Assembly (NCBI RefSeq): GCF_003339865.1
Contig: NZ_QPKV01000005.1
Location: forward strand, 1 to 64,000
Length of the DNA stretch: 64,000 nucleotides
Direction of reading: 5' to 3'
Source: Pedobacter chinensis
Lineage (GTDB): Bacteria; Bacteroidota; Bacteroidia; Sphingobacteriales; Sphingobacteriaceae
Below the pieces are notes generated by a model. The model made no database searches and was not told the origin of the DNA. It saw only the letters and a program-made list of their open reading frames with translations. How positions within the stretch are numbered: the stretch's first letter is position 1; each line of letters opens with the position of its first letter. Made by a program: the position numbers and the translations under genes. Shown here piece by piece: positions 1 to 64,000 of this stretch.

Positions 1-1212
1 ATTTGTTAGGCCGGATTTAAGTAGAACGAAGAAACACTGCTTGGGCTTAGCGAGGTGGAATGCGTATTGAAATTTAAGCTGTGATTTGTGACAGGGATTG
101 GCAGCTTGTTGAACGAGGTTCGTCATTGCGAAGAGACACGACGTGGCAAACTCGCTTGTGGTTTTGTCCTGGCCGGACGGGCTTTTTTCTTTTTGATGTC
201 AAAAAGAAACAAAAAACACCGGCTGAAAATTTTTCTTTAAAGTCAGTGGTTTGGATTTGATAAGCGCTGCCGAAAAATTTGTTAGGCCGGATTTAAGTAG
301 AACGAAGAAACACTGCTTGGGCTTAGCGAGGTGGAATGCGTATTGAAATTTAAGCTGTGATTTGTGACAGGGATTGGCAGCTTGTTGAACGAGGTTCGTC
401 ATTACGAAGAAGCACGACGTGGCAAACTCGCTTGTGGTTTTGTCCTGGCCGGACGGGCTTTTTTCTTTTTGATGTCAAAAAGAAACAAAAAACACCGGCT
501 GAAAATTTTTCTTTTAAAGTCAGTGGTTTGGATTTGATGAGCGCTGCCGAAAAATTTGTTAGGCCGGATTTAAGTAAAACGAAGAAACACTGCTTGGGCT
601 TAGCCAGGTGGAATGCGTATTGAAATTTAAGCTGTGATTTGTGACAGGGATTGACAGCTTGTTTAGTGAGGTTCGTCATTACGAAGAAGCACGACGTGGC
701 AAACTCGCTTGTGGTTTTGTCCTGGCCGGACGGGCTTTTTTCTTTTTGATGTCAAAAAGAAACAAAAAACACCGGCTGAAAATTTTTCTTTTAAAGTCAG
801 TGGTTTGGATTTGATAAGCGCTGCCGAAAAATTTGTTAGGCCGGATTTAAGTAGAACGAAGAAACACTGCTTTGGCTTAGCCAGGTGGGAAATGCCATAT
901 TGAAATTTGAGCTGTAATTGGCAGTTTGTTGAGCGAGGTTCGTTATTGCGATTTGGCAAACTCGTTTAATGGTTTTGTCCTGGCCGGACGGGCTTTTTTC
1001 TTTTTGATGTCAAAAAGAAACAAAAAACACCGGCTGAAAATTTTTCTTTTAAAGTCAGTGGTTTGGATTTGATAAGCGCTGCCGAAAAATTTGTTAGGCC
1101 GGATTTAAGTAGAACGAAGAAACACTGCTTAGGCTTAGCCAGGTGGAATGCGTATTGAAATTTAAACTGTGATTTGTGACAGGGATTGGCAGTTTGTTTA
1201 GTGCGGTTCGTC
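1..1212. repeat. Tandem array of a ~277-bp intergenic repeat, about 4.4 copies
   Basis: Copies begin at 1, 277, 554, 831 and 1090, each with ATTTGTTAGGCCGG. Unit lengths are 276, 277, 277 and 259 bp, and the last copy is partial. Copy 4 lacks about 18 bp around the CGTCATT segment. Each unit carries a near-perfect 11-bp inverted repeat, TTTCTTTTTGA-TG-TCAAAAAGAAA (copy 1: 186-209), a GTCCTGGCCGGAC motif, and a segment starting CGTCATTrCGA that resembles the REP-like element at 1210-1291. Open frames through the array exist on both strands but simply recur with the unit and have no start or upstream signals, so I treat it as non-coding. The array probably continues to the left of the window. 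Confidence 0.9.
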
Positions 1213-1291
1213 ATTGCGAGGAGGCACGACGTGCCAAACTTAGCTGCGTTTTTGCAGCGACTTTGATTATACTGTCGTGCCTCAGCATGAC
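1210..1291. repeat. REP-like imperfect palindrome upstream of dxr
   Basis: The left arm at 1210-1230 (GTCATTGCGAGGAGGCACGAC) and the right arm at 1274-1291 (GTCGTGCCTCAGCATGAC) are inverted copies with a few differences. Inside lies a small perfect hairpin, GCTGC-GTTTTT-GCAGC (1243-1257). The CGTCATTGCGAGG / GTCATGCTGAGG arms are of the type dispersed between genes in many Bacteroidota genomes. The right arm lies between the array and dxr; the element could act as a stem-loop in a transcript or as a mobile palindrome. Confidence 0.75.
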
Positions 1292-1348
1292 AAGGAAAAT
1301 AAACTAAAGGTTCGATACATATTTCGAACCCTTGATATTAAAATAAAT

Positions 1349-2509
1349 TTGAAAAATATAACCATATTAGGTTCTACAGGAAGCATAGGTACTCAGGCGC
1401 TCGAGGTTGTCAGAGATCATCCTGCTATTTTTAAAGTTTCTGTATTATCTGCATTAAAAAATTCAGAACTGCTTATTCAACAGGCTAAAGAGTTTAGGCC
1501 TGAAGTAGTGGTCATTTGCGATGAGAATCAATACCTGTACGTTAAAAATGAACTATCCGCTTTTAACATCAAGGTATTGGCAGGAGAGGCAGCTTTGTCA
1601 GAAGTGGCTGCTTATCCCCAAAGTGATGTTGTTCTAACAGCTTTGATGGGTTCAGTTGGATTAAAACCTACCATTGCAGCCATCAAAGCCGGAAAAAATA
1701 TCGCATTGGCAAACAAAGAAACACTGGTGGTTGCGGGCGAGTATATCACTCAGCTGGCTGCTGAACACAATGTTAAAATTCTTCCGGTTGATTCTGAACA
1801 TTCGGCAATCTTTCAATGCCTGGTAGGCGAAGAACATAACGAAATTGAGAAGATTTATTTAACGGCATCAGGAGGCCCTTTCCTGGGGAAAAATAAAGAT
1901 TTCTTATCAACCGTAAAAAGAGAGCAGGCTTTAAAACATCCGAATTGGGTCATGGGAGCCAAAATCACAATTGATTCAGCTTCTTTGATGAATAAAGGAC
2001 TAGAGGTAATTGAAGCCAAATGGCTTTTTAACCTTGATGTAGATCAGATCGATGTCATTGTTCATCCACAATCAATCATCCATTCCATTGTGCAGTTTAC
2101 CGATGGCTCTATGAAAGCACAAATGGGTGTTCCCGATATGAAATTGCCAATTCAGTACGCTTTAAATTATCCCGACAGGCTAAAAAACAATTTTAAACGT
2201 TTTAATTTTCTGGATTACCCAAATTTCAGCTTTCAGAAAGCAGATATGGAAACATTCAGGAATTTGGATTTGGCCTTTAAATCCTTAAGAAAAGGTGGTA
2301 ATATGCCTTGTATTTTAAATGCGGCCAATGAAATTGTTGTAGCGGCTTTTTTAAAAAATAAAATTGGTTTCTTACAAATGAGTGAGGTAATTGAGCGATG
2401 TATGGAAGAAATCAGTTTCGTTGAAAAACCACAATTGAACGATTATTTAGAAACTGACAAACATAGCCGTATCTTAGCCGGCGAATTAGTAACAAAAAGT
2501 ATAGTTTAA
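1349..2509 (+). CDS. dxr: 1-deoxy-D-xylulose 5-phosphate reductoisomerase
   Basis: This cytoplasmic enzyme converts 1-deoxy-D-xylulose 5-phosphate to 2-C-methyl-D-erythritol 4-phosphate with NADPH, the committed step of the MEP isoprenoid pathway. The N-terminus has the nucleotide-binding motif GSTGSIG, followed by the ANKETLV segment, the metal/substrate segment DSEHSAIFQ, and ASLMNKGLEVIEA. I chose the TTG at 1349 as start: it gives a protein beginning MKNITILGSTGSIG of 386 residues, the usual size and N-terminus. The longer reading from GTG at 1277 adds 24 residues encoded by the REP-like element and is unlikely. A 7-bp inverted repeat (GGTTCGA/TCGAACC, 1309-1330) sits just upstream. rseP follows after 28 bp, so the two are probably co-transcribed. 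Confidence 0.95.
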   Translation: MKNITILGSTGSIGTQALEVVRDHPAIFKVSVLSALKNSELLIQQAKEFRPEVVVICDENQYLYVKNELSAFNIKVLAGEAALSEVAAYPQSDVVLTALMGSVGLKPTIAAIKAGKNIALANKETLVVAGEYITQLAAEHNVKILPVDSEHSAIFQCLVGEEHNEIEKIYLTASGGPFLGKNKDFLSTVKREQALKHPNWVMGAKITIDSASLMNKGLEVIEAKWLFNLDVDQIDVIVHPQSIIHSIVQFTDGSMKAQMGVPDMKLPIQYALNYPDRLKNNFKRFNFLDYPNFSFQKADMETFRNLDLAFKSLRKGGNMPCILNAANEIVVAAFLKNKIGFLQMSEVIERCMEEISFVEKPQLNDYLETDKHSRILAGELVTKSIV

Positions 2510-2537
2510 CATCTAACATAAAATTTTATAAGAGAAT

Positions 2538-3926
2538 ATGAATGGATTGATTATGGCGGGGCAGCTGCTGCTCGGATTGTCTTTATTGGTAATTTTACAT
2601 GAATTAGGGCATTTTCTGGCAGCAAGAGCGTTTGGTATTAAAGTAGAAAAGTTTTATTTGTTCTTTGATGCATGGGGTTTTAAGCTATTTAGTTTCAAAA
2701 AAGGAGATGTTGAATATGGCGTGGGCTGGTTGCCACTTGGTGGTTATGTAAAAATTGCCGGAATGATTGATGAGAGCATGGATACCGAGCAAATGGCTCA
2801 ACCTGCCCAACCCTGGGAATTTCGTTCCAAGCCGGCATGGCAGCGCCTAATTGTGATGCTCGGCGGTATTATTGTGAATGTAATTGTAGGAATTGTCATT
2901 TTTTGGATGCTTACCTTTAAATACGGACAAAATTATACGGTTAACGGGAAATTAACAGATGGGATCTCTGTAGGAAACATTGGCAAGGAAATCGGCTTAA
3001 AAAACGGTGACAGGATTTTAGCCATTAATGGTAATAAGCTGATTCGTTTTGAAGATGCAATTTCAAGCAAAGTTTTATTCGACGGTGCGCAGTTAACCAT
3101 TTTAAGAGGAAATCAAACACTTTATATTGCTGTTCCGGATACCATATTAAATAAGATTTCTAAAAATGAGAAGGAGAATTTCATCTCGCCAAGATACAGA
3201 ATGGCCAGTGTGGCCACAGTGCTTGCTCCGGATGAAAAAGCAGATCAGCAATCTTTCTTCGATAAATTGTTTGGAAGACCTTATGAAAAACCTCAATACC
3301 CGGCCTACACGGCAGGCATTAAACCCGGCGACAGCATTTTAGCGGTTAACGGAAAGCCCATTACTTTTTTCGATCAGTTTAAAGAAGAAATTTCCACTAA
3401 CAAGAATAAGAAAGTTACCATTAATGCTTTACGTAAAGGAAAAGAAGTAAATTTTGATTTAACAGTGGGCAAGGATGGTACCATTGGAATTGCTCCTAAC
3501 TTTAAAATGCCCGAAAGTGCACATATTGATTTCGGTTTTGCAGAATCTTTACCGGTTGGCGCAACAATGGCCTGGAGCACTTTTGTGGATAATGCAAAAG
3601 GCATAGGTAAAATGATTACCGGTAAATTAAGCGCCCGTAATATCAGCAGTCCGATTGGTATTGCAAAAGTATATGGAAGTACCTTTGATTGGGTTAAATT
3701 CTGGACTTTAACGGGCTTGATTTCAATGGCACTGGCTTTTATGAATTTGTTGCCTATCCCGGGTTTAGATGGAGGCCACGTGGTGTTCTTATTGATCGAA
3801 ATGGTACAGCGCAAGCCGGTAAGTGAAAAAGTATTGGAGAAAGCGCAGATTGTTGGTTTTGTGATCCTGATTTGTTTAATGGTGTTTGCTTTTGGTAATG
3901 ATATTTTAAAATCTTTCGGTAAGTAA
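2538..3926 (+). CDS. rseP: RIP-type site-2 zinc metalloprotease
   Basis: This is an intramembrane metalloprotease of the RseP/MucP (S2P, M50) family. It cleaves membrane-bound anti-sigma factors after a first periplasmic cut and may act on FecR-like proteins. The zinc motif HELGH is at residues 21-25 in the first membrane segment, and the third zinc ligand lies in the LDG motif (PIPGLDGGH, D411) near the C-terminus. Between them are two PDZ-like regions (around residues 145-195 and 255-310), and a last membrane segment lies at about 435-455. The length of 462 is normal for Bacteroidota. It follows dxr closely and is followed by a strong terminator. Finding rseP next to dxr is common in bacteria. 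Confidence 0.95.
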   Translation: MNGLIMAGQLLLGLSLLVILHELGHFLAARAFGIKVEKFYLFFDAWGFKLFSFKKGDVEYGVGWLPLGGYVKIAGMIDESMDTEQMAQPAQPWEFRSKPAWQRLIVMLGGIIVNVIVGIVIFWMLTFKYGQNYTVNGKLTDGISVGNIGKEIGLKNGDRILAINGNKLIRFEDAISSKVLFDGAQLTILRGNQTLYIAVPDTILNKISKNEKENFISPRYRMASVATVLAPDEKADQQSFFDKLFGRPYEKPQYPAYTAGIKPGDSILAVNGKPITFFDQFKEEISTNKNKKVTINALRKGKEVNFDLTVGKDGTIGIAPNFKMPESAHIDFGFAESLPVGATMAWSTFVDNAKGIGKMITGKLSARNISSPIGIAKVYGSTFDWVKFWTLTGLISMALAFMNLLPIPGLDGGHVVFLLIEMVQRKPVSEKVLEKAQIVGFVILICLMVFAFGNDILKSFGK

Positions 3927-3944
3927 AACCAAATTTATATTATT

Positions 3945-3995
3945 GCCGCAGATGTTCAGATTTGATGATTTCAAACTGAACATCTGCGGCTTTTT
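3945..3995 (+). terminator. Strong intrinsic terminator after rseP
   Basis: A perfect 15-bp stem, GCCGCAGATGTTCAG (3945-3959) and its complement (3976-3990), is extended inward by TTTGA/TCAAA and followed by TTTTT. It ends the dxr-rseP transcript 15 bp upstream of hscB, which therefore needs its own promoter or read-through. Confidence 0.92.
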
Positions 3996-4009
3996 AATTT
4001 ATAACCATC

Positions 4010-4549
4010 ATGAGCGAAGCGAAACAACAACCAGATTATTTCGAGTTTTACGAACTACCCATACAATTTAATCCCGATCAAAATGCAGTAAAAGCTAAGT
4101 TTTATGCTTTCAGTAAAAAGTTTCATCCTGATTTTTATGCGAATGAAAGCGAAGAAAAGCAACAGGAGGTTTTGGATTTATCCACGTTGAATAACAAAGC
4201 TTATCAAACCTTAAGCAATGCGAAGAAACGTTTGAAATACGTGCTGGAATTAAAGGGAATTGTTGAAACAGATGAAGGCTACCAGTTGCCGCAATCCTTT
4301 CTTATGGAAATGATGGATGTAAATGAAGCTTTAATGGATCTGGAATTTGAACCTGATGCAGAGAAATTAGCTCAGGTAAGGAACAATGTTGATGCAATCG
4401 AGATAGATCTGGAAAACGAGCTGAATGATTTGGTTAAGCAGTTTGATGAAAATCCCGGTGATTCAGAAAAATTGCTGCCCCAGATAAAAGATATATTTTA
4501 TCGCCAAAAATACATTGCCAGGATAAGAGAGCGTTTACCAAAAAATTAA
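4010..4549 (+). CDS. hscB: Fe-S cluster assembly J-domain co-chaperone HscB
   Basis: This is a cytoplasmic co-chaperone that delivers IscU-type scaffolds to HscA and stimulates its ATPase. The J domain covers about residues 9-75 and has the HPD motif at 39-41 (KKFHPDFY). The C-terminal helical part (about 95-175) includes the conserved QSFLMEMMDVNEAL scaffold-binding segment. At 179 residues it has the family length. It stands alone here: no iscU, hscA or fdx gene is adjacent. The start at 4010 is 15 bp after the stem of the upstream terminator. Confidence 0.93.
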   Translation: MSEAKQQPDYFEFYELPIQFNPDQNAVKAKFYAFSKKFHPDFYANESEEKQQEVLDLSTLNNKAYQTLSNAKKRLKYVLELKGIVETDEGYQLPQSFLMEMMDVNEALMDLEFEPDAEKLAQVRNNVDAIEIDLENELNDLVKQFDENPGDSEKLLPQIKDIFYRQKYIARIRERLPKN

Positions 4550-4616
4550 TTTGTTAATTGCCGTTATCTTTATTCTAATGCGACTTGCCACTATGCCCAA
4601 CCATTCTGAAATGTAT

Positions 4617-5027
4617 TCAGTAATTTGATCCTTTGGGGTCGAAAAATAACCGACTACTTGCATAAGCAGTTAGGAACATAGGGCCATAGCTAAACAATAA
4701 ATGACCAAAATCCATGAAGTGGAGCGCACCGCTAAAAAATAAGTAAAACAGGAAAATCACAATGGAGTGTGCAATAGGTCTATCATTAATAAATCTTTTC
4801 AAGCCCACCTTGCTTAAAAAATAACTACTTACAAGTATAGCCGCTGCAGTGATCGCTACAAAGATACATGTATGAGTGTATGTTATATTAAAATTAAAGC
4901 TATAGTTCGAAGGTTTAATAAGCATAATTAAACCGATATATGCTCCTCCAATTACCATTGTGACCGGAACTGACGCTATTAATGTGGTAAGACATACTTT
5001 TAATGTGTACGCGATTGTAGATTTCAT
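4617..5027 (-). CDS. Hypothetical four-helix membrane protein
   Basis: I do not recognise a family. The 136-residue product has four hydrophobic segments (about residues 10-34, 47-70, 84-105 and 108-127) joined by short loops, with a basic N-terminus, so it should sit in the inner membrane. It converges with hscB and has no partner on its strand. A function cannot be given. Confidence 0.6.
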   Translation of the reverse strand: MKSTIAYTLKVCLTTLIASVPVTMVIGGAYIGLIMLIKPSNYSFNFNITYTHTCIFVAITAAAILVSSYFLSKVGLKRFINDRPIAHSIVIFLFYLFFSGALHFMDFGHLLFSYGPMFLTAYASSRLFFDPKGSNY

Positions 5028-5148
5028 ATTGAGGGTTAAATTAGCATTGTGAAGATAATGATTATTTCTTTATGTATTAGCTCAGATCAATCTGAAATTT
5101 AAATTTAGCCAGATAATTGAATGCTACCTGATTTTTTGCAACCTGTTA

Positions 5149-5307
5149 ATGAGCACTAACCTCAATGTGCTTGATTTCCTTAAAACCGAATTACACTATT
5201 ATAGTGAAGCCCAATCAGAAGGATGTATAATTGAATATTTGCAGAAACCTGGTAAAGAGTTCATTTACAAATTATGCCCGCCTGAAATTAAGTTGCACAT
5301 ATATTGA
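5149..5307 (+). CDS. Possible small ORF, 52 residues
   Basis: The 436-bp stretch between the membrane protein and the DUF2975 gene is AT-rich. It holds one open frame with protein-like composition, starting MSTNLNVLDFLKTELHYYSE and ending KLCPPEIKLHIY. I see no family, clear promoter or ribosome binding site, so it may be a decayed fragment. Otherwise the stretch shows only the promoter-like sequence at 5405-5435. Confidence 0.25.
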   Translation: MSTNLNVLDFLKTELHYYSEAQSEGCIIEYLQKPGKEFIYKLCPPEIKLHIY

Positions 5308-5404
5308 AGTTAGTTAATCCTGATAGTTTGACAATTCAAATTCAGAATGTATAAATTATTTAATAGAGATATTTATTTTTTGTAAATTTTATCGATAAAT
5401 ATTT

Positions 5405-5435
5405 ATTGTTTATCAATAATATTTTATTATATTTG
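5405..5435 (+). promoter_or_regulatory. Bacteroidota-type promoter of the DUF2975-HTH pair
   Basis: ATTG (5405-5408), exactly 19 nt, then TATATTTG (5428-5435) matches the known TTTG-N19-TAnnTTTG consensus of the Bacteroidota primary sigma factor. The predicted transcript starts near 5442, about 22 nt before the DUF2975 start codon. Confidence 0.65.
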
Positions 5436-5463
5436 AGATATATTTTAAAATTCTAAAATTATT

Positions 5464-5943
5464 ATGAAAAGAATTTCAATCATATTTCTTCAGGCAGTCG
5501 TGGTACTTATTGGTATTGTAGCACTTGTTATTATGATTCGGCTTCCCTTGACTGAGGGTAGAGCTAAAGATTTAGATCTGTTCAATATTTATGCTGACCC
5601 ATTCATCTTGTATGGATATGCATCATCAATCGTTTTTTTTATAGCATTGTATAAAGCATTCAAATTACTTGGATACATTGGGCAAAATAACGTATTCTCA
5701 TCAAATGCAGTTCGGGCCTTAAAGAGCATAAAGTATTGTGCAATCGCTTTAAGTATTTTAATTTTGACAGCAGGACTATACATAAGGATGTCGCATGATC
5801 AACATGATGACCCTGCGGGTTTTATTGCCATGTGTATCGTAACTACTTTTGTTTCTATTGTAGTGGCAACTGCTGCAGCAATATTTGAAAAAATCTTGCA
5901 GAATGCCATAGATATGAAATCTGAAAATGACTTAACAATTTAA
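5464..5943 (+). CDS. DUF2975 family membrane protein
   Basis: The 159-residue protein has four membrane helices (about residues 7-27, 45-66, 90-110 and 120-142) and the FxSxNAVRALKSI-like segment between helices 2 and 3 that is typical of DUF2975. Members of this family are almost always encoded next to a short Cro/CI-type regulator, as here: the HTH gene begins 3 bp after this stop. The role of the family is not established. A membrane partner that controls or is controlled by the regulator is a reasonable guess. Confidence 0.85.
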   Translation: MKRISIIFLQAVVVLIGIVALVIMIRLPLTEGRAKDLDLFNIYADPFILYGYASSIVFFIALYKAFKLLGYIGQNNVFSSNAVRALKSIKYCAIALSILILTAGLYIRMSHDQHDDPAGFIAMCIVTTFVSIVVATAAAIFEKILQNAIDMKSENDLTI

Positions 5944-5946
5944 GCT

Positions 5947-6174
5947 ATGCCAATCATTGTAAACCTAGATGTAATGATGGCAAAACGAAAAATCTCTTTG
6001 AATGAACTTTCTGAAAGGGTTGATTTGACATTATCTAATCTTTCCATTTTAAAGACAGGGAAGGCGAAAGCAATTCGTTTTAGCACCTTAGATGCAATTT
6101 GCAAAGCATTAGACTGCCAACCTGGCGATATTTTGGAATATGTAAGCGACCAAAAAACAACCACAAACCGCTAA
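5947..6174 (+). CDS. Short Cro/CI-type HTH transcriptional regulator
   Basis: The 75-residue protein is almost entirely one HTH_XRE domain (about residues 9-66). It has the ISLNELSERVDLTLSNLSIL recognition region and ends CKALDCQPGDILEY, the signature of the YozG-like subfamily. It is co-transcribed with the DUF2975 gene (3-bp gap), and this pairing is a recurring unit in Firmicutes and Bacteroidota. It probably controls its own operon, although no clear operator palindrome was found. Confidence 0.88.
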   Translation: MPIIVNLDVMMAKRKISLNELSERVDLTLSNLSILKTGKAKAIRFSTLDAICKALDCQPGDILEYVSDQKTTTNR

Positions 6175-6240
6175 GAATGGTTTTGCGTCAGGCGAGAGTT
6201 CCTACCAGGGATTGATCAATGCAAGAAACCACAACACTGC

Positions 6241-6270
6241 TGTCATTTTCCACGCAGGCGGAAAATGACA
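6241..6270. repeat. Perfect 11-bp inverted repeat
   Basis: TGTCATTTTCC (6241-6251) and GGAAAATGACA (6260-6270) flank an 8-nt loop. There is no T tract on either strand. It lies in the 258-bp gap between the HTH gene and the DUF3817 gene and looks like a dispersed intergenic palindrome rather than a terminator. Nothing else was seen in the gap. Confidence 0.6.
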
Positions 6271-6432
6271 AAGCTTTAAGGGCGGCAGACTGATGCGCTA
6301 TGAGGGATAACTCTTCTCATTGTTTTAAGAAGGTGGGGTATTGGGAGTGGCTTAGACACCCAATTGTCAAATCATTTTTTAGTTTTTGTTTGTCAGCTGT
6401 ATTGATTTACATTCGAAATAAAAATCAGATTC

Positions 6433-6717
6433 ATGAGTTCACTATCCATCTTTCGTAAGGTTGCCGTAGCAGAAGGGATTTCCTATTTACTTTTGCTGTT
6501 TGTTGCCATGCCACTTAAATATTTTGCCGACATGCCACTGTATGTGAAATATACAGGCTGGGCTCATGGTTTGTTATTTGTGCTTTATGCAGCTACTTTA
6601 GTGCTGGCCTGGCAAGAACAGAAATGGAAATTCGGTAAAGCATTATTGATATTTTTAGCCTCTTTGTTACCTTTTGCGCCTTTTATTGTAGATAGAAAGT
6701 TAAAAGATGGAAGATAA
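6433..6717 (+). CDS. DUF3817 family small membrane protein
   Basis: The 94-residue protein has three hydrophobic segments (about residues 10-32, 44-60 and 69-87) and the conserved stretch VKYTGWAHGLLFVLYA of DUF3817. The family is widespread, short and of unknown function. The gene stands alone, with tRNA-Leu about 100 bp downstream on the same strand. Confidence 0.85.
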   Translation: MSSLSIFRKVAVAEGISYLLLLFVAMPLKYFADMPLYVKYTGWAHGLLFVLYAATLVLAWQEQKWKFGKALLIFLASLLPFAPFIVDRKLKDGR

Positions 6718-6818
6718 GCAAATGCAAGTGGCATACTTTAAATCAGTTACGAATTATTTTAAAATAATTTTGTGATTTAAGCTTTCGTTATCTACATTTG
6801 CAACCCCGTCCAATACAT

Positions 6819-6898
6819 GCCCGGATGGCGGAATTGGTAGACGCGCTGGTCTCAAACACCTGTGGGAAACCGTGCCGGTTCGACTCCGGCTCCGGGTA
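6819..6898 (+). tRNA. tRNA-Leu (anticodon CAA)
   Basis: The acceptor stem GCCCGGA (6819-6825) pairs with TCCGGGT (6891-6897); the first pair is G-U and the discriminator is A. The D arm is GCG...CGC. The anticodon loop CTCAAAC (6851-6857) gives CAA, which reads UUG. The 11-nt class II variable arm is GGG-AAA-CC-like, and the T arm is GCCGG-TTCGACT-CCGGC. CCA is not encoded. The anticodon stem CTGGT/ACCTG contains one T-T mismatch (position 28/42), where ACCAG would pair perfectly. Confidence 0.93.
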
Positions 6899-6902
6899 CT
6901 TT

Positions 6903-6944
6903 ACCGGAGTTCAAGTTTTTAAGAGACTTAACTCCGGTTTTTTT
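6903..6944 (+). terminator. Terminator after tRNA-Leu
   Basis: ACCGGAGTT (6903-6911) plus AAGT pairs with ACTT plus AACTCCGGT (6930-6938), followed by a run of seven T. This is a clear intrinsic terminator just after the tRNA 3' end. Confidence 0.92.
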
Positions 6945-7164
6945 ATGTCGTAACTTATTGTTAATGTGATAGATGAGAAGTGCCGCATCGTTTACTTTTG
7001 TGGTGTGATGTTCTGGATCAACATCTCCTCGCCCCATGACAAATTATCTTTGAATACCCCCTAATCAGGGTATGCTTCTAAGTAATATTCCCTTTCTCAT
7101 AAGTTTGATAAGGTTGGAAAGTTCAGGTAATATATATGTAAATTCAATCATTCTTGCTACAGGC

Positions 7165-7231
7165 TGTTTAGTGTAAACAATGCAAAAAACAACAAAAAGT
7201 TTACTTTTTTTGTAAACTTTTTGTATATTTG
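7165..7231 (+). promoter_or_regulatory. Two GTTTA/TAAAC palindromes and promoter of the GNAT-XRE pair
   Basis: Palindrome 1 is TGTTTA-GTG-TAAACA (7165-7179). Palindrome 2 is AAAAAGTTTAC-(T)7-GTAAACTTTTT (7194-7222), a perfect 11-bp inverted repeat. Both share the GTAAAC half-site. A -7 box TATATTTG (7224-7231) follows directly, and the -33 region falls inside palindrome 2, so a bound protein would block the promoter. The likely binder is the XRE protein encoded second in the operon. The remainder of the 6945-7164 gap shows nothing clear. Confidence 0.65.
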
Positions 7232-7237
7232 ATACTG

Positions 7238-7708
7238 ATGTATGTTTTAAATATTGAAACAGGTAAAAAGCATTTAGCTAAGGTCGTTCAAATTGGTTCG
7301 GAGGAAATTAAAAGAGTCAATAGAACCAAGCAATTTGATTTCAACTGGAATAAAGAAAGCGCCTTTAAGGTATATAAATTGATTATTGATGATATAGAGG
7401 AGCCGATTGGCTTAATGTCATTGAATGAGAGACCCGATGACTATGCTTTAGAGATCAGGTTGCTGGCTTCATCTAAGGCGAATGTGGGTAAAGACCAACA
7501 ATATGGCAGGATTGCGGGGTGTTTAATCGCGTTTGCATGCAGGGAAGCTTTTAAAGGAGGATACGATGGTTTTGTGTGTTTGAAGCCGAAGACCAAACTC
7601 GAACCGCATTATATAAAAAAATACGGCTTTGAATCGACAAAGTTATTTTTAGTTACTGAAGGAAGAAATTCATTGAAATTAATAAAGGAGTATTATGAAA
7701 ACCAATAG
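7238..7708 (+). CDS. GNAT-like acetyltransferase fold protein, possible toxin
   Basis: From ATG 7238 the product is 156 residues (MYVLNIETGKKHLAKVVQIG). The pattern of strands, the central LLASSKANVGKDQQYGRIAG segment followed by a helix (CLIAFACREAF), and the terminal YIKKYGFESTKLFLVTEG resemble a divergent GNAT fold with its acetyl-CoA loop and the usual C-terminal YxKxGF motif. An earlier TTG (7229) overlaps the -7 box, so ATG 7238 is preferred; the mRNA would then be nearly leaderless. The gene overlaps the XRE gene by 14 bp. That coupling, the small size and the palindromic operators suggest a toxin-antitoxin or self-regulated acetyltransferase pair. Activity is inferred, not shown. Confidence 0.65.
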   Translation: MYVLNIETGKKHLAKVVQIGSEEIKRVNRTKQFDFNWNKESAFKVYKLIIDDIEEPIGLMSLNERPDDYALEIRLLASSKANVGKDQQYGRIAGCLIAFACREAFKGGYDGFVCLKPKTKLEPHYIKKYGFESTKLFLVTEGRNSLKLIKEYYENQ

Positions 7709-8246
7709 AAGGAATAAGGAAATTCAGGAAACAGATTTTTCTAAGTTTACGGAGGAAGAGCTTACTGATGCTTTTGTTTTTCCTTCTGAAGAAAAGCTAA
7801 CTGATGAGGAAAAGAAAGTTGAAAGTGATTTTTGGGCAGCCAGACGTATACAGTTTAAAAATCGTACACCGATACAGCAAATATATGGTGATCTTTTGCG
7901 ATTGAAATTTCAGTTAGAGGATTACATCGGTAGTGACCAATATAAGGAACAACTGAACTTTGGATATTTTCTGAATGAATATGTGAGCAGACAGGATAAG
8001 AAGGATAAGGAATTTGCCGATGAAGTTGATGTGACACCGGCGGTATTGAGCCAGTACATCAATAACCACCGGAAACCCAAAGATGAATTTGTGATCAGAC
8101 TGGAATTGCATTCTAATGGGATGATTCCGGCAATCAGCTGGTTTAAGGTGATCCAAAAAGACAAGGAGCACGAGATCATGACTAATCAGGATTTAAGACG
8201 TGAAGAAAGTAAACACGTAAAAAATCGTTTGGAATTAGTGTATTGA
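7695..8246 (+). CDS. XRE-type HTH protein, possible antitoxin
   Basis: This is a 183-residue protein with a charged, probably partly disordered N-terminus (1-50) and an HTH domain at about residues 95-145. The region containing KEFADEVDVTPAVLSQYINN has the helix-turn-helix pattern, followed by RKPKDEFVIRLELHSNG. The start codon lies 14 bp inside the upstream GNAT-like gene, so translation is likely coupled. The C-terminal tail (LRREESKHVKNRLELVY) could contact the partner. It most likely binds the palindromes at 7165-7222 and represses the operon. Confidence 0.78.
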   Translation: MKTNRRNKEIQETDFSKFTEEELTDAFVFPSEEKLTDEEKKVESDFWAARRIQFKNRTPIQQIYGDLLRLKFQLEDYIGSDQYKEQLNFGYFLNEYVSRQDKKDKEFADEVDVTPAVLSQYINNHRKPKDEFVIRLELHSNGMIPAISWFKVIQKDKEHEIMTNQDLRREESKHVKNRLELVY

Positions 8247-8325
8247 TCAGTTATGGCGTCGGAACATCCGAGCAGTGGGGGTATGGTGGCAAATTACTTG
8301 TTAGTTATGTATTGGAGAGTAGCAA

Positions 8326-8353
8326 ACCTGCCCGAGTCCGAGCAGGTATTTTT
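8326..8353 (+). terminator. Probable terminator after the GNAT-XRE operon
   Basis: ACCTGCCCG (8326-8334) and CGAGCAGGT (8339-8347) form a stem with one mismatch, followed by ATTTTTG. It lies 80 bp after the XRE stop. A 77-codon open frame runs across this hairpin and is not considered a gene. Confidence 0.6.
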
Positions 8354-8521
8354 GTAAATCAGATAACTAATTATTTTTATTACATAGTTTTTAAAAAATC
8401 TTGCGATTTCTTACAATATCTCTATAGGATTCAGGTAATGGTTCCAAATTCATTGGAATATAGGTCAATTGTTTAAGTTGCTCTTTGAAGTTTTTGGTTC
8501 TAACTAAGGCACGGAGTACTA

Positions 8522-8565
8522 ACCGGAATCGAACACATCGATTCCGGTTTTTTTATTCTGTTTCT
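8522..8565 (+). terminator. Terminator-shaped palindrome, copy A of a duplicated segment
   Basis: ACCGGAATCGA-ACACA-TCGATTCCGGT (8522-8548) is a perfect 11-bp stem followed by TTTTTT and ATTCTGTTTCTGTG. A second copy of this ~40-bp segment, with a few differences, lies at 10062-10105. The interval between the two holds the HxlR/EthD pair. The 8566-8852 stretch otherwise holds only a doubtful 62-codon frame. Confidence 0.7.
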
Positions 8566-8852
8566 GTGTATAAATATGCTTTAAACTGTGTTCAAAGTAT
8601 TTCTGGTGAACCTCATCTAATTTGACATTACTAACGGGCTATCTTTGAACCAAATACTTTGATGTTTAATATAAAACACTTAGCGCATTATTGCCACTCC
8701 GTTGTAAGAATTTTTTTATTATTTGGGCTATTTCCCTTTAATTATTTTGTATGTTTTTTTAACATAAACTCGTTATCAAAAACTAAAATACCTTTTGAAC
8801 TTACCATATGTAAACAATATAATTACACTATGTCGGCATATCGATAATTCGA

Positions 8853-9203
8853 TTATTGTTTTTCACTGAGGGCTGCCTCCAAAACAGCTCTATTGTTTTC
8901 GCCCCATTTCTCCAAGCTGATTATCAAAGGCAACAGGCTAATTCCCAGAGCAGTTAACCGATATTCAACTTTAGGAATTTTAGTGTCGAAAGAAAACTTA
9001 TCTACAAAGCCATGATGTACCAATTCGTTCAATTGCTTGGTCATTACTCGCCTGTCTACCGCCATTTTCTTCTGTAGCGCTCCCGGCCTTTTTACCTCCT
9101 CTGAAATATAATAGATCAGCATCAGTTTCCACTTTCCGTTCAAAAGCTCCTTAAATATGTGCAGGCCACAATCCATCCTAATAGGAATTTTCTTTTTGTA
9201 CAT
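8853..9203 (-). CDS. HxlR-family winged-helix transcriptional regulator
   Basis: The 116-residue protein carries the HxlR domain from about residue 12 to 100. The N-terminal Cys (MDCGLHIFKELLNGKWKLML) is in the position used by redox- or electrophile-sensing members. The wing region is VDKFSFDTKIPKVEYRLTALG. Such regulators usually act as dimers on a divergent neighbour. Here the neighbour is the EthD-domain gene, 102 bp away on the other strand, with a perfect palindrome between them. Confidence 0.9.
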   Translation of the reverse strand: MYKKKIPIRMDCGLHIFKELLNGKWKLMLIYYISEEVKRPGALQKKMAVDRRVMTKQLNELVHHGFVDKFSFDTKIPKVEYRLTALGISLLPLIISLEKWGENNRAVLEAALSEKQ

Positions 9204-9234
9204 CGCTTAGTCAATCAATTGTCAAAGCAAATAA

Positions 9235-9283
9235 GCACAAATTTGTGCGTACTTGCTGTAATGTAAGTAATGAAATAAGTTTG
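9235..9283 (+). promoter_or_regulatory. HxlR operator and EthD promoter candidates
   Basis: GCACAAATTTGTGC (9235-9248) is a perfect 14-bp palindrome and the best candidate for the HxlR binding site. A second imperfect repeat, TACTT-N10-AAGTA (9250-9269), follows. TTG (9253-9255) and TAAGTTTG (9276-9283), about 20 nt apart, form a Bacteroidota-type promoter for the EthD gene, with the palindrome just upstream of its -33 box. Confidence 0.6.
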
Positions 9284-9305
9284 TCTCAAATTATAAATAT
9301 AGACA

Positions 9306-9650
9306 ATGATCAAATTTACATTTTTAGTACAAAAACTACCAGGCATGAGCCTTGAAGAATTTGTGGATTATCACAAAAATCAACATGCTCCTTTATTCTG
9401 TTCCATCCCTGAGGTAGAACTTTACGTTAGAAAGTATGTAGTTAACCACCCTATAGTAGCTGAAGGTTTTCCTAAGCCTTTATATGATGCTGTGGTAGAA
9501 ATCTCGTTTGACTCCTTTGAGGATTTCAATACCTTCTTCACATCAGAAAATTATTTAACAAAGGTGCACCCGGATGAGCCCAAATTTTTTGATACTTTAA
9601 ATTATGTTGCAATGGCAACCAATGAAACAATCATCAAAGCTGGTGCATAA
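9306..9650 (+). CDS. EthD-domain protein
   Basis: This 114-residue protein is a single ferredoxin-like alpha+beta barrel of the EthD family. It has the N-terminal LVQKLPGMSLEEFVDYHKN and the conserved H-P segment (NQHAPLFCSIPEV), then YDAVVEISFDSFEDFNTFF. EthD proteins are small dimeric proteins, often linked to degradation of ethers or aromatics, with no settled reaction. The pairing with a divergent HxlR regulator suggests induction by a reactive small molecule. A nested stem-loop at 9666-9702 follows. Confidence 0.88.
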   Translation: MIKFTFLVQKLPGMSLEEFVDYHKNQHAPLFCSIPEVELYVRKYVVNHPIVAEGFPKPLYDAVVEISFDSFEDFNTFFTSENYLTKVHPDEPKFFDTLNYVAMATNETIIKAGA

Positions 9651-9665
9651 TTAATAACCTTATCG

Positions 9666-9702
9666 ATAACGCGAATTAACCTAATAGGTTGATGGGCGTT
9701 AT
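9666..9702. repeat. Nested stem-loop after the EthD gene
   Basis: The outer arms are ATAACGC (9666-9672) and GCGTTAT (9696-9702), and the inner arms are AACCT (9678-9682) and AGGTT (9686-9690). There is no T tract, so it may protect the mRNA 3' end rather than terminate. The remaining 9703-10061 stretch is AT-rich and shows nothing I can support. Confidence 0.45.
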
Positions 9703-10061
9703 TGATTTACTGGATCACGCATTAGATTAGAAAAGAATTTGCTCAAATCACACGCTATTTCTCTATTTAAAAATTACCAAAAAACGGTGGAATAATGATA
9801 ATGGTCGCTCAAGCTTTTACTGTGATAACTAAGTACTTGGAGAGTTAGAATAACAATCAGAAAATTATTATTAGATAATGTCAAGTTTTTGGTTCGAAGA
9901 AAGACCGGTCAAGGTAAATTTAAATAAAAAAATATTAGATATATCCTCAGATTTTTATGTCACTTTATAAATCCTTTTCCTTTCAAATCATTAATAATAG
10001 GTTCTATAAGCCCTAAAAAGCGTTCTAAGCGTTCAAAGTATTTCCCGCTCATGGGCACTAT

Positions 10062-10105
10062 CCGTAATCGAACACATCGATTCCGGTTTTTTATTCCGTT
10101 TCTAT
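10062..10105 (+). repeat. Copy B of the duplicated terminator-like segment
   Basis: CCGTAATCGA-ACACA-TCGATTCCGG (10062-10086), with one stem mismatch, is followed by TTTTTT and ATTCCGTTTCTATG. It matches copy A (8522-8565) over about 40 bp in the same orientation. A 14-mer, GTTCAAAGTATTTC, also occurs near both copies (8590-8603 and 10031-10044). This points to a local duplication or to the ends of an inserted segment. Confidence 0.65.
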
Positions 10106-10565
10106 GCTTCTAATCCGAAGTCATATTGATCCTGTCCTTTCGCTTTGATGTGGCGGTAAAAGGCTAACCCTTGTTCCATATCTTTCAGCATTTTATCCAT
10201 GATATCCAGGTATACGGATTTTTTAGGGATATTGAATGGTTGGTTGTGTAAGATAGCAAATCGCTCCTTTGATATAGGCTGAACCGGGTTCAAATTTCAA
10301 CTTCTTTAGGCCTTTAAGCGAATCCAAAAGTTCATTATTTGCCTCATCCGACCGAGCTTTAAATTCGGCAGGCCGCTGCTATAATTGATCAGGTGCTTGA
10401 GTTGTACTGTTTAGGTGGACCGTGTTGTAACGTCTAAAATTTGTGCCTCTGGCAATATTTTTCCCAAGGAATGCGAGAAAGCGTGGCAGGATGTCAAGGT
10501 AACGGTAATAAAGATTCCCTTCATCAATAGGTATAAACCAAAGCAAGGTTGTTCAGCATGCCTGT
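10102..10565 (-). pseudogene. Decayed gene of unknown family
   Basis: Reading leftwards from about 10565, a protein-like frame (LLWFIPIDEGNLYYRYLDIL) runs to an in-frame TAG at 10379-10381 and continues beyond it in the same frame (QRPAEFKARSDEANNELLDS, then FEPGSAYIK). Near 10270 it must shift by one base to join the last segment (NQPFNIPKKSVYLDIMDKML ... GQDQYDFGLEA, end 10102). One stop and at least one frameshift mean it is broken. No ATG can be fixed at the 5' end. I do not recognise the family. It lies directly beside repeat copy B and could be the relic of a mobile or accessory gene. Confidence 0.55.
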
Positions 10566-10854
10566 TGTACGTTGATAGCCTTACTTAATATAATGTTTAA
10601 AAATGCTTTGTCAGGTTAAGATGGCAAAGAGATTCGGCCACAATGTAGCAGACACCGCGAGAAGGAAGTTCGGGGGACCTTTGTGGTAAAGCCCTGAAGT
10701 GTAAATTTATAGATGCCTGCATAAGTCCTTCAAAGCAATGTGACCGGCTTGTTGACAGGGCTGGAAATATTATTTGAACCGGAGATAAATTTTTTATTAT
10801 GGTGTGACTCAAGTAATCAGGAGTCAAATAAATTGGTTTGCTCAACTTATTACC

Positions 10855-10889
10855 AAAAAAAGGTTGTACAATACTGCACAACCTTTTTT
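10855..10889 (-). terminator. Bidirectional terminator ending the TlpA/SusCD transcript
   Basis: GGTTGT (10862-10867) and ACAACC (10878-10883) are flanked by A7 on the left and T6 on the right, so the stem can extend to 12 bp with a U tract on either strand. It lies 24 bp after the end of the minus-strand TlpA-like gene. The region 10566-10854 holds no supported gene. Confidence 0.85.
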
Positions 10890-10912
10890 AACATATTTGA
10901 TAAACTACAATA

Positions 10913-12028
10913 TTATTTAATGTAAGCTGCTATAAGTTTATTTACATTTTCACCTCTCAAGTCTTTGGCGATTACTTTTCCTGAAGGATCAATAAGCACA
11001 TTTTGTGGAATAGCAGTTATCCCGAAACGAAGGGCAACCTCGGTTTTGAAACCTTTTACATCACTAACTTGCGTCCAGGGCATTTTATCAGCTGCTACTG
11101 CTGCTAACCAATTAGCTCTTTTATCATCAAGGGAAACACCAACAATTTCGAAGTTTTTATCTTTCAATTCGGTGTATGCTTTCAGAAGGAAAGGGTTTTC
11201 CGCTCTACATGGGACGCACCAGCTGGCCCAAAAATCTACCAGTACATATTTTCCTTTAAGTGAAGAAAGTTGAAAAGGAACTCCCTCTGCATCTGGTAGC
11301 GTAAAATCGATAGTTTTACCAATGGCAAATTGCTTCGCCTTTGTAAATTTCTCAGTTATCTTTTTTCCTGTAAAGCTGGAAAGTACTTTTTTACTAAAGT
11401 TATTATAAATGGGTTCAAATTTAACAACATCAATAACTGCCATTTTATTTGCTAAGACCAGGTCAGCAGCTAAATAAGAATCAGGATTGGCTGCAATGAA
11501 TTCATCAAGCGTTGCCTCCATGCTAGTCATAATAGGTTTCGCATCTATCGAAATCTGCTTCAGTTCAATAGAATCTTTTGCTGCTTTCGCCTTGTAGTAT
11601 CTGTCGACAATTTTTTTGTACTGCGCCTGTAGCGGATCGATTTTCTCATGGTAGGCCAAGTTTTCACTCTGAACCTTTGTTCCGGTAATTGATGATTTGC
11701 TTATGCTATCTCTTCCAGTTACAATAGTGTTGCCTTTTTCTAAGTAGAACTCTTTAAAGTCAGAATGATTTTTTTTACCAGCCTCGATTTGAGCAGGCTT
11801 CAGTTCTAAATAAGCCCTGTTTCCGAAGGCAGTAAAACCATTAAATGAGAATTTCCCATTTTGCAATAATGTGCTGTCTTTACTGTTTTTACCTTCTTCA
11901 TTAACATAAGTAAGTATTAATTTTTTATCGGTTCCAGCATTTAGCAAAGATCCGGTAATGGTAAATTTATCCTGAGCTTTGCTGCCAACAGTTAAGAGTG
12001 TTAAAACAGCGAGCATAAGTTTTTTCAT
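10913..12028 (-). CDS. DUF4369-TlpA thioredoxin-like protein
   Basis: This 371-residue exported protein has a signal peptide (about 1-18), a DUF4369 domain (about 22-115), a helical linker, and a TlpA/AhpC-like thioredoxin domain (about 235-371) with the redox pair C271-V-P-C274 in FWASWCVPCRAENP and a cis-Pro at TAIPQNV. It should work in the periplasm as a thiol-disulfide oxidoreductase; substrates are unknown. It is the last gene of the SusCD-linked minus-strand locus, 43 bp after a paralogue of the same architecture. Confidence 0.92.
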   Translation of the reverse strand: MKKLMLAVLTLLTVGSKAQDKFTITGSLLNAGTDKKLILTYVNEEGKNSKDSTLLQNGKFSFNGFTAFGNRAYLELKPAQIEAGKKNHSDFKEFYLEKGNTIVTGRDSISKSSITGTKVQSENLAYHEKIDPLQAQYKKIVDRYYKAKAAKDSIELKQISIDAKPIMTSMEATLDEFIAANPDSYLAADLVLANKMAVIDVVKFEPIYNNFSKKVLSSFTGKKITEKFTKAKQFAIGKTIDFTLPDAEGVPFQLSSLKGKYVLVDFWASWCVPCRAENPFLLKAYTELKDKNFEIVGVSLDDKRANWLAAVAADKMPWTQVSDVKGFKTEVALRFGITAIPQNVLIDPSGKVIAKDLRGENVNKLIAAYIK

Positions 12029-12071
12029 ATTATTTATTGATTTTTAGTTTGTTTCTTTTCTAAATCTTTAT

Positions 12072-13202
12072 CTACTTAATGAATTTTCGTAGTTGATCGG
12101 TAAGATCCTCGCCTCTTAGGTTTTTGGCAATGATTACACCGTTTGGATCAATAAGTAAATTTTGTGGTACTGAACTAATGCCATACATTACAGCAACATC
12201 ATTTTTCCAGTATTTGAGGTCACTTACATGAATCCAAGGCATTCCATCTGTTTTGATGGCATTTAACCATGACTCTTTTCCAGCATCCAGCGAAACACTT
12301 ACAATTTCAAACTTGTCACCTTTTAATGCATTGTAAGCTTTAACAACATTCGGATTTTCAGCCCGGCAAGGTAAACACCAACTTGCCCAAAAATCAACCA
12401 ATACATATTTACCACGTAATGAAGAAAGTGTAAATGGATTACCATTAACATCATTTTGTGTAAAATCCGTTGCTTTTGCACCTTGTTGACGGCGTTTGCC
12501 AATTTCGATTTTATTCTGTGCATTTTTGCCCAATGGTGATGACTGTAATTCAGGAGAAAATCGGTGTAACAATGCTTCTGCATCTACCGGGTCGAATTTG
12601 CTATCCAATACGTGTGTTGTGTAAGTTAAAAGACCTGCAAAAGAATTAAGATGGTTTTCTACAAATTCCCTGTTGATGCTTTTGATTTTGGAAACCAGCT
12701 TTGAAATGCTATCTCCAGCTTTTTTTCTGTCTTCTATTGATTTCTCATACACGCCTGCACTATTTTTTTTACCATAAAAATTCTGTAAGTGAATGATCTG
12801 TTTGGTAATGGGTTTAATCATCTCTTCCCGTTCTCTATTTTCTTTTTCGGCAAGTGAACCTGTAATTTTAGCATTGTAGATTGAATCTTTCCCTTCAATT
12901 GTAATCTTAGAGTTTTCGATAATGAAACTTTGATAATCACTCTGTTTTGAAGATTGTTTGGCTTCATGACGTCTTATCGCTATAATTACAGTTTGGGGCT
13001 CTTCTACATTTCCGTTAAACTGGAATTTTCCATTTTTAATCTCTACCGAATCTGTTTCTTTCCAAGCAGCGTCTTTATAAAATGCCAGGTAAGCTTTAGC
13101 AGGTTCTTTTAATTCAGGAATTTTACCGCTTAGGGTGTAGCCTTTCTGTGCTGCTACCATAAAGGGTAGCAGCATCAAAATTGAAATCAGTAATTTCTTC
13201 AT
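12072..13202 (-). CDS. DUF4369-TlpA thioredoxin-like protein, paralogue
   Basis: This protein has 376 residues and the same architecture as its downstream neighbour: signal peptide (1-18), DUF4369 (about 20-115), charged helical middle, and TlpA-like thioredoxin domain with C276-L-P-C279 and the SSVPQNL cis-Pro loop. The two are clearly duplicated but diverged in their middles. It sits between the DUF1735/discoidin gene and the second TlpA gene, all on the minus strand with short gaps, so they probably form one operon with the SusCD pair. Confidence 0.92.
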   Translation of the reverse strand: MKKLLISILMLLPFMVAAQKGYTLSGKIPELKEPAKAYLAFYKDAAWKETDSVEIKNGKFQFNGNVEEPQTVIIAIRRHEAKQSSKQSDYQSFIIENSKITIEGKDSIYNAKITGSLAEKENREREEMIKPITKQIIHLQNFYGKKNSAGVYEKSIEDRKKAGDSISKLVSKIKSINREFVENHLNSFAGLLTYTTHVLDSKFDPVDAEALLHRFSPELQSSPLGKNAQNKIEIGKRRQQGAKATDFTQNDVNGNPFTLSSLRGKYVLVDFWASWCLPCRAENPNVVKAYNALKGDKFEIVSVSLDAGKESWLNAIKTDGMPWIHVSDLKYWKNDVAVMYGISSVPQNLLIDPNGVIIAKNLRGEDLTDQLRKFIK

Positions 13203-13236
13203 TTTTTAATATTTATAAATTATAAGTTGCCTTTAG

Positions 13237-14205
13237 TTAATTCCTCAATAGAATTCCACCCACAAAGCCTATGCTGTAAGTAAGTGTGCCTGATACATAA
13301 GGAGTTGCAGTTAAAATGGTAAAGCGCAGATATCTGGCGGTGGTTAATGAAGGAAGATTTATAATTTGTTTCTTCAATGTGTTGTTAACATCCACCGCGT
13401 ATGTACCGTTATCTATCCATGTGGTGCCATTTGAACTCGTTTCTACTTTAGCAGTGGTAGTATAGCCCCCTATGGTTGGCGTTACTGCTGTTGGAAAGAA
13501 ATAGTCCAATCCCGAAAAGGTAACATCCCGTCCGAAATCAATATTTACCCATTGTGGCAACGCTGCAGTCGTAGCGCTTGCCCAGTAGGTTGTGCCGGTG
13601 GCAGCATCCACTGCTCTGCTGGCTACATTTGCTCCAGATGTGGAAGATGCAGTGGCAGTTAGGGTATATCCGGTATGGTCAACATATAACGCATCGCCGG
13701 TATTAAATACATAATAGACTACCCTGCGTGTCTTTGGATCCTGAATCTGTCCATCAACAGATGCAATAACCAGTGGAAGAACGTAAGTACTTCGTGCTTT
13801 TAAAACTGTTTGATAGCTCAGGTTCAGTACAGCTGGTTCTGAAGTGTTGTTTCCAGCGGAGATAGCCACTGTTGGTTTGTAATAAAGATAGGTAGGGGTA
13901 GGAAGTAAAAGGGCACTATTACCATACTTTGCTCTATAATCAGCAATTTTAGCGGTGTCCGTTGCGAAAGTAACATAATGCACATCCGAAGAGACACTAC
14001 CTTGCATAGCGGCTTTCATCTCTATGCTTAATAATGTTACATTCTTGATGTCTAATGACATTGCCACCACATCTGTTGCTGCCGGCAGATCGAAAGTTAC
14101 ACGCCCTTCTGCAAGGGTTTCACGATCAGACGTGTCTTTTTTACAGGCCGTGAGCTGTAATATTACCGTACATAATGCCAGTATATTCAATTTATATGTC
14201 TTCAT
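13237..14205 (-). CDS. DUF1735 / discoidin-domain surface lipoprotein
   Basis: This 322-residue protein has a lipoprotein signal (lipobox around LQLTACKK, Cys21), a DUF1735 domain (about 35-165), and a C-terminal F5/8 type C (discoidin) beta-sandwich (about 180-320). The latter is marked by ASRAVDAATGTTYWAS, WVNIDFGRDVTFSGLDYFF and ARYLRFTI. It occupies the SusE-like place after SusD and should be an outer-membrane surface protein that helps bind the ligand. The start is 18 bp after the SusD stop. Confidence 0.88.
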   Translation of the reverse strand: MKTYKLNILALCTVILQLTACKKDTSDRETLAEGRVTFDLPAATDVVAMSLDIKNVTLLSIEMKAAMQGSVSSDVHYVTFATDTAKIADYRAKYGNSALLLPTPTYLYYKPTVAISAGNNTSEPAVLNLSYQTVLKARSTYVLPLVIASVDGQIQDPKTRRVVYYVFNTGDALYVDHTGYTLTATASSTSGANVASRAVDAATGTTYWASATTAALPQWVNIDFGRDVTFSGLDYFFPTAVTPTIGGYTTTAKVETSSNGTTWIDNGTYAVDVNNTLKKQIINLPSLTTARYLRFTILTATPYVSGTLTYSIGFVGGILLRN

Positions 14206-14223
14206 CTTTTATTTTTTAATGAT

Positions 14224-15597
14224 TTATGGATTCTGTATCATGTCTGGGTTAAAAGCCAATACCTGGATAGGTACTTGCAACGTATACTTACTGCTATGTG
14301 GCTCAAGTGTTGCAATCACTGTATTTTGGGCATTGGTGCGAATAACTGCTGGCATTCTGTTCTCCGTATCAAATCTTCGCATATCAAACCAGCGTAAGCC
14401 ATGGAAAGGTAATTCCCGTCTTCTTTCTGCGAATACCTCCATTAGTACGGCGTCCTGATTGGTAGAACTAAAATCTCTGCTCGTAATAGGCATTCCTGTA
14501 TAACGGTTTCGGCGTACTTCATTCAGGTGGCTAAGCGCTACAGTCAGGTTATTGCTACGTGCTGCCCCCTCTGCCGCAATTAAGCGCATCTCTTGCACAG
14601 TTGTGCCGGAATTGGTGAGGCTGAAAGCTTGTGTAACAGCAGCAGCATAAAACAAGGTTGCCCCTCTTGTTGTACCAGCCCAGTTATAATACAATACTGT
14701 TCTTCTGGCATCGTTGGCAGCAAACATACTTTTTAATTCTGCAGATAGCGGCAATCCAGCCGCTGCAGACGCTCTCCCATAAATTACGTCAGGATGAGAC
14801 ACCACATTGGTTGTGGTTGGGAAAGTTGCAGAATTGGTATAATCAATCATTATTGCCCCTGTATTGGCCAGAGCCAGCTCAGCATAACGCTGTGCCTCGG
14901 TGTATTCTCTTCTATATAGGTGAACGCGTGCCAAAACACTGTATGCGGCGGCCTTTGAGCCACGAAACCTCGCGTTAGCGTTATCGGCGGGAAGGTTGGG
15001 AATAGCCGCATTGATATCATTAATGATATGCTGATAAATTTCAGCAGCCGTACTTCTGGCCGGTGTTTTCTGACTTACATCGTCTGATGTGATATAAGGC
15101 ACAGCAAGATCAGTTGCGGCAGTCGCTGCATTGTAAGGTTTGGCATATTCATTCACGAGGTAGAAATAAGAATGTGCACGGCCTAATAAGGCCTCGGCTT
15201 TAATACTGCTTTTCTGTGATGCAGTACCACCCTCAGCAGCATCAATACCTAACAATACGGTATTAAACAAGCTGATGCGTCTATAGTGTTCACCCCATAA
15301 ATAAGTGGCCGTGCTTATGTCAGTCGTGAACTGCGGTGCCCATGTGTATATTAGTTCAGCAAGAGTGGTAGGAGGGGTATTGACGTTCTGTAAATCAATA
15401 TTGTCCGTCATATAATTCATAATATTATCGGCACTCGTTTCAGTGGTAAGCACCTGGCTGTTTAGCCATAAGTCGAAGTCATTAGTGGTTTTCAACAGTT
15501 GCTTACCTTTTGGTTCTACATCCAGATATTTATCACAACTGCTCAAAACCAGACAGCAAAGGAGCAATTGGGCAGCCATATATTTAAATTTTTTCAT
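14224..15597 (-). CDS. SusD/RagB family nutrient-binding lipoprotein
   Basis: This 457-residue lipoprotein (lipobox LVLSSCDKYLDVEP, Cys21) has the TPR-like SusD fold. Family marks are the N-terminal YLDVEPKGK, the helical segment QKSSIKAEALLGRAHSYFYL, and the C-terminal ERRRELPFHGLRWFDMRRF. It forms the extracellular lid on its SusC partner, encoded 12 bp upstream. It is shorter than many SusD proteins, as is common for RagB-like lids that bind small ligands or peptides; the substrate is not evident. Confidence 0.95.
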   Translation of the reverse strand: MKKFKYMAAQLLLCCLVLSSCDKYLDVEPKGKQLLKTTNDFDLWLNSQVLTTETSADNIMNYMTDNIDLQNVNTPPTTLAELIYTWAPQFTTDISTATYLWGEHYRRISLFNTVLLGIDAAEGGTASQKSSIKAEALLGRAHSYFYLVNEYAKPYNAATAATDLAVPYITSDDVSQKTPARSTAAEIYQHIINDINAAIPNLPADNANARFRGSKAAAYSVLARVHLYRREYTEAQRYAELALANTGAIMIDYTNSATFPTTTNVVSHPDVIYGRASAAAGLPLSAELKSMFAANDARRTVLYYNWAGTTRGATLFYAAAVTQAFSLTNSGTTVQEMRLIAAEGAARSNNLTVALSHLNEVRRNRYTGMPITSRDFSSTNQDAVLMEVFAERRRELPFHGLRWFDMRRFDTENRMPAVIRTNAQNTVIATLEPHSSKYTLQVPIQVLAFNPDMIQNP

Positions 15598-15609
15598 AAG
15601 TATAAAATT

Positions 15610-18600
15610 TTAAAAGTTAGTGAATAAACCTAATGTGTAAGTAGGGGTTACATAGGATTTCGCATAGCTTCCGGTACCCATGCTAAAGTTGTAGCGGTTA
15701 AAGCCAACTGTGTAAAGATTTGAAACCTGAGCCTTGATCTCAAAGTTCTTAAAGCCTGCCTTTTTTATAAAAGGCACGTTATTTAGCCGGTACGAAGCCG
15801 TTACATCGCCCAGCGTTAAGTAATCACCATGAACCACGTAATTACTGTTGTAGCGGTAAGCCCATGATGGATTTGGGCTATTCAAGTCAACCAGGTTAGG
15901 AATATCCGTGTTCAACTCATCGCCAGCAACCCTCCAATAGTTATTTGCCCCTAACAAAGGCCTGTTATCTACCGGTGTAGGTCTCGGTACCCTTACCTTA
16001 AAACCGCCATAATAATTAATCATGGCAAAGAAATAAAAACTGCCGACATCTATCCGGTTACTTAAGCCCGCACTAATACTTGGAATAGTTGTGCCAGAAT
16101 ATTGTACAAGTCCTGAATCTTTATTGGACATTGCTGCCACCAATGGATTAGTTATAGTACTTGTATTTACCACATAGGATTTTCCGCTTGGATCCAAAAT
16201 GATTGGATGACCTTCATTGTTAAGTCCCGTAGTATTGTAGGAAAACATAGCACCAACAGGATAACCATTTACATAACCCAGTATATCCAGCACCTGTGGA
16301 TCGTACCGCCCCGTTCTGTAAACATCAAGTACCTTGCTGCCATTTTTGGCAATAACAAGGCCTGTATTCCAGTTAAAGTTTTTGTTGGATATCCAATCGG
16401 CTTTCAGGCTAAACTCCAAACCATTATTTCTGATGGTGGCATAATTGATTAGGGCTGAGGTGGCACCAAGAGTTGGGTCGATGGTAGAATTACCCATTAC
16501 ATCGGTCGTTTTTTTGGTATAATAATCAAAGCTACCTGTGATATTTTTGAAAATATTAAAATCCAGGCCGAGGTTAAAGTTTTCCGTTTGTTCCCAACGA
16601 AGGCTGCTATTGGCATTTGATGCTAAAACGAGCGAGGTAAGGATAGGCGTATTTGATGTATTATTCTGAGCCTGGGCGATTACCTGCGGAAGAGAAAGTT
16701 TGGCTACATTTCCATTAAATCCAAAGGCACTGCGCAGTTTCAACTGATGCAGCCAGTTTATATTATTCATAAAGTCTTCTCTATGAATGTTCCAGGCGGC
16801 ACCTAAAGACCATAATGGTTTGTATTTATATCTGGGATCGCTTCCAAAAAGATTCGATTGGTCAATACGAATACTTCCTGATAATGAATAAGTATCTTTA
16901 AAGGAATAAACAACATTAGAAAAAGCCGATAAATATCGGTCCTCATTATAGGTCTGATTAAAGAAACTGGTTAATGATCCAAGCGTATTTCCTGTGACAA
17001 GTGTGCCTCTAACTGATGCCAAACCGTTAAATATTGAAGCATAGTCTACAGGTTGTTGCAGTAAACTCTGGTCGTTATAGCCAAAATAAGATGCTAAATT
17101 ACCCTTGTTTAATATGCTCCGAATTTCGCCACCGGCTATAGCGTTAATTGAGTGGTCACCAAATTTCTTATTATAGTTCAATTGTGTACGTGCGGTATAA
17201 CCAGTTGAACTTGTATTCTGCTGACGAAGGAAATCACCATCAGGAACATTCCTTTTGAATGTTCCACCCGCTGTCACTGTATAATTGTTTACCCAGGCAT
17301 TTACCTCCGAAGAACCCTGGCCAGCCAGATGCCTGATCTCTGAACGGGACGTTTCATACACTCCGCCAAATAAAAGGTTAAAGCCTTTCCCAATGTCGTA
17401 AGTGAAATTGGCAATCGTCTTGTTATTCATCGTCCGCGTTTTGTCGCTTACTGAATAAGCATCAACCAGTGGATAATAGTTTTGATCTAACAAACCCTGC
17501 GATAGGAGGAAATTATTATATACCGGCGCATAACTCATTGAAATGATGGCGTTAGGATTTCCATTTACATCTTCATAACGCTCATAGCCCGCAAACTGAG
17601 AGACGACAGGTATTGGCGCACTATTAAAACGTTGTTCCTGATATTCTGTTGTGAGCTCTAAGCTTAGCCGTTTTGCCAGTTTAAGTGTGGTTCGACCTGT
17701 TAATAAAAATCTGTTATTATCATTCAGGATCGCATTATTACGATTATCTGTATAATTGGCAGTAATATAATACAGTGCGTTAGGCACCCCACCTGAAACA
17801 TTCAACGTGTTCGTTTGCGTAGCTGCGGTTCTCTGGAATAAACGATTGTAGTCATTAAGATTATCATAGTTGGCAAGTTCTGCAAAAGAACTTTCGGCCT
17901 GCGCAGATGAAATAATGCCAGCGGCTAGCTGAGACTGAATGTAGAAAGGGATAGAACGGCGTATGTTACCTACTCCTGGATTGAACAAAGTTGACCAGGT
18001 AGCTGGCGTAATATTCAGGCTCTGTCTTTCCCTTACATAGCTCGCATTGATGGCCGATGCGTCTGGATCCCAACGGTAGCGGCTGTAATCCTCCTCAGGT
18101 TTCAGGCCCAGTGTAGTTCTGAAATTGAATTGTGCCGCCCCGGGATTAGCCTGCTTTCTTTCAATAATAATTACCCCATTAGATGCTCTTACGCCGTACA
18201 CAGTGGCAGAGGCTGCGTCTTTAAGTATTGTAACCGACTTTATTTCATTAGGATCGATCATATCAAGTGTTAACTCGGTTGGATAGCCGTCGACAACTAT
18301 TAACGGGTTTTGGTTGGCCGACATGGTAGAAATACCGCGGATATTGAACAAAGGCCTTGAAGATGTATTGCCGTTGGGGTCCGTACTGTTAAATAAAACG
18401 GAGTTATTGATCATTAATCCCGGTAAACGATTTACCAGCCCATCAAGAAAATCGGTACTTACCCGTGATTCATATTCTTTGGTGCTGATTTGAGAAACAG
18501 CACCTGTACTTTGCTCGGGTTTAATGCGCTGGTATCCTGTGTTTACGGTAACGCCTACCTCTTCTAGTTCACCCACATCAATGCTCAGGCGAATAATGCC

Positions 18601-19245
18601 CATGTTTTTTTCAGCTTTTATTTCTTTAGCTTTATAGCCTATAAACTTGATAACCAATATCGCGTTTTCATCTACGTTTAGTAACTTGAAAGAGCCATCA
18701 GCTGCGCTTCTAACGGCCTGATTTTTTCCTTTTACCGTAATCGTTGCACCAGGTAAAGGCTTATTAGATAATGAATCTACAATTGTACCACTCACATCTG
18801 TTATTTGAAACCATTCGGTAACGCGATCCAATAAACCAGCGGGTTTTGCCTTTAACGTTACCGTGTTGTTATTGATTTCGTAAGTTATCGGCTGATCGTT
18901 AAAAATCTGATCTAATACCGTTTTGAATTCAGTATTTTTCACAGCAATACTTACGAGCCTGGCTTTATTCAGCAATTCTCCAGAAGCGATAAAATTATAA
19001 CCACTTTGTTTTCTTAACTCTGTGATCACATCAACCAATAAGACATTGGATTTGTTAATGCTTATCTTTTGTGCAAAGCCAGCGGCACTGGCTTGCATAA
19101 AGGTAGCGATTAAAATTACGGTGGTTAGTCGCATGATAAGTTTGGTTTTTTGGATATATTGTTTACATAGATCCGGTTTTAGGTTTAGTTTCTGATACAC
19201 TTTGTTTGGTTTGTGACCATTCTTAACAGACAATAATTGCCCCAT
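15610..19245 (-). CDS. SusC/RagA TonB-dependent transporter with STN signalling domain
   Basis: This is an outer-membrane TonB-dependent transporter of 1,211 residues from ATG 19245. A more typical signal peptide starts at M38 (19134, MRLTTVILIATFMQASAAGF), so the first 37 residues may not be translated. Order of domains: STN (about 60-135), carboxypeptidase-D-like beta domain (about 150-225), plug (about 235-350, including the SusC TVYGVRASNGVIII segment), then the beta-barrel. The STN domain fits trans-envelope signalling through the FecR and ECF sigma genes encoded upstream. It forms a pair with the SusD protein that follows. Confidence 0.95.
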   Translation of the reverse strand: MGQLLSVKNGHKPNKVYQKLNLKPDLCKQYIQKTKLIMRLTTVILIATFMQASAAGFAQKISINKSNVLLVDVITELRKQSGYNFIASGELLNKARLVSIAVKNTEFKTVLDQIFNDQPITYEINNNTVTLKAKPAGLLDRVTEWFQITDVSGTIVDSLSNKPLPGATITVKGKNQAVRSAADGSFKLLNVDENAILVIKFIGYKAKEIKAEKNMGIIRLSIDVGELEEVGVTVNTGYQRIKPEQSTGAVSQISTKEYESRVSTDFLDGLVNRLPGLMINNSVLFNSTDPNGNTSSRPLFNIRGISTMSANQNPLIVVDGYPTELTLDMIDPNEIKSVTILKDAASATVYGVRASNGVIIIERKQANPGAAQFNFRTTLGLKPEEDYSRYRWDPDASAINASYVRERQSLNITPATWSTLFNPGVGNIRRSIPFYIQSQLAAGIISSAQAESSFAELANYDNLNDYNRLFQRTAATQTNTLNVSGGVPNALYYITANYTDNRNNAILNDNNRFLLTGRTTLKLAKRLSLELTTEYQEQRFNSAPIPVVSQFAGYERYEDVNGNPNAIISMSYAPVYNNFLLSQGLLDQNYYPLVDAYSVSDKTRTMNNKTIANFTYDIGKGFNLLFGGVYETSRSEIRHLAGQGSSEVNAWVNNYTVTAGGTFKRNVPDGDFLRQQNTSSTGYTARTQLNYNKKFGDHSINAIAGGEIRSILNKGNLASYFGYNDQSLLQQPVDYASIFNGLASVRGTLVTGNTLGSLTSFFNQTYNEDRYLSAFSNVVYSFKDTYSLSGSIRIDQSNLFGSDPRYKYKPLWSLGAAWNIHREDFMNNINWLHQLKLRSAFGFNGNVAKLSLPQVIAQAQNNTSNTPILTSLVLASNANSSLRWEQTENFNLGLDFNIFKNITGSFDYYTKKTTDVMGNSTIDPTLGATSALINYATIRNNGLEFSLKADWISNKNFNWNTGLVIAKNGSKVLDVYRTGRYDPQVLDILGYVNGYPVGAMFSYNTTGLNNEGHPIILDPSGKSYVVNTSTITNPLVAAMSNKDSGLVQYSGTTIPSISAGLSNRIDVGSFYFFAMINYYGGFKVRVPRPTPVDNRPLLGANNYWRVAGDELNTDIPNLVDLNSPNPSWAYRYNSNYVVHGDYLTLGDVTASYRLNNVPFIKKAGFKNFEIKAQVSNLYTVGFNRYNFSMGTGSYAKSYVTPTYTLGLFTNF

Positions 19246-19286
19246 TACATTGCTTTAACAGGCAATATTTGCTAAGTTTGTGTCTG

Positions 19287-19401
19287 GTTTATTGCAGATG
19301 ATCCATGCGTAGAAACTTCGAAAATCTGCTTTAATTGATTAAGTAAATCGATGCCAATTTTTTCCATATCCCGTGTCCAAACGGGGTATGGTTTTTTTTT
19401 T
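19287..19401 (+). ncRNA. Candidate antisense sRNA opposite the susC leader
   Basis: On the plus strand, opposite to fecR and susC, TTG (19250-19252) and TAAGTTTG (19273-19280) form a Bacteroidota-type promoter, predicting a start near 19287. An intrinsic terminator lies at 19364-19401: CCATATCCCGT, loop GTCCAA, ACGGGGTATGG, then ten T. The one non-Watson-Crick position is T-G, which pairs as U-G only in plus-strand RNA (it would be A-C on the minus strand). The ~115-nt RNA would pair with the susC 5' leader, as DonS-type RNAs do in Bacteroides sigma/anti-sigma PULs. There is no expression evidence. Confidence 0.55.
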
Positions 19402-19505
19402 GATATCGGTGGTTTGGTTTGATGTGGGTTTATTGTATTTTTATCTCCATATAATTTAGTTTAAGTTTCATGGGGAATATCCCTTATTTATGGTTGTTTT
19501 AGTTT

Positions 19506-20696
19506 TTAACGGTATACGTAAATTTTTCTTCCCTTAATTTCAAAATGTACATTTCCGGTTGCCTCTAGCGAAATCAACACTTGCGAAATGTTATCAAATC
19601 GAGACACTGAACCCCAAAATGTTCCTTCAGGAATACCATCAGTGTAAATAACTTCTACATTGTACCAACGCTCCAACATCCTCATGATTTCTTTAATATT
19701 GAGTACATCAAAAACAAAATTGTTGTTTGTCCAGGCCACGGCCAGTTCTGTATCCACTTTACCTAAATTGATATTTCCGTTGGTATTGATAGCCTGATTT
19801 CCTGGTGATAAAATTTTGGTTTGTTGGTCAGAAGATACTTTTACGCTGCCTTCTAACAGTGTGGTTTTAACATTGGATTCATTGGTATAGCTATTGATAT
19901 TAAAATGAGTACCTAGCACTTCAACATCTTGTTGCTCGGTTTTAACGATAAAAGGATGAAATTTATCCTTAGCCACTTCAAAATATCCTTCTCCTGTAAG
20001 GAAAACCTTTCTTTCAGGCTGTTTAATAAAACTTGTTGGATATTGGAGTGATGATTCGGCATTAAGAAATACAAGGGTTCCATCGGGTAGGATTACTTGC
20101 ATCTGTTCGCCCCGCATCGTTGAAAGAGTATTCACACCGGTTGATGCCAGGTTTTGATTAACGATTTCGTAAATAATTTGACCCGATTTGTTTTTATAAA
20201 TTTTCACTCCAGATTCCTCTGCAATGTTTCCGGTCAAAGCATCCTTAATTAAAATTTTTCGTCCATCTGCTAATGTAAGCGTAGCCCCGGGTTTACCCGG
20301 GGCAATATCATTTTGATAAGTAATGGATTGTTGTTTTTTAAAAGCATCTTGCGAAAGAAAATAATAAGTGCCAACGCTGATCATGGCTAAAATAGATGCG
20401 GCAATTGCAATTTTTGGCCATAATTTAACAGTTATTGTTTTTGATGATGGCCTATTTTGAGGTTTCTCATTGATGGAACTTAAAATTCTTTGATGAAGTG
20501 CAGAATAATTAGCTTCACTTATACTCTCTATTTCAATTTCAGCATTGATTACTTCATCAAAATCCTTTGTTAATACGCTGTCCCATTCCGCTAGGTACAG
20601 CCCATCTTCCAAGATTTCCAATACCTGGTTAATTTCTTGCTGGCTGGATTGGCCATCTATATATTTTTGAAATATATTTATTATTTCTTTGTTCAC
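19506..20696 (-). CDS. FecR-family anti-sigma factor
   Basis: This is a 396-residue inner-membrane signal transducer. The cytoplasmic N-terminus (1-93) binds the sigma factor, and a single membrane helix lies at about 94-113 (IAIAASILAMISVGTYYFL). The periplasmic FecR domain (about 185-280) includes GTHFNINSY and GSVKVSS. A DUF4974 domain at the C-terminus (about 325-396) is expected to contact the STN domain of the SusC partner. It lies between the sigma gene and susC on the same strand, the classical order. Confidence 0.95.
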   Translation of the reverse strand: MNKEIINIFQKYIDGQSSQQEINQVLEILEDGLYLAEWDSVLTKDFDEVINAEIEIESISEANYSALHQRILSSINEKPQNRPSSKTITVKLWPKIAIAASILAMISVGTYYFLSQDAFKKQQSITYQNDIAPGKPGATLTLADGRKILIKDALTGNIAEESGVKIYKNKSGQIIYEIVNQNLASTGVNTLSTMRGEQMQVILPDGTLVFLNAESSLQYPTSFIKQPERKVFLTGEGYFEVAKDKFHPFIVKTEQQDVEVLGTHFNINSYTNESNVKTTLLEGSVKVSSDQQTKILSPGNQAINTNGNINLGKVDTELAVAWTNNNFVFDVLNIKEIMRMLERWYNVEVIYTDGIPEGTFWGSVSRFDNISQVLISLEATGNVHFEIKGRKIYVYR

Positions 20697-20797
20697 TTTT
20701 TACTGCTTTTAATACTAATACAATTGGCAGCAGGAAACCATCCAGTTAATCATGAAAAAAAATAATAATTTGTTTATTGTGGTTGCTTGGCGTAAAA

Positions 20798-21391
20798 TTA
20801 TTTATGAATGGTAATGAATGCCAACAGGATTGTCAGTGCATTTTTATATTTGATGTATTCTCTGATCAATGTCAATGCCTTGTTCATGTGTTTGTTTACG
20901 GTACTTTCTGTTATACCAAGTTCTCCAGCTGCTTGCTTATAGGTTAAACCCTGAATGCGACAACGAATAAATACTTCTTTTGGTTGCCCTGTTAATGAAT
21001 TAAGGGCCTCAACGATTAGCGTATTACTTTCGTTATATTCAATTTTGAGGTCAGTAGTATATTCTGTAGCCTGTGCATATTTTCTTATTTCTGCCAGAAT
21101 AGATACTTCATGCTTTGCTCTCTTCAAAACATTAAGGAGTGTTCTTTTAGCTATGGTAAACAAATAAGGCTTAAATGGTTTTGAAGCATCAATTTCTTTT
21201 CTGCTTTCCCATAATTTCACAAAGGTATCATGAACGATGTCTTCAGCCAGATGTGGTGACTGTGCCGTTCTTTGAATGTAATATTTCAGTTTTTGAACAT
21301 TTTGATAGTATAGCATACTCAAGGCCTGCTGATCGTCTTGTTTTAAAAGCTCAATCAGTTCTTTTTCGGTACGTTCACTATGATCATTCAT
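20798..21391 (-). CDS. FecI-like ECF RNA polymerase sigma factor
   Basis: This 197-residue sigma-70-family factor has region 2 at about residues 20-90 (LAEDIVHDTFVKLWESRKEI) and region 4 at about 125-180 (LTYKQAAGELGITESTVNKH). There is no region 3, as in other ECF factors. It is probably held by the FecR protein encoded about 100 bp downstream and released when the SusC partner is loaded, then transcribes the susCD operon. The C-terminal tail (KNALTILLAFITIHK) is hydrophobic, a common trait of Bacteroidota members. Confidence 0.95.
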   Translation of the reverse strand: MNDHSERTEKELIELLKQDDQQALSMLYYQNVQKLKYYIQRTAQSPHLAEDIVHDTFVKLWESRKEIDASKPFKPYLFTIAKRTLLNVLKRAKHEVSILAEIRKYAQATEYTTDLKIEYNESNTLIVEALNSLTGQPKEVFIRCRIQGLTYKQAAGELGITESTVNKHMNKALTLIREYIKYKNALTILLAFITIHK

Positions 21392-21702
21392 GTTAAGGAG
21401 AAACGAATCTAATGAAAAAAATGTTTAATTCTTGTGAAGTGACATTCTATCGGTCAAATAATAGCAGATTCTGCAATTAATTTAATATGAAATAAAAATT
21501 AGTGGAATATTTGAGTCATAATCGCTAAGTTTTTTTTGAACTTCTGTTAGTTTGAATTAAATTACTTTGAAGTAATTAACAAAAATCCTCATTAAATATC
21601 GTAGTTTTTTTTATTTGATTTTTAATTATTCAAAAACACGGCGTGAGAGGTTATACCATCTCAACCTTTTCATATAATTGGTGGTTTCAAACTAAAAAAA
21701 TA

Positions 21703-22122
21703 ATGATGCTATACTATAATATATATACCTATATTAATGACCAAGAGTTTTTAGAGATAAGAAATAAATTGATCCCCATTGAAAAAAAAATGGCTGATGA
21801 GCTTTTCTTATTAGGTTGGGGATTAACAGAATCTGTAAAAAAAAATGATGCTTTAATCATTGATTTTATTTTTCAGGACAGGTTTTTTATGGGGAATATC
21901 GGTTTTGTTTATATCGATGAGCCTGGTGGGCCTGTTTTTTCTTTTTATGTGACCAAGAGTTATGACGAATTAGAAAATAGATATTTTGTAAAACAGTTTA
22001 TATCGGAAAATGAAAGCCTATCTTTTTATGATCAGAATATAGACTTAATATTGGATAAAGCAATAGAACTGTATAAACTATGGGATAAGGATTATGTTTA
22101 TGAAAATAATATAAATTATTGA
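21703..22122 (+). CDS. Hypothetical small acidic protein
   Basis: I do not recognise the family. From ATG 21703 the product has about 139 residues (MMLYYNIYTYINDQEFLEIR), is acidic and aromatic-rich, and has no signal peptide or membrane segment. Predicted strands and helices alternate, with a LILDKAIELYKLWDKDY helix at the end. A GTG at 21643 in frame is less likely as the start. The gene is more AT-rich than its neighbours and stands alone, converging with the GntR-type regulator, which may indicate acquisition. The 311 bp before it shows no feature. Confidence 0.55.
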   Translation: MMLYYNIYTYINDQEFLEIRNKLIPIEKKMADELFLLGWGLTESVKKNDALIIDFIFQDRFFMGNIGFVYIDEPGGPVFSFYVTKSYDELENRYFVKQFISENESLSFYDQNIDLILDKAIELYKLWDKDYVYENNINY

Positions 22123-22157
22123 GTAAGTCTATTTGGTTTGTACGCTGTTTAAGATAA

Positions 22158-23183
22158 CTAAAGTGAACATCTCTTTATAACCTTTGTAGGGTTTCTTTTC
22201 GTAATGATTTTTTCTTCCAGGATGGCTTGTGCAACTGTTTTGCCCATCGCTTCAAAATCTGTTGAGATCACAGTAATGCCATCTTCAAGTACCTCTTTTA
22301 CATCGGTATCGTTATAAGAGATCAAACCTACATCTTTGCCTAGTTTCAGTTTCTTTTTTCTGGCCAGTTTAATCAACACCACGTCATCAGTGTCATACCT
22401 GCTAAAAGTTACATACGCATTGCCTTTCTGAAATGTTTTCTCATCAATTTCAGACTGTATGAGGTAAGGATGCTCAATTTCTGTACAGTAACGTAAAAAA
22501 CCTTCTATTACCAGTCTGGCATGTACAGCCTCGGGATGAGCAACCAATATCAGGCGATCGTATTTTTTCAGTTCATCCTTCAGTTTGTGAAGGCTGTGAT
22601 AAATGTCATAACCATAATCTTGGTATATGCTGCTGTAGTTGCCTGATAAGGCTGGTTCGTTTAAATCAATAATTATTCTCTTTTTGTCTGGAATCAGATT
22701 CAACAGCGGAGCTACATTTTCTTTTAAAAAAGTGGCAATAACGTAATGGGTATAAGCACCCAGATTTTCTTTGATCAGATTTTCGAAAACGTGATAATTG
22801 TGGTGATGAAAATAGATGTCTATATCTGCCCGATTTTTCAATTGATTAAAAAGGGTTCGATAAAACTGTTCACGCAAAATATTCATTTTATCAAGTAGTA
22901 AAAAAACGCGGAACGAATGATGGATAGTGTTTTTGCGTACGTAATACCCCTTTCTGTAAACAGACTCTACAATGCCTTTTTCCACAAGCTCATTTAAACC
23001 TTTAAGCAGAGTGTCTTTGCTCATTTTTAAACGCTGCTGCAACTGCTTGAGCGAAGGCAACTGATCACCAATCTGGAGTTGATCTAGCTCAATCAACGAG
23101 GTAATGTGATCGGCAAGTTGCTGATATTTCATCTTGACTTGACCATTTTTAGGGAATGGATTTTCAGTATGACTGTCTATCAT
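22158..23183 (-). CDS. GntR-HTH / LacI-type sensor transcriptional regulator
   Basis: The 341-residue regulator has an N-terminal GntR winged helix (about 17-86, LPSLKQLQQRLKMSKDTLLK) and a C-terminal periplasmic-binding-protein-like sensor (about 90-335), the arrangement of AraR-like regulators. The sensor includes LARKKKLKLGKDVGLISYND and ends near EAMGKTVAQAILEEK. It is divergent from the large PUL and probably represses it until an oligosaccharide or monosaccharide product binds. The best operator candidates are the two 19-bp sites at 23227 and 23336. Confidence 0.9.
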   Translation of the reverse strand: MIDSHTENPFPKNGQVKMKYQQLADHITSLIELDQLQIGDQLPSLKQLQQRLKMSKDTLLKGLNELVEKGIVESVYRKGYYVRKNTIHHSFRVFLLLDKMNILREQFYRTLFNQLKNRADIDIYFHHHNYHVFENLIKENLGAYTHYVIATFLKENVAPLLNLIPDKKRIIIDLNEPALSGNYSSIYQDYGYDIYHSLHKLKDELKKYDRLILVAHPEAVHARLVIEGFLRYCTEIEHPYLIQSEIDEKTFQKGNAYVTFSRYDTDDVVLIKLARKKKLKLGKDVGLISYNDTDVKEVLEDGITVISTDFEAMGKTVAQAILEEKIITKRNPTKVIKRCSL

Positions 23184-23226
23184 AAGTAACTAATTTAGGC
23201 AAATGTAAATAATCAATTATACAAAC

Positions 23227-23354
23227 CAAACCAGTCAAGAACAGATTTTTGATAAATTACCTTTTTTTTAGGTGTTTGAGGTCTTTTTTGAAATTTATTT
23301 TTTTAATAGAAATAAATTACTTTAATTTGTTTAAGCAAACCAGTACAGACCAGA
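23227..23354. promoter_or_regulatory. Two near-identical 19-bp operator candidates for the GntR regulator
   Basis: CAAACCAGTCAAGAACAGA (23227-23245) and CAAACCAGTACAGACCAGA (23336-23354) match at 16 of 19 positions, in the same orientation, 109 bp apart. Within each, an ACCAG/AACAG pentamer recurs 10 bp later, one helical turn. They lie in the 292-bp divergent region between the regulator and the PUL, so binding at both could loop the promoter. Confidence 0.6.
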
Positions 23355-23475
23355 CTACATGATTTGATTTGTATGAAAACGGGATCATTTTTGTTTCTCA
23401 AATTCTTTTTCAAAAAGAAATTGAAAAATCCAAAGTGCAAAAATGTAACCGGCAATTTTTACTAAAAAGATATAA

Positions 23476-25146
23476 ATGCAAAGGGCTTTATTTTTTTTCT
23501 TGCTATTAATTGTAACCTCTTTCTGTTATGGACAACAGTTGCAGGAACTTAAGCCTGTTTTGGATATGCAGGCGGGCCAGCGAATCATAGAAATTCCCAA
23601 AGGGAGGTATTTACTAGACAATTCCCGTGATGGCGCCTATGTTTTTGCTGGCCTGGTTGGTGTAGAAATACGGGGAAATGGTTCTGAAATTATTTGTAAC
23701 TCCCAAGAACAGGCTCTTCGTTTTTTCGATTGCACCAATATAAAAATCTCGAATTTCTCTATAGATTATGATCCGCTCTGTTTTACCCAGGGGAAGATTG
23801 TTGTGATAGACAGTGCAGAAAACTCATTTGAGGTAGAGATTGATGCAGGCTATTCTGTTGATCATGTGCGCAACAATCGCGTACAGTTTTATGACCCTTT
23901 TACAAGGGAACTTAAAAGAAATAGCATAACAAGAGGTTCAGACCATTATGCTGCTTTTGAAAAAATTGCTGACAGGCACTTTCGGTTGGTAAAAAATGCT
24001 CGATGGGTAGCCAATGAAAAATTGGGCGATTTGGTAGTGCTTGATGTGGTAGCTGCAAAGGCTAATCCGGCAGCTCATGCCATTCAATTGGAACAATGTA
24101 CCAGGGCAACAATAGAGGATGTAACTGTTTATGGTTCCAACGGATTTTCGTTCTTTGAAAGAAACTGTAGTGAAAGTCGTTACAACCGCTGTAAGGTTGA
24201 TAGAGGACGTGTTTTACCTGGTACGGCTCCACGACTGCGATCGGGAAATGCAGATGGTATTCACAGTAGTATGGCAAAGATAGGTCCGCTGATAGAAAAC
24301 TGTGAAGTAAAACACACTGGCGACGACTGTATTGTGGTATGCGGAAGATCTTTTCCAATATCCCATGTGGATACTGCTGCTAAAACCATCTACGTGCTTA
24401 GCAGAGAAGCGAACCCTGTGTTTTATCCAGGTGATACCCTGCAACATGTATTTTACGTTGCCACTAAGGGAAGTAAGGTAAAAATGATCTCTGCAACAGC
24501 TTATGCACCTACTTCTGCCGAACAAATTTTCATTAAAGAAAAATATCCAAATTTATTATATAAAAACTATACAAGGGGAATGCGCATTGTACTGGAAACC
24601 GTGCCCCAAAACCTTAATCCTGGTGATATAGTGTACAATGATACACATACCGGAAAGGGTTTTACCATACGGCACAACCAATTGGGTTACAATCGCTCTC
24701 GTGGAATTCTCATTAAAAGCAGTAATGGGGAGATTTATCATAATGAAATTAACGGTACGGCGATGAACGCGCTACTTGTGGCGCCAGAACTTACTTGGAT
24801 GGGAGGAGGATTTGCAAGTCATCTTACAATCAGAGATAATATCATTTCTAACTGCATGTTTGAAAAAACGAATAAAGGCATGCCGCCAGGTGTTGTTTCG
24901 ATATTTTGTGCCGATGCGAAGTTAAACGTGCCACCTGTCGGGGCTTTTACGTCCATTAAGGTGTATAACAATAAGGTAGAGAAATCTCCCTTGCCAGGTT
25001 TTGTATTTACGGCTGTGGATGGTTTGTCGCAATACAATAACAAAACATTCGCTGATCAAGGCAATGTGAGGGAACATGGAAAGAATTTCGGCGTTATATC
25101 CGATGCAGTGACGTGGGAAAAGAATAATAATGACATACAAAGGTAG
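23476..25146 (+). CDS. Secreted right-handed beta-helix glycosidase, GH110-like
   Basis: This 556-residue protein has a signal peptide (about 1-19) and repeated beta-helix coils. The segment NADGIHSSMAKIGPLIENC followed by TGDDCIVVCG, and a later RSRGILIKSSNGEIYHNEIN with a GTAMNALLVAPE turn, resemble GH110 alpha-1,3-galactosidases; the GDD motif also recalls GH28. The likely role is cleavage of terminal alpha-galactosyl (or similar) residues outside the inner membrane. It is the first gene of the PUL, about 95 bp before SusC. The family call is by motif only, and GH28-like or lyase activity remains possible. Confidence 0.65.
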   Translation: MQRALFFFLLLIVTSFCYGQQLQELKPVLDMQAGQRIIEIPKGRYLLDNSRDGAYVFAGLVGVEIRGNGSEIICNSQEQALRFFDCTNIKISNFSIDYDPLCFTQGKIVVIDSAENSFEVEIDAGYSVDHVRNNRVQFYDPFTRELKRNSITRGSDHYAAFEKIADRHFRLVKNARWVANEKLGDLVVLDVVAAKANPAAHAIQLEQCTRATIEDVTVYGSNGFSFFERNCSESRYNRCKVDRGRVLPGTAPRLRSGNADGIHSSMAKIGPLIENCEVKHTGDDCIVVCGRSFPISHVDTAAKTIYVLSREANPVFYPGDTLQHVFYVATKGSKVKMISATAYAPTSAEQIFIKEKYPNLLYKNYTRGMRIVLETVPQNLNPGDIVYNDTHTGKGFTIRHNQLGYNRSRGILIKSSNGEIYHNEINGTAMNALLVAPELTWMGGGFASHLTIRDNIISNCMFEKTNKGMPPGVVSIFCADAKLNVPPVGAFTSIKVYNNKVEKSPLPGFVFTAVDGLSQYNNKTFADQGNVREHGKNFGVISDAVTWEKNNNDIQR

Positions 25147-25240
25147 CGCGATAGTATAGAAGCGTTTTGCCCGTTGTAAAAAAGCAACAGATATCTGAAT
25201 GTCTGTTGTGATAAAATAGTAAGCCAAATATAATAATGAT

Positions 25241-28200
25241 ATGAAACCAAATCTAATTTTAACTATTTTGTTGGTTTTGGGTATTCCGCTGGCAGGTTTT
25301 GCCCAAGCGGTAAAAACCATTACCGGAACCATTGTAGATGAAAACGAGCGTCCTTTGCTGGGTGCAAAAATCATCATTCAGGGAAAACCTGCAGCTGTTA
25401 CAACAGATAACCAAGGACGGTTCAGCATTTCCAATACTAAAGAAAGCGATTTGTTGATGGTTTCCATGATCGGATATACCTCCAAAAGCGTAGTTGTAAC
25501 CAGCCAAAATCAATACAAAATACAACTGCTCCCCAGCAGTCAGGCATTAAATGATGTGGTAATTATTGGTTATGGTGAAGTAAAACGAAAAGACCTTACT
25601 GGCTCTGTGGGTTCCGTTAACATGAAAGATCTGGAAAAAGCACCTGTTGTATCTTTTGAAGATGCTTTGGCCGGTAGAGTGGCAGGTGTGCAGGTAGGTT
25701 CTAATGATGGACAGCCAGGCAGCGTTAGCAACATTACCATTCGTGGAGGAAATTCCATTACCCAATCAAATGCACCTTTGTATGTGATTGATGGGTTCCC
25801 GTTGGAAAATCCCGATAACAACGTCATTAATCCTGATGATATAGAATCAATAGAAGTATTGAAAGATGCTTCCTCAACTGCGATTTATGGTGCAAGAGGA
25901 GCAAACGGAGTGATTATCATTAAGACGAAACAAGGTAAAACCGGGCCACCGGTAGTGACCTATAACAATTGGTTGGGAAATCAACAGCCAGTTAAACAAA
26001 TTCCGGTAATGAGTCCCTACGAATTTGTCAAATATCAGCTCGAACTCAACAGGACAAGCGCAGAACGTATGTATTTGCAAGACGGTAGAACCTTGGAATC
26101 ATATAGAGATGAAAATGGCATTAACTGGCAGGATCATGTATTGCAGAATGCCTTTATGCAAAGCCACAACTTTTCTTTACGGGGAGGAACAGCAGCTACA
26201 AAGTACTCCCTCAGCAGTTCCTTTCTGGATCAAACCGGAATCGTGATCAATGGGGGCTATAAACGATATCAAGGTCGTTTTCAAATTGATCAGCGTGTGG
26301 GTAAAAATTTTCGGGTCGGTTTGAATACCAATTATACCTATGGGATAAAAAGAGGGCAGATTGCGAATTTAACCAGTGATAATCTGAATAGTACTTCCGC
26401 GGGCAATTCCAGCTCCTATCTGTTGTACAGCACCTGGGGATACCGTCCAATTACAGGAAGGGGAGACGAAGATAATTTTATAGATATTCCTTTTGACGAT
26501 GATGTTGCGGCGAATACAGATCTGAGAATAAACCCTGTGGTAAACTCCAACAATATGTATATGTATGCCTTTAACAGAGCATTTTTTACAAATGCTTTTG
26601 TAGAGTATTCTTTTCTGAAATATTTTAAACTCAGAGTTAACGGCGGCCTAACCGAATCCCGTTTGTCTTTTGAGCGCTTTAACAACTCTAAAACGGCAGC
26701 AGGAAATCCGCGTACTGTTTATGGTGCCACTTACGGGCTTAATGGTTCAATTGAAAATCTAAATATCCGTGATCTGCTGAACGAAAATCTGCTAACATTC
26801 ACCAGGTCCTTTAATAAGAAACATCGTATAGATGCTGTTGGTGGATTTACGATGCAGAGAAGCAGTACCGAAGGAGATGGTTATGTATCTATTTTATTGC
26901 CTAATGAGGTGCTGGGTGTAAGAGGACTTGATCAAGGGACTGTACTTTCAAAAACGATGTCAGGATCTTACGCAACGCTGGTGTCTTTTTTGGGGCGTGT
27001 TAATTATAGTTTCAATTCCCGCTATCTGTTTACCGCATCTTTCCGCAGCGATGGATCTTCAAAATTTTCGCCAAAAAATAGATGGGGATATTTCCCTTCC
27101 GGAGCATTTGCATGGAATTTGGGCGAAGAAAAATTTTTGAAAAATATTAAAGCTGTTTCCAATGCCAAATTGAGATTGTCATACGGCATAACCGGAAATA
27201 ACCGGGTATCAGATTTTGCATACCTCAGTGTTTTAGACCAAGAAGTAGCGGCCAATACGGGTAATACAAAAAGTGGCTACTATTTTAATGGGGTCTATAT
27301 TCCAGGATCAGTGCCTGTTAACGTGGGAAATGAAAATCTTAAATGGGAGCGAACCGGTAACATGGATATTGGATTAGATCTTGGTTTCTTTAACGAACGG
27401 TTGAGCTTAACCACAGACTATTATCACAAAAGAACGACAGATTTATTGCTGAACGCGTCATTGCCTACATCAACGGGATATCTCACAGCATTTAAAAACA
27501 TAGGTGTTGTTGTAAATAAAGGGTTTGAATTTACCCTAAATACAGTAAACATTAAAACCAAAAAATTCAATTGGACTTCCAACTTCAATATAGCCTTCAA
27601 TAATAATAAAATAAAGGAATTAAACGGAGACCAGCCGAGTCTTATTACACGTATTGTTAACTGGAACTCCAATTTCAATAATTCCCTACCTTATATCGCG
27701 TTGCCGGGACGCCAGGTGGCATTATTTTATGGCTATGTTTTTGACGGATTATATCAGCTAAATGATTTTAATGTATTGTCTAACGGCACTTATGATCTAA
27801 AGCCCGAAGTGCCTAACAATGGTAGTGCCCGTTCGATCATTAGACCGGGATTCATCAAATATAAAGACATTAACGGAGATGGAGTGGTGGATGCAAATGA
27901 CCAGACGATTATTGGCAATCCCAATCCTAAGCACATTGGAGGCTTTTCCAACAATTTCCAGTATGGACAATTTGACCTGAACGTTTTTTTACAATGGTCT
28001 TATGGTAATGATATCCTAAATGCGAACCGTATTGTTTTCGAAGGAGCCGAGGCAAGGCAAAGCTTAAATATGTTTAAAACCTACGAAAACAGGTGGTCTT
28101 TAGAAAACCAGAATACTTTGCTGCCCGTGGCAGGTGGTTATGGACCAAACGTATTCTCCAGTAGAAATATTGAAGATGGGTCTTTTTTACGGCTAAAAAC

Positions 28201-28420
28201 AGTTTCGCTTGGATATAACCTTTCTCCCGAGTTGATGAAAAAATGGAAGATGCAAGCTGCCCGGGTACACATCTCAGCGCAAAACCTTGCCACCTTAACC
28301 AACTATACCGGCCTGGACCCAGAGGTTTCTGTACGGCATTCTGCGCTCACGCCGGGTTTTGATTGGAGTCCTTATCCAAGAGCTCGCACCATTACCTTTG
28401 GAATGAATCTAACTTTTTAA
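25241..28420 (+). CDS. SusC/RagA TonB-dependent transporter
   Basis: This outer-membrane transporter has 1,059 residues. It has a signal peptide (about 1-21, ending FAQAVK), a carboxypeptidase-D-like domain (about 27-105), a plug (about 115-225, with GRVAGVQVGSNDGQPGSVS and ASSTAIYGARGANGVIIIKT), and the beta-barrel ending in ARTITFGMNLTF. It has no STN domain, so it is not coupled to a FecR/sigma system; regulation is expected through the GntR-type protein. The SusD gene follows almost immediately. It probably imports oligosaccharides released at the surface. Confidence 0.96.
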   Translation: MKPNLILTILLVLGIPLAGFAQAVKTITGTIVDENERPLLGAKIIIQGKPAAVTTDNQGRFSISNTKESDLLMVSMIGYTSKSVVVTSQNQYKIQLLPSSQALNDVVIIGYGEVKRKDLTGSVGSVNMKDLEKAPVVSFEDALAGRVAGVQVGSNDGQPGSVSNITIRGGNSITQSNAPLYVIDGFPLENPDNNVINPDDIESIEVLKDASSTAIYGARGANGVIIIKTKQGKTGPPVVTYNNWLGNQQPVKQIPVMSPYEFVKYQLELNRTSAERMYLQDGRTLESYRDENGINWQDHVLQNAFMQSHNFSLRGGTAATKYSLSSSFLDQTGIVINGGYKRYQGRFQIDQRVGKNFRVGLNTNYTYGIKRGQIANLTSDNLNSTSAGNSSSYLLYSTWGYRPITGRGDEDNFIDIPFDDDVAANTDLRINPVVNSNNMYMYAFNRAFFTNAFVEYSFLKYFKLRVNGGLTESRLSFERFNNSKTAAGNPRTVYGATYGLNGSIENLNIRDLLNENLLTFTRSFNKKHRIDAVGGFTMQRSSTEGDGYVSILLPNEVLGVRGLDQGTVLSKTMSGSYATLVSFLGRVNYSFNSRYLFTASFRSDGSSKFSPKNRWGYFPSGAFAWNLGEEKFLKNIKAVSNAKLRLSYGITGNNRVSDFAYLSVLDQEVAANTGNTKSGYYFNGVYIPGSVPVNVGNENLKWERTGNMDIGLDLGFFNERLSLTTDYYHKRTTDLLLNASLPTSTGYLTAFKNIGVVVNKGFEFTLNTVNIKTKKFNWTSNFNIAFNNNKIKELNGDQPSLITRIVNWNSNFNNSLPYIALPGRQVALFYGYVFDGLYQLNDFNVLSNGTYDLKPEVPNNGSARSIIRPGFIKYKDINGDGVVDANDQTIIGNPNPKHIGGFSNNFQYGQFDLNVFLQWSYGNDILNANRIVFEGAEARQSLNMFKTYENRWSLENQNTLLPVAGGYGPNVFSSRNIEDGSFLRLKTVSLGYNLSPELMKKWKMQAARVHISAQNLATLTNYTGLDPEVSVRHSALTPGFDWSPYPRARTITFGMNLTF

Positions 28421-28425
28421 CATAA

Positions 28426-30006
28426 ATGTTTTTTACAATGAAAACAGTTTTATTTTATATCGGTATGATGTTGGCCCTTGTTGCCACATCATGTTCAAAA
28501 ATTCTGGATACCACCCCACAGGATTTTATATCACCAATAAATTATTATAACACAGAAAAAGAACTGGAATCGGCACTGGCAGGAGTTTACGACCGCCTGG
28601 GCGATAATCGGGTTTATGCACAGGGAATGGCATGTTACATGGTCTTCAGTGACGAGTTCTTTATGAAGAACCAAATATCTGGAATAAATGCCAACATTGT
28701 TGATGCTTCTACGCTGGAACTGAATAGGCATTGGGAAGCACTTTATACCGGGATTGAAAGAGCAAATATGCTGCTCGATAATATTGATAAAGCTCAGGTG
28801 AGTGAAGCAAAACGGAATGAAATTAAAGGCCAGACACTTTTTTTAAGAGCCTATTATTATTTTTTGCTGACGGATGAATTTGGGGCAGTTCCGCTAAAGT
28901 TGCAGTCTACCAAGTCACCTGAAGAAGAACCTCTTCCGGGTACACCAATAAAGGATATTTACGAGCGTATCGTGGCAGACATGAAACAGGCCGAAATCTT
29001 GGTTAAATCCGTTTCAGACTATGGCTATAACACACGTATCACTAAAACTACGGTACAAGGAATATTGGCAAGGGTTTATTTAACCATGGCAGGTTTTCCG
29101 TTGAACGATGCATCTAAATATGCTGAAGCAAGAAGCTATGCAGAAAAAGTGATGCAGTCTGGATTACACGATCTGACCCCCGACTTCAGCCAGATTTACA
29201 TTAACCACGTTAGAGAAGTATTCGATACCAAAGAGAATTTATGGGAAGTAGAGTTTAAAGGAACGGGCCAGGGTGAAATACAGGAAGCTGGCACGATTGG
29301 AAGTTATAATGGCATTACCTGCGGAATTATTGAGATAGGCTATGGCTATGATTATGTTCATGCTACTGCCAAGCTTTATGATGCTTACGCGAGTGGTGAC
29401 CAGCGAAGAGACTGGACAGTTGCACCTTACAGGTATGTAACTACCGGGCAAACGGCTGTACGTACCAATTGGGCGGCAGATCAGATCTACGATCGAAGCA
29501 ACGGGAAATGGAGGCGCGAGTATGAACTGGTTTTACCGAGAAACCAAAACATGACGGGCACGAATTGGCCACTTTTAAGATATGCCGATGTATTGCTGAT
29601 GTTTGCAGAAGCCGACAACCAGGTAAACGGCGGGCCCTCTGCAGCTGCGTACAACGCCATCAATATGGTAAGGCGAAGAGGGTATGGAAAAAATGTGTCT
29701 ACACCCGACACCCAGGCAGACGCTGTTGCCGGGCTATCTAAGCAAGACTTTCTGGACCTGATCAGGAACGAAAGGCTGCGTGAACTTGCTTTCGAGGGTA
29801 TCAGGAAACACGATCTTGTGCGATGGGGTATTTACCCATCTGTTATGCAGGCACAGGTAAGGGAGTACCAGACCAACATGCCGGCAGCTTTAAGAGATCC
29901 CGCTATAGCACAGGCACAGCGGGTAACGGAAAGGGCTGTTTTATTCCCGATTCCGAATAGTGAATTGGCCGTTAACCCTAATATCAGACAAAACACAGGA
30001 TGGTAA
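28426..30006 (+). CDS. SusD/RagB family glycan-binding lipoprotein
   Basis: The product has 526 residues from 28426; an ATG at 28438 (MKTVLFYIGMM) gives a better signal peptide. The lipobox is LVATSCSKILDTTP. SusD-fold marks include GQTLFLRAYYYFLLTDEFG, WPLLRYADVLLMFAEADNQV and RNERLRELAFEGIRKHDLVR near the C-terminus. It is the extracellular lid of the SusC transporter encoded 5 bp upstream and should bind the PUL's glycan. The DUF5017 lipoprotein gene overlaps or directly follows its end. Confidence 0.95.
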   Translation: MFFTMKTVLFYIGMMLALVATSCSKILDTTPQDFISPINYYNTEKELESALAGVYDRLGDNRVYAQGMACYMVFSDEFFMKNQISGINANIVDASTLELNRHWEALYTGIERANMLLDNIDKAQVSEAKRNEIKGQTLFLRAYYYFLLTDEFGAVPLKLQSTKSPEEEPLPGTPIKDIYERIVADMKQAEILVKSVSDYGYNTRITKTTVQGILARVYLTMAGFPLNDASKYAEARSYAEKVMQSGLHDLTPDFSQIYINHVREVFDTKENLWEVEFKGTGQGEIQEAGTIGSYNGITCGIIEIGYGYDYVHATAKLYDAYASGDQRRDWTVAPYRYVTTGQTAVRTNWAADQIYDRSNGKWRREYELVLPRNQNMTGTNWPLLRYADVLLMFAEADNQVNGGPSAAAYNAINMVRRRGYGKNVSTPDTQADAVAGLSKQDFLDLIRNERLRELAFEGIRKHDLVRWGIYPSVMQAQVREYQTNMPAALRDPAIAQAQRVTERAVLFPIPNSELAVNPNIRQNTGW

Positions 30007-30023
30007 CCACAAAATTGTACAAG

Positions 30024-30923
30024 ATGAATAAGTTAATAATTGCATTTGTGATGTTCTTTTCTCTGGCTTCCTGCCAGAAAACCTATGAGTTGGGACCTCA
30101 GGATGATTTTTCTGTTGAAACCGAAAAAACCAGTTATAAAGTTGGAGAGCCTGTCCGGTTTATCGTTAAGGGAAAACCGGATAATATTGTGTTTTGGTCG
30201 GGCGAAGTGGGCCGTAAATATGAGTTCAGAAAAAGGACCGCGGTAGAAGGAAATTCCGTTTTTCTCAACTTTAATACTTTCGCCCAATTCGGGCTGATGC
30301 CCATCGATCAGTCGGTAATCAAAGTGTACGTATCAACCGACTTTAATGGAAAATATGAGGCCGCAAGTGTAAGATCGGCCACTTGGGAAGACATTACGGA
30401 TAAAGCTGTGCTCTCTTCCGGTCAGGATCAGACACCTTCGGGGGATATCGATCTCAGTAGTTTCGCAGCCCGCAATAAAAGTATGGCAATTGCCATGGTT
30501 TATAAAACTACCGTCATCAAACCAGAAGCACAGCAAAACCGCTGGGTAGTCCGTACTTTTAACCTGAGAAGCGTTAACCAGCAGGGAGAACAAACCATAT
30601 TGGCCACTATGGCTACTGCTGGTTGGGTTGCCTTTAACTTTAGCGGCCCAGCTACCAACTGGAGCATTACTTCAGCTCAGCTGCTTACCGTAAGGAACGA
30701 TACCGAACTGGATGACGATTGGGTGGTAACCAAACAGTTTAACCCCAACAGTACCCTGCCGGACATCGGGGAGCCCATCAAAAACATTTCTCAGAAATTA
30801 ACAGAATACACCAAGGTTTATAGCAGAGCGGGGGTATACAAAGTCACTTTTGTAGCAACTAATGCCAATTTAGAGCGCTCAACAACGGTTGTAAAGGAAT
30901 TAGAACTAAACATTACACAATGA
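30024..30923 (+). CDS. DUF5017 surface lipoprotein (SusE-like position)
   Basis: From ATG 30024 the product has 299 residues (MNKLIIAFVMFFSLASCQKT), with a lipoprotein signal (Cys17). An earlier in-frame ATG at 30000 lies inside SusD and is less likely. The first part (about 25-115) is a PKD-like beta domain (KTSYKVGEPVRFIVKG, FWSGEVGRKYEF), and the rest is DUF5017 beta-sandwich. Proteins of this family sit in SusE/F-like positions and are thought to bind glycans at the cell surface. Its stop overlaps the start of the next gene by 4 bp. Confidence 0.85.
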   Translation: MNKLIIAFVMFFSLASCQKTYELGPQDDFSVETEKTSYKVGEPVRFIVKGKPDNIVFWSGEVGRKYEFRKRTAVEGNSVFLNFNTFAQFGLMPIDQSVIKVYVSTDFNGKYEAASVRSATWEDITDKAVLSSGQDQTPSGDIDLSSFAARNKSMAIAMVYKTTVIKPEAQQNRWVVRTFNLRSVNQQGEQTILATMATAGWVAFNFSGPATNWSITSAQLLTVRNDTELDDDWVVTKQFNPNSTLPDIGEPIKNISQKLTEYTKVYSRAGVYKVTFVATNANLERSTTVVKELELNITQ

Positions 30924-33508
30924 GGTTAAATGGTGTAATATTGCTGTTGCTGGCATCAATAAGCAGTGGCTATGCGCAACTGGCTACCAAAGCGGCACTA
31001 ACCAACAACGTGATCCGACTGAACTGGGAAAATACGGGCAAAGGCTACAAGGTAAAACAGTTGTCGGTGAAGGGACAAAAGGGATGGCAGTCATTACCTG
31101 GCTCACTGGGGCAGTACACCCTGCTTTACAGTAAAGAGCAACCAGATATGAATGCACCGATTAAAGATAAAAACGGAAAGGAAATTCCATTTCCAGAACC
31201 CGAATACCGTTATATCATCCCTACCTGGAAAGCAAATACTTCTCCTGTTTCCTTAAATACAGAGGGGCGTTCCATTTCATTTTACCCGCAGCGGTATAAA
31301 CAGGTTGGCCATACACTTGTTTTTCAGCAAAAAACAGAAGTTGCTACCATCGAGGCTACCTGGCAGCTAGACTCTGTTTATAAAAATGACCTTCGTGTTT
31401 CCATCCGGTTAACAGCCGATAGGGACGGATATTATTCCATTGCAAGCCCGGTGCTTACAACAAATGATAAAAACCAGTTTCAGTGGGCCTGCATTCCCGG
31501 GGTTTTTCAGGGCAATACCATTAACAGTAATTTTATTGATGCTTATGCCTATGGTCACGGAATTCCAGATAAGCCGATGGTAGTAAGAGAGCGGACAGCA
31601 GCCGCACTTACTGCCATGCTTACCAATAAAGAAGGGATTACACTGGCGGTTACCGCCGAACCAGGAACGGCCAGAGACCCATGGGAATATGATAAATCTA
31701 CCCAATCTAACTGGCAGCTCGGCCTGTCGCTGATCAACAGGCAGCAACAACTGAGCCCAACCTTATACCATCCGGTATTAGGGCAAAAAAAATCATATTT
31801 AAAAAAAGGGGAAAACATTTCATTTGATTTCAGGTACACGGTCAACCCATCAGATTGGTATAAGGTTTATCAACATGTCGTTAATGATGTTTATCGCTTT
31901 GATGAACTGCTCCGTTTAAAACAAACCAACCAGTCCCTATCAGCACGTATGCTGCAGCTTTTAGATTATGTAAAGAAAGATAGCACTTCAAGGTGGAGGA
32001 CCTTTGATTACCAGGGTCAGCGGATTGGCGCACAGGAATATTTGGGCGGTGTTTATGAATCGGAAAAAGATGCAGTAAAAAATGCCGATTATGGAGCGAT
32101 GTGGATGTTGGCAACCCTTACACAAGACTCAATCCTTATTCATCAACGATTGAAAAATGCGTTAAATTTTAAACTGGCGCAGCAAAACACAGCTGGTGGA
32201 TTTTTTCACGGCGCTGCCGCTGGTCAATATTATCTTTATCATTCTAAACGTTTCACCGAAGAGTGGGGGCCTTATACAGAACCGATAGCCACTACGTACT
32301 ACATGTTACTCGACATGGGGAATGTGTTTTTATTTGAGCCGGACAATCAGCAGCTTAAATCGGCAATACGCTTGGCGGCCGACTGGCTTCTTGCCAAGAT
32401 GAAGCAGCAAGGTTATTGGGAAGTGGCTTATCATAACAATACCTACCAGCCTATGTTTACAGACCAGAAAGATTATAGGCCTACTTTTTATGGTTTACTG
32501 GTCGCCTATCAGGTGCTTGAAGATGAAAAATATTTAAAAGCTGCTATAACGGGCGCAGACTGGTTTATTAAAAATGCCGTAGAAAAGGGATACTTTTTAG
32601 GGGTTTGCGGAGATGCCCGTTTTGCTCCAGATTTTGCAACTGGTCAAAGTGCCCAGGCACTGCTGGATCTTTATGAGATTACAAAAGAGCAACGTTTTAA
32701 ACAGGCTGCCATTAAAACTGCACAATTTTACACCACTTCCATTTATTCTCATCCTATCCCGAACCACCAAGGCAAGAAGAGCGGAACAAGAGAACTCGAA
32801 GATTGGCAGATCAGCCAGGTGGGTCTAAGTTTTGAACACGGCGGCATTTTAGGTTCGGCCAACCCTAGCGGTCCAATTTTATTGGCCAGTCATGCCGGCA
32901 TGTTCGTAAGATTATTCCAGCTCACAAAAGACTCTTTATATCTCAAGATGGCAAGAACTGCGGCGTTGAGCAAAGATGCTTTTGTAGATCCGGCAACAGG
33001 GGTTGCCTCTTATTATTGGAGTGCCATGAATAGGGGCGCAGGTCCTTTTCCGCACCACGCATGGTGGCAAGTGGGATGGATCACAGACTATTTGATGGCA
33101 GAGCTGTCACTGCGGTCGCAGGGCAGAATTGATTTTCCGGCGGGATTCATCACGCCTAAAGTTGGTCCCCACAAAACCTTTGGTTTTCAGAAGGGAAAAA
33201 TATTTGATAAGCAGGGTGGTTTGGCCTTGATAGAAAAGCTGGTATCATTAACTAATCCTAACATGGATTATTTGTGCGCCCTGAATAAGGAGGATAAAAC
33301 ATTTTATCTATTTGTACTCAATAATGATGACGAGGCACAAGAGGGCGAGCTTCATATAAACCAATCCCGTTTTATTGGGCAACACCGTTTAGCATTGGAA
33401 ACAGCACAATGTTTTTCGGCATCTGGATCGCCAATTCCTTTCTCTTTCAATGACAAGATTAAAATAGCACCCTATGGCTTGCAGGTATATACATTTAAAT
33501 ACCAATAA
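30920..33508 (+). CDS. Secreted helical-toroid protein A, unassigned enzyme
   Basis: This 862-residue protein has a signal peptide (about 1-19). An all-beta N-terminal half (about 20-310) leads into a long alpha-helical region (about 320-720) with repeated two-helix motifs such as LLVAYQVLEDEKYLKAA and LLDLYEITKEQRFKQAA, then a C-terminal beta domain. This beta/(alpha-alpha)-toroid/beta order is shared by several glycosidase and lyase superfamilies, but I cannot name one. It is paralogous to the proteins at 33522 and 40403, sharing a W-x-I/L-S-x-V/I-G-L-x-x-E motif and a RLFQLTKDSLYLKMA-type helix. It overlaps the DUF5017 gene by 4 bp, so translation is probably coupled. Confidence 0.7.
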   Translation: MRLNGVILLLLASISSGYAQLATKAALTNNVIRLNWENTGKGYKVKQLSVKGQKGWQSLPGSLGQYTLLYSKEQPDMNAPIKDKNGKEIPFPEPEYRYIIPTWKANTSPVSLNTEGRSISFYPQRYKQVGHTLVFQQKTEVATIEATWQLDSVYKNDLRVSIRLTADRDGYYSIASPVLTTNDKNQFQWACIPGVFQGNTINSNFIDAYAYGHGIPDKPMVVRERTAAALTAMLTNKEGITLAVTAEPGTARDPWEYDKSTQSNWQLGLSLINRQQQLSPTLYHPVLGQKKSYLKKGENISFDFRYTVNPSDWYKVYQHVVNDVYRFDELLRLKQTNQSLSARMLQLLDYVKKDSTSRWRTFDYQGQRIGAQEYLGGVYESEKDAVKNADYGAMWMLATLTQDSILIHQRLKNALNFKLAQQNTAGGFFHGAAAGQYYLYHSKRFTEEWGPYTEPIATTYYMLLDMGNVFLFEPDNQQLKSAIRLAADWLLAKMKQQGYWEVAYHNNTYQPMFTDQKDYRPTFYGLLVAYQVLEDEKYLKAAITGADWFIKNAVEKGYFLGVCGDARFAPDFATGQSAQALLDLYEITKEQRFKQAAIKTAQFYTTSIYSHPIPNHQGKKSGTRELEDWQISQVGLSFEHGGILGSANPSGPILLASHAGMFVRLFQLTKDSLYLKMARTAALSKDAFVDPATGVASYYWSAMNRGAGPFPHHAWWQVGWITDYLMAELSLRSQGRIDFPAGFITPKVGPHKTFGFQKGKIFDKQGGLALIEKLVSLTNPNMDYLCALNKEDKTFYLFVLNNDDEAQEGELHINQSRFIGQHRLALETAQCFSASGSPIPFSFNDKIKIAPYGLQVYTFKYQ

Positions 33509-33521
33509 ATTTTTTAAGATC

Positions 33522-36500
33522 ATGCATCTTCAAAAAACCAATATATGTTTATTGCTTTTGGCGGGTCTATTTTTAAATATGTCCAAAGCCAATGCACAAC
33601 AGGAAAAATGCCTGGTATTGGGAACTGATTTTCAGTTTAAAGGCAAATGGTTTACCGAAGTAAACAGGGAGGGGATCAACGGTAGTATCTTAAGATTTCT
33701 GGAGGGCGAACTGGACGTTACATCGGATGCGTTGACCGTGTTGAACGTTGGAAAGCCCGGGCGATATGCCGTCTGGATCCGTACACCAGATTTTGAAACA
33801 TCCCCACGTACAAGGCTGTTTCAGCTTTCGGTTGGCAATGCCAAGCTAAAAAAGGCAGGAGGGCATGGAAAACCTGGTTATGCATGGGAACATCTGGGTT
33901 ACGCAGACCTTAAACAAAAAGAAGTATTGCTACGGCTGCATAATTTCAATTTTGGTCGCTGTGATGCCATCCTTTTTATGCAGGATAGCACAATAAATCC
34001 AAATAATTTAGATAAAAAAACACTTTTGTCATGGAAAAAACTTCCTGTTGAACAAGAAGTATTTACTGATGAAAAGAAAAATACAACCCCATCGCTGCGG
34101 TTGAACGATACCGATAAGGTCATTGCTCAAATTGAAAATGAGGTAATGCGTATACAATTTTTAACAACCGGAACAAATCAAAGCGCTATTGCCTGCCGTA
34201 CAGCAATCAAAAAAGACGGACAATGGAAGCAGCCGATGGGTACAAAAATCGAAGACCATGGTGTTTTTTTGATCAGCAGCGATACTACTGCCATCCGCTA
34301 TAACAAGTACTACCCAACCTGGGATTCACAGACACCGAAAGCCTATTTTGTTTTCAACGATCAAAAACATGCGGTACATAAAACAGGGGATGATTTCAAT
34401 CCTTTTGAAGCAGGAAACCTTAGTGAAGCTATTCCCATTGCGGCAAAAACTGTTGATAAACAGATGATAGAGGTCCAGTATGTCACGCGCAATGGTTCTA
34501 CTATTACCGGTTTATGGTCACTGTTGCCCGGACAACTACATATTCGTTTGCGGCTCATTTGTAAAACAGCCCGTCCGGGTTACTATAGCATGGGCGTTGC
34601 TGCCTTTCAGCCGATTGCGCAGGATGAATTGGAAAATGTGCTCATGGCACCTATGTTCCAGTTTAAGCGTCTTTCTGATGGTCCGCAAATGATGATTACG
34701 GCCATGATGCAGCAGCCGGTTACCATTGTTTCCTCAAAGACACCACAAGGTACCGTTTCCAGTTACGTTGCGGCAGCGCCAGAATTGTTTAAAAAAGACT
34801 GGGGCTCGGTAGATTATGCACCGGCAGGCTTTACACTTAAAAACCACAATAATCAGATACAACCAGTCATGTTTTCACCTGTATTGGGAATGAGTGATTC
34901 TAAATATCGTGCTGGGGAGTTAATCGACAGACAATTCGTAATTGGTGTAGCACCTGGTAATTGGGACATGGCTATGGATGATGTATCCAAGGAGGTATTC
35001 GAGGTAAGGGATTATCGTAAACAGGAACAGCTGTCGCTTACCGATGCCGTGTTTAATATGATTGAGCTGTTTAAAAATGACAATGCTGCGGGGTGGGCCG
35101 CCCAGCTAAAAGGATTCTATGATATTGAAGGAGATCCTACAACAGCACCAACAGTGGTAAATGCTACGCCACTATTGAATGTTGCACTGTCGGTACTGCA
35201 AAACGATGAAGATTTTTACATTAAACGGTCGTTGCCGACCATAGAATTTACGCTTTCAAGAAGTGGTTACCGCTGGGCTATAGATATTGTTCCCACAGCA
35301 TTTAATGCAACCAGAAAAACGTTGGAAATGAATCCTTTAACTTCTCAGTTTACTACTTCTTATTATGTGGGATTGGACCATTTGTTAAACGGCTTAAACC
35401 CTTGGATAAAGGCGATAGCCCTACCAGGAGATAGCTTGAGAACAGCCAAGGGATATTCAACAGATTTCCATTCATGGAACCAGGCGCTTTGGGCCTATCG
35501 CCTAACAGGTCAGGCAAAATGGTTGCAATTGGCTAAAAAAGATGCCGATCTTTTTATCCAGCGTAAAATATATAGCAATACCAACAATGTACTTAGCCAT
35601 ATACCCTTTTATAACACTACTTTTTATGCACCCTGGTGGGATTTGTTGGATCTATATGAATCTACAAAAGATACAAAGTATTTAAAAGCCGCTGAATATG
35701 GCGCTTATTTTACCATTGCAGGCATACGAAGCTATCCGAAGGTAAATGATACTTTGCAGACGATTCATCAAGGTAATCGTTATGACGGGGTTACCCGGAT
35801 CTGGTGGAAAGGCAATGAACCCTACCGTTTAGGATTTCCAAGAAAAAAAGACGACGTATTGGAAAAGAAAGTGCCAGAATGGCTCGTATCACCTGTAGGG
35901 CTGGGGTTGGAGCAACCAAGTACCTATTTTACACGGGTAAAAGGTCAGACGGTACATCCGGTGTTTATGAGCAGCTGGGCACCGCATTTGCTGCGATTGT
36001 TTCAATATGTAAATAAACCTATTTACGAAACCTATGCACGTAATGCAGTTATTGGTCGTTTTACAAATTATCCGGGATATTATAGCACGGGCTTTACCGA
36101 TGTACACATGGCACCTGATTTTCCTTATAAGGGCCCCGATCTAAGTTCTATTTATTATCATCATATCCCTCCTCATCTTGCATTTAGCTTAGATTACCTC
36201 ATTACAGAAACCATGCAACGCGCTAACGGGAATGTCATGTTTCCATATAGTAAGCAAGAGGGCTTTGTATGGTTTAATAACAGAATATATGGCGGTGGTA
36301 AAGGTAAGGTTTTCGGAGATTCGGAGGTTGTACTGCGGATGCATAAAGAGCTGGTAACGGTTCAAAATCCGGGAATAAACTATGTAACAGCAGTTTCTGA
36401 TAAAAATTTCTGGATCCTGCTGTCTTCTGAAGTGGACAGCGAACAAAAAGTGGCAGTACAATGGAACAAAGCTGCAAATGCCCAAAAGGAGGGAACGGCA

Positions 36501-36935
36501 TTAGGCTATGAAAACAATGGGCAGTCTGCCGCATTAAACTTTAAAGAATCGAAGCTGGAGGTAACAGTTCCCGCAAAAGGGTTCAAAGCAATTGCTGTTC
36601 CACTTGCTGCGGCACCCGTGGTGGCCAAATATTCGCCAGTTAAAGAAGGGATGAAAGTTTTTGACCTTGGTGCGCCTTGGGGACGTATCTATCTGTTCCG
36701 CATTCGTTCGCCATTTGGTTGGGATACGTGCTATGGGTTTGCAGAAACCGCTCCCCTAAAGAATCATTCGGTAACGGTTACCTGTAATAAAAACGTACAG
36801 CAAATTAACCAGTATCCTTATGAATGGAGCTTCAGCAAATTGCCTATGGGCGAAAACTTAACGCTTGAACTCATCTTTAAAAGTGATGACGGAAAAACAA
36901 AATCAAAAAAAATTGTGCTCAATGGTAACGAATAA
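33522..36935 (+). CDS. Secreted helical-toroid protein B, unassigned enzyme
   Basis: From ATG 33522 it has 1,137 residues with a signal peptide ending near SKANAQ. An extra N-terminal beta-sandwich (about 25-145, GRYAVWIRTPDFETSPRTR) precedes the beta domain, the toroid (about 510-900) and C-terminal beta domains. Shared motifs with its paralogues are LLDLYESTKDTKYLKAA, WLVSPVGLGLEQ, HLLRLFQYVNK, NAVIGRFTNYPGYYSTG and NPGINYVTAVSDKNFWILLS. Conserved Trp, Tyr and acidic residues in the toroid could form an active site, but no known catalytic signature was recognised. It starts 13 bp after paralogue A. Confidence 0.7.
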   Translation: MHLQKTNICLLLLAGLFLNMSKANAQQEKCLVLGTDFQFKGKWFTEVNREGINGSILRFLEGELDVTSDALTVLNVGKPGRYAVWIRTPDFETSPRTRLFQLSVGNAKLKKAGGHGKPGYAWEHLGYADLKQKEVLLRLHNFNFGRCDAILFMQDSTINPNNLDKKTLLSWKKLPVEQEVFTDEKKNTTPSLRLNDTDKVIAQIENEVMRIQFLTTGTNQSAIACRTAIKKDGQWKQPMGTKIEDHGVFLISSDTTAIRYNKYYPTWDSQTPKAYFVFNDQKHAVHKTGDDFNPFEAGNLSEAIPIAAKTVDKQMIEVQYVTRNGSTITGLWSLLPGQLHIRLRLICKTARPGYYSMGVAAFQPIAQDELENVLMAPMFQFKRLSDGPQMMITAMMQQPVTIVSSKTPQGTVSSYVAAAPELFKKDWGSVDYAPAGFTLKNHNNQIQPVMFSPVLGMSDSKYRAGELIDRQFVIGVAPGNWDMAMDDVSKEVFEVRDYRKQEQLSLTDAVFNMIELFKNDNAAGWAAQLKGFYDIEGDPTTAPTVVNATPLLNVALSVLQNDEDFYIKRSLPTIEFTLSRSGYRWAIDIVPTAFNATRKTLEMNPLTSQFTTSYYVGLDHLLNGLNPWIKAIALPGDSLRTAKGYSTDFHSWNQALWAYRLTGQAKWLQLAKKDADLFIQRKIYSNTNNVLSHIPFYNTTFYAPWWDLLDLYESTKDTKYLKAAEYGAYFTIAGIRSYPKVNDTLQTIHQGNRYDGVTRIWWKGNEPYRLGFPRKKDDVLEKKVPEWLVSPVGLGLEQPSTYFTRVKGQTVHPVFMSSWAPHLLRLFQYVNKPIYETYARNAVIGRFTNYPGYYSTGFTDVHMAPDFPYKGPDLSSIYYHHIPPHLAFSLDYLITETMQRANGNVMFPYSKQEGFVWFNNRIYGGGKGKVFGDSEVVLRMHKELVTVQNPGINYVTAVSDKNFWILLSSEVDSEQKVAVQWNKAANAQKEGTALGYENNGQSAALNFKESKLEVTVPAKGFKAIAVPLAAAPVVAKYSPVKEGMKVFDLGAPWGRIYLFRIRSPFGWDTCYGFAETAPLKNHSVTVTCNKNVQQINQYPYEWSFSKLPMGENLTLELIFKSDDGKTKSKKIVLNGNE

Positions 36936-36942
36936 AATTGGT

Positions 36943-38340
36943 ATGAAAGCGATATTGCTTGGTTGTCTGTTGATTTCTACAATGGCATTTTCTCAGGAAA
37001 GTGCCGATAGGGATAAAATTGCAGCTTCTCAGACAGGAGCGTCGCCGATTTATTTTGCTTTGGCCGCTAATATTCCTAAAGTTGAACCAGGAAACTATAC
37101 CAACGAACAGGAGTGCATTGTGCGTGCCGGACTTCCAAGGTTCTTCGCAAAGGTGAACAGCGGTAAAGAGGTGGTGGTTGCTTTTATTGGAGGGAGCATT
37201 ACGCAGTCAGATTTTGGCTATCGCCTTCAAACGGCCAGCTATATGGAACAAACTTATACTCAAGCTAAGTTTAGGTGGATCAATGCAGGAGTTTCAGGTA
37301 CCGGAACCGAGCTAGGTGCCTTTAGGATCCAGGAGCATGTGCTTAACCATCGCCCAGATCTCATTTTTATAGAATTTGCCGTTAATGGTGCTTATCCCGA
37401 TGGCATGGAGGGGATGATCAGGCAAACGATTAAACTTAACCCCGATGCAGAGATCTGTCTAATCTATACCATTTTAAATGGTCAATCTGCTTTTTATCAA
37501 AAAAAGGAACTACCGCCAAATATTATAAGACTAGAGCAGCTTGCTGCCTATTATGAGCTACCATCGGTAAATTTAGGAATGGAGGCATCAAGCCTGGAAG
37601 CATCAGAAAAACTGATATGGAAAGGGAGTTCACAAACAATTGGCCAGCATCAAATTTTGTTTTCCGAAGATGGGATTCATCCTACTATAGCCGGTGGCAA
37701 TCTGTATGCCGCAGCCATAGCCCGTGCCTTTAAAAAAATTGGAGCCGCAAAACAGCTAATAAAGGGACAATTGCCTAAACCATTGATCACCTCGGCCTGG
37801 GATGAGGCAACGATGGTAGATCCCTCAATTTTGGCAATTGAGAACAATGGCTGGCAGTTAATACCAACAGCTGCCAATCCGAATCTTAAAAAATTCAGTC
37901 CATGGTTTCCAAATGTGCTTACGGCAAACAAGCCAGGAGCAAGCTTTAGTTTTCGTTTCAAGGGAGACACGATAGGGATTTTTGATATCGGCGGGCCGGA
38001 GGTTGGACAGTTGGAATGGCATATAGATGGAAAGCCCGTAAAATTAAGCAAAGAGAAGCAAGGAAGCTTTAGCTATTATCAAGCTACCAATGCAGCCATA
38101 GCAGATGCATTGAATAGATTCAACGCCTTTTGCAACAACCGCTACCGCGGACAGTTTGATGTGATAAAAGTACCAGCGGGAGAACATGTGGTAACTTGTA
38201 ATTTATCTGGGCAGCAAGCCGATAAACTGGGGATACTCCCCGAAGACAAGAGAGCCGACATTGTCAAAAATCCAGAAAAATATAATCAAACAGTTATTTA
38301 TTTAGGACGGATTTTATTGAGAGGGAGCATACTGAAATAA
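36943..38340 (+). CDS. Secreted SGNH/GDSL-family hydrolase
   Basis: From ATG 36943 the product has 465 residues with a signal peptide (MKAILLGCLLISTMAFSQ). The SGNH blocks are visible: block I GGSIT with the nucleophile Ser, block II Gly (GVSGTGTELG), block III Asn (EFAVNGAYPDG), and block V DGIHPT with the Asp-His pair. A C-terminal beta-sandwich (about 280-465) may bind carbohydrate. Such enzymes in PULs usually remove acyl groups (for example acetyl) from glycans. It follows paralogue B by 7 bp. A longer reading from 36865 would overlap that gene and is unlikely. Confidence 0.88.
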   Translation: MKAILLGCLLISTMAFSQESADRDKIAASQTGASPIYFALAANIPKVEPGNYTNEQECIVRAGLPRFFAKVNSGKEVVVAFIGGSITQSDFGYRLQTASYMEQTYTQAKFRWINAGVSGTGTELGAFRIQEHVLNHRPDLIFIEFAVNGAYPDGMEGMIRQTIKLNPDAEICLIYTILNGQSAFYQKKELPPNIIRLEQLAAYYELPSVNLGMEASSLEASEKLIWKGSSQTIGQHQILFSEDGIHPTIAGGNLYAAAIARAFKKIGAAKQLIKGQLPKPLITSAWDEATMVDPSILAIENNGWQLIPTAANPNLKKFSPWFPNVLTANKPGASFSFRFKGDTIGIFDIGGPEVGQLEWHIDGKPVKLSKEKQGSFSYYQATNAAIADALNRFNAFCNNRYRGQFDVIKVPAGEHVVTCNLSGQQADKLGILPEDKRADIVKNPEKYNQTVIYLGRILLRGSILK

Positions 38341-38345
38341 ACCGT

Positions 38346-38416
38346 CCATGATTAAAATAATCATTAAACACATACAGAAGTGATTATTTTAATCATGGTA
38401 AGCTCCATCTTACCAT
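38346..38416 (+). repeat. Two consecutive perfect stem-loops inside the PUL operon
   Basis: Stem 1 is an 18-bp perfect inverted repeat (CCATGATTAAAATAATCA at 38346-38363, complement at 38381-38398) with a 17-nt loop. Stem 2 is ATGGTAAG (38395-38402) with CTTACCAT (38409-38416). The two overlap by 4 nt, so they are mutually exclusive at the base. No T tract follows. They sit in the 98-bp gap between the SGNH and GH97 genes, one of the few gaps in the operon, and could act in mRNA processing or attenuation. Confidence 0.7.
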
Positions 38417-38438
38417 TGAAAAACATAAAAATAAACGG

Positions 38439-40397
38439 ATGAAATACATCGCTGTAAAAATAATCGGTAGCTTGCTGCCAGAGTTTCCTTCAAAAGGTTT
38501 AGGATTGCATAAGATAGCAGCATTTTTGCTCGCACTAAATATATTGGTATGGATAGGTAGTTTTATGCCTGCCACGGCCAGCTGTGCCGAAAAGCCATTA
38601 CTGCTTAAAAGCCCATCCGCTGCCGTAACTGTCCGCATTTTTAAGGAAGGAGATAAAGGGTTTTTCTATACGTTATCTTTAAATAATCAAGAGCTGATCA
38701 AGCCTTCCCGTTTAGGTTTGAGTATTTCTGGAAAGCCTTTGTTAGATGCAGCTGCTGAACCTGAACTTTTAGCTAGCAAAACCATAACAGAATCCTTTGC
38801 CCTGTTGCGCTATAATTATCAGCAACGGAGCGTATCATACAAAAAATATCAAATCAGCATTGGTAAAAATAGGATAGAATTGGCCGTGTTTGACAATGGT
38901 TGCGCTATCCGCTATCAATTGCCCAATGCGCAACAGGTGCATGTTACAGCAGAGCAAACAAGTTTCGTTCTAGACAGTGGTGTGCGCGCGTGGTTCTTTG
39001 AGCGCAACAATAATTGGAAGCTCAAATCTTATGCGGGCTTATGGATGCAGACTCGATTGGATAGCCTTGACAGAATTTCTGCAACCGGCCCCATACAGGG
39101 CAAGCCTATTGTAGCACAGTTAGCAGATAAAAGTTACCTGTTTATTACAGAGGCCGCACTGCAGCATTACAGTGGGATGCGCTTAAAAGCCAATAAGAAC
39201 AGTTTATCGGTAGATTTTACCGAGGGCGATAAGGGCTTTTTTGTACAATCGGGAAAAGGCTCTTTTACGCCCTGGCGCATAATTGGATTGGCATCCAATT
39301 TAAACGAGCTGGTTAACCAAAACATTGTTGAAGCTTTAAACGAGAAACCCGATGAATATCTTTATGCGAATACAGACTATATCAGCCCGGGAAAAAGTGC
39401 CTGGAGCTGGATTACTAGGCGTGAAGATTACCTGGAGCCGGCTGTAGAGAAAAGCATTATCGATGCTGCAGCCCAGTTAAATTATAGCTATACGTTAATT
39501 GATGATGGATGGGAAGAGAAATGGAAACAAAAATGGCAAACGCTAAAGGAGCTGGTAGATCATGGACAGCAAAAAAATATTAAGGTTTGGGTATGGAAAG
39601 ATTCCAAGTATTTAAGGGATACCGCCTACTGTAATGCTTTTCTGGATACATTGAACAGATTAGGAGTTGCCGGTATAAAAATTGATTTCATGAATAGTGA
39701 GGCCAAGGAACTGATAGATTTTGAGATAGGTTTCTTAAAAGCTGCAGCGCAGAAAAAGCTAATGGTCAATTTTCATGGTTGCCACACCTCTACGGGCGAA
39801 TACCGCAGCTTTCCTAACGAAATGACCAGGGAAGGTGTCCGGGGAGCGGAGCTCAATATTATGAATGAGCCAATTCCCGCATGGCACAACACAGCACTTC
39901 CCTTTACCAGGTATATCACCGGGCCAGCAGATTATACGCCCGCACTTTTTTCTAATAGAGCATCTACAACACTTACCCATCAACTGGCACTGCTTTACTT
40001 GTTTGATTCGCCGTTTCAATGTATTGCAGAAAATCCGGTAACGCTTGTAAACGATCCGCTGTACAAACCCATACTTCCATTGATACGGAATCTGCCCACA
40101 ACCTGGGACAGCACTTTGGTATTGGACGGAAGCGAAATAGGCAGCTGCGCCATCATCGCTAAAAAGAAAGGAGAGGACTGGTATGTAGCCGCAATTAACG
40201 GACTTACCTCGGAAACGAATATAACATTAGACCTCTCTTTTGTAAAAGGGCTTTCAAATTATAGGGCAACCGCTATTCAGGATGCCAAAATGGGGTTTTC
40301 TTCATTAGCTACAGTTCCGTCTCAATTACATAAAAAGAAAATATCCATTCCCCCTATGGGAGGTTTTGTAATCCACTTGCAGCCAATAAAACAATAG
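38439..40397 (+). CDS. GH97 family glycosidase, alpha-galactosidase type
   Basis: This 652-residue protein has an N-terminal hydrophobic segment (about 25-45) that may be a signal or anchor, an N-terminal beta-sandwich (about 50-300), a catalytic barrel (about 310-560) and a C-terminal beta domain. GH97 members are either inverting (Glu base) or retaining (Asp nucleophile). Here AGIKIDFMNSE supplies D416 where the retaining alpha-galactosidase type has its nucleophile, and REGVRGAELN (E471) fits the acid/base. So it should release alpha-galactose (or beta-L-arabinopyranose), not glucose. The conserved metal-site region (KPDEYL, NEMTREG) is present. Confidence 0.88.
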   Translation: MKYIAVKIIGSLLPEFPSKGLGLHKIAAFLLALNILVWIGSFMPATASCAEKPLLLKSPSAAVTVRIFKEGDKGFFYTLSLNNQELIKPSRLGLSISGKPLLDAAAEPELLASKTITESFALLRYNYQQRSVSYKKYQISIGKNRIELAVFDNGCAIRYQLPNAQQVHVTAEQTSFVLDSGVRAWFFERNNNWKLKSYAGLWMQTRLDSLDRISATGPIQGKPIVAQLADKSYLFITEAALQHYSGMRLKANKNSLSVDFTEGDKGFFVQSGKGSFTPWRIIGLASNLNELVNQNIVEALNEKPDEYLYANTDYISPGKSAWSWITRREDYLEPAVEKSIIDAAAQLNYSYTLIDDGWEEKWKQKWQTLKELVDHGQQKNIKVWVWKDSKYLRDTAYCNAFLDTLNRLGVAGIKIDFMNSEAKELIDFEIGFLKAAAQKKLMVNFHGCHTSTGEYRSFPNEMTREGVRGAELNIMNEPIPAWHNTALPFTRYITGPADYTPALFSNRASTTLTHQLALLYLFDSPFQCIAENPVTLVNDPLYKPILPLIRNLPTTWDSTLVLDGSEIGSCAIIAKKKGEDWYVAAINGLTSETNITLDLSFVKGLSNYRATAIQDAKMGFSSLATVPSQLHKKKISIPPMGGFVIHLQPIKQ

Positions 40398-40402
40398 TGT
40401 GT

Positions 40403-43252
40403 ATGAAAATATGGAGTAGAATGATAAGTAGCAGATACATTAAATTCATTTGTTTTTTAGGTATTTGCTGTTCGTACAGGTCAGTAAATGGGCAAACGAT
40501 AGCCGCTGGAGGCAATGCATTCGAAATTGTATCGAAAGGCGAAACCTATCAGTTTAAGCCCGATTTTGTAGTCATCTTCAATGAGAAAGATCCCGAAATT
40601 GCGTTAAAGCCTTCAGGACTAAAAAAAGTTCCCTACAATATTCCCACCTGGAAAACCACCGACAATCGATTAGCCGATTACAGTCAACAAGCTGTTGATG
40701 CCAGTGTTGCCGGCGATGGGTTTGATGACAAGATCTTAAGAAGCGCACAGCAAAACAGAACGGCCAATATTTACCATGCCGGAACAACGTATTTTCTTAC
40801 TGCGATTAAGGCGGTAAGTGCCGGAGATTCCATTAGTTATACTTTTCCAGCACACCCAATGTTTACGTTAAAGGCATGGCTGATCAAAGGTTTGCCGTAT
40901 CCCAAGGTCAGATTTTTATTTACGCCTAAAAAGAATGGTTTTTATAGCGTGGGCTACATTGGTGCGCCATCTTTCAAAAGTGATAGCACCCGTGAGTTAT
41001 GGCAACCGCTGATATGGACAGAAAAACGGACCCCGCCGCAACCTTACCTTACACCATCATTTATGACCACAATACCTGCTACTTTGGTAAATGACGGGCA
41101 TAATTCGATAGGGGTATTGGCAGATCCTAAGTATTTGCCTTTCCAACCTTTGCCGCTTTTTACCAACAGCCAGTTCGGAGTTGCCCTGCTTAACCATAAA
41201 TCGCTGTTGCAGTCCCAGCTTTTTGCACCCATGCCGGGAGGCGTCAATTCACAAATGACAGCTGGACGTGCTTTTGAATTTTCCATGAATCTGGTGGTCG
41301 ATTCTGCCAGCATCACCAAAACGTATGAAAAAATTGCGACAACAGTATTTGGCTTTAGGGATTACCGAACCAATGCTACCGTTTCCATGAATACTACGCT
41401 AGATAACCTGATTGATTATTCCAAAACTCGTTATGCCTGGTTTATCGATAGCCTGAAAGGTTTTGCCTATTCTACCGATGTACCTGGCGCTGTAAAAAAT
41501 GTTTCGAGCTTAAATCCACTTGAGCTGTCGATTATAAGGGATGACAAGGAAATGTTTGATAAAAGGGCCTATCCCTTAATGGAGTTTATGCTATCGCGTG
41601 AAAAATTCCTGTTTGCCATTGATAGTAACCAGAAAATTCAGTCGCCGTCAAGAAAGCTAAGAGGGCCCATCGCCCCATTATCAGAATTACAGGTGCTGTA
41701 CAATGTTTTTGGTAAAAACAATTCATTCTATGCCGCAATGGCCAAAAAGGAGTTCGGCACAACACGCATCAGGAATCTTGACGAAGTGCAAAAAGGAAAG
41801 AACTGGGTCAATGCCATGTATATGTTTAAGCTCACATCAGATTCATCTTATTTGCGTTTGAGCATTACCCTGGCAGATAAATATTTGCAAGAAAGGGTGT
41901 ATACACGGATCACACAGTTTGGAGATCCCTTGTTCAGTTCTAATTTTTTCTGGCCCACATTTACAAACAATTGGTCGGCACTTTTAGAGTTATACGAACT
42001 TACAGGCCAAAGCCGGTATCTACAGGCAGCGCAAGATGGGGCCAGGCATTATACTTTGTTTACCTGGATGGCGCCCCAGATACCTGATAGTCTGGTTACC
42101 GTGAACAAGGGCGGAAAGGCACCGATGTACTGGTATCTTAAATCAAAAGGCCACCAACAGATGTATTACCCCGAAGAGACAGTTCCTGCTTGGAGGCTTT
42201 CTGAAATAGGGCTTACGCCCGAGTCGTCGGGAACTTCAACGGGTCATCGTGGTATTTTCATGTCTACCTACGCCCCATGGCTGCTAAGAATTGGCTATCA
42301 TACCAAAGATTCTTATCTGATGAATGTAGCCAAAGCTTCGATTGTTGGTCGTTCTGAAAGTTTTCCGGGCTATCACATGAACACCGAAAGAACTACGGCC
42401 TATGAAAAGGCAGATTTTCCGCTTCATGAGCATAAAGCGCAGAGCGTAAACTCTTTTCATTACAACCATATTTTGCCAATGGCCTCTATGTTCATCGACT
42501 ATCTGGTTTCAGATGCTTATGTAAAAAGCGATGGAAAGATCAGCTTCCCAAGTGATTACATAGAAGGATACACCTATTTGCAGAACAAGTTCTATGGGGC
42601 TAAGAACGGCAGGTTTTTCCAGTTCGAAAATGCCCGGCTGTGGATGCCATCCCGTTTGTTGCAAATTGATGATCATGCATTAAATTACATCAGTGCAAAA
42701 ATGGGCGATACGCTGCTTCTGGCTTTTATGAACCAGTCTGGAGCAGAGGTAAACACGCGGGTTTCGGTAGATCTTTCCCGTGTCGGTTTTGCGGGCAATA
42801 CCACCATCCATAACTTACATCCGTCTGGTAAATCGACATTTTTAAAGGATGGTGTATTTCAGCTTCATGTTCCTGCAGGTGGAATGGCTGCTGTGGCTAT
42901 TGCTGACGTTAAAATCCCGACCGGTTTCCAGGATCAGCTCCTTCATGCTGAAAAAGATCATAGAAGCGATTATGCCGATATCCCGGAAGGAAATACCAAA
43001 GCATTATTGTTTAAGCTGGGTTCTTATGCACAAAAACTTTTCGTTTTTCTCCAAGAAGACGATACAAAATGGAAGAAGGCCACCATCAGCTATAAAATCA
43101 ATGGGAAAAAAGAAATGAGCATGGATAAAAATGAATATCCATTTGAATTTACCATACCAATTGAAATGGATAAGCCGGTTAGTTTTTATCTGAAACTAAC
43201 AGATATCAACGGAAAACAGATTAGGACTAAAATAACGGAATTAGGAAAATAA
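40403..43252 (+). CDS. Secreted helical-toroid protein C, unassigned enzyme
   Basis: From ATG 40403 it has 949 residues with a signal sequence (about 10-32, ending SVNGQ); a GTG at 40397 is possible. Like paralogues A and B it has a beta N-terminal half, an alpha-helical toroid (about 350-770) and beta C-terminal parts. Shared motifs are LLELYELTGQSRYLQAA, WRLSEIGLTPE, WLLRIGYHTKDSYLMNVA, SIVGRSESFPGYHMNTE, and ALNYISAKMGDTLLLAFMN. The last 90 residues form an extra domain also seen in B. It starts 5 bp after GH97. No catalytic family is recognised. Confidence 0.7.
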   Translation: MKIWSRMISSRYIKFICFLGICCSYRSVNGQTIAAGGNAFEIVSKGETYQFKPDFVVIFNEKDPEIALKPSGLKKVPYNIPTWKTTDNRLADYSQQAVDASVAGDGFDDKILRSAQQNRTANIYHAGTTYFLTAIKAVSAGDSISYTFPAHPMFTLKAWLIKGLPYPKVRFLFTPKKNGFYSVGYIGAPSFKSDSTRELWQPLIWTEKRTPPQPYLTPSFMTTIPATLVNDGHNSIGVLADPKYLPFQPLPLFTNSQFGVALLNHKSLLQSQLFAPMPGGVNSQMTAGRAFEFSMNLVVDSASITKTYEKIATTVFGFRDYRTNATVSMNTTLDNLIDYSKTRYAWFIDSLKGFAYSTDVPGAVKNVSSLNPLELSIIRDDKEMFDKRAYPLMEFMLSREKFLFAIDSNQKIQSPSRKLRGPIAPLSELQVLYNVFGKNNSFYAAMAKKEFGTTRIRNLDEVQKGKNWVNAMYMFKLTSDSSYLRLSITLADKYLQERVYTRITQFGDPLFSSNFFWPTFTNNWSALLELYELTGQSRYLQAAQDGARHYTLFTWMAPQIPDSLVTVNKGGKAPMYWYLKSKGHQQMYYPEETVPAWRLSEIGLTPESSGTSTGHRGIFMSTYAPWLLRIGYHTKDSYLMNVAKASIVGRSESFPGYHMNTERTTAYEKADFPLHEHKAQSVNSFHYNHILPMASMFIDYLVSDAYVKSDGKISFPSDYIEGYTYLQNKFYGAKNGRFFQFENARLWMPSRLLQIDDHALNYISAKMGDTLLLAFMNQSGAEVNTRVSVDLSRVGFAGNTTIHNLHPSGKSTFLKDGVFQLHVPAGGMAAVAIADVKIPTGFQDQLLHAEKDHRSDYADIPEGNTKALLFKLGSYAQKLFVFLQEDDTKWKKATISYKINGKKEMSMDKNEYPFEFTIPIEMDKPVSFYLKLTDINGKQIRTKITELGK

Positions 43253-43264
43253 TTCAATCAAATA

Positions 43265-45559
43265 ATGATACGAAAAGAGGCAGAAGAAAACCGTAGTTTA
43301 AAAATTGAAAAGTATAATACCGATCTTGCTATTATTGGTGGCGGGATGTCTGGTGTGTGTGCAGCCATCACAGCGGCAAGGCAGGGTTTAAAGGTGATAC
43401 TTGTACAGGACAGGCCCGTTCTAGGCGGCAATGCATCTAGCGAGGTTCGGTTATGGATACTGGGAGCTACTTCACACATGGGCAATAATAACCGCTGGAG
43501 CAGGGAGGGTGGCATAATAGATGAGCTGCTGGTAGAAAACACTTATAGAAATCCCGAGGGAAATCCGATCATACTGGATATGATTTTATTGGACAAAGTG
43601 AAACAGGAACCCAATATCACGCTTTTGCTTAATACTGCTGTGTATGAAGTAAACAAAAGTGAACCAGAGAGGATCGAAAGCATCAAGGCTTTTTGCAGCC
43701 AGAACGCTACAACCTATATTATCCATGCACCCTTGTTCTGTGATGCATCTGGCGATGGAGTTGTAAGTTTTCTGTCTGGGGCAGCATTTAGAATGGGGGC
43801 AGAAACAGCCGAAGAATTTAATGAACCAATGGCACCGGATGCGAGTTATGGCGAATTATTGGGACATTCACTTTATTTTTATACAAAGGATACAGAAAAG
43901 CCGGTTAAGTTTACTGCTCCGGCATTTGCAATTGATGTACAAAAGGAAATACCACGCTATAAGAGCTTTAATGCCAAGGAACATGGTTGCAAACTGTGGT
44001 GGGTAGAACATGGCGGCAGAATGGATACTGTGCATGATACAGAGAAGATTAAGTGGGAATTATGGAAAGTGATCTATGGCGTATGGGATTATATCAAAAA
44101 TTCGGGTAATTTCCCTGAGGCAGAAAATTATACTTTGGAATGGGTAGGAATGATACCGGGCAAACGGGAGAGCCGGAGATTTGAAGGAGATTATATACTT
44201 TCCCAATCTGATTTGATTGAGCAAAAAGTGCATGAAGATGCCGTTGCCTACGGTGGATGGTCTATTGACCTGCATCCTGCCGATGGCGTATTCAGTGAGC
44301 GTTCGCCATGTAACCAGTGGCACAGTAAAGGTATCTTTCAAATACCTTACAGGTGCCTTTATAGTAAAAACATTAAAAATCTGTTCCTTGCTGGGCGCAT
44401 CATCAGCGTGAGCCACGTAGCCTTTGGGGGCACCCGGGTAATGGGCACCTGTGCCTATGTTGCGCAGGCAGCAGCCGTGGCAGCAGCATTGTGTTTAAAG
44501 CATCACAAACTACCAGCCGAATTGTACCAGGACAATTACATGCCACATTTGCAGAAAGCATTGATCAGAACCGGTCAATATATTCCAAATGTGGATTGGG
44601 AAGATGAGGCAGATAATGTTCAACAGGCCAATTTAAAGTCTAGCTCACACTTTGAATTTAAAGGGTTTAACAGGGATAATCTCGTTTTTAAAACACTTTC
44701 TATTGCTGCCGCACAAATGCTACCTGTCCATCCCGGCAAGTTTCCGGCATTTAAGGTATTGCTTAGAGCTGATGCACCTACTACATTCCAGGCAGAATTA
44801 AGGATTAGTGCGAGGCACGGTGGTTTTACACCAGATACAGTACTCGCTGTAAAACATATTGCATTGCAGGCTGGAGAACAGGATGTAAACATTGATTTTG
44901 ATGTAGTTATTGATCAGGACCAATATGCTTTTGTCTGTTTTTTAATCAATGAAAAGGTACAACTGGCCTACTCCGATCAAAGATTTACAGGTATGCTTTC
45001 TGTTTTTAATGGTGTAAATAAAGCTGTTTCTAATAATGGTAAACAGGTAGCGCCCGAAGGATCTGGCGTAGAAACCTTTGAATTTTGGTGCCCGCAGAGA
45101 AGGCCGGAAGGCCAAAATATAGCCTTGCAGTTTGACGAAGTCATCCATACATTTTCTGAACATAACATAAAAAATGGAATAGATCGTCCAACAGTACAGC
45201 CCAACGCATGGGTAGCCGATCTGGCCGATCCGGCCCCTACTATTGAAGTAGCGTGGGAACACGAGAAGTTTATTGAAAAAATTGACCTGGTATTTGATAC
45301 AGATACAGATCATCCGATGGAGTCGGTACTGATGACGCATCCCGAAACGGTAATGCCTTTTTGTGTAAGAAATTATCATATTGAGGATGAGCACGGCAAT
45401 GTTGTTTACCGCAAGAGGGACAATTACCAGGCCCGGAATGAAATCGTATTTGAATCTCAGCTAAAAATTAAAAAATTAAAGATCATATTGGAGCATCCAT
45501 CGACTAATGTGCCAGCTTCCTTATTTTCGGTACGGTGTTATACCATAAAACATTTCTAA
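43265..45559 (+). CDS. FAD-dependent oxidoreductase (FAD_oxidored type)
   Basis: This 764-residue protein has no signal peptide, so it is cytoplasmic. The FAD-binding motif IIGGGMSGVCAA lies near residue 26, followed by GGNASSEVRLWILG and the second FAD motif DASGDGVVSFLSGA. The FAD part ends near residue 425 (FGGTRVMGTCAYVAQAA), and the last 300 residues are a beta-rich domain of unknown role. Such proteins recur in PULs of Bacteroidota and Planctomycetes. Oxidation of an imported sugar is a plausible role but not proven. The symporter gene begins 1 bp after its stop, suggesting that the two act on the same molecule. Confidence 0.85.
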   Translation: MIRKEAEENRSLKIEKYNTDLAIIGGGMSGVCAAITAARQGLKVILVQDRPVLGGNASSEVRLWILGATSHMGNNNRWSREGGIIDELLVENTYRNPEGNPIILDMILLDKVKQEPNITLLLNTAVYEVNKSEPERIESIKAFCSQNATTYIIHAPLFCDASGDGVVSFLSGAAFRMGAETAEEFNEPMAPDASYGELLGHSLYFYTKDTEKPVKFTAPAFAIDVQKEIPRYKSFNAKEHGCKLWWVEHGGRMDTVHDTEKIKWELWKVIYGVWDYIKNSGNFPEAENYTLEWVGMIPGKRESRRFEGDYILSQSDLIEQKVHEDAVAYGGWSIDLHPADGVFSERSPCNQWHSKGIFQIPYRCLYSKNIKNLFLAGRIISVSHVAFGGTRVMGTCAYVAQAAAVAAALCLKHHKLPAELYQDNYMPHLQKALIRTGQYIPNVDWEDEADNVQQANLKSSSHFEFKGFNRDNLVFKTLSIAAAQMLPVHPGKFPAFKVLLRADAPTTFQAELRISARHGGFTPDTVLAVKHIALQAGEQDVNIDFDVVIDQDQYAFVCFLINEKVQLAYSDQRFTGMLSVFNGVNKAVSNNGKQVAPEGSGVETFEFWCPQRRPEGQNIALQFDEVIHTFSEHNIKNGIDRPTVQPNAWVADLADPAPTIEVAWEHEKFIEKIDLVFDTDTDHPMESVLMTHPETVMPFCVRNYHIEDEHGNVVYRKRDNYQARNEIVFESQLKIKKLKIILEHPSTNVPASLFSVRCYTIKHF

Positions 45560-45560
45560 C

Positions 45561-47240
45561 ATGATAGATACAGTAGTAGTCGTTGTTTTCTCCGTCTTTA
45601 TAATGCTGGTTGGAATCAGCTTCTCAAGAACAGGAAGAAATTTAAAATCTTTTTTTGCCGGTGGCGAGTCTGTACCCTGGTTTATCGGGGGTTTGTCCTT
45701 GTTCATGAGTTTCTTTTCTGCCGGTACCTTTGTAGCATGGGGAGCAATTGCTTACCAGCATGGTTGGGTAGCCATTACTATACAATGGACCATGTGCATA
45801 GGCGCACTGGTGGCTGGTTTTTACCTGGCTCCCCGCTGGAAAGCAACGGGTAACCTTACTGCAGCTGAATTTATTAAGGCACGCCTGGGCAATTCCGTTC
45901 AGAAAAGTTTTATTTATATTTTTACTATTGTATCGGTGTTGATCAAAGGGTCGGTATTGTATTCTGTATCCAAACTGGTGTCGGCAACACTTGATTATCC
46001 ATTAATGCCTGTCACAGTCATACTTGGTATTCTGATGATCTCTTATACGGCGGTGGGTGGTTTGTGGGCCGTAATGGTAACCGACATTCTTCAGTTTGTG
46101 GTCTTGACGGCAGCGGTGGTGATCATCTTACCGTTGGTATTTGGAGAAGTTGGTGGTGTAGAAGGTTTTATACAGCATCTGCCAGCCGGCTTTTTTGATC
46201 CCGTCAGCGGAGAATACACCTGGATATTTATTTTTGCGTTCGCTATCTATCATATTTTTTACATCGGTGGCAACTGGACATTTATTCAACGCTATACGAG
46301 TGTAGACAAACCACGCAGCGCTTCTAAGGTGGCGTATCTATTTGCTGCTTTGTATATTTTAAGCCCAATTTTGTGGATGTTGCCACCCATGGCCTACAAG
46401 GTAATCAATCCGGAGCTGACAGGTATGAATGCAGAAAATGCATATATAATGGTTTGCAAGCAGGTGCTGCCTCCAGGTCTTTTAGGACTGATGCTAACCG
46501 GAATGTATTTTTCTACATCTGCATCAGCCAATACTGCACTCAATGTAGTTTCGGCGGTTTTTACCAATGATGTGTATAAAGGATCAATTAACCCGCATGC
46601 CTCGGACAAGAAATTGATGTTCGTCGCACGGGCTTCTTCCTGGTTTTTTGGTGTGTTCATGATTCTTATAGCCTTGATTGTACCGCGTATCGGTGGTGTC
46701 GTTGAGTTTACCCTCAGCGTGGGTGCAATTACTGGCGGCCCCTTACTATTGCCGCCTATCTGGGCATTGTTTTCAAAAAGATTAACGGGAAAAATAACGA
46801 TATATGTTACTTTGACTTCCCTTCTGGTTAACCTGTTGTTCAAAATCATCATTCCCTTCTCCTTCGGTTACAAGCTATCCCGAGCCAACGAAATGTTACT
46901 TGGGGTGTTGTTGCCACTTGCTCTTCTGGGCATTACAGAGATAATCATGAGGTTAAAAAGGAAAACAAGCAAAGACTATGAAGATTATCTCTCCTATAAA
47001 GCCAAAAAGAAAGAAGCTCACACTTCCTCTGCAAGCCTGGAAGAACTCCAAATGATAAAACAGCAGAATATTTTTGGCTTAAAGATGATCAGTTTTTCTC
47101 TGGTATTCATAGCGGCTCTTTTATACATATTGGCAGTTGTTACCATTCAGGCATCTGTAATGGTTACAATAATAGCAACGTTTATATTAATTGGGGCTTT
47201 TATACCTTATCGTGCCGCTCAAAGAGCAGCCAGTAGATAA
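45561..47240 (+). CDS. Sodium:solute symporter (SSS family)
   Basis: This 559-residue inner-membrane transporter has 13-14 predicted membrane helices. SSS-family marks are the N-terminal FSRTGRNLKSFFAGGESVPW, the region ATGNLTAAEFIKARLG, and SASANTALNVVSAVFTNDVY near helix 8. It probably takes up the monosaccharide or modified sugar produced by the periplasmic enzymes of the PUL, driven by sodium. It is directly preceded (1-bp gap) by the FAD oxidoreductase. The C-terminal part carries a charged cytoplasmic loop (YEDYLSYKAKKKEAH) before the last helices. Confidence 0.92.
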   Translation: MIDTVVVVVFSVFIMLVGISFSRTGRNLKSFFAGGESVPWFIGGLSLFMSFFSAGTFVAWGAIAYQHGWVAITIQWTMCIGALVAGFYLAPRWKATGNLTAAEFIKARLGNSVQKSFIYIFTIVSVLIKGSVLYSVSKLVSATLDYPLMPVTVILGILMISYTAVGGLWAVMVTDILQFVVLTAAVVIILPLVFGEVGGVEGFIQHLPAGFFDPVSGEYTWIFIFAFAIYHIFYIGGNWTFIQRYTSVDKPRSASKVAYLFAALYILSPILWMLPPMAYKVINPELTGMNAENAYIMVCKQVLPPGLLGLMLTGMYFSTSASANTALNVVSAVFTNDVYKGSINPHASDKKLMFVARASSWFFGVFMILIALIVPRIGGVVEFTLSVGAITGGPLLLPPIWALFSKRLTGKITIYVTLTSLLVNLLFKIIIPFSFGYKLSRANEMLLGVLLPLALLGITEIIMRLKRKTSKDYEDYLSYKAKKKEAHTSSASLEELQMIKQQNIFGLKMISFSLVFIAALLYILAVVTIQASVMVTIIATFILIGAFIPYRAAQRAASR

Positions 47241-47682
47241 AGGATTTAAAATAGAAATAATATCTTTCTCTGCTTTTTACTGGCATTCCTTGCTGTTATT
47301 CCTATAGGTAAGATGCTCGGGAAGTTTATCGATACGCTAAAGACATCGGTGGAATTTAACCGGTGCCACGATATTGAATTCGGCAGATTCAATGATCAGG
47401 GCCATCTTGATACGATCAAAAAAAGTTTTGGAGGATAGGTGCCTGTCCTAAACACTTCTTGAGATTGTCTGTTTACCTCTGCAGAATATCAGGGGAGAAA
47501 GAAAACCGGGCCCATTTAATAGCCATATCAAACGTTTGTGTAATGAATTCGTTTGTGAAGAGCCGATTATTGTCTTCTAATTTGCTATAATTGACCTCAT
47601 TAAGAGCCCTGTTCCTGATACAGGAGGATTTGTGACGGCTTTCTTTTAGCGTGAAACAAATATTTATTCAAACCTTAAATAA
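47241..47682. other. 442-bp gap between symporter and sulfatase with protein-like remnants
   Basis: No intact gene was found. A 40-codon plus-strand frame near 47311-47436 (MLGKFIDTLKTSVEFNRCHD) and a minus-strand frame at about 47478-47640 (NNRLFTNEFITQTFDMAIKW) have protein-like composition, but the minus frame has no start codon. They may be relics. There is no clear terminator. The sulfatase may therefore have its own promoter or be reached by read-through. Confidence 0.35.
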
Positions 47683-49182
47683 ATGAAAAGTCTATTGACA
47701 CTTATAATGCTTTTTTCCTTTCTGGTCGGTTCTGGACAGACCAGGCCGAATGTAATATTGATCTGCGCAGATGATCTTGGCTATGGAGACCTCAGCTGTT
47801 ATGGTGCAACCAGGATCAAGACACCGAATCTGGACAAACTGGCAGCCAGCGGCATCCGGTTTACCAATGGACATTCGACTTCCGCAACCTGCACCCCTTC
47901 GAGGTACGCACTCATAACCGGAGAATATCCATGGAGAAAAAAAGGAACAGGCGTACTCCCTGGAGATGCCGCATTGATTGTGCCAACAGGACGGACTACA
48001 CTTCCAAAAGTATTTCAAAATGCAGGATATAAAACTGCGATCATTGGAAAATGGCACCTTGGACTTGGAGACCGTGTTGAAAAGAACTGGAATGAAGAGA
48101 TAAAGCCAGGTCCCAATGAGGTTGGCTTTGATTACTCCTTTATATTTCCCGCAACCGCAGATCGTGTTCCGACAGTTTTTTTAAAGGATCATCACGTTGT
48201 GGCGCTCGACAGGAATGACCCGATAACGGTTGACTATAGAAACAAGGTTGGCGATGATCCCACCGGAAAGGAACATCCGGAGTTGTTGAAAATAAAAAGT
48301 TCTCCGGGGCAGGGGCATAATAATACCATTGTAAATGGTATTGGCAGAATTGGCTATATGAGCGGTGGGAAGATGTCGCGCTGGGTAGATGAAGAACTTT
48401 CCTACACTTTTCTTGAACAGGCCAAAACCTTTATTTCGGATCAGAAAAAGGAGCCTTTTTTTCTCTATTTTGCCATGACAGAACCACATGTTCCGAGAAT
48501 GCCTGCCACAATGTTCAAGGATAAAAGCGGTTTGGGACTCCGTGGAGATGCAATCCTTCAACTGGACTGGACTGTTGGCGAAATCATGAAACAACTGGAA
48601 GCGCAAGGAATAGCCAGGAATACACTCATTGTTTTTACTAGTGATAATGGTCCGGTACTTGACGATGGTTATCAGGACGAAGCAGTTGCCAGACTTGGGG
48701 GGCACAGCCCCGCAGGGACGCTCAGAGGAGGGAAATATAGTGCATTTGAAGCTGGAACAAGGGTTCCTTTTATTTTGAACTGGCCTTCAGGAATCAAACC
48801 AGCCGTATCTGGGGCGTTAGTCTCCCATATTGATTTTGTTCGCTCATTTGCGGCCTTGCTTAAGCAGAATATCCAGGCTGGCGAGGCTTCGGACAGCGAA
48901 AACCATATCGACACCTTTCTAGGAAAAAGTCGGGCAGGACGATCAGTTTATGTAGAACAGGGCGGGGCACTTTCAGTGATAAAAGATAACTGGAAGTATA
49001 TCTCTCCGCAAAAAGGCCTGGCTTTTGATTCCCTGGTTGGTATTGAAACAGGAAATTCCGAAACCGCCCAACTTTTTGACCTATCTCTGGATAAGGAGGA
49101 ACGGAATAACCTTGCAGCTAAATATCTTCATAAAATGGAAGAACTTTCTCAGCTGCTTGAACTTATAAAAAAGAATCAGTAA
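47683..49182 (+). CDS. Secreted type I sulfatase (S1 family)
   Basis: This 499-residue protein has a signal peptide (about 1-19). Metal-binding ADDLGYGD includes D30 and D31. The formylglycine motif is C70-T-P-S-R in GHSTSATCTPSRYALITGEY, a Cys-type site that needs a formylglycine-generating enzyme encoded elsewhere. Further marks are IIGKWHLG and FTSDNGP. It should remove sulfate esters from the glycan or its oligomers in the periplasm or at the surface. It is the last PUL-type gene on this strand and implies a sulfated substrate. Confidence 0.93.
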   Translation: MKSLLTLIMLFSFLVGSGQTRPNVILICADDLGYGDLSCYGATRIKTPNLDKLAASGIRFTNGHSTSATCTPSRYALITGEYPWRKKGTGVLPGDAALIVPTGRTTLPKVFQNAGYKTAIIGKWHLGLGDRVEKNWNEEIKPGPNEVGFDYSFIFPATADRVPTVFLKDHHVVALDRNDPITVDYRNKVGDDPTGKEHPELLKIKSSPGQGHNNTIVNGIGRIGYMSGGKMSRWVDEELSYTFLEQAKTFISDQKKEPFFLYFAMTEPHVPRMPATMFKDKSGLGLRGDAILQLDWTVGEIMKQLEAQGIARNTLIVFTSDNGPVLDDGYQDEAVARLGGHSPAGTLRGGKYSAFEAGTRVPFILNWPSGIKPAVSGALVSHIDFVRSFAALLKQNIQAGEASDSENHIDTFLGKSRAGRSVYVEQGGALSVIKDNWKYISPQKGLAFDSLVGIETGNSETAQLFDLSLDKEERNNLAAKYLHKMEELSQLLELIKKNQ

Positions 49183-49204
49183 GACTGTATTGCTCATCCT
49201 CAAT

Positions 49205-49246
49205 CCTTTTCTTATTTGCAAGCTCTTCTTGCAAATGAGAAAAGGG
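49205..49246. repeat. Long stem-loop after the sulfatase gene
   Basis: CCTTTTCTTATTTGCAAG (49205-49222) and CTTGCAAATGAGAAAAGG (49228-49245) pair at 17 of 18 positions with a 5-nt loop. The odd position is T-G, so plus-strand RNA pairs fully. There is no T tract. It probably protects or ends the sulfatase mRNA. The rest of the 429-bp gap up to 49611 shows no gene. Confidence 0.65.
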
Positions 49247-49611
49247 AAATGTACAACAATTGGTTGGCAAGATCGGCATACCTTATGTGATTTGCATGGA
49301 GTATAGCGAAATGAAAAAACATGAGAGAGACTGGTACCAGGCAGCATGAGAAATTCATGTGAGATGATTGTTTTTACCTGGATGGTTTCGGATTTTTAGA
49401 TGGCCAAATATTAAATTAGCATAAGTTCTGCGTAGAATTAACTTCATTTAATTGCCACCTGGACAATATCAATTTCGATCTGTTATGTTGGCCTTAAATG
49501 TCTTTCACAATTGACATACCCTGATATGGATATAAGCTTAAAAAACTTGGTAATGATTTATTTGAGAAACAAATACTTATTATCTTTAGTTTAACTATTA
49601 ACTGGTTCTCA

Positions 49612-51282
49612 ATGTTTACAAGATTTAATCTTTCAGAAAAAGCAGTCCATTTTCCTGATGACAGGCGTTTTGTTGCTAAAATGAAGCCTAGTGTTCTGAT
49701 CATTGCTGGATTGTTTTTGGGGTTGGTAGTTGGTGTGGCATGGATTCAATTTATTACTACAGGGCTTCCTGCTGATCCTTCCCTTAAACTTCCGGCAATA
49801 AACAATGTCAGTGTAAAAGGTTTTCCTTTTTGGGTAATTCTTTGCCATTGGGTTAATTTCTTTTTTCTGATCATATTAATCCGGAGCGGTATCTCAATAC
49901 TCATGGATCACCCCAGGCTTTACTGGAATCACAATTGCACTCCAGATTCAGAATGGTTAAGGTTTACCCCAATCAGGGTTCCAAGAGATAGATTTTGGAC
50001 CGCGAAAGATGATGCAAGATATATCAGTCCTGTATTAGGGCTTCCAGGCTACAGACATTCTGTTGGAATAGCCCGTGGCTGGCATTTCATCCATGTGCCG
50101 TTTTTCGTTTTAAATGGTGTCTTTTTTGTCTGTTTACTTTTCTTAACCGATCACTGGCAGCGTATTGTTCCCACATCCTGGGAAATAATTCCAGATGCTT
50201 GGAGTGTTTTTGTCCATTACATTACATTCCATCTGCCTATTGAGCCAAATGGATTTTATCATTACAATGCACTTCAGAAGCTTTCTTATTTTGCAGTAAT
50301 TTTTATTTTTACACCACTGTCAATCATAAGCGGAATGTGCATGTCACCCGCTCTGGAGAACAGGTTTCATTGGCTGCCGAAAATCTTTGGTAATCGCCAG
50401 GGTGCCAGATCAGTGCATTTTTTGGTCATGTTGGGCTATATTGCTTTTATCTTTGTTCATGTTGGCATGGTCGCAATTAGTGGGCTGGTCCGGAATATGA
50501 ACCATATTACGCTGGGAACTGATGAGCCAAACAATCTCAATGGTCTATTCATCGGAATTGGAATAATCTGCTTATTGGTTTCATTCTTTTTTCTGGCACA
50601 TTATATATCCTGGCGAAAGCCCCGTTTGGTTCAGAAGGCAAGCGCAATGATCAATAGTCCTTTATGGGAAAAAACAATCAACAGATTAAAGCCAAGAAAA
50701 TATTATACAAAAAAAGACATATCGCCATACTTCTGGGCAAACGGAAAATTGCCTACTTCTCAAGTGTGGAAGGATCTTTTGGCAGATGACTTTAAGGATT
50801 ATAAATTAAAGATTGGCGGAATGGTTTCAAATCCAGTCGAGTTATCCCTGGATGAGCTTAAGTTGCTTGGAAAAGAAGAAAATATAACAATGCAACATTG
50901 TATTCAAGGCTGGTCGGGTATTGCGGAATGGGGTGGTATACCCATTCATAGCATCATCAATATCGTTAAGCCCCATAAAAATGCGAAGATGGTAGTATTT
51001 TATTCGTTTGGCGAAGGACTTTACGGGGGAACTTATTATGATTCCCATACTCTTGATAATTGTTTAAAGCCAAGCTCCATATTGGCCTGGGAAATGAATT
51101 ACGAGGCGCTCAGCCCTGTTTATGGCGCACCATTAAGGCTAAGAGTAGAAAACCAACTGGGGTATAAGCAGGTTAAGTGGATCGAGCGAATCGAATTTGT
51201 TGAAGACTTTGAAAATATAGGGAAAGGTTACGGAGGAAAAAATGCCGATGATGAATACTTTGATATATTAGCGAATACATAA
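49612..51282 (+). CDS. Cytochrome b / molybdopterin oxidoreductase fusion
   Basis: The 556-residue protein joins two modules. The N-terminal ~330 residues are a b-type cytochrome with about five membrane helices and candidate haem ligands H79, H161, H269 and H283 (CHWVNFFF, FIHVPFF, SVHFLVM, FVHVGMV). The C-terminal ~200 residues (about 375-550) have the sulfite-oxidase-type molybdopterin fold, with the likely Mo ligand C430 in MQHCIQGWSGIAEWGGIP. In the MsrP/MsrQ system the two parts are separate proteins. This fusion may carry electrons from the quinone pool to a Mo centre, or the reverse. The substrate is unknown. Confidence 0.85.
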   Translation: MFTRFNLSEKAVHFPDDRRFVAKMKPSVLIIAGLFLGLVVGVAWIQFITTGLPADPSLKLPAINNVSVKGFPFWVILCHWVNFFFLIILIRSGISILMDHPRLYWNHNCTPDSEWLRFTPIRVPRDRFWTAKDDARYISPVLGLPGYRHSVGIARGWHFIHVPFFVLNGVFFVCLLFLTDHWQRIVPTSWEIIPDAWSVFVHYITFHLPIEPNGFYHYNALQKLSYFAVIFIFTPLSIISGMCMSPALENRFHWLPKIFGNRQGARSVHFLVMLGYIAFIFVHVGMVAISGLVRNMNHITLGTDEPNNLNGLFIGIGIICLLVSFFFLAHYISWRKPRLVQKASAMINSPLWEKTINRLKPRKYYTKKDISPYFWANGKLPTSQVWKDLLADDFKDYKLKIGGMVSNPVELSLDELKLLGKEENITMQHCIQGWSGIAEWGGIPIHSIINIVKPHKNAKMVVFYSFGEGLYGGTYYDSHTLDNCLKPSSILAWEMNYEALSPVYGAPLRLRVENQLGYKQVKWIERIEFVEDFENIGKGYGGKNADDEYFDILANT

Positions 51283-51704
51283 AAGATAAATTTTAACCTG
51301 GTTTCATATGGATGAAATATCTATCATAATGAAAGTCCAAAGGTTTTCGCAATCACATTCTTCATTGGTTAAGATGTATCGGTCAAATGATTAACCTTGC
51401 ATGGAAATACTTGAAATCAGGATTTAATTTTGTACAGTGAGCTTAATTTCGTAAGGCTATTGATCAAATTGATTTTTTCTGTTCTTAATTTTGACATGGC
51501 TCCTTTGGCGCTCCCGATAATGCATATCCGTGTTGCAACGCTTTCCTAACCCGCTAATAAGTCCATAAATATTATTAGCCCTGACGGGTTTAGCGAAGAA
51601 GGATTTAAAGTTGCTAAACACGCTAATCTTGATCTGATAAAGATTAGGCAGAAATTTTCTAAAGCACCTTCAGCTATGGTTATGACAAGTTGAGCAGTTT
51701 GTCT
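51283..51704. other. 422-bp gap with one weak stem-loop
   Basis: No gene is supported here. CTAATAA (51554-51560) pairs with TTATTAG (51572-51578), and AACCCG (51548-51553) with CGGGTT (51585-51590) around it. This could be the shared 3' end of the convergent molybdopterin and DJ-1/PfpI genes. Confidence 0.4.
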
Positions 51705-52415
51705 TTACCCCCCGGGAGTTTCTTTTTGTTCCAACGCTGTGATCAGCGCTTTGGCCACAGGCCCGGCCGAAAGCGGGTTTTGTCCTGTGATCAGGAGGCC
51801 ATCCGTTTCCACATGCGGTAGAAAAGGAACCAGTGCGGTCTTCACTTCAGCGCCCGATTCTTCCAGCTTTGTCTGCAATAAATAGGGCATATTTCCACTG
51901 CGGCCAACCAAGGTTTCTTCTGCATTGCTGAAAGCTGAAACCCGTTTACCCTTTAGAAATCCTGGTCTTTGATGCTCAGCGCTGATCAGCGCAGCCGGTC
52001 CATGGCAAACTGCTGCCACCGGTTTTCCCGCATCCAGAAAATCCAGGATCAACAATCCGCTATTGTTGTCTACCGCCAGATCCCAGATCGGTCCGTGACC
52101 ACCTGGATAAAACACCGCGTCATGATCGGCCTGGCGAACCTGATTGATCGGAATGGTATGCGCAAATCTATCTTTAGCCTGTTCATCATCATTAAAACGC
52201 CGGTTCGATGCTGTTATATGCTCTGTCAGTTCGCTCATCGGATCTATCGGTGGCCTGCCTCCCTTTGGACTGCTCAGGATTACCTCGTATCCTTCGTCAA
52301 TGAACGTATAGTAGGGATCAGTGAACTCGCCTAGCCATACGCCCGTTTTGCTATCGGTGTGCTCCATCTCACTGTGGGAGGTAAGCACCATCAGAATCTT
52401 CTTCATCCCGTTCAT
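51705..52415 (-). CDS. DJ-1/PfpI family protein (type 1 glutamine amidotransferase-like)
   Basis: This 236-residue cytoplasmic protein has the flavodoxin-like DJ-1/PfpI fold. It has the nucleophile elbow AAVCHGPAAL (Cys near residue 138), the FYPGGHGPIWDL loop with the conserved His, and the KGKRVSAFSNAEE segment of Hsp31/HchA-like and YDR533C-like members. Likely roles are glyoxalase-type repair or stress chaperone activity. A second start (MKKILMVL, three codons on) is possible. Its ATG overlaps the stop of a small upstream ORF (ATGA), so the two are probably translated together. Confidence 0.9.
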   Translation of the reverse strand: MNGMKKILMVLTSHSEMEHTDSKTGVWLGEFTDPYYTFIDEGYEVILSSPKGGRPPIDPMSELTEHITASNRRFNDDEQAKDRFAHTIPINQVRQADHDAVFYPGGHGPIWDLAVDNNSGLLILDFLDAGKPVAAVCHGPAALISAEHQRPGFLKGKRVSAFSNAEETLVGRSGNMPYLLQTKLEESGAEVKTALVPFLPHVETDGLLITGQNPLSAGPVAKALITALEQKETPGG

Positions 52416-52564
52416 TTGATGTCTTCAGGATCAACCTGATTGCCTTCCTCATCCACCTGCTGATGAGCATCCCAGTTACCATTGTCTTTATCGGTTGATT
52501 GTTTTTCGTGAGATGTGTTGTTCTCTTCCTGCTGCTGAGGATCTTTTTCTTTTGGATCTGTCAT
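52412..52564 (-). CDS. Small acidic hydrophilic protein coupled to the DJ-1/PfpI gene
   Basis: This 50-residue ORF is too short for most gene finders: MTDPKEKDPQQQEENNTSHE at the N-terminus and DEEGNQVDPEDIK at the C-terminus. It is rich in Asp, Glu, Gln and Lys and should be disordered and cytoplasmic. The TGA stop overlaps the ATG of the DJ-1/PfpI gene in an ATGA unit, a typical sign of coupled translation. I know no named family; it may be a stress-related small protein. Confidence 0.6.
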   Translation of the reverse strand: MTDPKEKDPQQQEENNTSHEKQSTDKDNGNWDAHQQVDEEGNQVDPEDIK

Positions 52565-52995
52565 GATGTTTAGAGTTGTTTAATAACATAACAAAATCAA
52601 GTGGTAAATGGTTCCATAAAATTGAATTTACCTCAATTGAATGGGACGCAGACCGGGAATGTCCAGACCTATGCCTCATACGCCGGGAAAATATCTGAAC
52701 ATTTAGTATAAATTTTTTCCGATGAGTTATCCAGATTAAATAGGAAGCAGTTGTTTTGAGGTGATTGAGCGCATTATAAAGACACGGATGAAAAGGAAAG
52801 CTTAGAGCAGCGATGTTTCTAATCGGGAAATATGAAGGACAAATATTCATTGGATGATAAAATAGCCATTTTCCATCCCAGTAAAGATCAATAACACAAT
52901 ATGGCCGTTCAATTGTTTTGTTTCAGCGGCCTTGTTGCATAGTCTGGTATTTTTTATACCTGTTTAGATAATGAGGTGATTTAAAAACAATTGAT

Positions 52996-53925
52996 ATGAA
53001 ACAGTTTTTTGCAATTTTAATGCTAACATTCATGGCTTTATTAACTAAGGCACAAACCGTGCAAAGAGAGCGAAAAGTAGTGCAGGTAATGACCCCGCAA
53101 ACCTTTTATCTTAATGGCAGGGCAAGAGGAACTTTAGGAGGCAAATCAAGCACGGTATTTAATATTACATTGCCCAAAAATACTGTCGAATGGTATTACT
53201 CTTTCACTACCACAAAGGGAGAAAAGCCAAAGGTAAATATTGGGTTGTTATCTCAATTGACAAGACTTTATGATCCAACTGGAGTAACCGCAGTGGCAAC
53301 CAATGCAATCTTTACACCATCGGGTGCTGGTGTATGTGATATTTATTTAATGGATAAGGAAAACTGCAGTAAATTTATGAACACGATTGATCAATTAAGG
53401 GGCACCTATGTTCATAACAGTGACGGCTCCAGAGAGAATTACAGAGATGGAACCGTATATATCAAAGATGTACTGGAGGGTAGCTGGTGTTTGGGATTTA
53501 GAAATCCAAGTGCAACAGAAGGCACTTCAATAACATTCGAAGTGGTTGCAATTGTTGAGGAAAACAAAGTAATTGAAAAAACCAATAACGAAACAAAGGC
53601 CGAAACATTTGCTAAGCTTGCTCGTACATCATATGAAAAAGATGAGTATGATAAAAGTTTAGAGCTTTACAGTAAAGCAGTAGAACTAAATCCAAACTTG
53701 GGAAACGCTTATAATGACATGGGGCTGATATATCTGATAAAAAAAGATCATATTTCTGCCATTGACCGTTTTGCTATGGCAATCATGCTCTTTAAAAAGT
53801 CTGACAATCCAAAATATTGGTTTGATGAAGCCATTAACAACTTAAATGCATTAATTGCCCGGCACGGACAATTGGAAGGTGCCAACGATATATTAGAAAT
53901 GCTTAGAAGTGAGGCACAACGGTAA
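52996..53925 (+). CDS. Secreted TPR protein
   Basis: This 309-residue protein has a signal peptide (about 1-19, ending TKAQ). The first 190 residues form a beta-rich domain of unknown type (including KNTVEWYYSFTTTKGEKPK and VLEGSWCLGFRNPSATEG). Residues about 200-300 hold two or three TPR units (YDKSLELYSKAVELNPNLGN, AYNDMGLIYLIKKDHISAID). TPR repeats usually bind other proteins, and this one would act in the periplasm. It stands alone and converges with the response regulator. The 431 bp before it shows no further gene. Confidence 0.8.
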   Translation: MKQFFAILMLTFMALLTKAQTVQRERKVVQVMTPQTFYLNGRARGTLGGKSSTVFNITLPKNTVEWYYSFTTTKGEKPKVNIGLLSQLTRLYDPTGVTAVATNAIFTPSGAGVCDIYLMDKENCSKFMNTIDQLRGTYVHNSDGSRENYRDGTVYIKDVLEGSWCLGFRNPSATEGTSITFEVVAIVEENKVIEKTNNETKAETFAKLARTSYEKDEYDKSLELYSKAVELNPNLGNAYNDMGLIYLIKKDHISAIDRFAMAIMLFKKSDNPKYWFDEAINNLNALIARHGQLEGANDILEMLRSEAQR

Positions 53926-53982
53926 TCGCTATGTTTGAATTGACAGGTAAATTTCTCAGGGAAGTGCTTATACCGGGCATGA

Positions 53983-54693
53983 TTATTTTACTTTCAAAAT
54001 ATAGCCTAACCCATAAACATTTTCTATGCTAACATGAGCTGAGGCTTTGAAAAGCCGCCGTAATCTCGAAATAAACACTTCAAGGCTTTTACCGTTGAAG
54101 TAATCATCTTTCCCCCATAGGGCTAACAATAAATCTCTTTTCTTCACAACCTGATTAATATTTGTCGAAAGATGGTCTAATACTTCTGCTTCTCGTACCG
54201 TTAACGATACTTCTTTCTCATCTGGCAGCAACAGAAATAATTGATCTTTTTGATATCTGATATCCCCAATTTTAATAAAACCAATTGCTGATGGCTCTGT
54301 AGCAGTAGGGTTTGCCGAAAACTTGTTTACAATATTTCCAATCCTCAGAACGAGCTCTTCAATTTCAAATGGTTTGGATATGTAATCTATTGCTCCAATT
54401 TTAAGCCCCCGTAAGCGATCTTGTTTCTCATTATGTGCAGTTAAAAAAAAGAAAGCTTGATTCGGATTCATTTGCATGATTTCGGTACTCAAATCGAATC
54501 CATTCATATCTGGTAATTGAACATCAATAATAACCAACTTGTTATCAAGCTGATTTTTACGGTAATAATTTAAAGCTTCAGTAGCCGTTTTAAACCAAAG
54601 TACACTAAAACCACGCAGTTTGAGGTATTCTGAAATTACATTTCCCAGGTCTGCCTCGTCTTCAATGATTACAATATCGTACTGCATATTCAA
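53983..54693 (-). CDS. OmpR/PhoB-family response regulator
   Basis: This 236-residue regulator has a receiver domain (about 5-120) with the acidic pocket E11-D12, the phospho-acceptor D57 (LVIIDVQLPD), Thr in FFLTAHN and Lys in YISKPFE. A winged-helix DNA-binding domain follows (about 140-235, REAEVLDHLSTNINQVVKKR, LEVFISRLRRLF). Its start overlaps the kinase stop by 4 bp (ATGA), so they are an operon with coupled translation. OmpR-type proteins bind direct repeats with an 11-bp period, and such an array lies upstream of the kinase gene (56174-56216). Confidence 0.95.
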   Translation of the reverse strand: MNMQYDIVIIEDEADLGNVISEYLKLRGFSVLWFKTATEALNYYRKNQLDNKLVIIDVQLPDMNGFDLSTEIMQMNPNQAFFFLTAHNEKQDRLRGLKIGAIDYISKPFEIEELVLRIGNIVNKFSANPTATEPSAIGFIKIGDIRYQKDQLFLLLPDEKEVSLTVREAEVLDHLSTNINQVVKKRDLLLALWGKDDYFNGKSLEVFISRLRRLFKASAHVSIENVYGLGYILKVK

Positions 54694-56132
54694 TTCTGAT
54701 TAATGGTTTTGTTATTGCGATCTGGCTTTTTAGGGATGTACACCATAAAATCGGTTCCAACTCCTAATTGGGTTTTTACGTCAATTCTCCAACCATGTAT
54801 ATCAAGGCATTGCTTCACGTAATACAAACCGAGGCCTAACCCTGATGTGGTTTTCTCGCTTTCAGCACGGAAAAATTTATCAAATATATTGGCTTTGTTG
54901 GCTTCTTCAATACCTTTTCCATTGTCTGTAATATGGAGTATATAATCATCCGGAAGTTCAGTAATAAAAATTGATGTTTTCTTTACGGCGCTTTGATTGT
55001 GTTTAAAGGAGTTATCAAGCATGTTCTGCAACATCGTTGTGAAAACGAATAAGTCAATCATCATCAATATTTCATTGGTATGCGGATCGAAGGTCAGCTC
55101 ATTTGGTTCATGTACTTTAATTTTAAAATCATTTACAATGGTTAAAACCGTATAATTTAAGTCGGTTTCTTCCAAATTGATGTTATTGTTGATTTCTGAA
55201 ATCTCCAGCATCTGATTAATGTGCGAGTGTAAGCGCAGAGCCTGCCGTTCCACAATATGAACTAGGGCTTTTACACGGTTCCTGTCATTTAAAACCTCAT
55301 CCTCATCTAAGCTTTTACTAGCTACTAAAATGGTGGTAATCGGCGTATTAAACTCGTGCTTTATACTATTCAAAAAGTCAGATTTTACCTCTGCTTCCTT
55401 TTTTTGCCGCATCCAGTTGATATAGGTGTAATAGTTAATACCTACAATGATGATGATACATAAAGCTACCAGCGAAAACGTAGGCAACATTTCCATCGCT
55501 ACCTTTAACGAGCGGCCAGGCGCATCAACAAAAAGGTTAAATGTTATCCTGTAATTGTAAACCAATGTGCCACTAACTGAAAGGTTTGTAACCCGGTTTC
55601 GAGTGTTTGGATTGGTAAGTGTACCATCTATAATTACCCCATACGGATTAACTGTTTTAAGTTGGGCATCGGTATCGGTTCTACTGTCAAAAATAAAAAT
55701 ATTTCCAATTTCATTGTCAAAATTAATCTCTATCGATTCAAAAGTAAGTAAATATTGCAGGTTTTTATCCAGTCCATTTCGATTTACAATAGATTGGAAA
55801 ATGCTGTCCATCGGACTGTTTTTCTTTAAACTTATGAGCAAAGTATCACTTACACGTTTAGAAAGTTTATCAAATTCTTCTTTATTGCTAAAATAAGCAG
55901 CTTTTAAATTGCTCATGTTCCTCGAAAGGATTGTATCGATGATTTTTCCTCCACCTTTATACAGTTTATCCTCAGATATACTTCGTCCATATTCATCGTT
56001 AATGAGTTTTTTCTTTATTATGCTGTAATCCCTGTCGCGAAGTTCATAAGTATTATAAGTTAACCTCAATTGAACGAAAAGTAATATGAGAAAGCTGACT
56101 AATACTACGGATTTATATATGCGGTCTTTCAT
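54690..56132 (-). CDS. Membrane sensor histidine kinase
   Basis: This 480-residue inner-membrane kinase has two membrane helices (about 7-25 and 215-237) enclosing a periplasmic sensor of about 190 residues with no recognised fold. The HisKA domain has its phospho-acceptor His in SIKHEFNTPIT, and the HATPase domain shows the N box (MLDNSFKHNQ), G1 (DNGKGIEEA) and G2 (SGLGLGLYYV). It is the first gene of the two-gene operon with the response regulator, similar in design to RprX/RprY of Bacteroides. It diverges from the GH29 gene. Confidence 0.94.
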   Translation of the reverse strand: MKDRIYKSVVLVSFLILLFVQLRLTYNTYELRDRDYSIIKKKLINDEYGRSISEDKLYKGGGKIIDTILSRNMSNLKAAYFSNKEEFDKLSKRVSDTLLISLKKNSPMDSIFQSIVNRNGLDKNLQYLLTFESIEINFDNEIGNIFIFDSRTDTDAQLKTVNPYGVIIDGTLTNPNTRNRVTNLSVSGTLVYNYRITFNLFVDAPGRSLKVAMEMLPTFSLVALCIIIIVGINYYTYINWMRQKKEAEVKSDFLNSIKHEFNTPITTILVASKSLDEDEVLNDRNRVKALVHIVERQALRLHSHINQMLEISEINNNINLEETDLNYTVLTIVNDFKIKVHEPNELTFDPHTNEILMMIDLFVFTTMLQNMLDNSFKHNQSAVKKTSIFITELPDDYILHITDNGKGIEEANKANIFDKFFRAESEKTTSGLGLGLYYVKQCLDIHGWRIDVKTQLGVGTDFMVYIPKKPDRNNKTINQN

Positions 56133-56173
56133 TTTATCCTTTAAAAATAGATGTATTATTCCATAATACCATG

Positions 56174-56244
56174 CTGTTAAGTTTCTGTTAGGCTTTTGTT
56201 AGGTTTCCATTAGATAAATATTTGGGTTTCTGCCTTTAGCTTTG
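56174..56244 (+). promoter_or_regulatory. 11-bp-phased TTA repeats and promoter upstream of GH29
   Basis: TGTTA occurs at 56175, 56186 and 56197, and a fourth TTA at 56210 keeps the 11-bp phase (unit YTGTTARGYTT). Phased 11-bp direct repeats are how OmpR/PhoB-type regulators bind. A -7 box, TAGCTTTG (56237-56244), follows but has no TTTG at the proper -33 distance. The repeats end about 20 bp upstream, where an activator would replace the missing box. The array also sits upstream of the divergent kinase gene. Confidence 0.6.
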
Positions 56245-56355
56245 AATTATGGATTTAAGCATAGCTCCATTGCATTGTTTCGGTGCTTTGTAAAGCGAAA
56301 AATAATGTCTTAGTCATTCCATAAACCAAACCTGAACGAACACAAATTAAACATA

Positions 56356-57771
56356 ATGAAAATCACTATCAGAAGGATTGCAGTTGCAATAATTATTATC
56401 TCGGGAATCACATTCCTAAAACCTGTCTTGGCTCAACAAAAAGCAGCCAACAAACCATTAGACGAACTGCAGCAAGATTTTGTTGACCTGGGATTGGGCA
56501 TGTTCATTCATTACGGTATGCCAACATTTATGGATCAGGATTGGTCAGATCCGGATGCAGCTTTATCGTTATTTCAGTCGCCAAAATTGGATGCTGACCA
56601 ATGGGCAAAAGCGGCAAAATCTGCAAACATGACTTATGGCTGCTTAACCACAAAGCACCATAGCGGTTTCCCGATATGGGATACCAAAACTACAGCATAT
56701 AATGTGATGAACACACCATTAAAACGTGATGTAGTAAAAGAATATGCCGATGCATTTCGTAAAAATGGCTTAAAGGTGATGTTGTACTATTCCATTTTGG
56801 ATACCCACAACGGCATTCGTCCAAATCAAATTACCTCTGCGAGCATTAAACTTATTAAAGAGCAGATTACCGAATTGCTAACTAATTACGGAGAGATTAC
56901 TGCTTTGATTATTGATGGTTGGGATGCACCCTGGTCCAGAATCTCTTATGATGATGTACCGTTTGAAGACATTTACTATTTAATTAAAGAGTTACAGCCT
57001 AACTGTTTGGTAATGGACCTTAATGCCGCTAAATATCCGGCCCAGGCCCTTTTTTATACCGATATCAAATCATACGAACAGGGTGCTGGCCAATTCCTCT
57101 CCAAAGAAAGTAATAAACTTCCGGCGCTGGCATGCCTTCCGCTGCAAGAAAACTGGTTCTGGAAAACTTCATTTCCAACCACCCCGGTTAAAAATGTAAG
57201 TGAGCTGGTTAACAATTTCATCATTCCGTATAACGGAGCATATTGCAACTTTATACTGAATGTAGCGCCAAATAAAAATGGATTGATAGATGATAATGCT
57301 GTTGCCGCACTTAAAGAGATGGGCAAACTATATACCAAATCAGCAACGCCGCCCAAGCTGCCTCAACATCCGGCACCAATCATATCTAGTAACATTGCTA
57401 AACATGTAAAAAGTAACAGCAGCTGGAGTGATGATATGAATCTGATGGATTTTGCCAATGATGATAACTTTGGATCGAGTTGGTCATCCAACTCAACGGT
57501 TAAAGCCCCCTGGTACGAATTAACATTTGAAAAGGGCACACCTTGCAATATGGTGGTTTTAACTGCCGGAAATTCCTCTGGTGCAAAATACAGCTTAGAA
57601 TATTTTGTTAATGGAAAATGGAAACCTTTAACAGCAAAAGCCGAAGGCGATAGAAAGGTAAGCATTTTCAGGTTCGAAAGAATTTGGTGTGAAAAAATTA
57701 AGGTTAAACTATCTGATTTCAAGCATGCACCTGCAATTGCCGAATTTGGTGTATTTAATGAGAGAAGATAA
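56356..57771 (+). CDS. GH29 alpha-L-fucosidase
   Basis: This 471-residue exported protein has a signal peptide (about 1-26). The GH29 barrel (about 38-330) shows GLGMFIHYGMPTFMD, LTTKHHSGFPIWDTK (His pair) and ALIIDGWD, with D187 the likely nucleophile. The C-terminal region (about 350-470) is a discoidin-like beta-sandwich. It hydrolyses alpha-L-fucosides in the periplasm or at the surface; the acid/base residue is variable in this family and cannot be set from sequence alone. It heads a plus-strand cluster with TlpA-like, protease and SusC genes. Confidence 0.9.
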   Translation: MKITIRRIAVAIIIISGITFLKPVLAQQKAANKPLDELQQDFVDLGLGMFIHYGMPTFMDQDWSDPDAALSLFQSPKLDADQWAKAAKSANMTYGCLTTKHHSGFPIWDTKTTAYNVMNTPLKRDVVKEYADAFRKNGLKVMLYYSILDTHNGIRPNQITSASIKLIKEQITELLTNYGEITALIIDGWDAPWSRISYDDVPFEDIYYLIKELQPNCLVMDLNAAKYPAQALFYTDIKSYEQGAGQFLSKESNKLPALACLPLQENWFWKTSFPTTPVKNVSELVNNFIIPYNGAYCNFILNVAPNKNGLIDDNAVAALKEMGKLYTKSATPPKLPQHPAPIISSNIAKHVKSNSSWSDDMNLMDFANDDNFGSSWSSNSTVKAPWYELTFEKGTPCNMVVLTAGNSSGAKYSLEYFVNGKWKPLTAKAEGDRKVSIFRFERIWCEKIKVKLSDFKHAPAIAEFGVFNERR

Positions 57772-57854
57772 TTTTTTATCGTTTGGTTATCTCATGGGCC
57801 ATTAAAAGCAAAGCATGTATAGATTATTCTAAACAAAACACAAACCTTTCAAAA

Positions 57855-58991
57855 ATGAAAATTAAAGCATTCTTACTTATAACAAGCTTATTGCCATTTT
57901 TTGCCGCCGCTCAAGGAAATAACTTCTCACTGTCGGGTAAAATCGGAAGTTTGAATGCTCCTGCAAAGGCCTATCTCGATTACATGGACAATGGTGTAAA
58001 CCATGAGGATTCAACCATTTTAGTAAACGGTGCCTTTCGTTTTAAAGGGAGTATTTCCGGAATCGCAAGCGCTCGTCTGGCTCTTGATCATGATGGTGGC
58101 GGTAAACAGCGTGCGGTGTATACAGGCGATGTGATCTACATTTATTTTGGCAAAGAGCAGATCATGATCACATCAAATGATTCATTGGAGAATGCATACT
58201 TCAGTGGTTCAAATGTATATAATGAGTTTTTGGCTTACAATAAGAAGATTGGCGGAACAATTATGGCTTTAACCAAAGCTGCTAACGCCGATTTTAATAG
58301 TGGAACACCCGAACAGCAAAGGGATTCGGCTTATATGAAAGCTGTAGCTAACAGATTTAGAAATAATATTAAGGCTAGAGAAACAAAGCAATTTGAGTTC
58401 GCAAAGGCCAATCCTGATTCATATTTCGGCTTAGTGGCATTATCAGAATCTGCAGGGAGCGACATTAATGTGGCCAAAGCAGAGCCCGTTTATATGGCAC
58501 TTTCTAAAAACTTAAGAGAAACTGATATGGGTAAAGAGCTGGCACAACGCATCGCAGCGAACAGTGCTACGGCGGTTGGTGCAACAGCTCCATTATTTAC
58601 CCAAAATGATGTAGTTGGAAAACCCATTTCATTGGAAAGTTTGCGGGGAAAAGTCGTATTGGTAGAATTTTGGGCCAGTTGGTGTGGTCCGTGTCGTTCT
58701 GAAAACCCCAACCTGGTTAAAGATTATGCTCAATACAAAAATAAGGGCTTCGAAATCCTATCGGTTTCATTGGATAATTCAAAAGAAAACTGGTTAAAGG
58801 CAATTGATGCAGATGGACTTCCCTGGCTTCATGTTTCTGACTTAAAGGGTTGGAACAATGCAGTTGGACGTTTATACGGTATACGAGCCGTCCCTGCCAA
58901 TTTCCTTTTGGGAAAAGATGGAAAAGTGATTGCCAGTAATTTAAGAGGCGAAGATTTAAATAAAAAATTAGCATCAATATTTAATAACTAG
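57855..58991 (+). CDS. DUF4369-TlpA thioredoxin-like protein, third paralogue
   Basis: From ATG 57855 the product has 378 residues (MKIKAFLLITSLLPFFAAAQ signal peptide). DUF4369 covers about 22-130, and the TlpA domain at about 245-378 has C277-G-P-C280 in FWASWCGPCRSENP and cis-Pro in RAVPANF. It is closely related to the two genes at 10913-13202 but carries CGPC, the usual thioredoxin-type pair, in place of CVPC or CLPC. It lies between GH29 and the protease gene. A longer start at 57783 lacks a signal-like N-terminus and is not favoured. Confidence 0.92.
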   Translation: MKIKAFLLITSLLPFFAAAQGNNFSLSGKIGSLNAPAKAYLDYMDNGVNHEDSTILVNGAFRFKGSISGIASARLALDHDGGGKQRAVYTGDVIYIYFGKEQIMITSNDSLENAYFSGSNVYNEFLAYNKKIGGTIMALTKAANADFNSGTPEQQRDSAYMKAVANRFRNNIKARETKQFEFAKANPDSYFGLVALSESAGSDINVAKAEPVYMALSKNLRETDMGKELAQRIAANSATAVGATAPLFTQNDVVGKPISLESLRGKVVLVEFWASWCGPCRSENPNLVKDYAQYKNKGFEILSVSLDNSKENWLKAIDADGLPWLHVSDLKGWNNAVGRLYGIRAVPANFLLGKDGKVIASNLRGEDLNKKLASIFNN

Positions 58992-59006
58992 GCCAAAAAG
59001 ACAGCC

Positions 59007-60716
59007 ATGCAGCAAATCATGCTTAATACAATCAATTCAGATATAGGCAGATATTTAAAATTGGCTGTCTTTTTTGTTTTATTGCTTTCTTCAAAAGCTT
59101 TTGCACAGCGTGGCAAAGCAAAAAGGATGGAATCTGCGGTTGTTTCTGCAATGGAAAAAGCCTATTCGGCAAGTGTTAAAATCTGGGGCTTCGATACTAC
59201 CCGTAACGAGCGGACATCAGCACAATTTAGTGGTGTTGTGGTAACAGCCGAGGGACATATATTAACTGCGGCACACACTATCCGGCCTGGCAAAAGTTAT
59301 AAAGTCTTTTTTCCGGATGGAAAAGATTGCATTGCAATTGCTTTGGCAAGAATCGAAGTAAAGGAAACGCCCGGGATACCTGATGTTGGAATGATGAAAA
59401 TCATAAGTCATGGCAGTTGGCCCTATGCAGCTATGGGTTTTTCATCAACATTGCAAAAAGGGCAAACCTGTTTAAGCATTTCCTATCCCGAAAGCCTGAA
59501 TCAAAACCTGCCAACATTGCGGCTGGGAAAAATCGTGGAGATCAAAAATCAATATGGCTTTATTCAATCTACCTGCAAAATGGAGCCTGGCGATTCTGGA
59601 GGTTCGCTATTTGATCTTACAGGCAAAGTTATTGGCTTGCATAGTGCAATTGATGTTTCGGAAGATATGAATTTTGAGATCCCGGTTGATCTGTATCGAA
59701 AATATTGGTCAGCATTACTTTCAGAAACCAATTATGACGCACTTCCAAAACAAGAAGAGCGCTACAAAGAAAAGACACTAACTGGTACGGCAAGAAAGAA
59801 GAACAAAGTAGAAAACTTGGTTCCTGATCATAGAACCAATATCAAAGCTTTTACAATATCCAGTTTCATCGATCAAAAAATAAGTGAAGTAAGCGCGACT
59901 TTTTTCGATCTGATAGATTCCGTTGGTAAGTTGAAGCAAGTGTTGATCACTAAGAGCAGCTTAGTGGGCGATTCGGCAAAACTAAAATTACAAAATACAG
60001 CATATCCGTTAAAAGTTTTAGCCAGAAATAAGGATAATGATCTGGTTATGCTGGAAACAGATATACGGCTACAGGGTGGTATCGATTTAAAGAGGTATAA
60101 AAGCCACGATGAGTCAAAGATAATGGGGAAAATCCTTTTTACAGTGCAACAAAACGGGGCACTATTGCCAAGCATCGCAGCGAGCAATCTCATCAATTTA
60201 CCTAAAATAAGTAGCCTGCCAAGTCTGGGTGCAATGGTTGCATATCAATCCTGTCCTGCAATTTTTTCGCTCATTAAAGATAGAAGCCCTGCGGAGCAAG
60301 CCGGATTGAAAGTAGGCGATGAAGTGCTAAGCGTGGATAGCCATCTGGTATCCGGGAGTGAAGATTTTGTCTCGATAATTTCATCTTATTGGCCTGACGA
60401 TAAAATAGAGATGAAGTGGAAACGTGATGGAGAAATACATACCGGGCAGATCCAATTAAGGACGCAAATGCAAGGTGTTTCCAATCATCCTGTTGAGAAG
60501 TTTATCGGAGGTAAATCGAAAAGAAGAGATGGTTTTACGAATATATACGCTCATGATCTTGCTCTCCTACCTGAACAGATAGGAACTGCTGTATTTAATA
60601 TTGATGAGCATTTTTTAGGTATCAATATCGCAAGATTCAGCAGAGCAGTTTCATTGATTATGCCAGTTCAGCAAATCAACGATTTCATTAATCATCATTT
60701 AAAACAAACACAATAA
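59007..60716 (+). CDS. HtrA-like trypsin-fold protease with PDZ domain
   Basis: This 569-residue exported protein has a signal segment (about 17-33), a trypsin-like domain (about 45-245) with the catalytic triad H90 (LTAAHTI), D126 (PDVGMMK) and S197 (EPGDSGGS), a second beta domain (about 270-390), and a PDZ domain (about 400-480, SPAEQAGLKVGDEVLSVDS). It should act in the periplasm, perhaps on misfolded surface proteins. It follows the TlpA-like gene by 15 bp and precedes SusC by about 100 bp, which suggests a shared operon for envelope protein folding and nutrient uptake. Confidence 0.88.
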   Translation: MQQIMLNTINSDIGRYLKLAVFFVLLLSSKAFAQRGKAKRMESAVVSAMEKAYSASVKIWGFDTTRNERTSAQFSGVVVTAEGHILTAAHTIRPGKSYKVFFPDGKDCIAIALARIEVKETPGIPDVGMMKIISHGSWPYAAMGFSSTLQKGQTCLSISYPESLNQNLPTLRLGKIVEIKNQYGFIQSTCKMEPGDSGGSLFDLTGKVIGLHSAIDVSEDMNFEIPVDLYRKYWSALLSETNYDALPKQEERYKEKTLTGTARKKNKVENLVPDHRTNIKAFTISSFIDQKISEVSATFFDLIDSVGKLKQVLITKSSLVGDSAKLKLQNTAYPLKVLARNKDNDLVMLETDIRLQGGIDLKRYKSHDESKIMGKILFTVQQNGALLPSIAASNLINLPKISSLPSLGAMVAYQSCPAIFSLIKDRSPAEQAGLKVGDEVLSVDSHLVSGSEDFVSIISSYWPDDKIEMKWKRDGEIHTGQIQLRTQMQGVSNHPVEKFIGGKSKRRDGFTNIYAHDLALLPEQIGTAVFNIDEHFLGINIARFSRAVSLIMPVQQINDFINHHLKQTQ

Positions 60717-60816
60717 CATGAATAGCCTATGATGCTACCATTACACTAAAACAAACTTAACTATCGCCGAATTTTAAGCCCGGCACCAATTTTTAAACCT
60801 ATAACCAACCAAACTT

Positions 60817-63800
60817 ATGAACCAAATTTTTACTATTAAGGTAAGGCACAGGCCTTATCTGGAAAATCTATGGATGCTGCTCGCTTTTTTGGCCGTCAGT
60901 ATGTTGCTTTTTTCCACTCCCGCAAAAGCACAACAGGGTACATTCAAAATTACTGGAGTTGTAAAAGATTCACTCGGTCTTGGCATACCTGGCGTAAGCT
61001 TACAGGTAAAAGGCCAAAATGGTATGGGAACTGTAACCGATAGTGATGGTAAATTTACTTTAAATGCTATTCCGAATGCTACAGTTGTTGTTTCATCTGT
61101 GGGCTTCAAACAAAAAACGTTTATTGCTGATCCCAAAAACATTAGGATAGAACTGGTCTTAAGCCCGGATGATAATAACCTATCAGATGTAGTGGTTACC
61201 GCTTTCGGGAAAAAGGAACGAAGAGAAGCTATGGTAGGGTCGGTAACCAGTATTACTCCATCTAAACTTAAAATTCCGTCAAGTAACCTAACCAATGCCA
61301 TGGCCGGACAAATTGCCGGGGTGGTGGCTTATCAGCGAAGCGGACAGCCCGGACTTGATAATTCCACATTTTTTATCAGAGGGGTAACTACTTTTGGTTA
61401 TAAACAAGACCCCCTGATTTTAGTAGATAATGTGGAATTGACTCCAACTGACCTGGCGAGATTACAGGTTGACGATATTGCCAGTTTTTCCATTTTAAAA
61501 GATGCAAGTGCTACTGCATTATATGGCGCCAGAGGGGCAAATGGTGTGATTTTAGTTACTACTAAAGAGGGTGCAGAGGGAAATGCAAAAGTAAACGTGC
61601 GTTTCGAGAACTCAATTTCTCAATCTACTCAAAACTTAGATATCGCCAACCCAATTACTTTCATGAAAATGTATAATGAGGCCATTACCACCAGAAATCC
61701 TCTGGGTGTTCCACGCTTTACGCAAAATGACATTTTCAACCGCGAACAAACATTGAATGATGCACCAGGAAGTAATAAATATGTATATCCTGCTGTAAAC
61801 TGGATTGATGAACTTTTTAAAGAAAGCACCAACAACCAAAGATTAAACGGAAGTGTAAGTGGGGGTGGTAAAATCGCCAGATATTACATCGGAACCTCGT
61901 ACAACCGCGATAATGGCATACTTAAAGTTAGTCCTGTAAACAATTTCAATAATAATGTTAAGCTGGAAAATTATCAACTTCGTTCAAACGTAAACATTAA
62001 TGTAACGCCAACCACTGAAATTGTATTAAGGCTTTCGGGAACTTTTGATGAATACAACGGACCTATAACAGATGATGGTTCATTTTCTGCAGATCTTTAC
62101 AGAAAAGCCCTGCATACAAGTCCGGTGCTTTTCCCCGCATTTTTTCCTGCAGATCCTTCAACCGGAATAGACACGCATATTCTTTTCGGAAACAGTTCAA
62201 CTGAGGGTACGGGTAATACAGTTGGTTATTCAAATCCCTATGCTGATATGATGAAAGGCTATAAATCTTTCTCAAGATCAAGAATGTCTGCACAGCTGGA
62301 GCTGAATCAGGATTTGACATTCTTGACCAGGGGTTTATCTTTCAAAGGCATGTTTAACACCAACAGGTATTCCTACTTTGATCTAACCAGACAATATTCT
62401 CCATTTTTCTATAATGTGGGTTCGTACGATAGAATCAGTAACGGATACACTTTAAGCTGGATTAACAATCAACCTGGTCAGGCATCAGAATATTTAAGTT
62501 TCGAACCCGGATTTAAGGATGTGAATACCTTTGTGTATATGCAGGCCGTGCTTGACTATTCCAGACAGCTGGGCACAAAACATAATATCTCCAGTACGCT
62601 GATCGGTATCAGGCAGCAGCGCTTATATGCCAACGCAAATGATCCGGCAACGAATTTACCAAGTTTACAATACTCACTTCCTTACCGAAATATTGGCTTA
62701 TCGGGCAGGTTGGGCTACTCTTACGACAACCGTTACTTCGCCGAGTTCAACTTTGGGTATAATGGTTCAGAGCGTTTTGCAGAAAAAAACAGATTCGGGT
62801 TTTTCCCAACCATTGGTGGTTCGTGGGTAATATCTAATGAAGCTTTTTGGGATGGTGGCCTGAGAAAGGCAATGAATAAACTAAAACTTAGAGCAAGTTA
62901 CGGTTTGGTTGGTAACGATGCCATTGGCGCACAGCGCTTTTTCTACCTGTCCAATGTGAATTTAAATGGTGGAAATCCAGCCTTTTTTGGACAAACAAAC
63001 GGCGTAAGCCGCCCCGGAGTAAGCATTACCAATTATGCAAATGATGCCGTTACCTGGGAAACTTCAAGACAAACCAATATAGGTTTAGAGATCAGTCTTT
63101 TTAACAGCCTTAATATTATTGCAGAGGTTTACAAGCAACATCGCTACAATATCCTGATGCAAAGAGCATCCATTCCATCAAGTATGGGATTGGAATCGGC
63201 AGTGAGCGCAAACCTGGGTACAGCCGATTCGAGGGGGATTGATTTCTCTGCCGATTACAGTAAAACCTTCCGTGGGGGCTTTTGGATGTCGGGCAGGATG
63301 AACTTTACTTTCTCACAAAACAAATACGGAGCATATGAGCAGCCGGCCTATCGCGAACCCTGGAGAATACTTTCAGGGCAAAAAATTGGTGTGAGATGGG
63401 GTTACATCGCCGAACGTTTATTTGTTGACGATCGGGAGGCAGCCGCGTCGCCATCGCAACTTTTTGGATCAGGGGCTTCTGCACCTCGGGGCGGTGATAT
63501 TAAATACACCGATTTAAATAATGATGGAAAAATCACTGAAGCCGATCAGGTGTTTTTGGGATTACCATCTACACCAGAAATTGTTTACGGTGCAGGTTTA
63601 TCTATGGGTTTCAAAAAAATCGATTTATCGATGTTTTTTCAAGGTGTGGGAAGAACCAGCTTTTTTATTGATCCATCACAGGTAAGCCCATTTCTTGAAA
63701 ACAGACAGGTATTGCAGGCGTTTGCCAACAGCCATTGGACGGAAGATAATCAGGATCTGTATGCCAAATATCCACGTTTGGGAACAAATTCATCAGAAAT

Positions 63801-64000
63801 CAGCAATAACCTGCAAACCAGTTCATGGTGGATGCGGGATGGAGCTTTCATCAGATTGAAATCAGTAGAGATTGGATATACCTTTCCTGATAAATTATCG
63901 AAAAAGGCATTTCTTTCCAACTGCAGAATTTACTTCAATGCGCTAAACCCTTTTACCTGGAGCCGATTTAAAGATTGGGATCCGGAATTGGCTTCCAATG
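60817..64000 (+). CDS. SusC/RagA TonB-dependent transporter, truncated by the window end
   Basis: The frame is open from ATG 60817 to the last base (1,061 codons), so the C-terminus is missing. It has a signal sequence (about 15-38, ending PAKAQQ), a carboxypeptidase-D-like domain (about 45-120), a plug with ATALYGARGANGVILVTTKE, and the beta-barrel. There is no STN domain. The final visible part (FIRLKSVEIGYTFPDKLS) is typical of the last barrel strands, so little is missing. A SusD gene is expected just beyond the window. Confidence 0.94.
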   Translation, partial: MNQIFTIKVRHRPYLENLWMLLAFLAVSMLLFSTPAKAQQGTFKITGVVKDSLGLGIPGVSLQVKGQNGMGTVTDSDGKFTLNAIPNATVVVSSVGFKQKTFIADPKNIRIELVLSPDDNNLSDVVVTAFGKKERREAMVGSVTSITPSKLKIPSSNLTNAMAGQIAGVVAYQRSGQPGLDNSTFFIRGVTTFGYKQDPLILVDNVELTPTDLARLQVDDIASFSILKDASATALYGARGANGVILVTTKEGAEGNAKVNVRFENSISQSTQNLDIANPITFMKMYNEAITTRNPLGVPRFTQNDIFNREQTLNDAPGSNKYVYPAVNWIDELFKESTNNQRLNGSVSGGGKIARYYIGTSYNRDNGILKVSPVNNFNNNVKLENYQLRSNVNINVTPTTEIVLRLSGTFDEYNGPITDDGSFSADLYRKALHTSPVLFPAFFPADPSTGIDTHILFGNSSTEGTGNTVGYSNPYADMMKGYKSFSRSRMSAQLELNQDLTFLTRGLSFKGMFNTNRYSYFDLTRQYSPFFYNVGSYDRISNGYTLSWINNQPGQASEYLSFEPGFKDVNTFVYMQAVLDYSRQLGTKHNISSTLIGIRQQRLYANANDPATNLPSLQYSLPYRNIGLSGRLGYSYDNRYFAEFNFGYNGSERFAEKNRFGFFPTIGGSWVISNEAFWDGGLRKAMNKLKLRASYGLVGNDAIGAQRFFYLSNVNLNGGNPAFFGQTNGVSRPGVSITNYANDAVTWETSRQTNIGLEISLFNSLNIIAEVYKQHRYNILMQRASIPSSMGLESAVSANLGTADSRGIDFSADYSKTFRGGFWMSGRMNFTFSQNKYGAYEQPAYREPWRILSGQKIGVRWGYIAERLFVDDREAAASPSQLFGSGASAPRGGDIKYTDLNNDGKITEADQVFLGLPSTPEIVYGAGLSMGFKKIDLSMFFQGVGRTSFFIDPSQVSPFLENRQVLQAFANSHWTEDNQDLYAKYPRLGTNSSEISNNLQTSSWWMRDGAFIRLKSVEIGYTFPDKLSKKAFLSNCRIYFNALNPFTWSRFKDWDPELASN

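Follow-up and report, generated by a model that had tools for sequence, protein, structure and literature searches.

The window analysed here, a stretch of 64,000 nucleotides from Pedobacter chinensis, raises the question of what three large proteins, here called A, B and C, do in a polysaccharide utilization locus, and whether they belong to an enzyme family that already has a name. The initial annotation had described them as secreted paralogues of unrecognised family within one PUL, surrounding an SGNH hydrolase and a GH97 enzyme, and had suggested an undescribed glycosidase or lyase family. The gene order agrees with this description, as the genes belong to a SusCD locus. On the forward strand, a right-handed beta-helix protein (23476-25146; PF13229, with a weak GH28 match under the cut-off), a SusC-like TonB-dependent receptor (25241-28420), a SusD-like protein (28426-30006; PF07980, E 4.9e-35, and PF14322, E 2.8e-27) and a DUF5017 protein identified by Pfam (30000-30923), probably a surface glycan binder, precede protein A (30920-33508; 862 aa) and protein B (33474-36935; 1153 aa as opened, the real start codon probably lying some codons downstream of the ORF start at 33474). 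Between B and C lie an SGNH (GDSL-type) hydrolase, likely an esterase (36865-38340, forward; PF13472, E 1.3e-9), and a GH97 protein identified by Pfam (38439-40397, forward), which aligns with the retaining alpha-galactosidase 3A24 and carries an Asp where chain 5E1Q has a Gly. Protein C (40397-43252, forward; 951 aa) is followed on the same strand by an FAD-dependent oxidoreductase (43265-45559; PF12831), for which no signal peptide was seen by eye, and by a sodium:solute symporter of the SSF type (45561-47240), whose top PDB sequence matches are SGLT/vSGLT. A GntR-type regulator with a LacI-like binding domain is encoded divergently on the reverse strand (22158-23183). Signal peptides of A, B and C were read by eye from the N-termini, which suggests export of all three to the periplasm.

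Pairwise and profile-profile comparison identify A, B and C as full-length paralogues, so that the proposed triplication is confirmed. In the sequence comparison, C is nearer to B (E 1.7e-57, 27% identity) than to A, and A matches B with an E of 2e-9. The profile-profile comparison by hhalign connects A with B and C together at E 9.2e-56 across 753 columns, and A with C at E 1.4e-34. The alignments used comprised window A with 57 of the 77 full-length A loci (three of the 80 loci, L084, L087 and L104, were excluded as fused), 37 B sequences (window B and 36 of 45) together with 10 C sequences (window C and 9 of 13), and window C with all 13 of 13 C sequences. Of the three motifs formerly described as common to the paralogues, one is found in all three window proteins, in the form W-x-[ILV]-S-x-[VI]-G-L-x-x-E, a pattern that was broadened once the sequences had been inspected. 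Its simultaneous presence in A, B and C was seen in 0 of 20,000 shuffles, and among the homologues it occurs in 28/58 A, 19/37 B and 4/10 C sequences; the original I/L form misses B (0/37). The other two motifs are absent from A: the VGR...PGYY-like motif was found in 37/37 B, 10/10 C and 0/58 A sequences, and NY-I/V-x-A in 21/37 B, 10/10 C and 0/58 A sequences, with window A reading DYLCA.

None of the three window proteins reached a Pfam or NCBIfam cut-off in hmmscan, and the PDB chain sequences contained no convincing match, those obtained being short toroid stretches or chance; the best was a short match of the B and C profile to the toroid protein 4MU9 (E 5e-5). Viral contigs scanned with B contained no relative, and none of the plasmids searched with A matched. 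The nearest Pfam families are GH88 and GH127, both along the helical-repeat stretch of the toroid. For PF07944 (GH127, cut-off 24.9 bits), hmmscan gave 19.0, 19.1 and 12.3 bits for window A, B and C, and 27.1 bits, above the cut-off, for the A homologue of locus L087; window B rose to 30.9 bits in the genome search with in-frame stretches summed, and 35 of 56 A members matched at E ≤0.01. For PF07470 (GH88/GH105, cut-off 26.6 bits), window A scored 24.7 bits in hmmscan, across model positions 29-107 of 352 only, and 25.6 bits alone or 26.8 bits with neighbours in the genome search; here 43/56 A members matched at E ≤0.01. Profile comparison with GH127 by hhalign yielded 85, 56 and 79% for A, B and C. 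Since the two families themselves, GH127 and GH88, reach 46% when compared, this signal is at superfamily level.

Membership in GH127 was considered on account of the weak profile matches and set aside, as the Cys pair is missing and as the similarity of GH127 to GH88 is about as high as that of A, B and C to GH127. The Glu/Cys site of GH127 consists of E-x-C plus CC, and E354, C356, C422 and C423 are invariant across the fetched GH127 set. The CC pair is present in 19/19 GH127 and 0/105 A/B/C sequences; an E-x-C string beyond residue 300 occurs in 6/105 of the latter.

Recent CAZy families often have no Pfam model, and the comparison made here covered Pfam, NCBIfam and PDB sequences. A, B and C might therefore fall inside an existing CAZy GH or PL family lacking a Pfam or NCBIfam model, which would be compatible with any chemistry, so that its odds overlap those of the other readings. 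We regard this as rather improbable, since no strong PDB chain match marks a solved member and none of the openly licensed papers listed by full-text searches was seen to deal with the A/B/C locus or family.

For A (pLDDT 91.6) as well as B (pLDDT 84.5), AlphaFold2 predicts a beta-sandwich at the N-terminus, then an (alpha/alpha)6 toroid of twelve helices, and beta domains at the C-terminus, in agreement with the all-beta N-terminal part, helical toroid and C-terminal beta domains predicted earlier. In A, linker helices connect beta-sandwich and toroid, and a single C-terminal beta domain follows; B has two of these, and its model shows an additional N-terminal domain of CBM35/CBM6 type (residues ~42-174) and lower confidence in several toroid loops. 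The fold of A and B matches PL27 and enzymes of the GH65/GH94/dextran-dextrinase type at identities of 5-15%. Foldseek comparison of the A model with the PDB listed PL27 5NOK (E 2.1e-11) at the top and, among the other matches, GH65 7FE3 (1.6e-10) and cellobiose phosphorylase 8HO7 (1.5e-9), all carbohydrate enzymes with the domain order of A. By VIA, two chains span the beta-sandwich plus the toroid of A, and their Z values are tied: dextran dextrinase 9JU0 (Z 20.9, 514 residues, rmsd 23.6) and PL27 5NO8 (Z 20.1, 499 residues, rmsd 8.0). With whole-chain TM-scores as low as about 0.26-0.28, no function can be read from the structural matches.

The top Foldseek match of A is a lyase, which counts against a hydrolase reading. 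PL27 BACCELL_00875 ranks first for A and fifth for B, and A, B and C could accordingly be PL27-like polysaccharide lyases, in which an invariant His (or Tyr) would serve as the base for beta-elimination beside a uronate and Arg/His would neutralise the carboxylate. An excerpt of PMC8377490 describes PL27 as an N-terminal beta-sandwich plus an (alpha/alpha)6 barrel, which fits this idea, as does the lower rmsd of 5NO8 among the two spanning VIA matches. The N domain of B has a CBM35 fold, and 2W47, a CBM35 bound to delta-4,5-anhydrogalacturonic acid, is among the matches listed for it; furthermore, several basic loop residues are invariant in A (K387, R520, R567, K619 and H712). Nonetheless, we consider a lyase improbable: phmmer and profile searches of the PDB chain sequences, with matches accepted up to E 10, listed none from PL27, the GH65, phosphorylase and dextran dextrinase structures fit about equally well, and the toroid loops of the 105 A/B/C sequences contain no universal Tyr, Asn or Gln.

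Conservation offers a closer view of a candidate active site. Positions carrying E, R, H and D are invariant in 105/105 A/B/C sequences. A has 33 invariant polar loop residues, and just two of them, E639 and H713, are identical throughout B and C. Apart from these two, a Glu before helix 10 (E639/E813/E609 in A/B/C) and a His starting helix 12 (H713/H897/H691), no charged residue of the inner-helix loops is retained in every member examined. The earlier statement that no catalytic signature is present has to be amended in this respect. Compared to the N-terminal beta domain, the loops before the inner helices are richer in invariant polar residues in A (33/206 vs 9/291, p 7e-7), B (30/234 vs 6/280, p 2e-6) and C (50/222 vs 25/241, p 6e-4); within the toroid, comparison of the inner loops with all other positions gave no significant enrichment (p 0.076, 0.64 and 0.20 for A, B and C).

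The remaining 31 of the 33 residues are not retained throughout B and C, as would be expected if only A were enzymatic and B and C were glycan-binding or otherwise non-catalytic relatives. The less certain toroid loops of the B model and the occurrence of A without B in 23 of the 63 well-covered loci described below point in the same direction. However, B and C have kept the Glu and the His, and in the same toroid loops each has a set of invariant polar residues of its own; we consider a loss of catalysis very unlikely.

A single universal His together with a single Glu, instead of two carboxylates, would also suit a dehydratase or epimerase that alters sugars at oligosaccharide ends without cutting, comparable to GH154 or to AGE/cellobiose 2-epimerases. 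The toroid of A is nearest to the cellobiose 2-epimerases by VIA (Z 23.9, 341 residues, rmsd 3.7), in an alignment within the toroid alone. AGE enzymes are not known to have a large N-terminal beta-sandwich, and a sequence link is missing, as hmmscan gave no match to PF07221 at E up to 1 and hhalign with seven AGE sequences reached 0.3-1.8%. For GH154, an excerpt of PMC12269599 reports uronate dehydratases; an activity of this kind would call for GH88/105 partners, and these are nearly absent from the loci. Altogether, this reading appears quite unlikely.

The family is present in at least 80 Bacteroidota loci (the best 80 returned, from which the taxonomic range was judged), belonging to environmental genera and Bacteroides. 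By tblastn, 296 stretches were confirmed, a figure that may exceed the gene number as both search patterns lie within one gene. Gene company was determined for the 63 loci that extend 9 kb or more on either side of A, the other 17 of the 80 being shorter than 9 kb on a side; a partner was counted at BLAST E <1e-20 against the window proteins, so that diverged partners and genes more than 10 kb away are missed. In these 63 loci, SusC was found 63 times, SusD 62, SSF 50, SGNH 44, DUF5017 44, the FAD enzyme 43 and GH97 14 times, B occurred in 40, and C in 18, always with B. The whole set of 80 loci contains B in 46 and C in 18, a short B fragment in L061 being left uncounted. In L104, A and GH97 form a fusion, and in L087 A is joined to a protein with a weak match to the cellulase Ig-like domain (CelD_N). 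A Pfam scan of representatives of the 146 flanking ORFs that matched no window protein named GH3, GH2, GH92, GH31 and GH42, each cluster name resting on one member. A GH88/105-like protein was detected in 1 of the 80 loci (1275 ORFs of at least 150 aa, searched with a 12-sequence model).

This last count speaks against products with unsaturated uronate ends, and because of it hydrolases are slightly favoured over lyases. Its weight is small, as GH88-family genes occur at other places in the genome (e.g. C15:130201-131256, 358.7 bits) and 17 of the loci are short. A, B and C are predicted, with a probability of roughly 0.5, to form a new family of periplasmic, exo-acting enzymes that process glycans, most likely glycoside hydrolases with a Glu/His pair; the observed part of this reading consists of paralogy, predicted fold, conservation and synteny. 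Classical hydrolases require two carboxylates. Since the active-site loops contain one universal carboxylate, the second one for classical hydrolysis would have to vary between the paralogues.

In the proposed route, the SusC/SusD pair would import oligosaccharides, and A, B and C would remove their terminal residues in turn by exo-acting hydrolysis, in an order that we can only suggest. Judged from their families, the SGNH protein may strip ester groups and the GH97 enzyme may take off an alpha-linked, galactose-like residue. The active site of A, B and C would be located where the inner helices of the toroid have their N-termini, with the Glu before helix 10 and the His starting helix 12 as the putative catalytic pair and with paralogue-specific loops setting the specificity. 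The monosaccharide freed by A would presumably enter the cytosol via the SSF symporter, where the FAD enzyme could oxidise or reduce it. In a more speculative variant, which we hold to be distinctly unlikely, the Glu/His pair would serve a non-hydrolytic (eliminative or redox-assisted) release of an unusual monosaccharide. Uptake of this sugar by the symporter would be followed by its reduction or oxidation by the FAD enzyme in the cytosol, and such a dedicated harvest-transport-redox module would represent a sugar catabolism not yet described.

With regard to the initial proposal of an undescribed glycosidase or lyase family, the lack of any Pfam or NCBIfam family over cut-off for the three window proteins in hmmscan, the lack of a convincing match among PDB sequences, the carbohydrate-enzyme fold and the Sus-type loci are in its favour. 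It is likely that A, B and C represent a so far unnamed glycan-processing enzyme family present in many Bacteroidota, and three related activities on one glycan, as originally suggested, are plausible. Should A, B and C prove to be enzymes, a core activity could be added to polysaccharide loci in which genes are still unassigned, and the symporter and FAD oxidoreductase so often found beside them would point towards a single, particular sugar. Three paralogues in one locus also provide a natural test of specificity change on one scaffold.

Among the known systems, GH154 comprises toroid enzymes. They are PUL-encoded Bacteroides enzymes formerly classed as a GH family and are reported with GH88/105 company, in contrast to the A/B/C loci; GH154 (8OI4, BcGDH) is not among the listed PDB-sequence, Foldseek or VIA matches. 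For an ulvan dehydratase, the excerpt of PMC8511951 gives no fold for comparison. PL40, according to an excerpt of PMC12915356, begins with the toroid and continues with the beta domain, the reverse of the order in A, B and C, and is not among the Foldseek or VIA matches listed. GH127 (beta-L-arabinofuranosidase, PF07944) shares the helical-repeat match and differs in its CC pair, and the AGE/cellobiose 2-epimerases share the toroid fold of A without a link in sequence. The PL27 L-rhamnose-alpha-1,4-D-glucuronate lyase (BACCELL_00875, 5NOK/5NO8) has, like A and B, a beta-sandwich followed by an (alpha/alpha)6 toroid, at ~10% identity to A and without a sequence match; the excerpted description of PL27 includes no C-terminal beta domain. 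The profile similarity of A, B and C to GH65 is negligible (hhalign 0.3, 0.2 and 0.1% with seven GH65 sequences; no Pfam GH65 match at E up to 1 in hmmscan). Nonetheless, the four-part build of the GH65 enzymes given in an excerpt of PMC8626586, with beta-sandwich, helical linker, (alpha/alpha)6 barrel and C-terminal beta domain, which is grouped here with cellobiose phosphorylase and dextran dextrinase, equals that of the A model.

The initial annotation had placed an SGNH hydrolase and a GH97 enzyme among three paralogues in one PUL, and this layout was confirmed: A (30920-33508) and B (33474-36935) are separated from C (40397-43252) by the SGNH hydrolase (36865-38340) and GH97 (38439-40397). 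On the same strand, the genes 5' of A code for SusC, SusD, a DUF5017 protein and a beta-helix protein that weakly matches GH28, while an FAD oxidoreductase and an SGLT-like sodium:solute symporter are encoded 3' of C. The GH97 protein can be aligned with a retaining alpha-galactosidase and carries an Asp, presumably the nucleophile, at the position of a Gly in chain 5E1Q. In the FAD oxidoreductase (43265-45559, 764 aa), PF12831 spans residues 20-433, followed by about 330 further residues without a Pfam match. A sulfatase (47683-49182) begins about 440 bases past the symporter gene, and the protein after it (49612-51282) joins cytochrome b561 and molybdopterin-oxidoreductase domains; sulfatase-like ORFs close to A were also found in three other loci (L093, L115, L118). 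A second SusCD locus (10913-20696, minus strand) also encodes FecR and two DUF4369 thioredoxin-like proteins, together with a protein that carries both F5/8-type C and BT_3987-like N domains. An alpha-L-fucosidase gene at 56356-57771 (PF01120, with a weakly matching F5/8-type C domain) is followed by a DUF4369 thioredoxin-like gene.

The paralogy of A, B and C held in pairwise and profile comparisons, in which the homology extends across almost the full length. A sequence search of the window's own genome with B as query matched B, C (27% identity, E 1.7e-57) and A (E 2e-9) only, all on one contig. Profile comparison resulted in an E of 1.1e-66 for B with C, 1.4e-34 for A with C and 9.2e-56 for A with B and C together (probability 100%, 753 columns). 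Judged by these alignments, B and C form the closest pair, with A more distant from both. Of the three motifs claimed as shared, two do not extend to A.

In the comparison with Pfam and NCBIfam, hmmscan put no family over its cut-off for A, B or C. Near misses were each located in a helical-repeat stretch, with 24.7 bits for GH88 in A (cut-off 26.6) and 19.0 and 19.1 bits for GH127 in A and B (cut-off 24.9). One A homologue (L087) exceeded the GH127 cut-off with 27.1, and a genome profile search, which adds up same-frame stretches, gave 30.9 for window B with GH127 and 26.8 for window A with GH88. Moreover, 43 of 56 A members matched GH88 and 35 of 56 matched GH127 at E up to 0.01, so that these scores speak against a clean negative. 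In profile-profile comparison, A, B and C reached 85%, 56% and 79% with GH127 and 19%, 56% and 13% with GH88, and all remained below 2% with AGE, GH76 and GH65. Membership of GH127 was set aside, since the Cys pair of GH127 (19/19 GH127 sequences) occurs in 0/105 family members and GH127 and GH88 themselves score 46% against each other. The weak matches are taken to place the proteins in the (alpha/alpha)6 superfamily, outside both GH127 and GH88.

An A-profile scan of a species-level genome set confirmed 296 stretches, possibly representing fewer genes due to two patterns in one gene, and the best 80 loci were analysed. By title, these are Bacteroidota (Pedobacter, Chitinophaga, Niabella, Sphingobacterium, Bacteroides and others), except for 'bacterium A37T11', whose title gives no phylum; the closest relative of window A among the loci compared is from Pedobacter (83% identity). 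In an even sample of 296 phylum genomes, A showed 8 matches (4 full-length, 4 short-stretch) and B 9, comprising 2 of B proper, 6 of its N-terminal domain and 1 A gene. In six other genomes (L006-L009, L011, L012), this CBM35-like domain (33597-33995) is found close to the N-terminus in proteins some 600-660 residues long. The one such protein examined (L038:15231-17033) is a PF12831 FAD oxidoreductase, which indicates, for this protein, a fusion of the domain to that little-known flavoenzyme family.

In the 63 loci that extend at least 9 kb to both sides of A, SusC was found in 63, SusD in 62, the symporter in 50, SGNH and DUF5017 proteins in 44 each, the FAD oxidoreductase in 43, B in 40, C in 18 and GH97 in 14. 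C never occurred without B (18/18 loci). On the A tree (58 rows), the presence of B switches at least 6 times compared to 18 in shuffles, which points to a gain and loss of B by lineage. Other clusters of neighbouring genes, each identified from a single scanned member, were GH3 (17 loci), GH2 (7), a 3-keto-disaccharide hydrolase family protein (5) and GH92 (4), besides a single GH31 protein, a single GH42 protein and extra SGNH proteins. A is fused to GH97 (L104:8189-12574) and to a protein weakly matching CelD_N (L087:9959-14473), the symporter runs in frame into A (L084:8261-12532), and SGNH is fused to a GH3 with PA14 in proteins of about 1500 aa (L074:15991-20508, L113:15931-20415).

The proposed beta N-terminal part, helical toroid and C-terminal beta domains were seen in the AlphaFold2 models of A and B. 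The A model (mean pLDDT 91.6, pTM 0.92) comprises a beta domain (26-309), linker helices (313-333), twelve toroid helices (340-732) and C-terminal beta strands from 759. B (pLDDT 84.5, pTM 0.83) shows the same core, an additional C-terminal beta domain and an extra N-terminal domain (about 42-174) matching CBM35 and CBM6 structures (Z about 12-13). Four charged residues are invariant in 105/105 sequences (58 A, 37 B and 10 C; numbered in A/B/C). In the models, E639/E813/E609 lies in the loop preceding helix 10 and H713/H897/H691 at the beginning of helix 12, while R664/R841/R631 and D723/D907/D701 lie within helices. In toroid enzymes, the side carrying these two positions, before helix 10 and at the start of helix 12, holds the active site. 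Of 33 A-invariant polar residues in the pre-inner-helix loops, only E639 and H713 are identical across all B and C. For A, B and C alike, the density of invariant polar residues in these loops exceeds that in the N-terminal beta domain (p 7e-7, 2e-6 and 6e-4, respectively), but the difference from the remaining toroid is not significant (p 0.076, 0.64 and 0.20). Outside the shared Glu/His pair, the conserved residues differ between the paralogues, as expected if these had distinct specificities or catalysed distinct reactions.

Since the N-termini of A, B and C resemble signal peptides by eye, a periplasmic location is probable. In this compartment, the three proteins would act on the chain ends of oligosaccharides taken in by the Sus proteins, jointly with GH97 and the SGNH esterase. 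No signal peptide was apparent in the nine FAD enzyme orthologues inspected; together with the SGLT-like symporter, this suggests that a free sugar is probably imported and then oxidised or reduced by the FAD enzyme. For A, B and C themselves, hydrolysis is assumed with a probability of about 50%, the chief argument against a classical hydrolase being that only one carboxylate is universal. A lyase reaction is considered doubtful, and a dehydratase or epimerase would be more improbable still. Elimination or dehydration would yield unsaturated uronates, the substrates of GH88/105, and a GH88/105 protein was found in 1/80 loci; because the genome carries GH88-family genes elsewhere, this is only a tilt against both.

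Structural comparisons matched hydrolases as well as lyases. Foldseek with A found PL27 BACCELL_00875 first (E 2.1e-11), followed by GH65 (1.6e-10) and a cellobiose phosphorylase (1.5e-9), with TM-scores low throughout; with B, a GH-type fusion construct and alpha-galactosidases led and PL27 ranked fifth. In VIA with A, cellobiose 2-epimerases were top for the toroid alone (Z 23.9, rmsd 3.7, 341 residues), and two chains with tied Z covered both beta domain and toroid: dextran dextrinase 9JU0 (Z 20.9, 514 residues, rmsd 23.6) and PL27 5NO8 (Z 20.1, 499 residues, rmsd 8.0). PL27 is described as a beta-sandwich with an (alpha/alpha)6 domain (PMC8377490), and GH65 as a beta-sandwich, linker, (alpha/alpha)6 and C-terminal beta domain (PMC8626586). 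With no Pfam or NCBIfam cut-off reached by the three in hmmscan and a build predicted to be that of carbohydrate enzymes, the proposal of a real family of glycosidase or lyase candidates is upheld, and this family is probably undescribed. Its fold, as modelled, is a known one: the predicted build of A and B resembles that of the PL27 and GH65 types, compatible with hydrolase and lyase alike.
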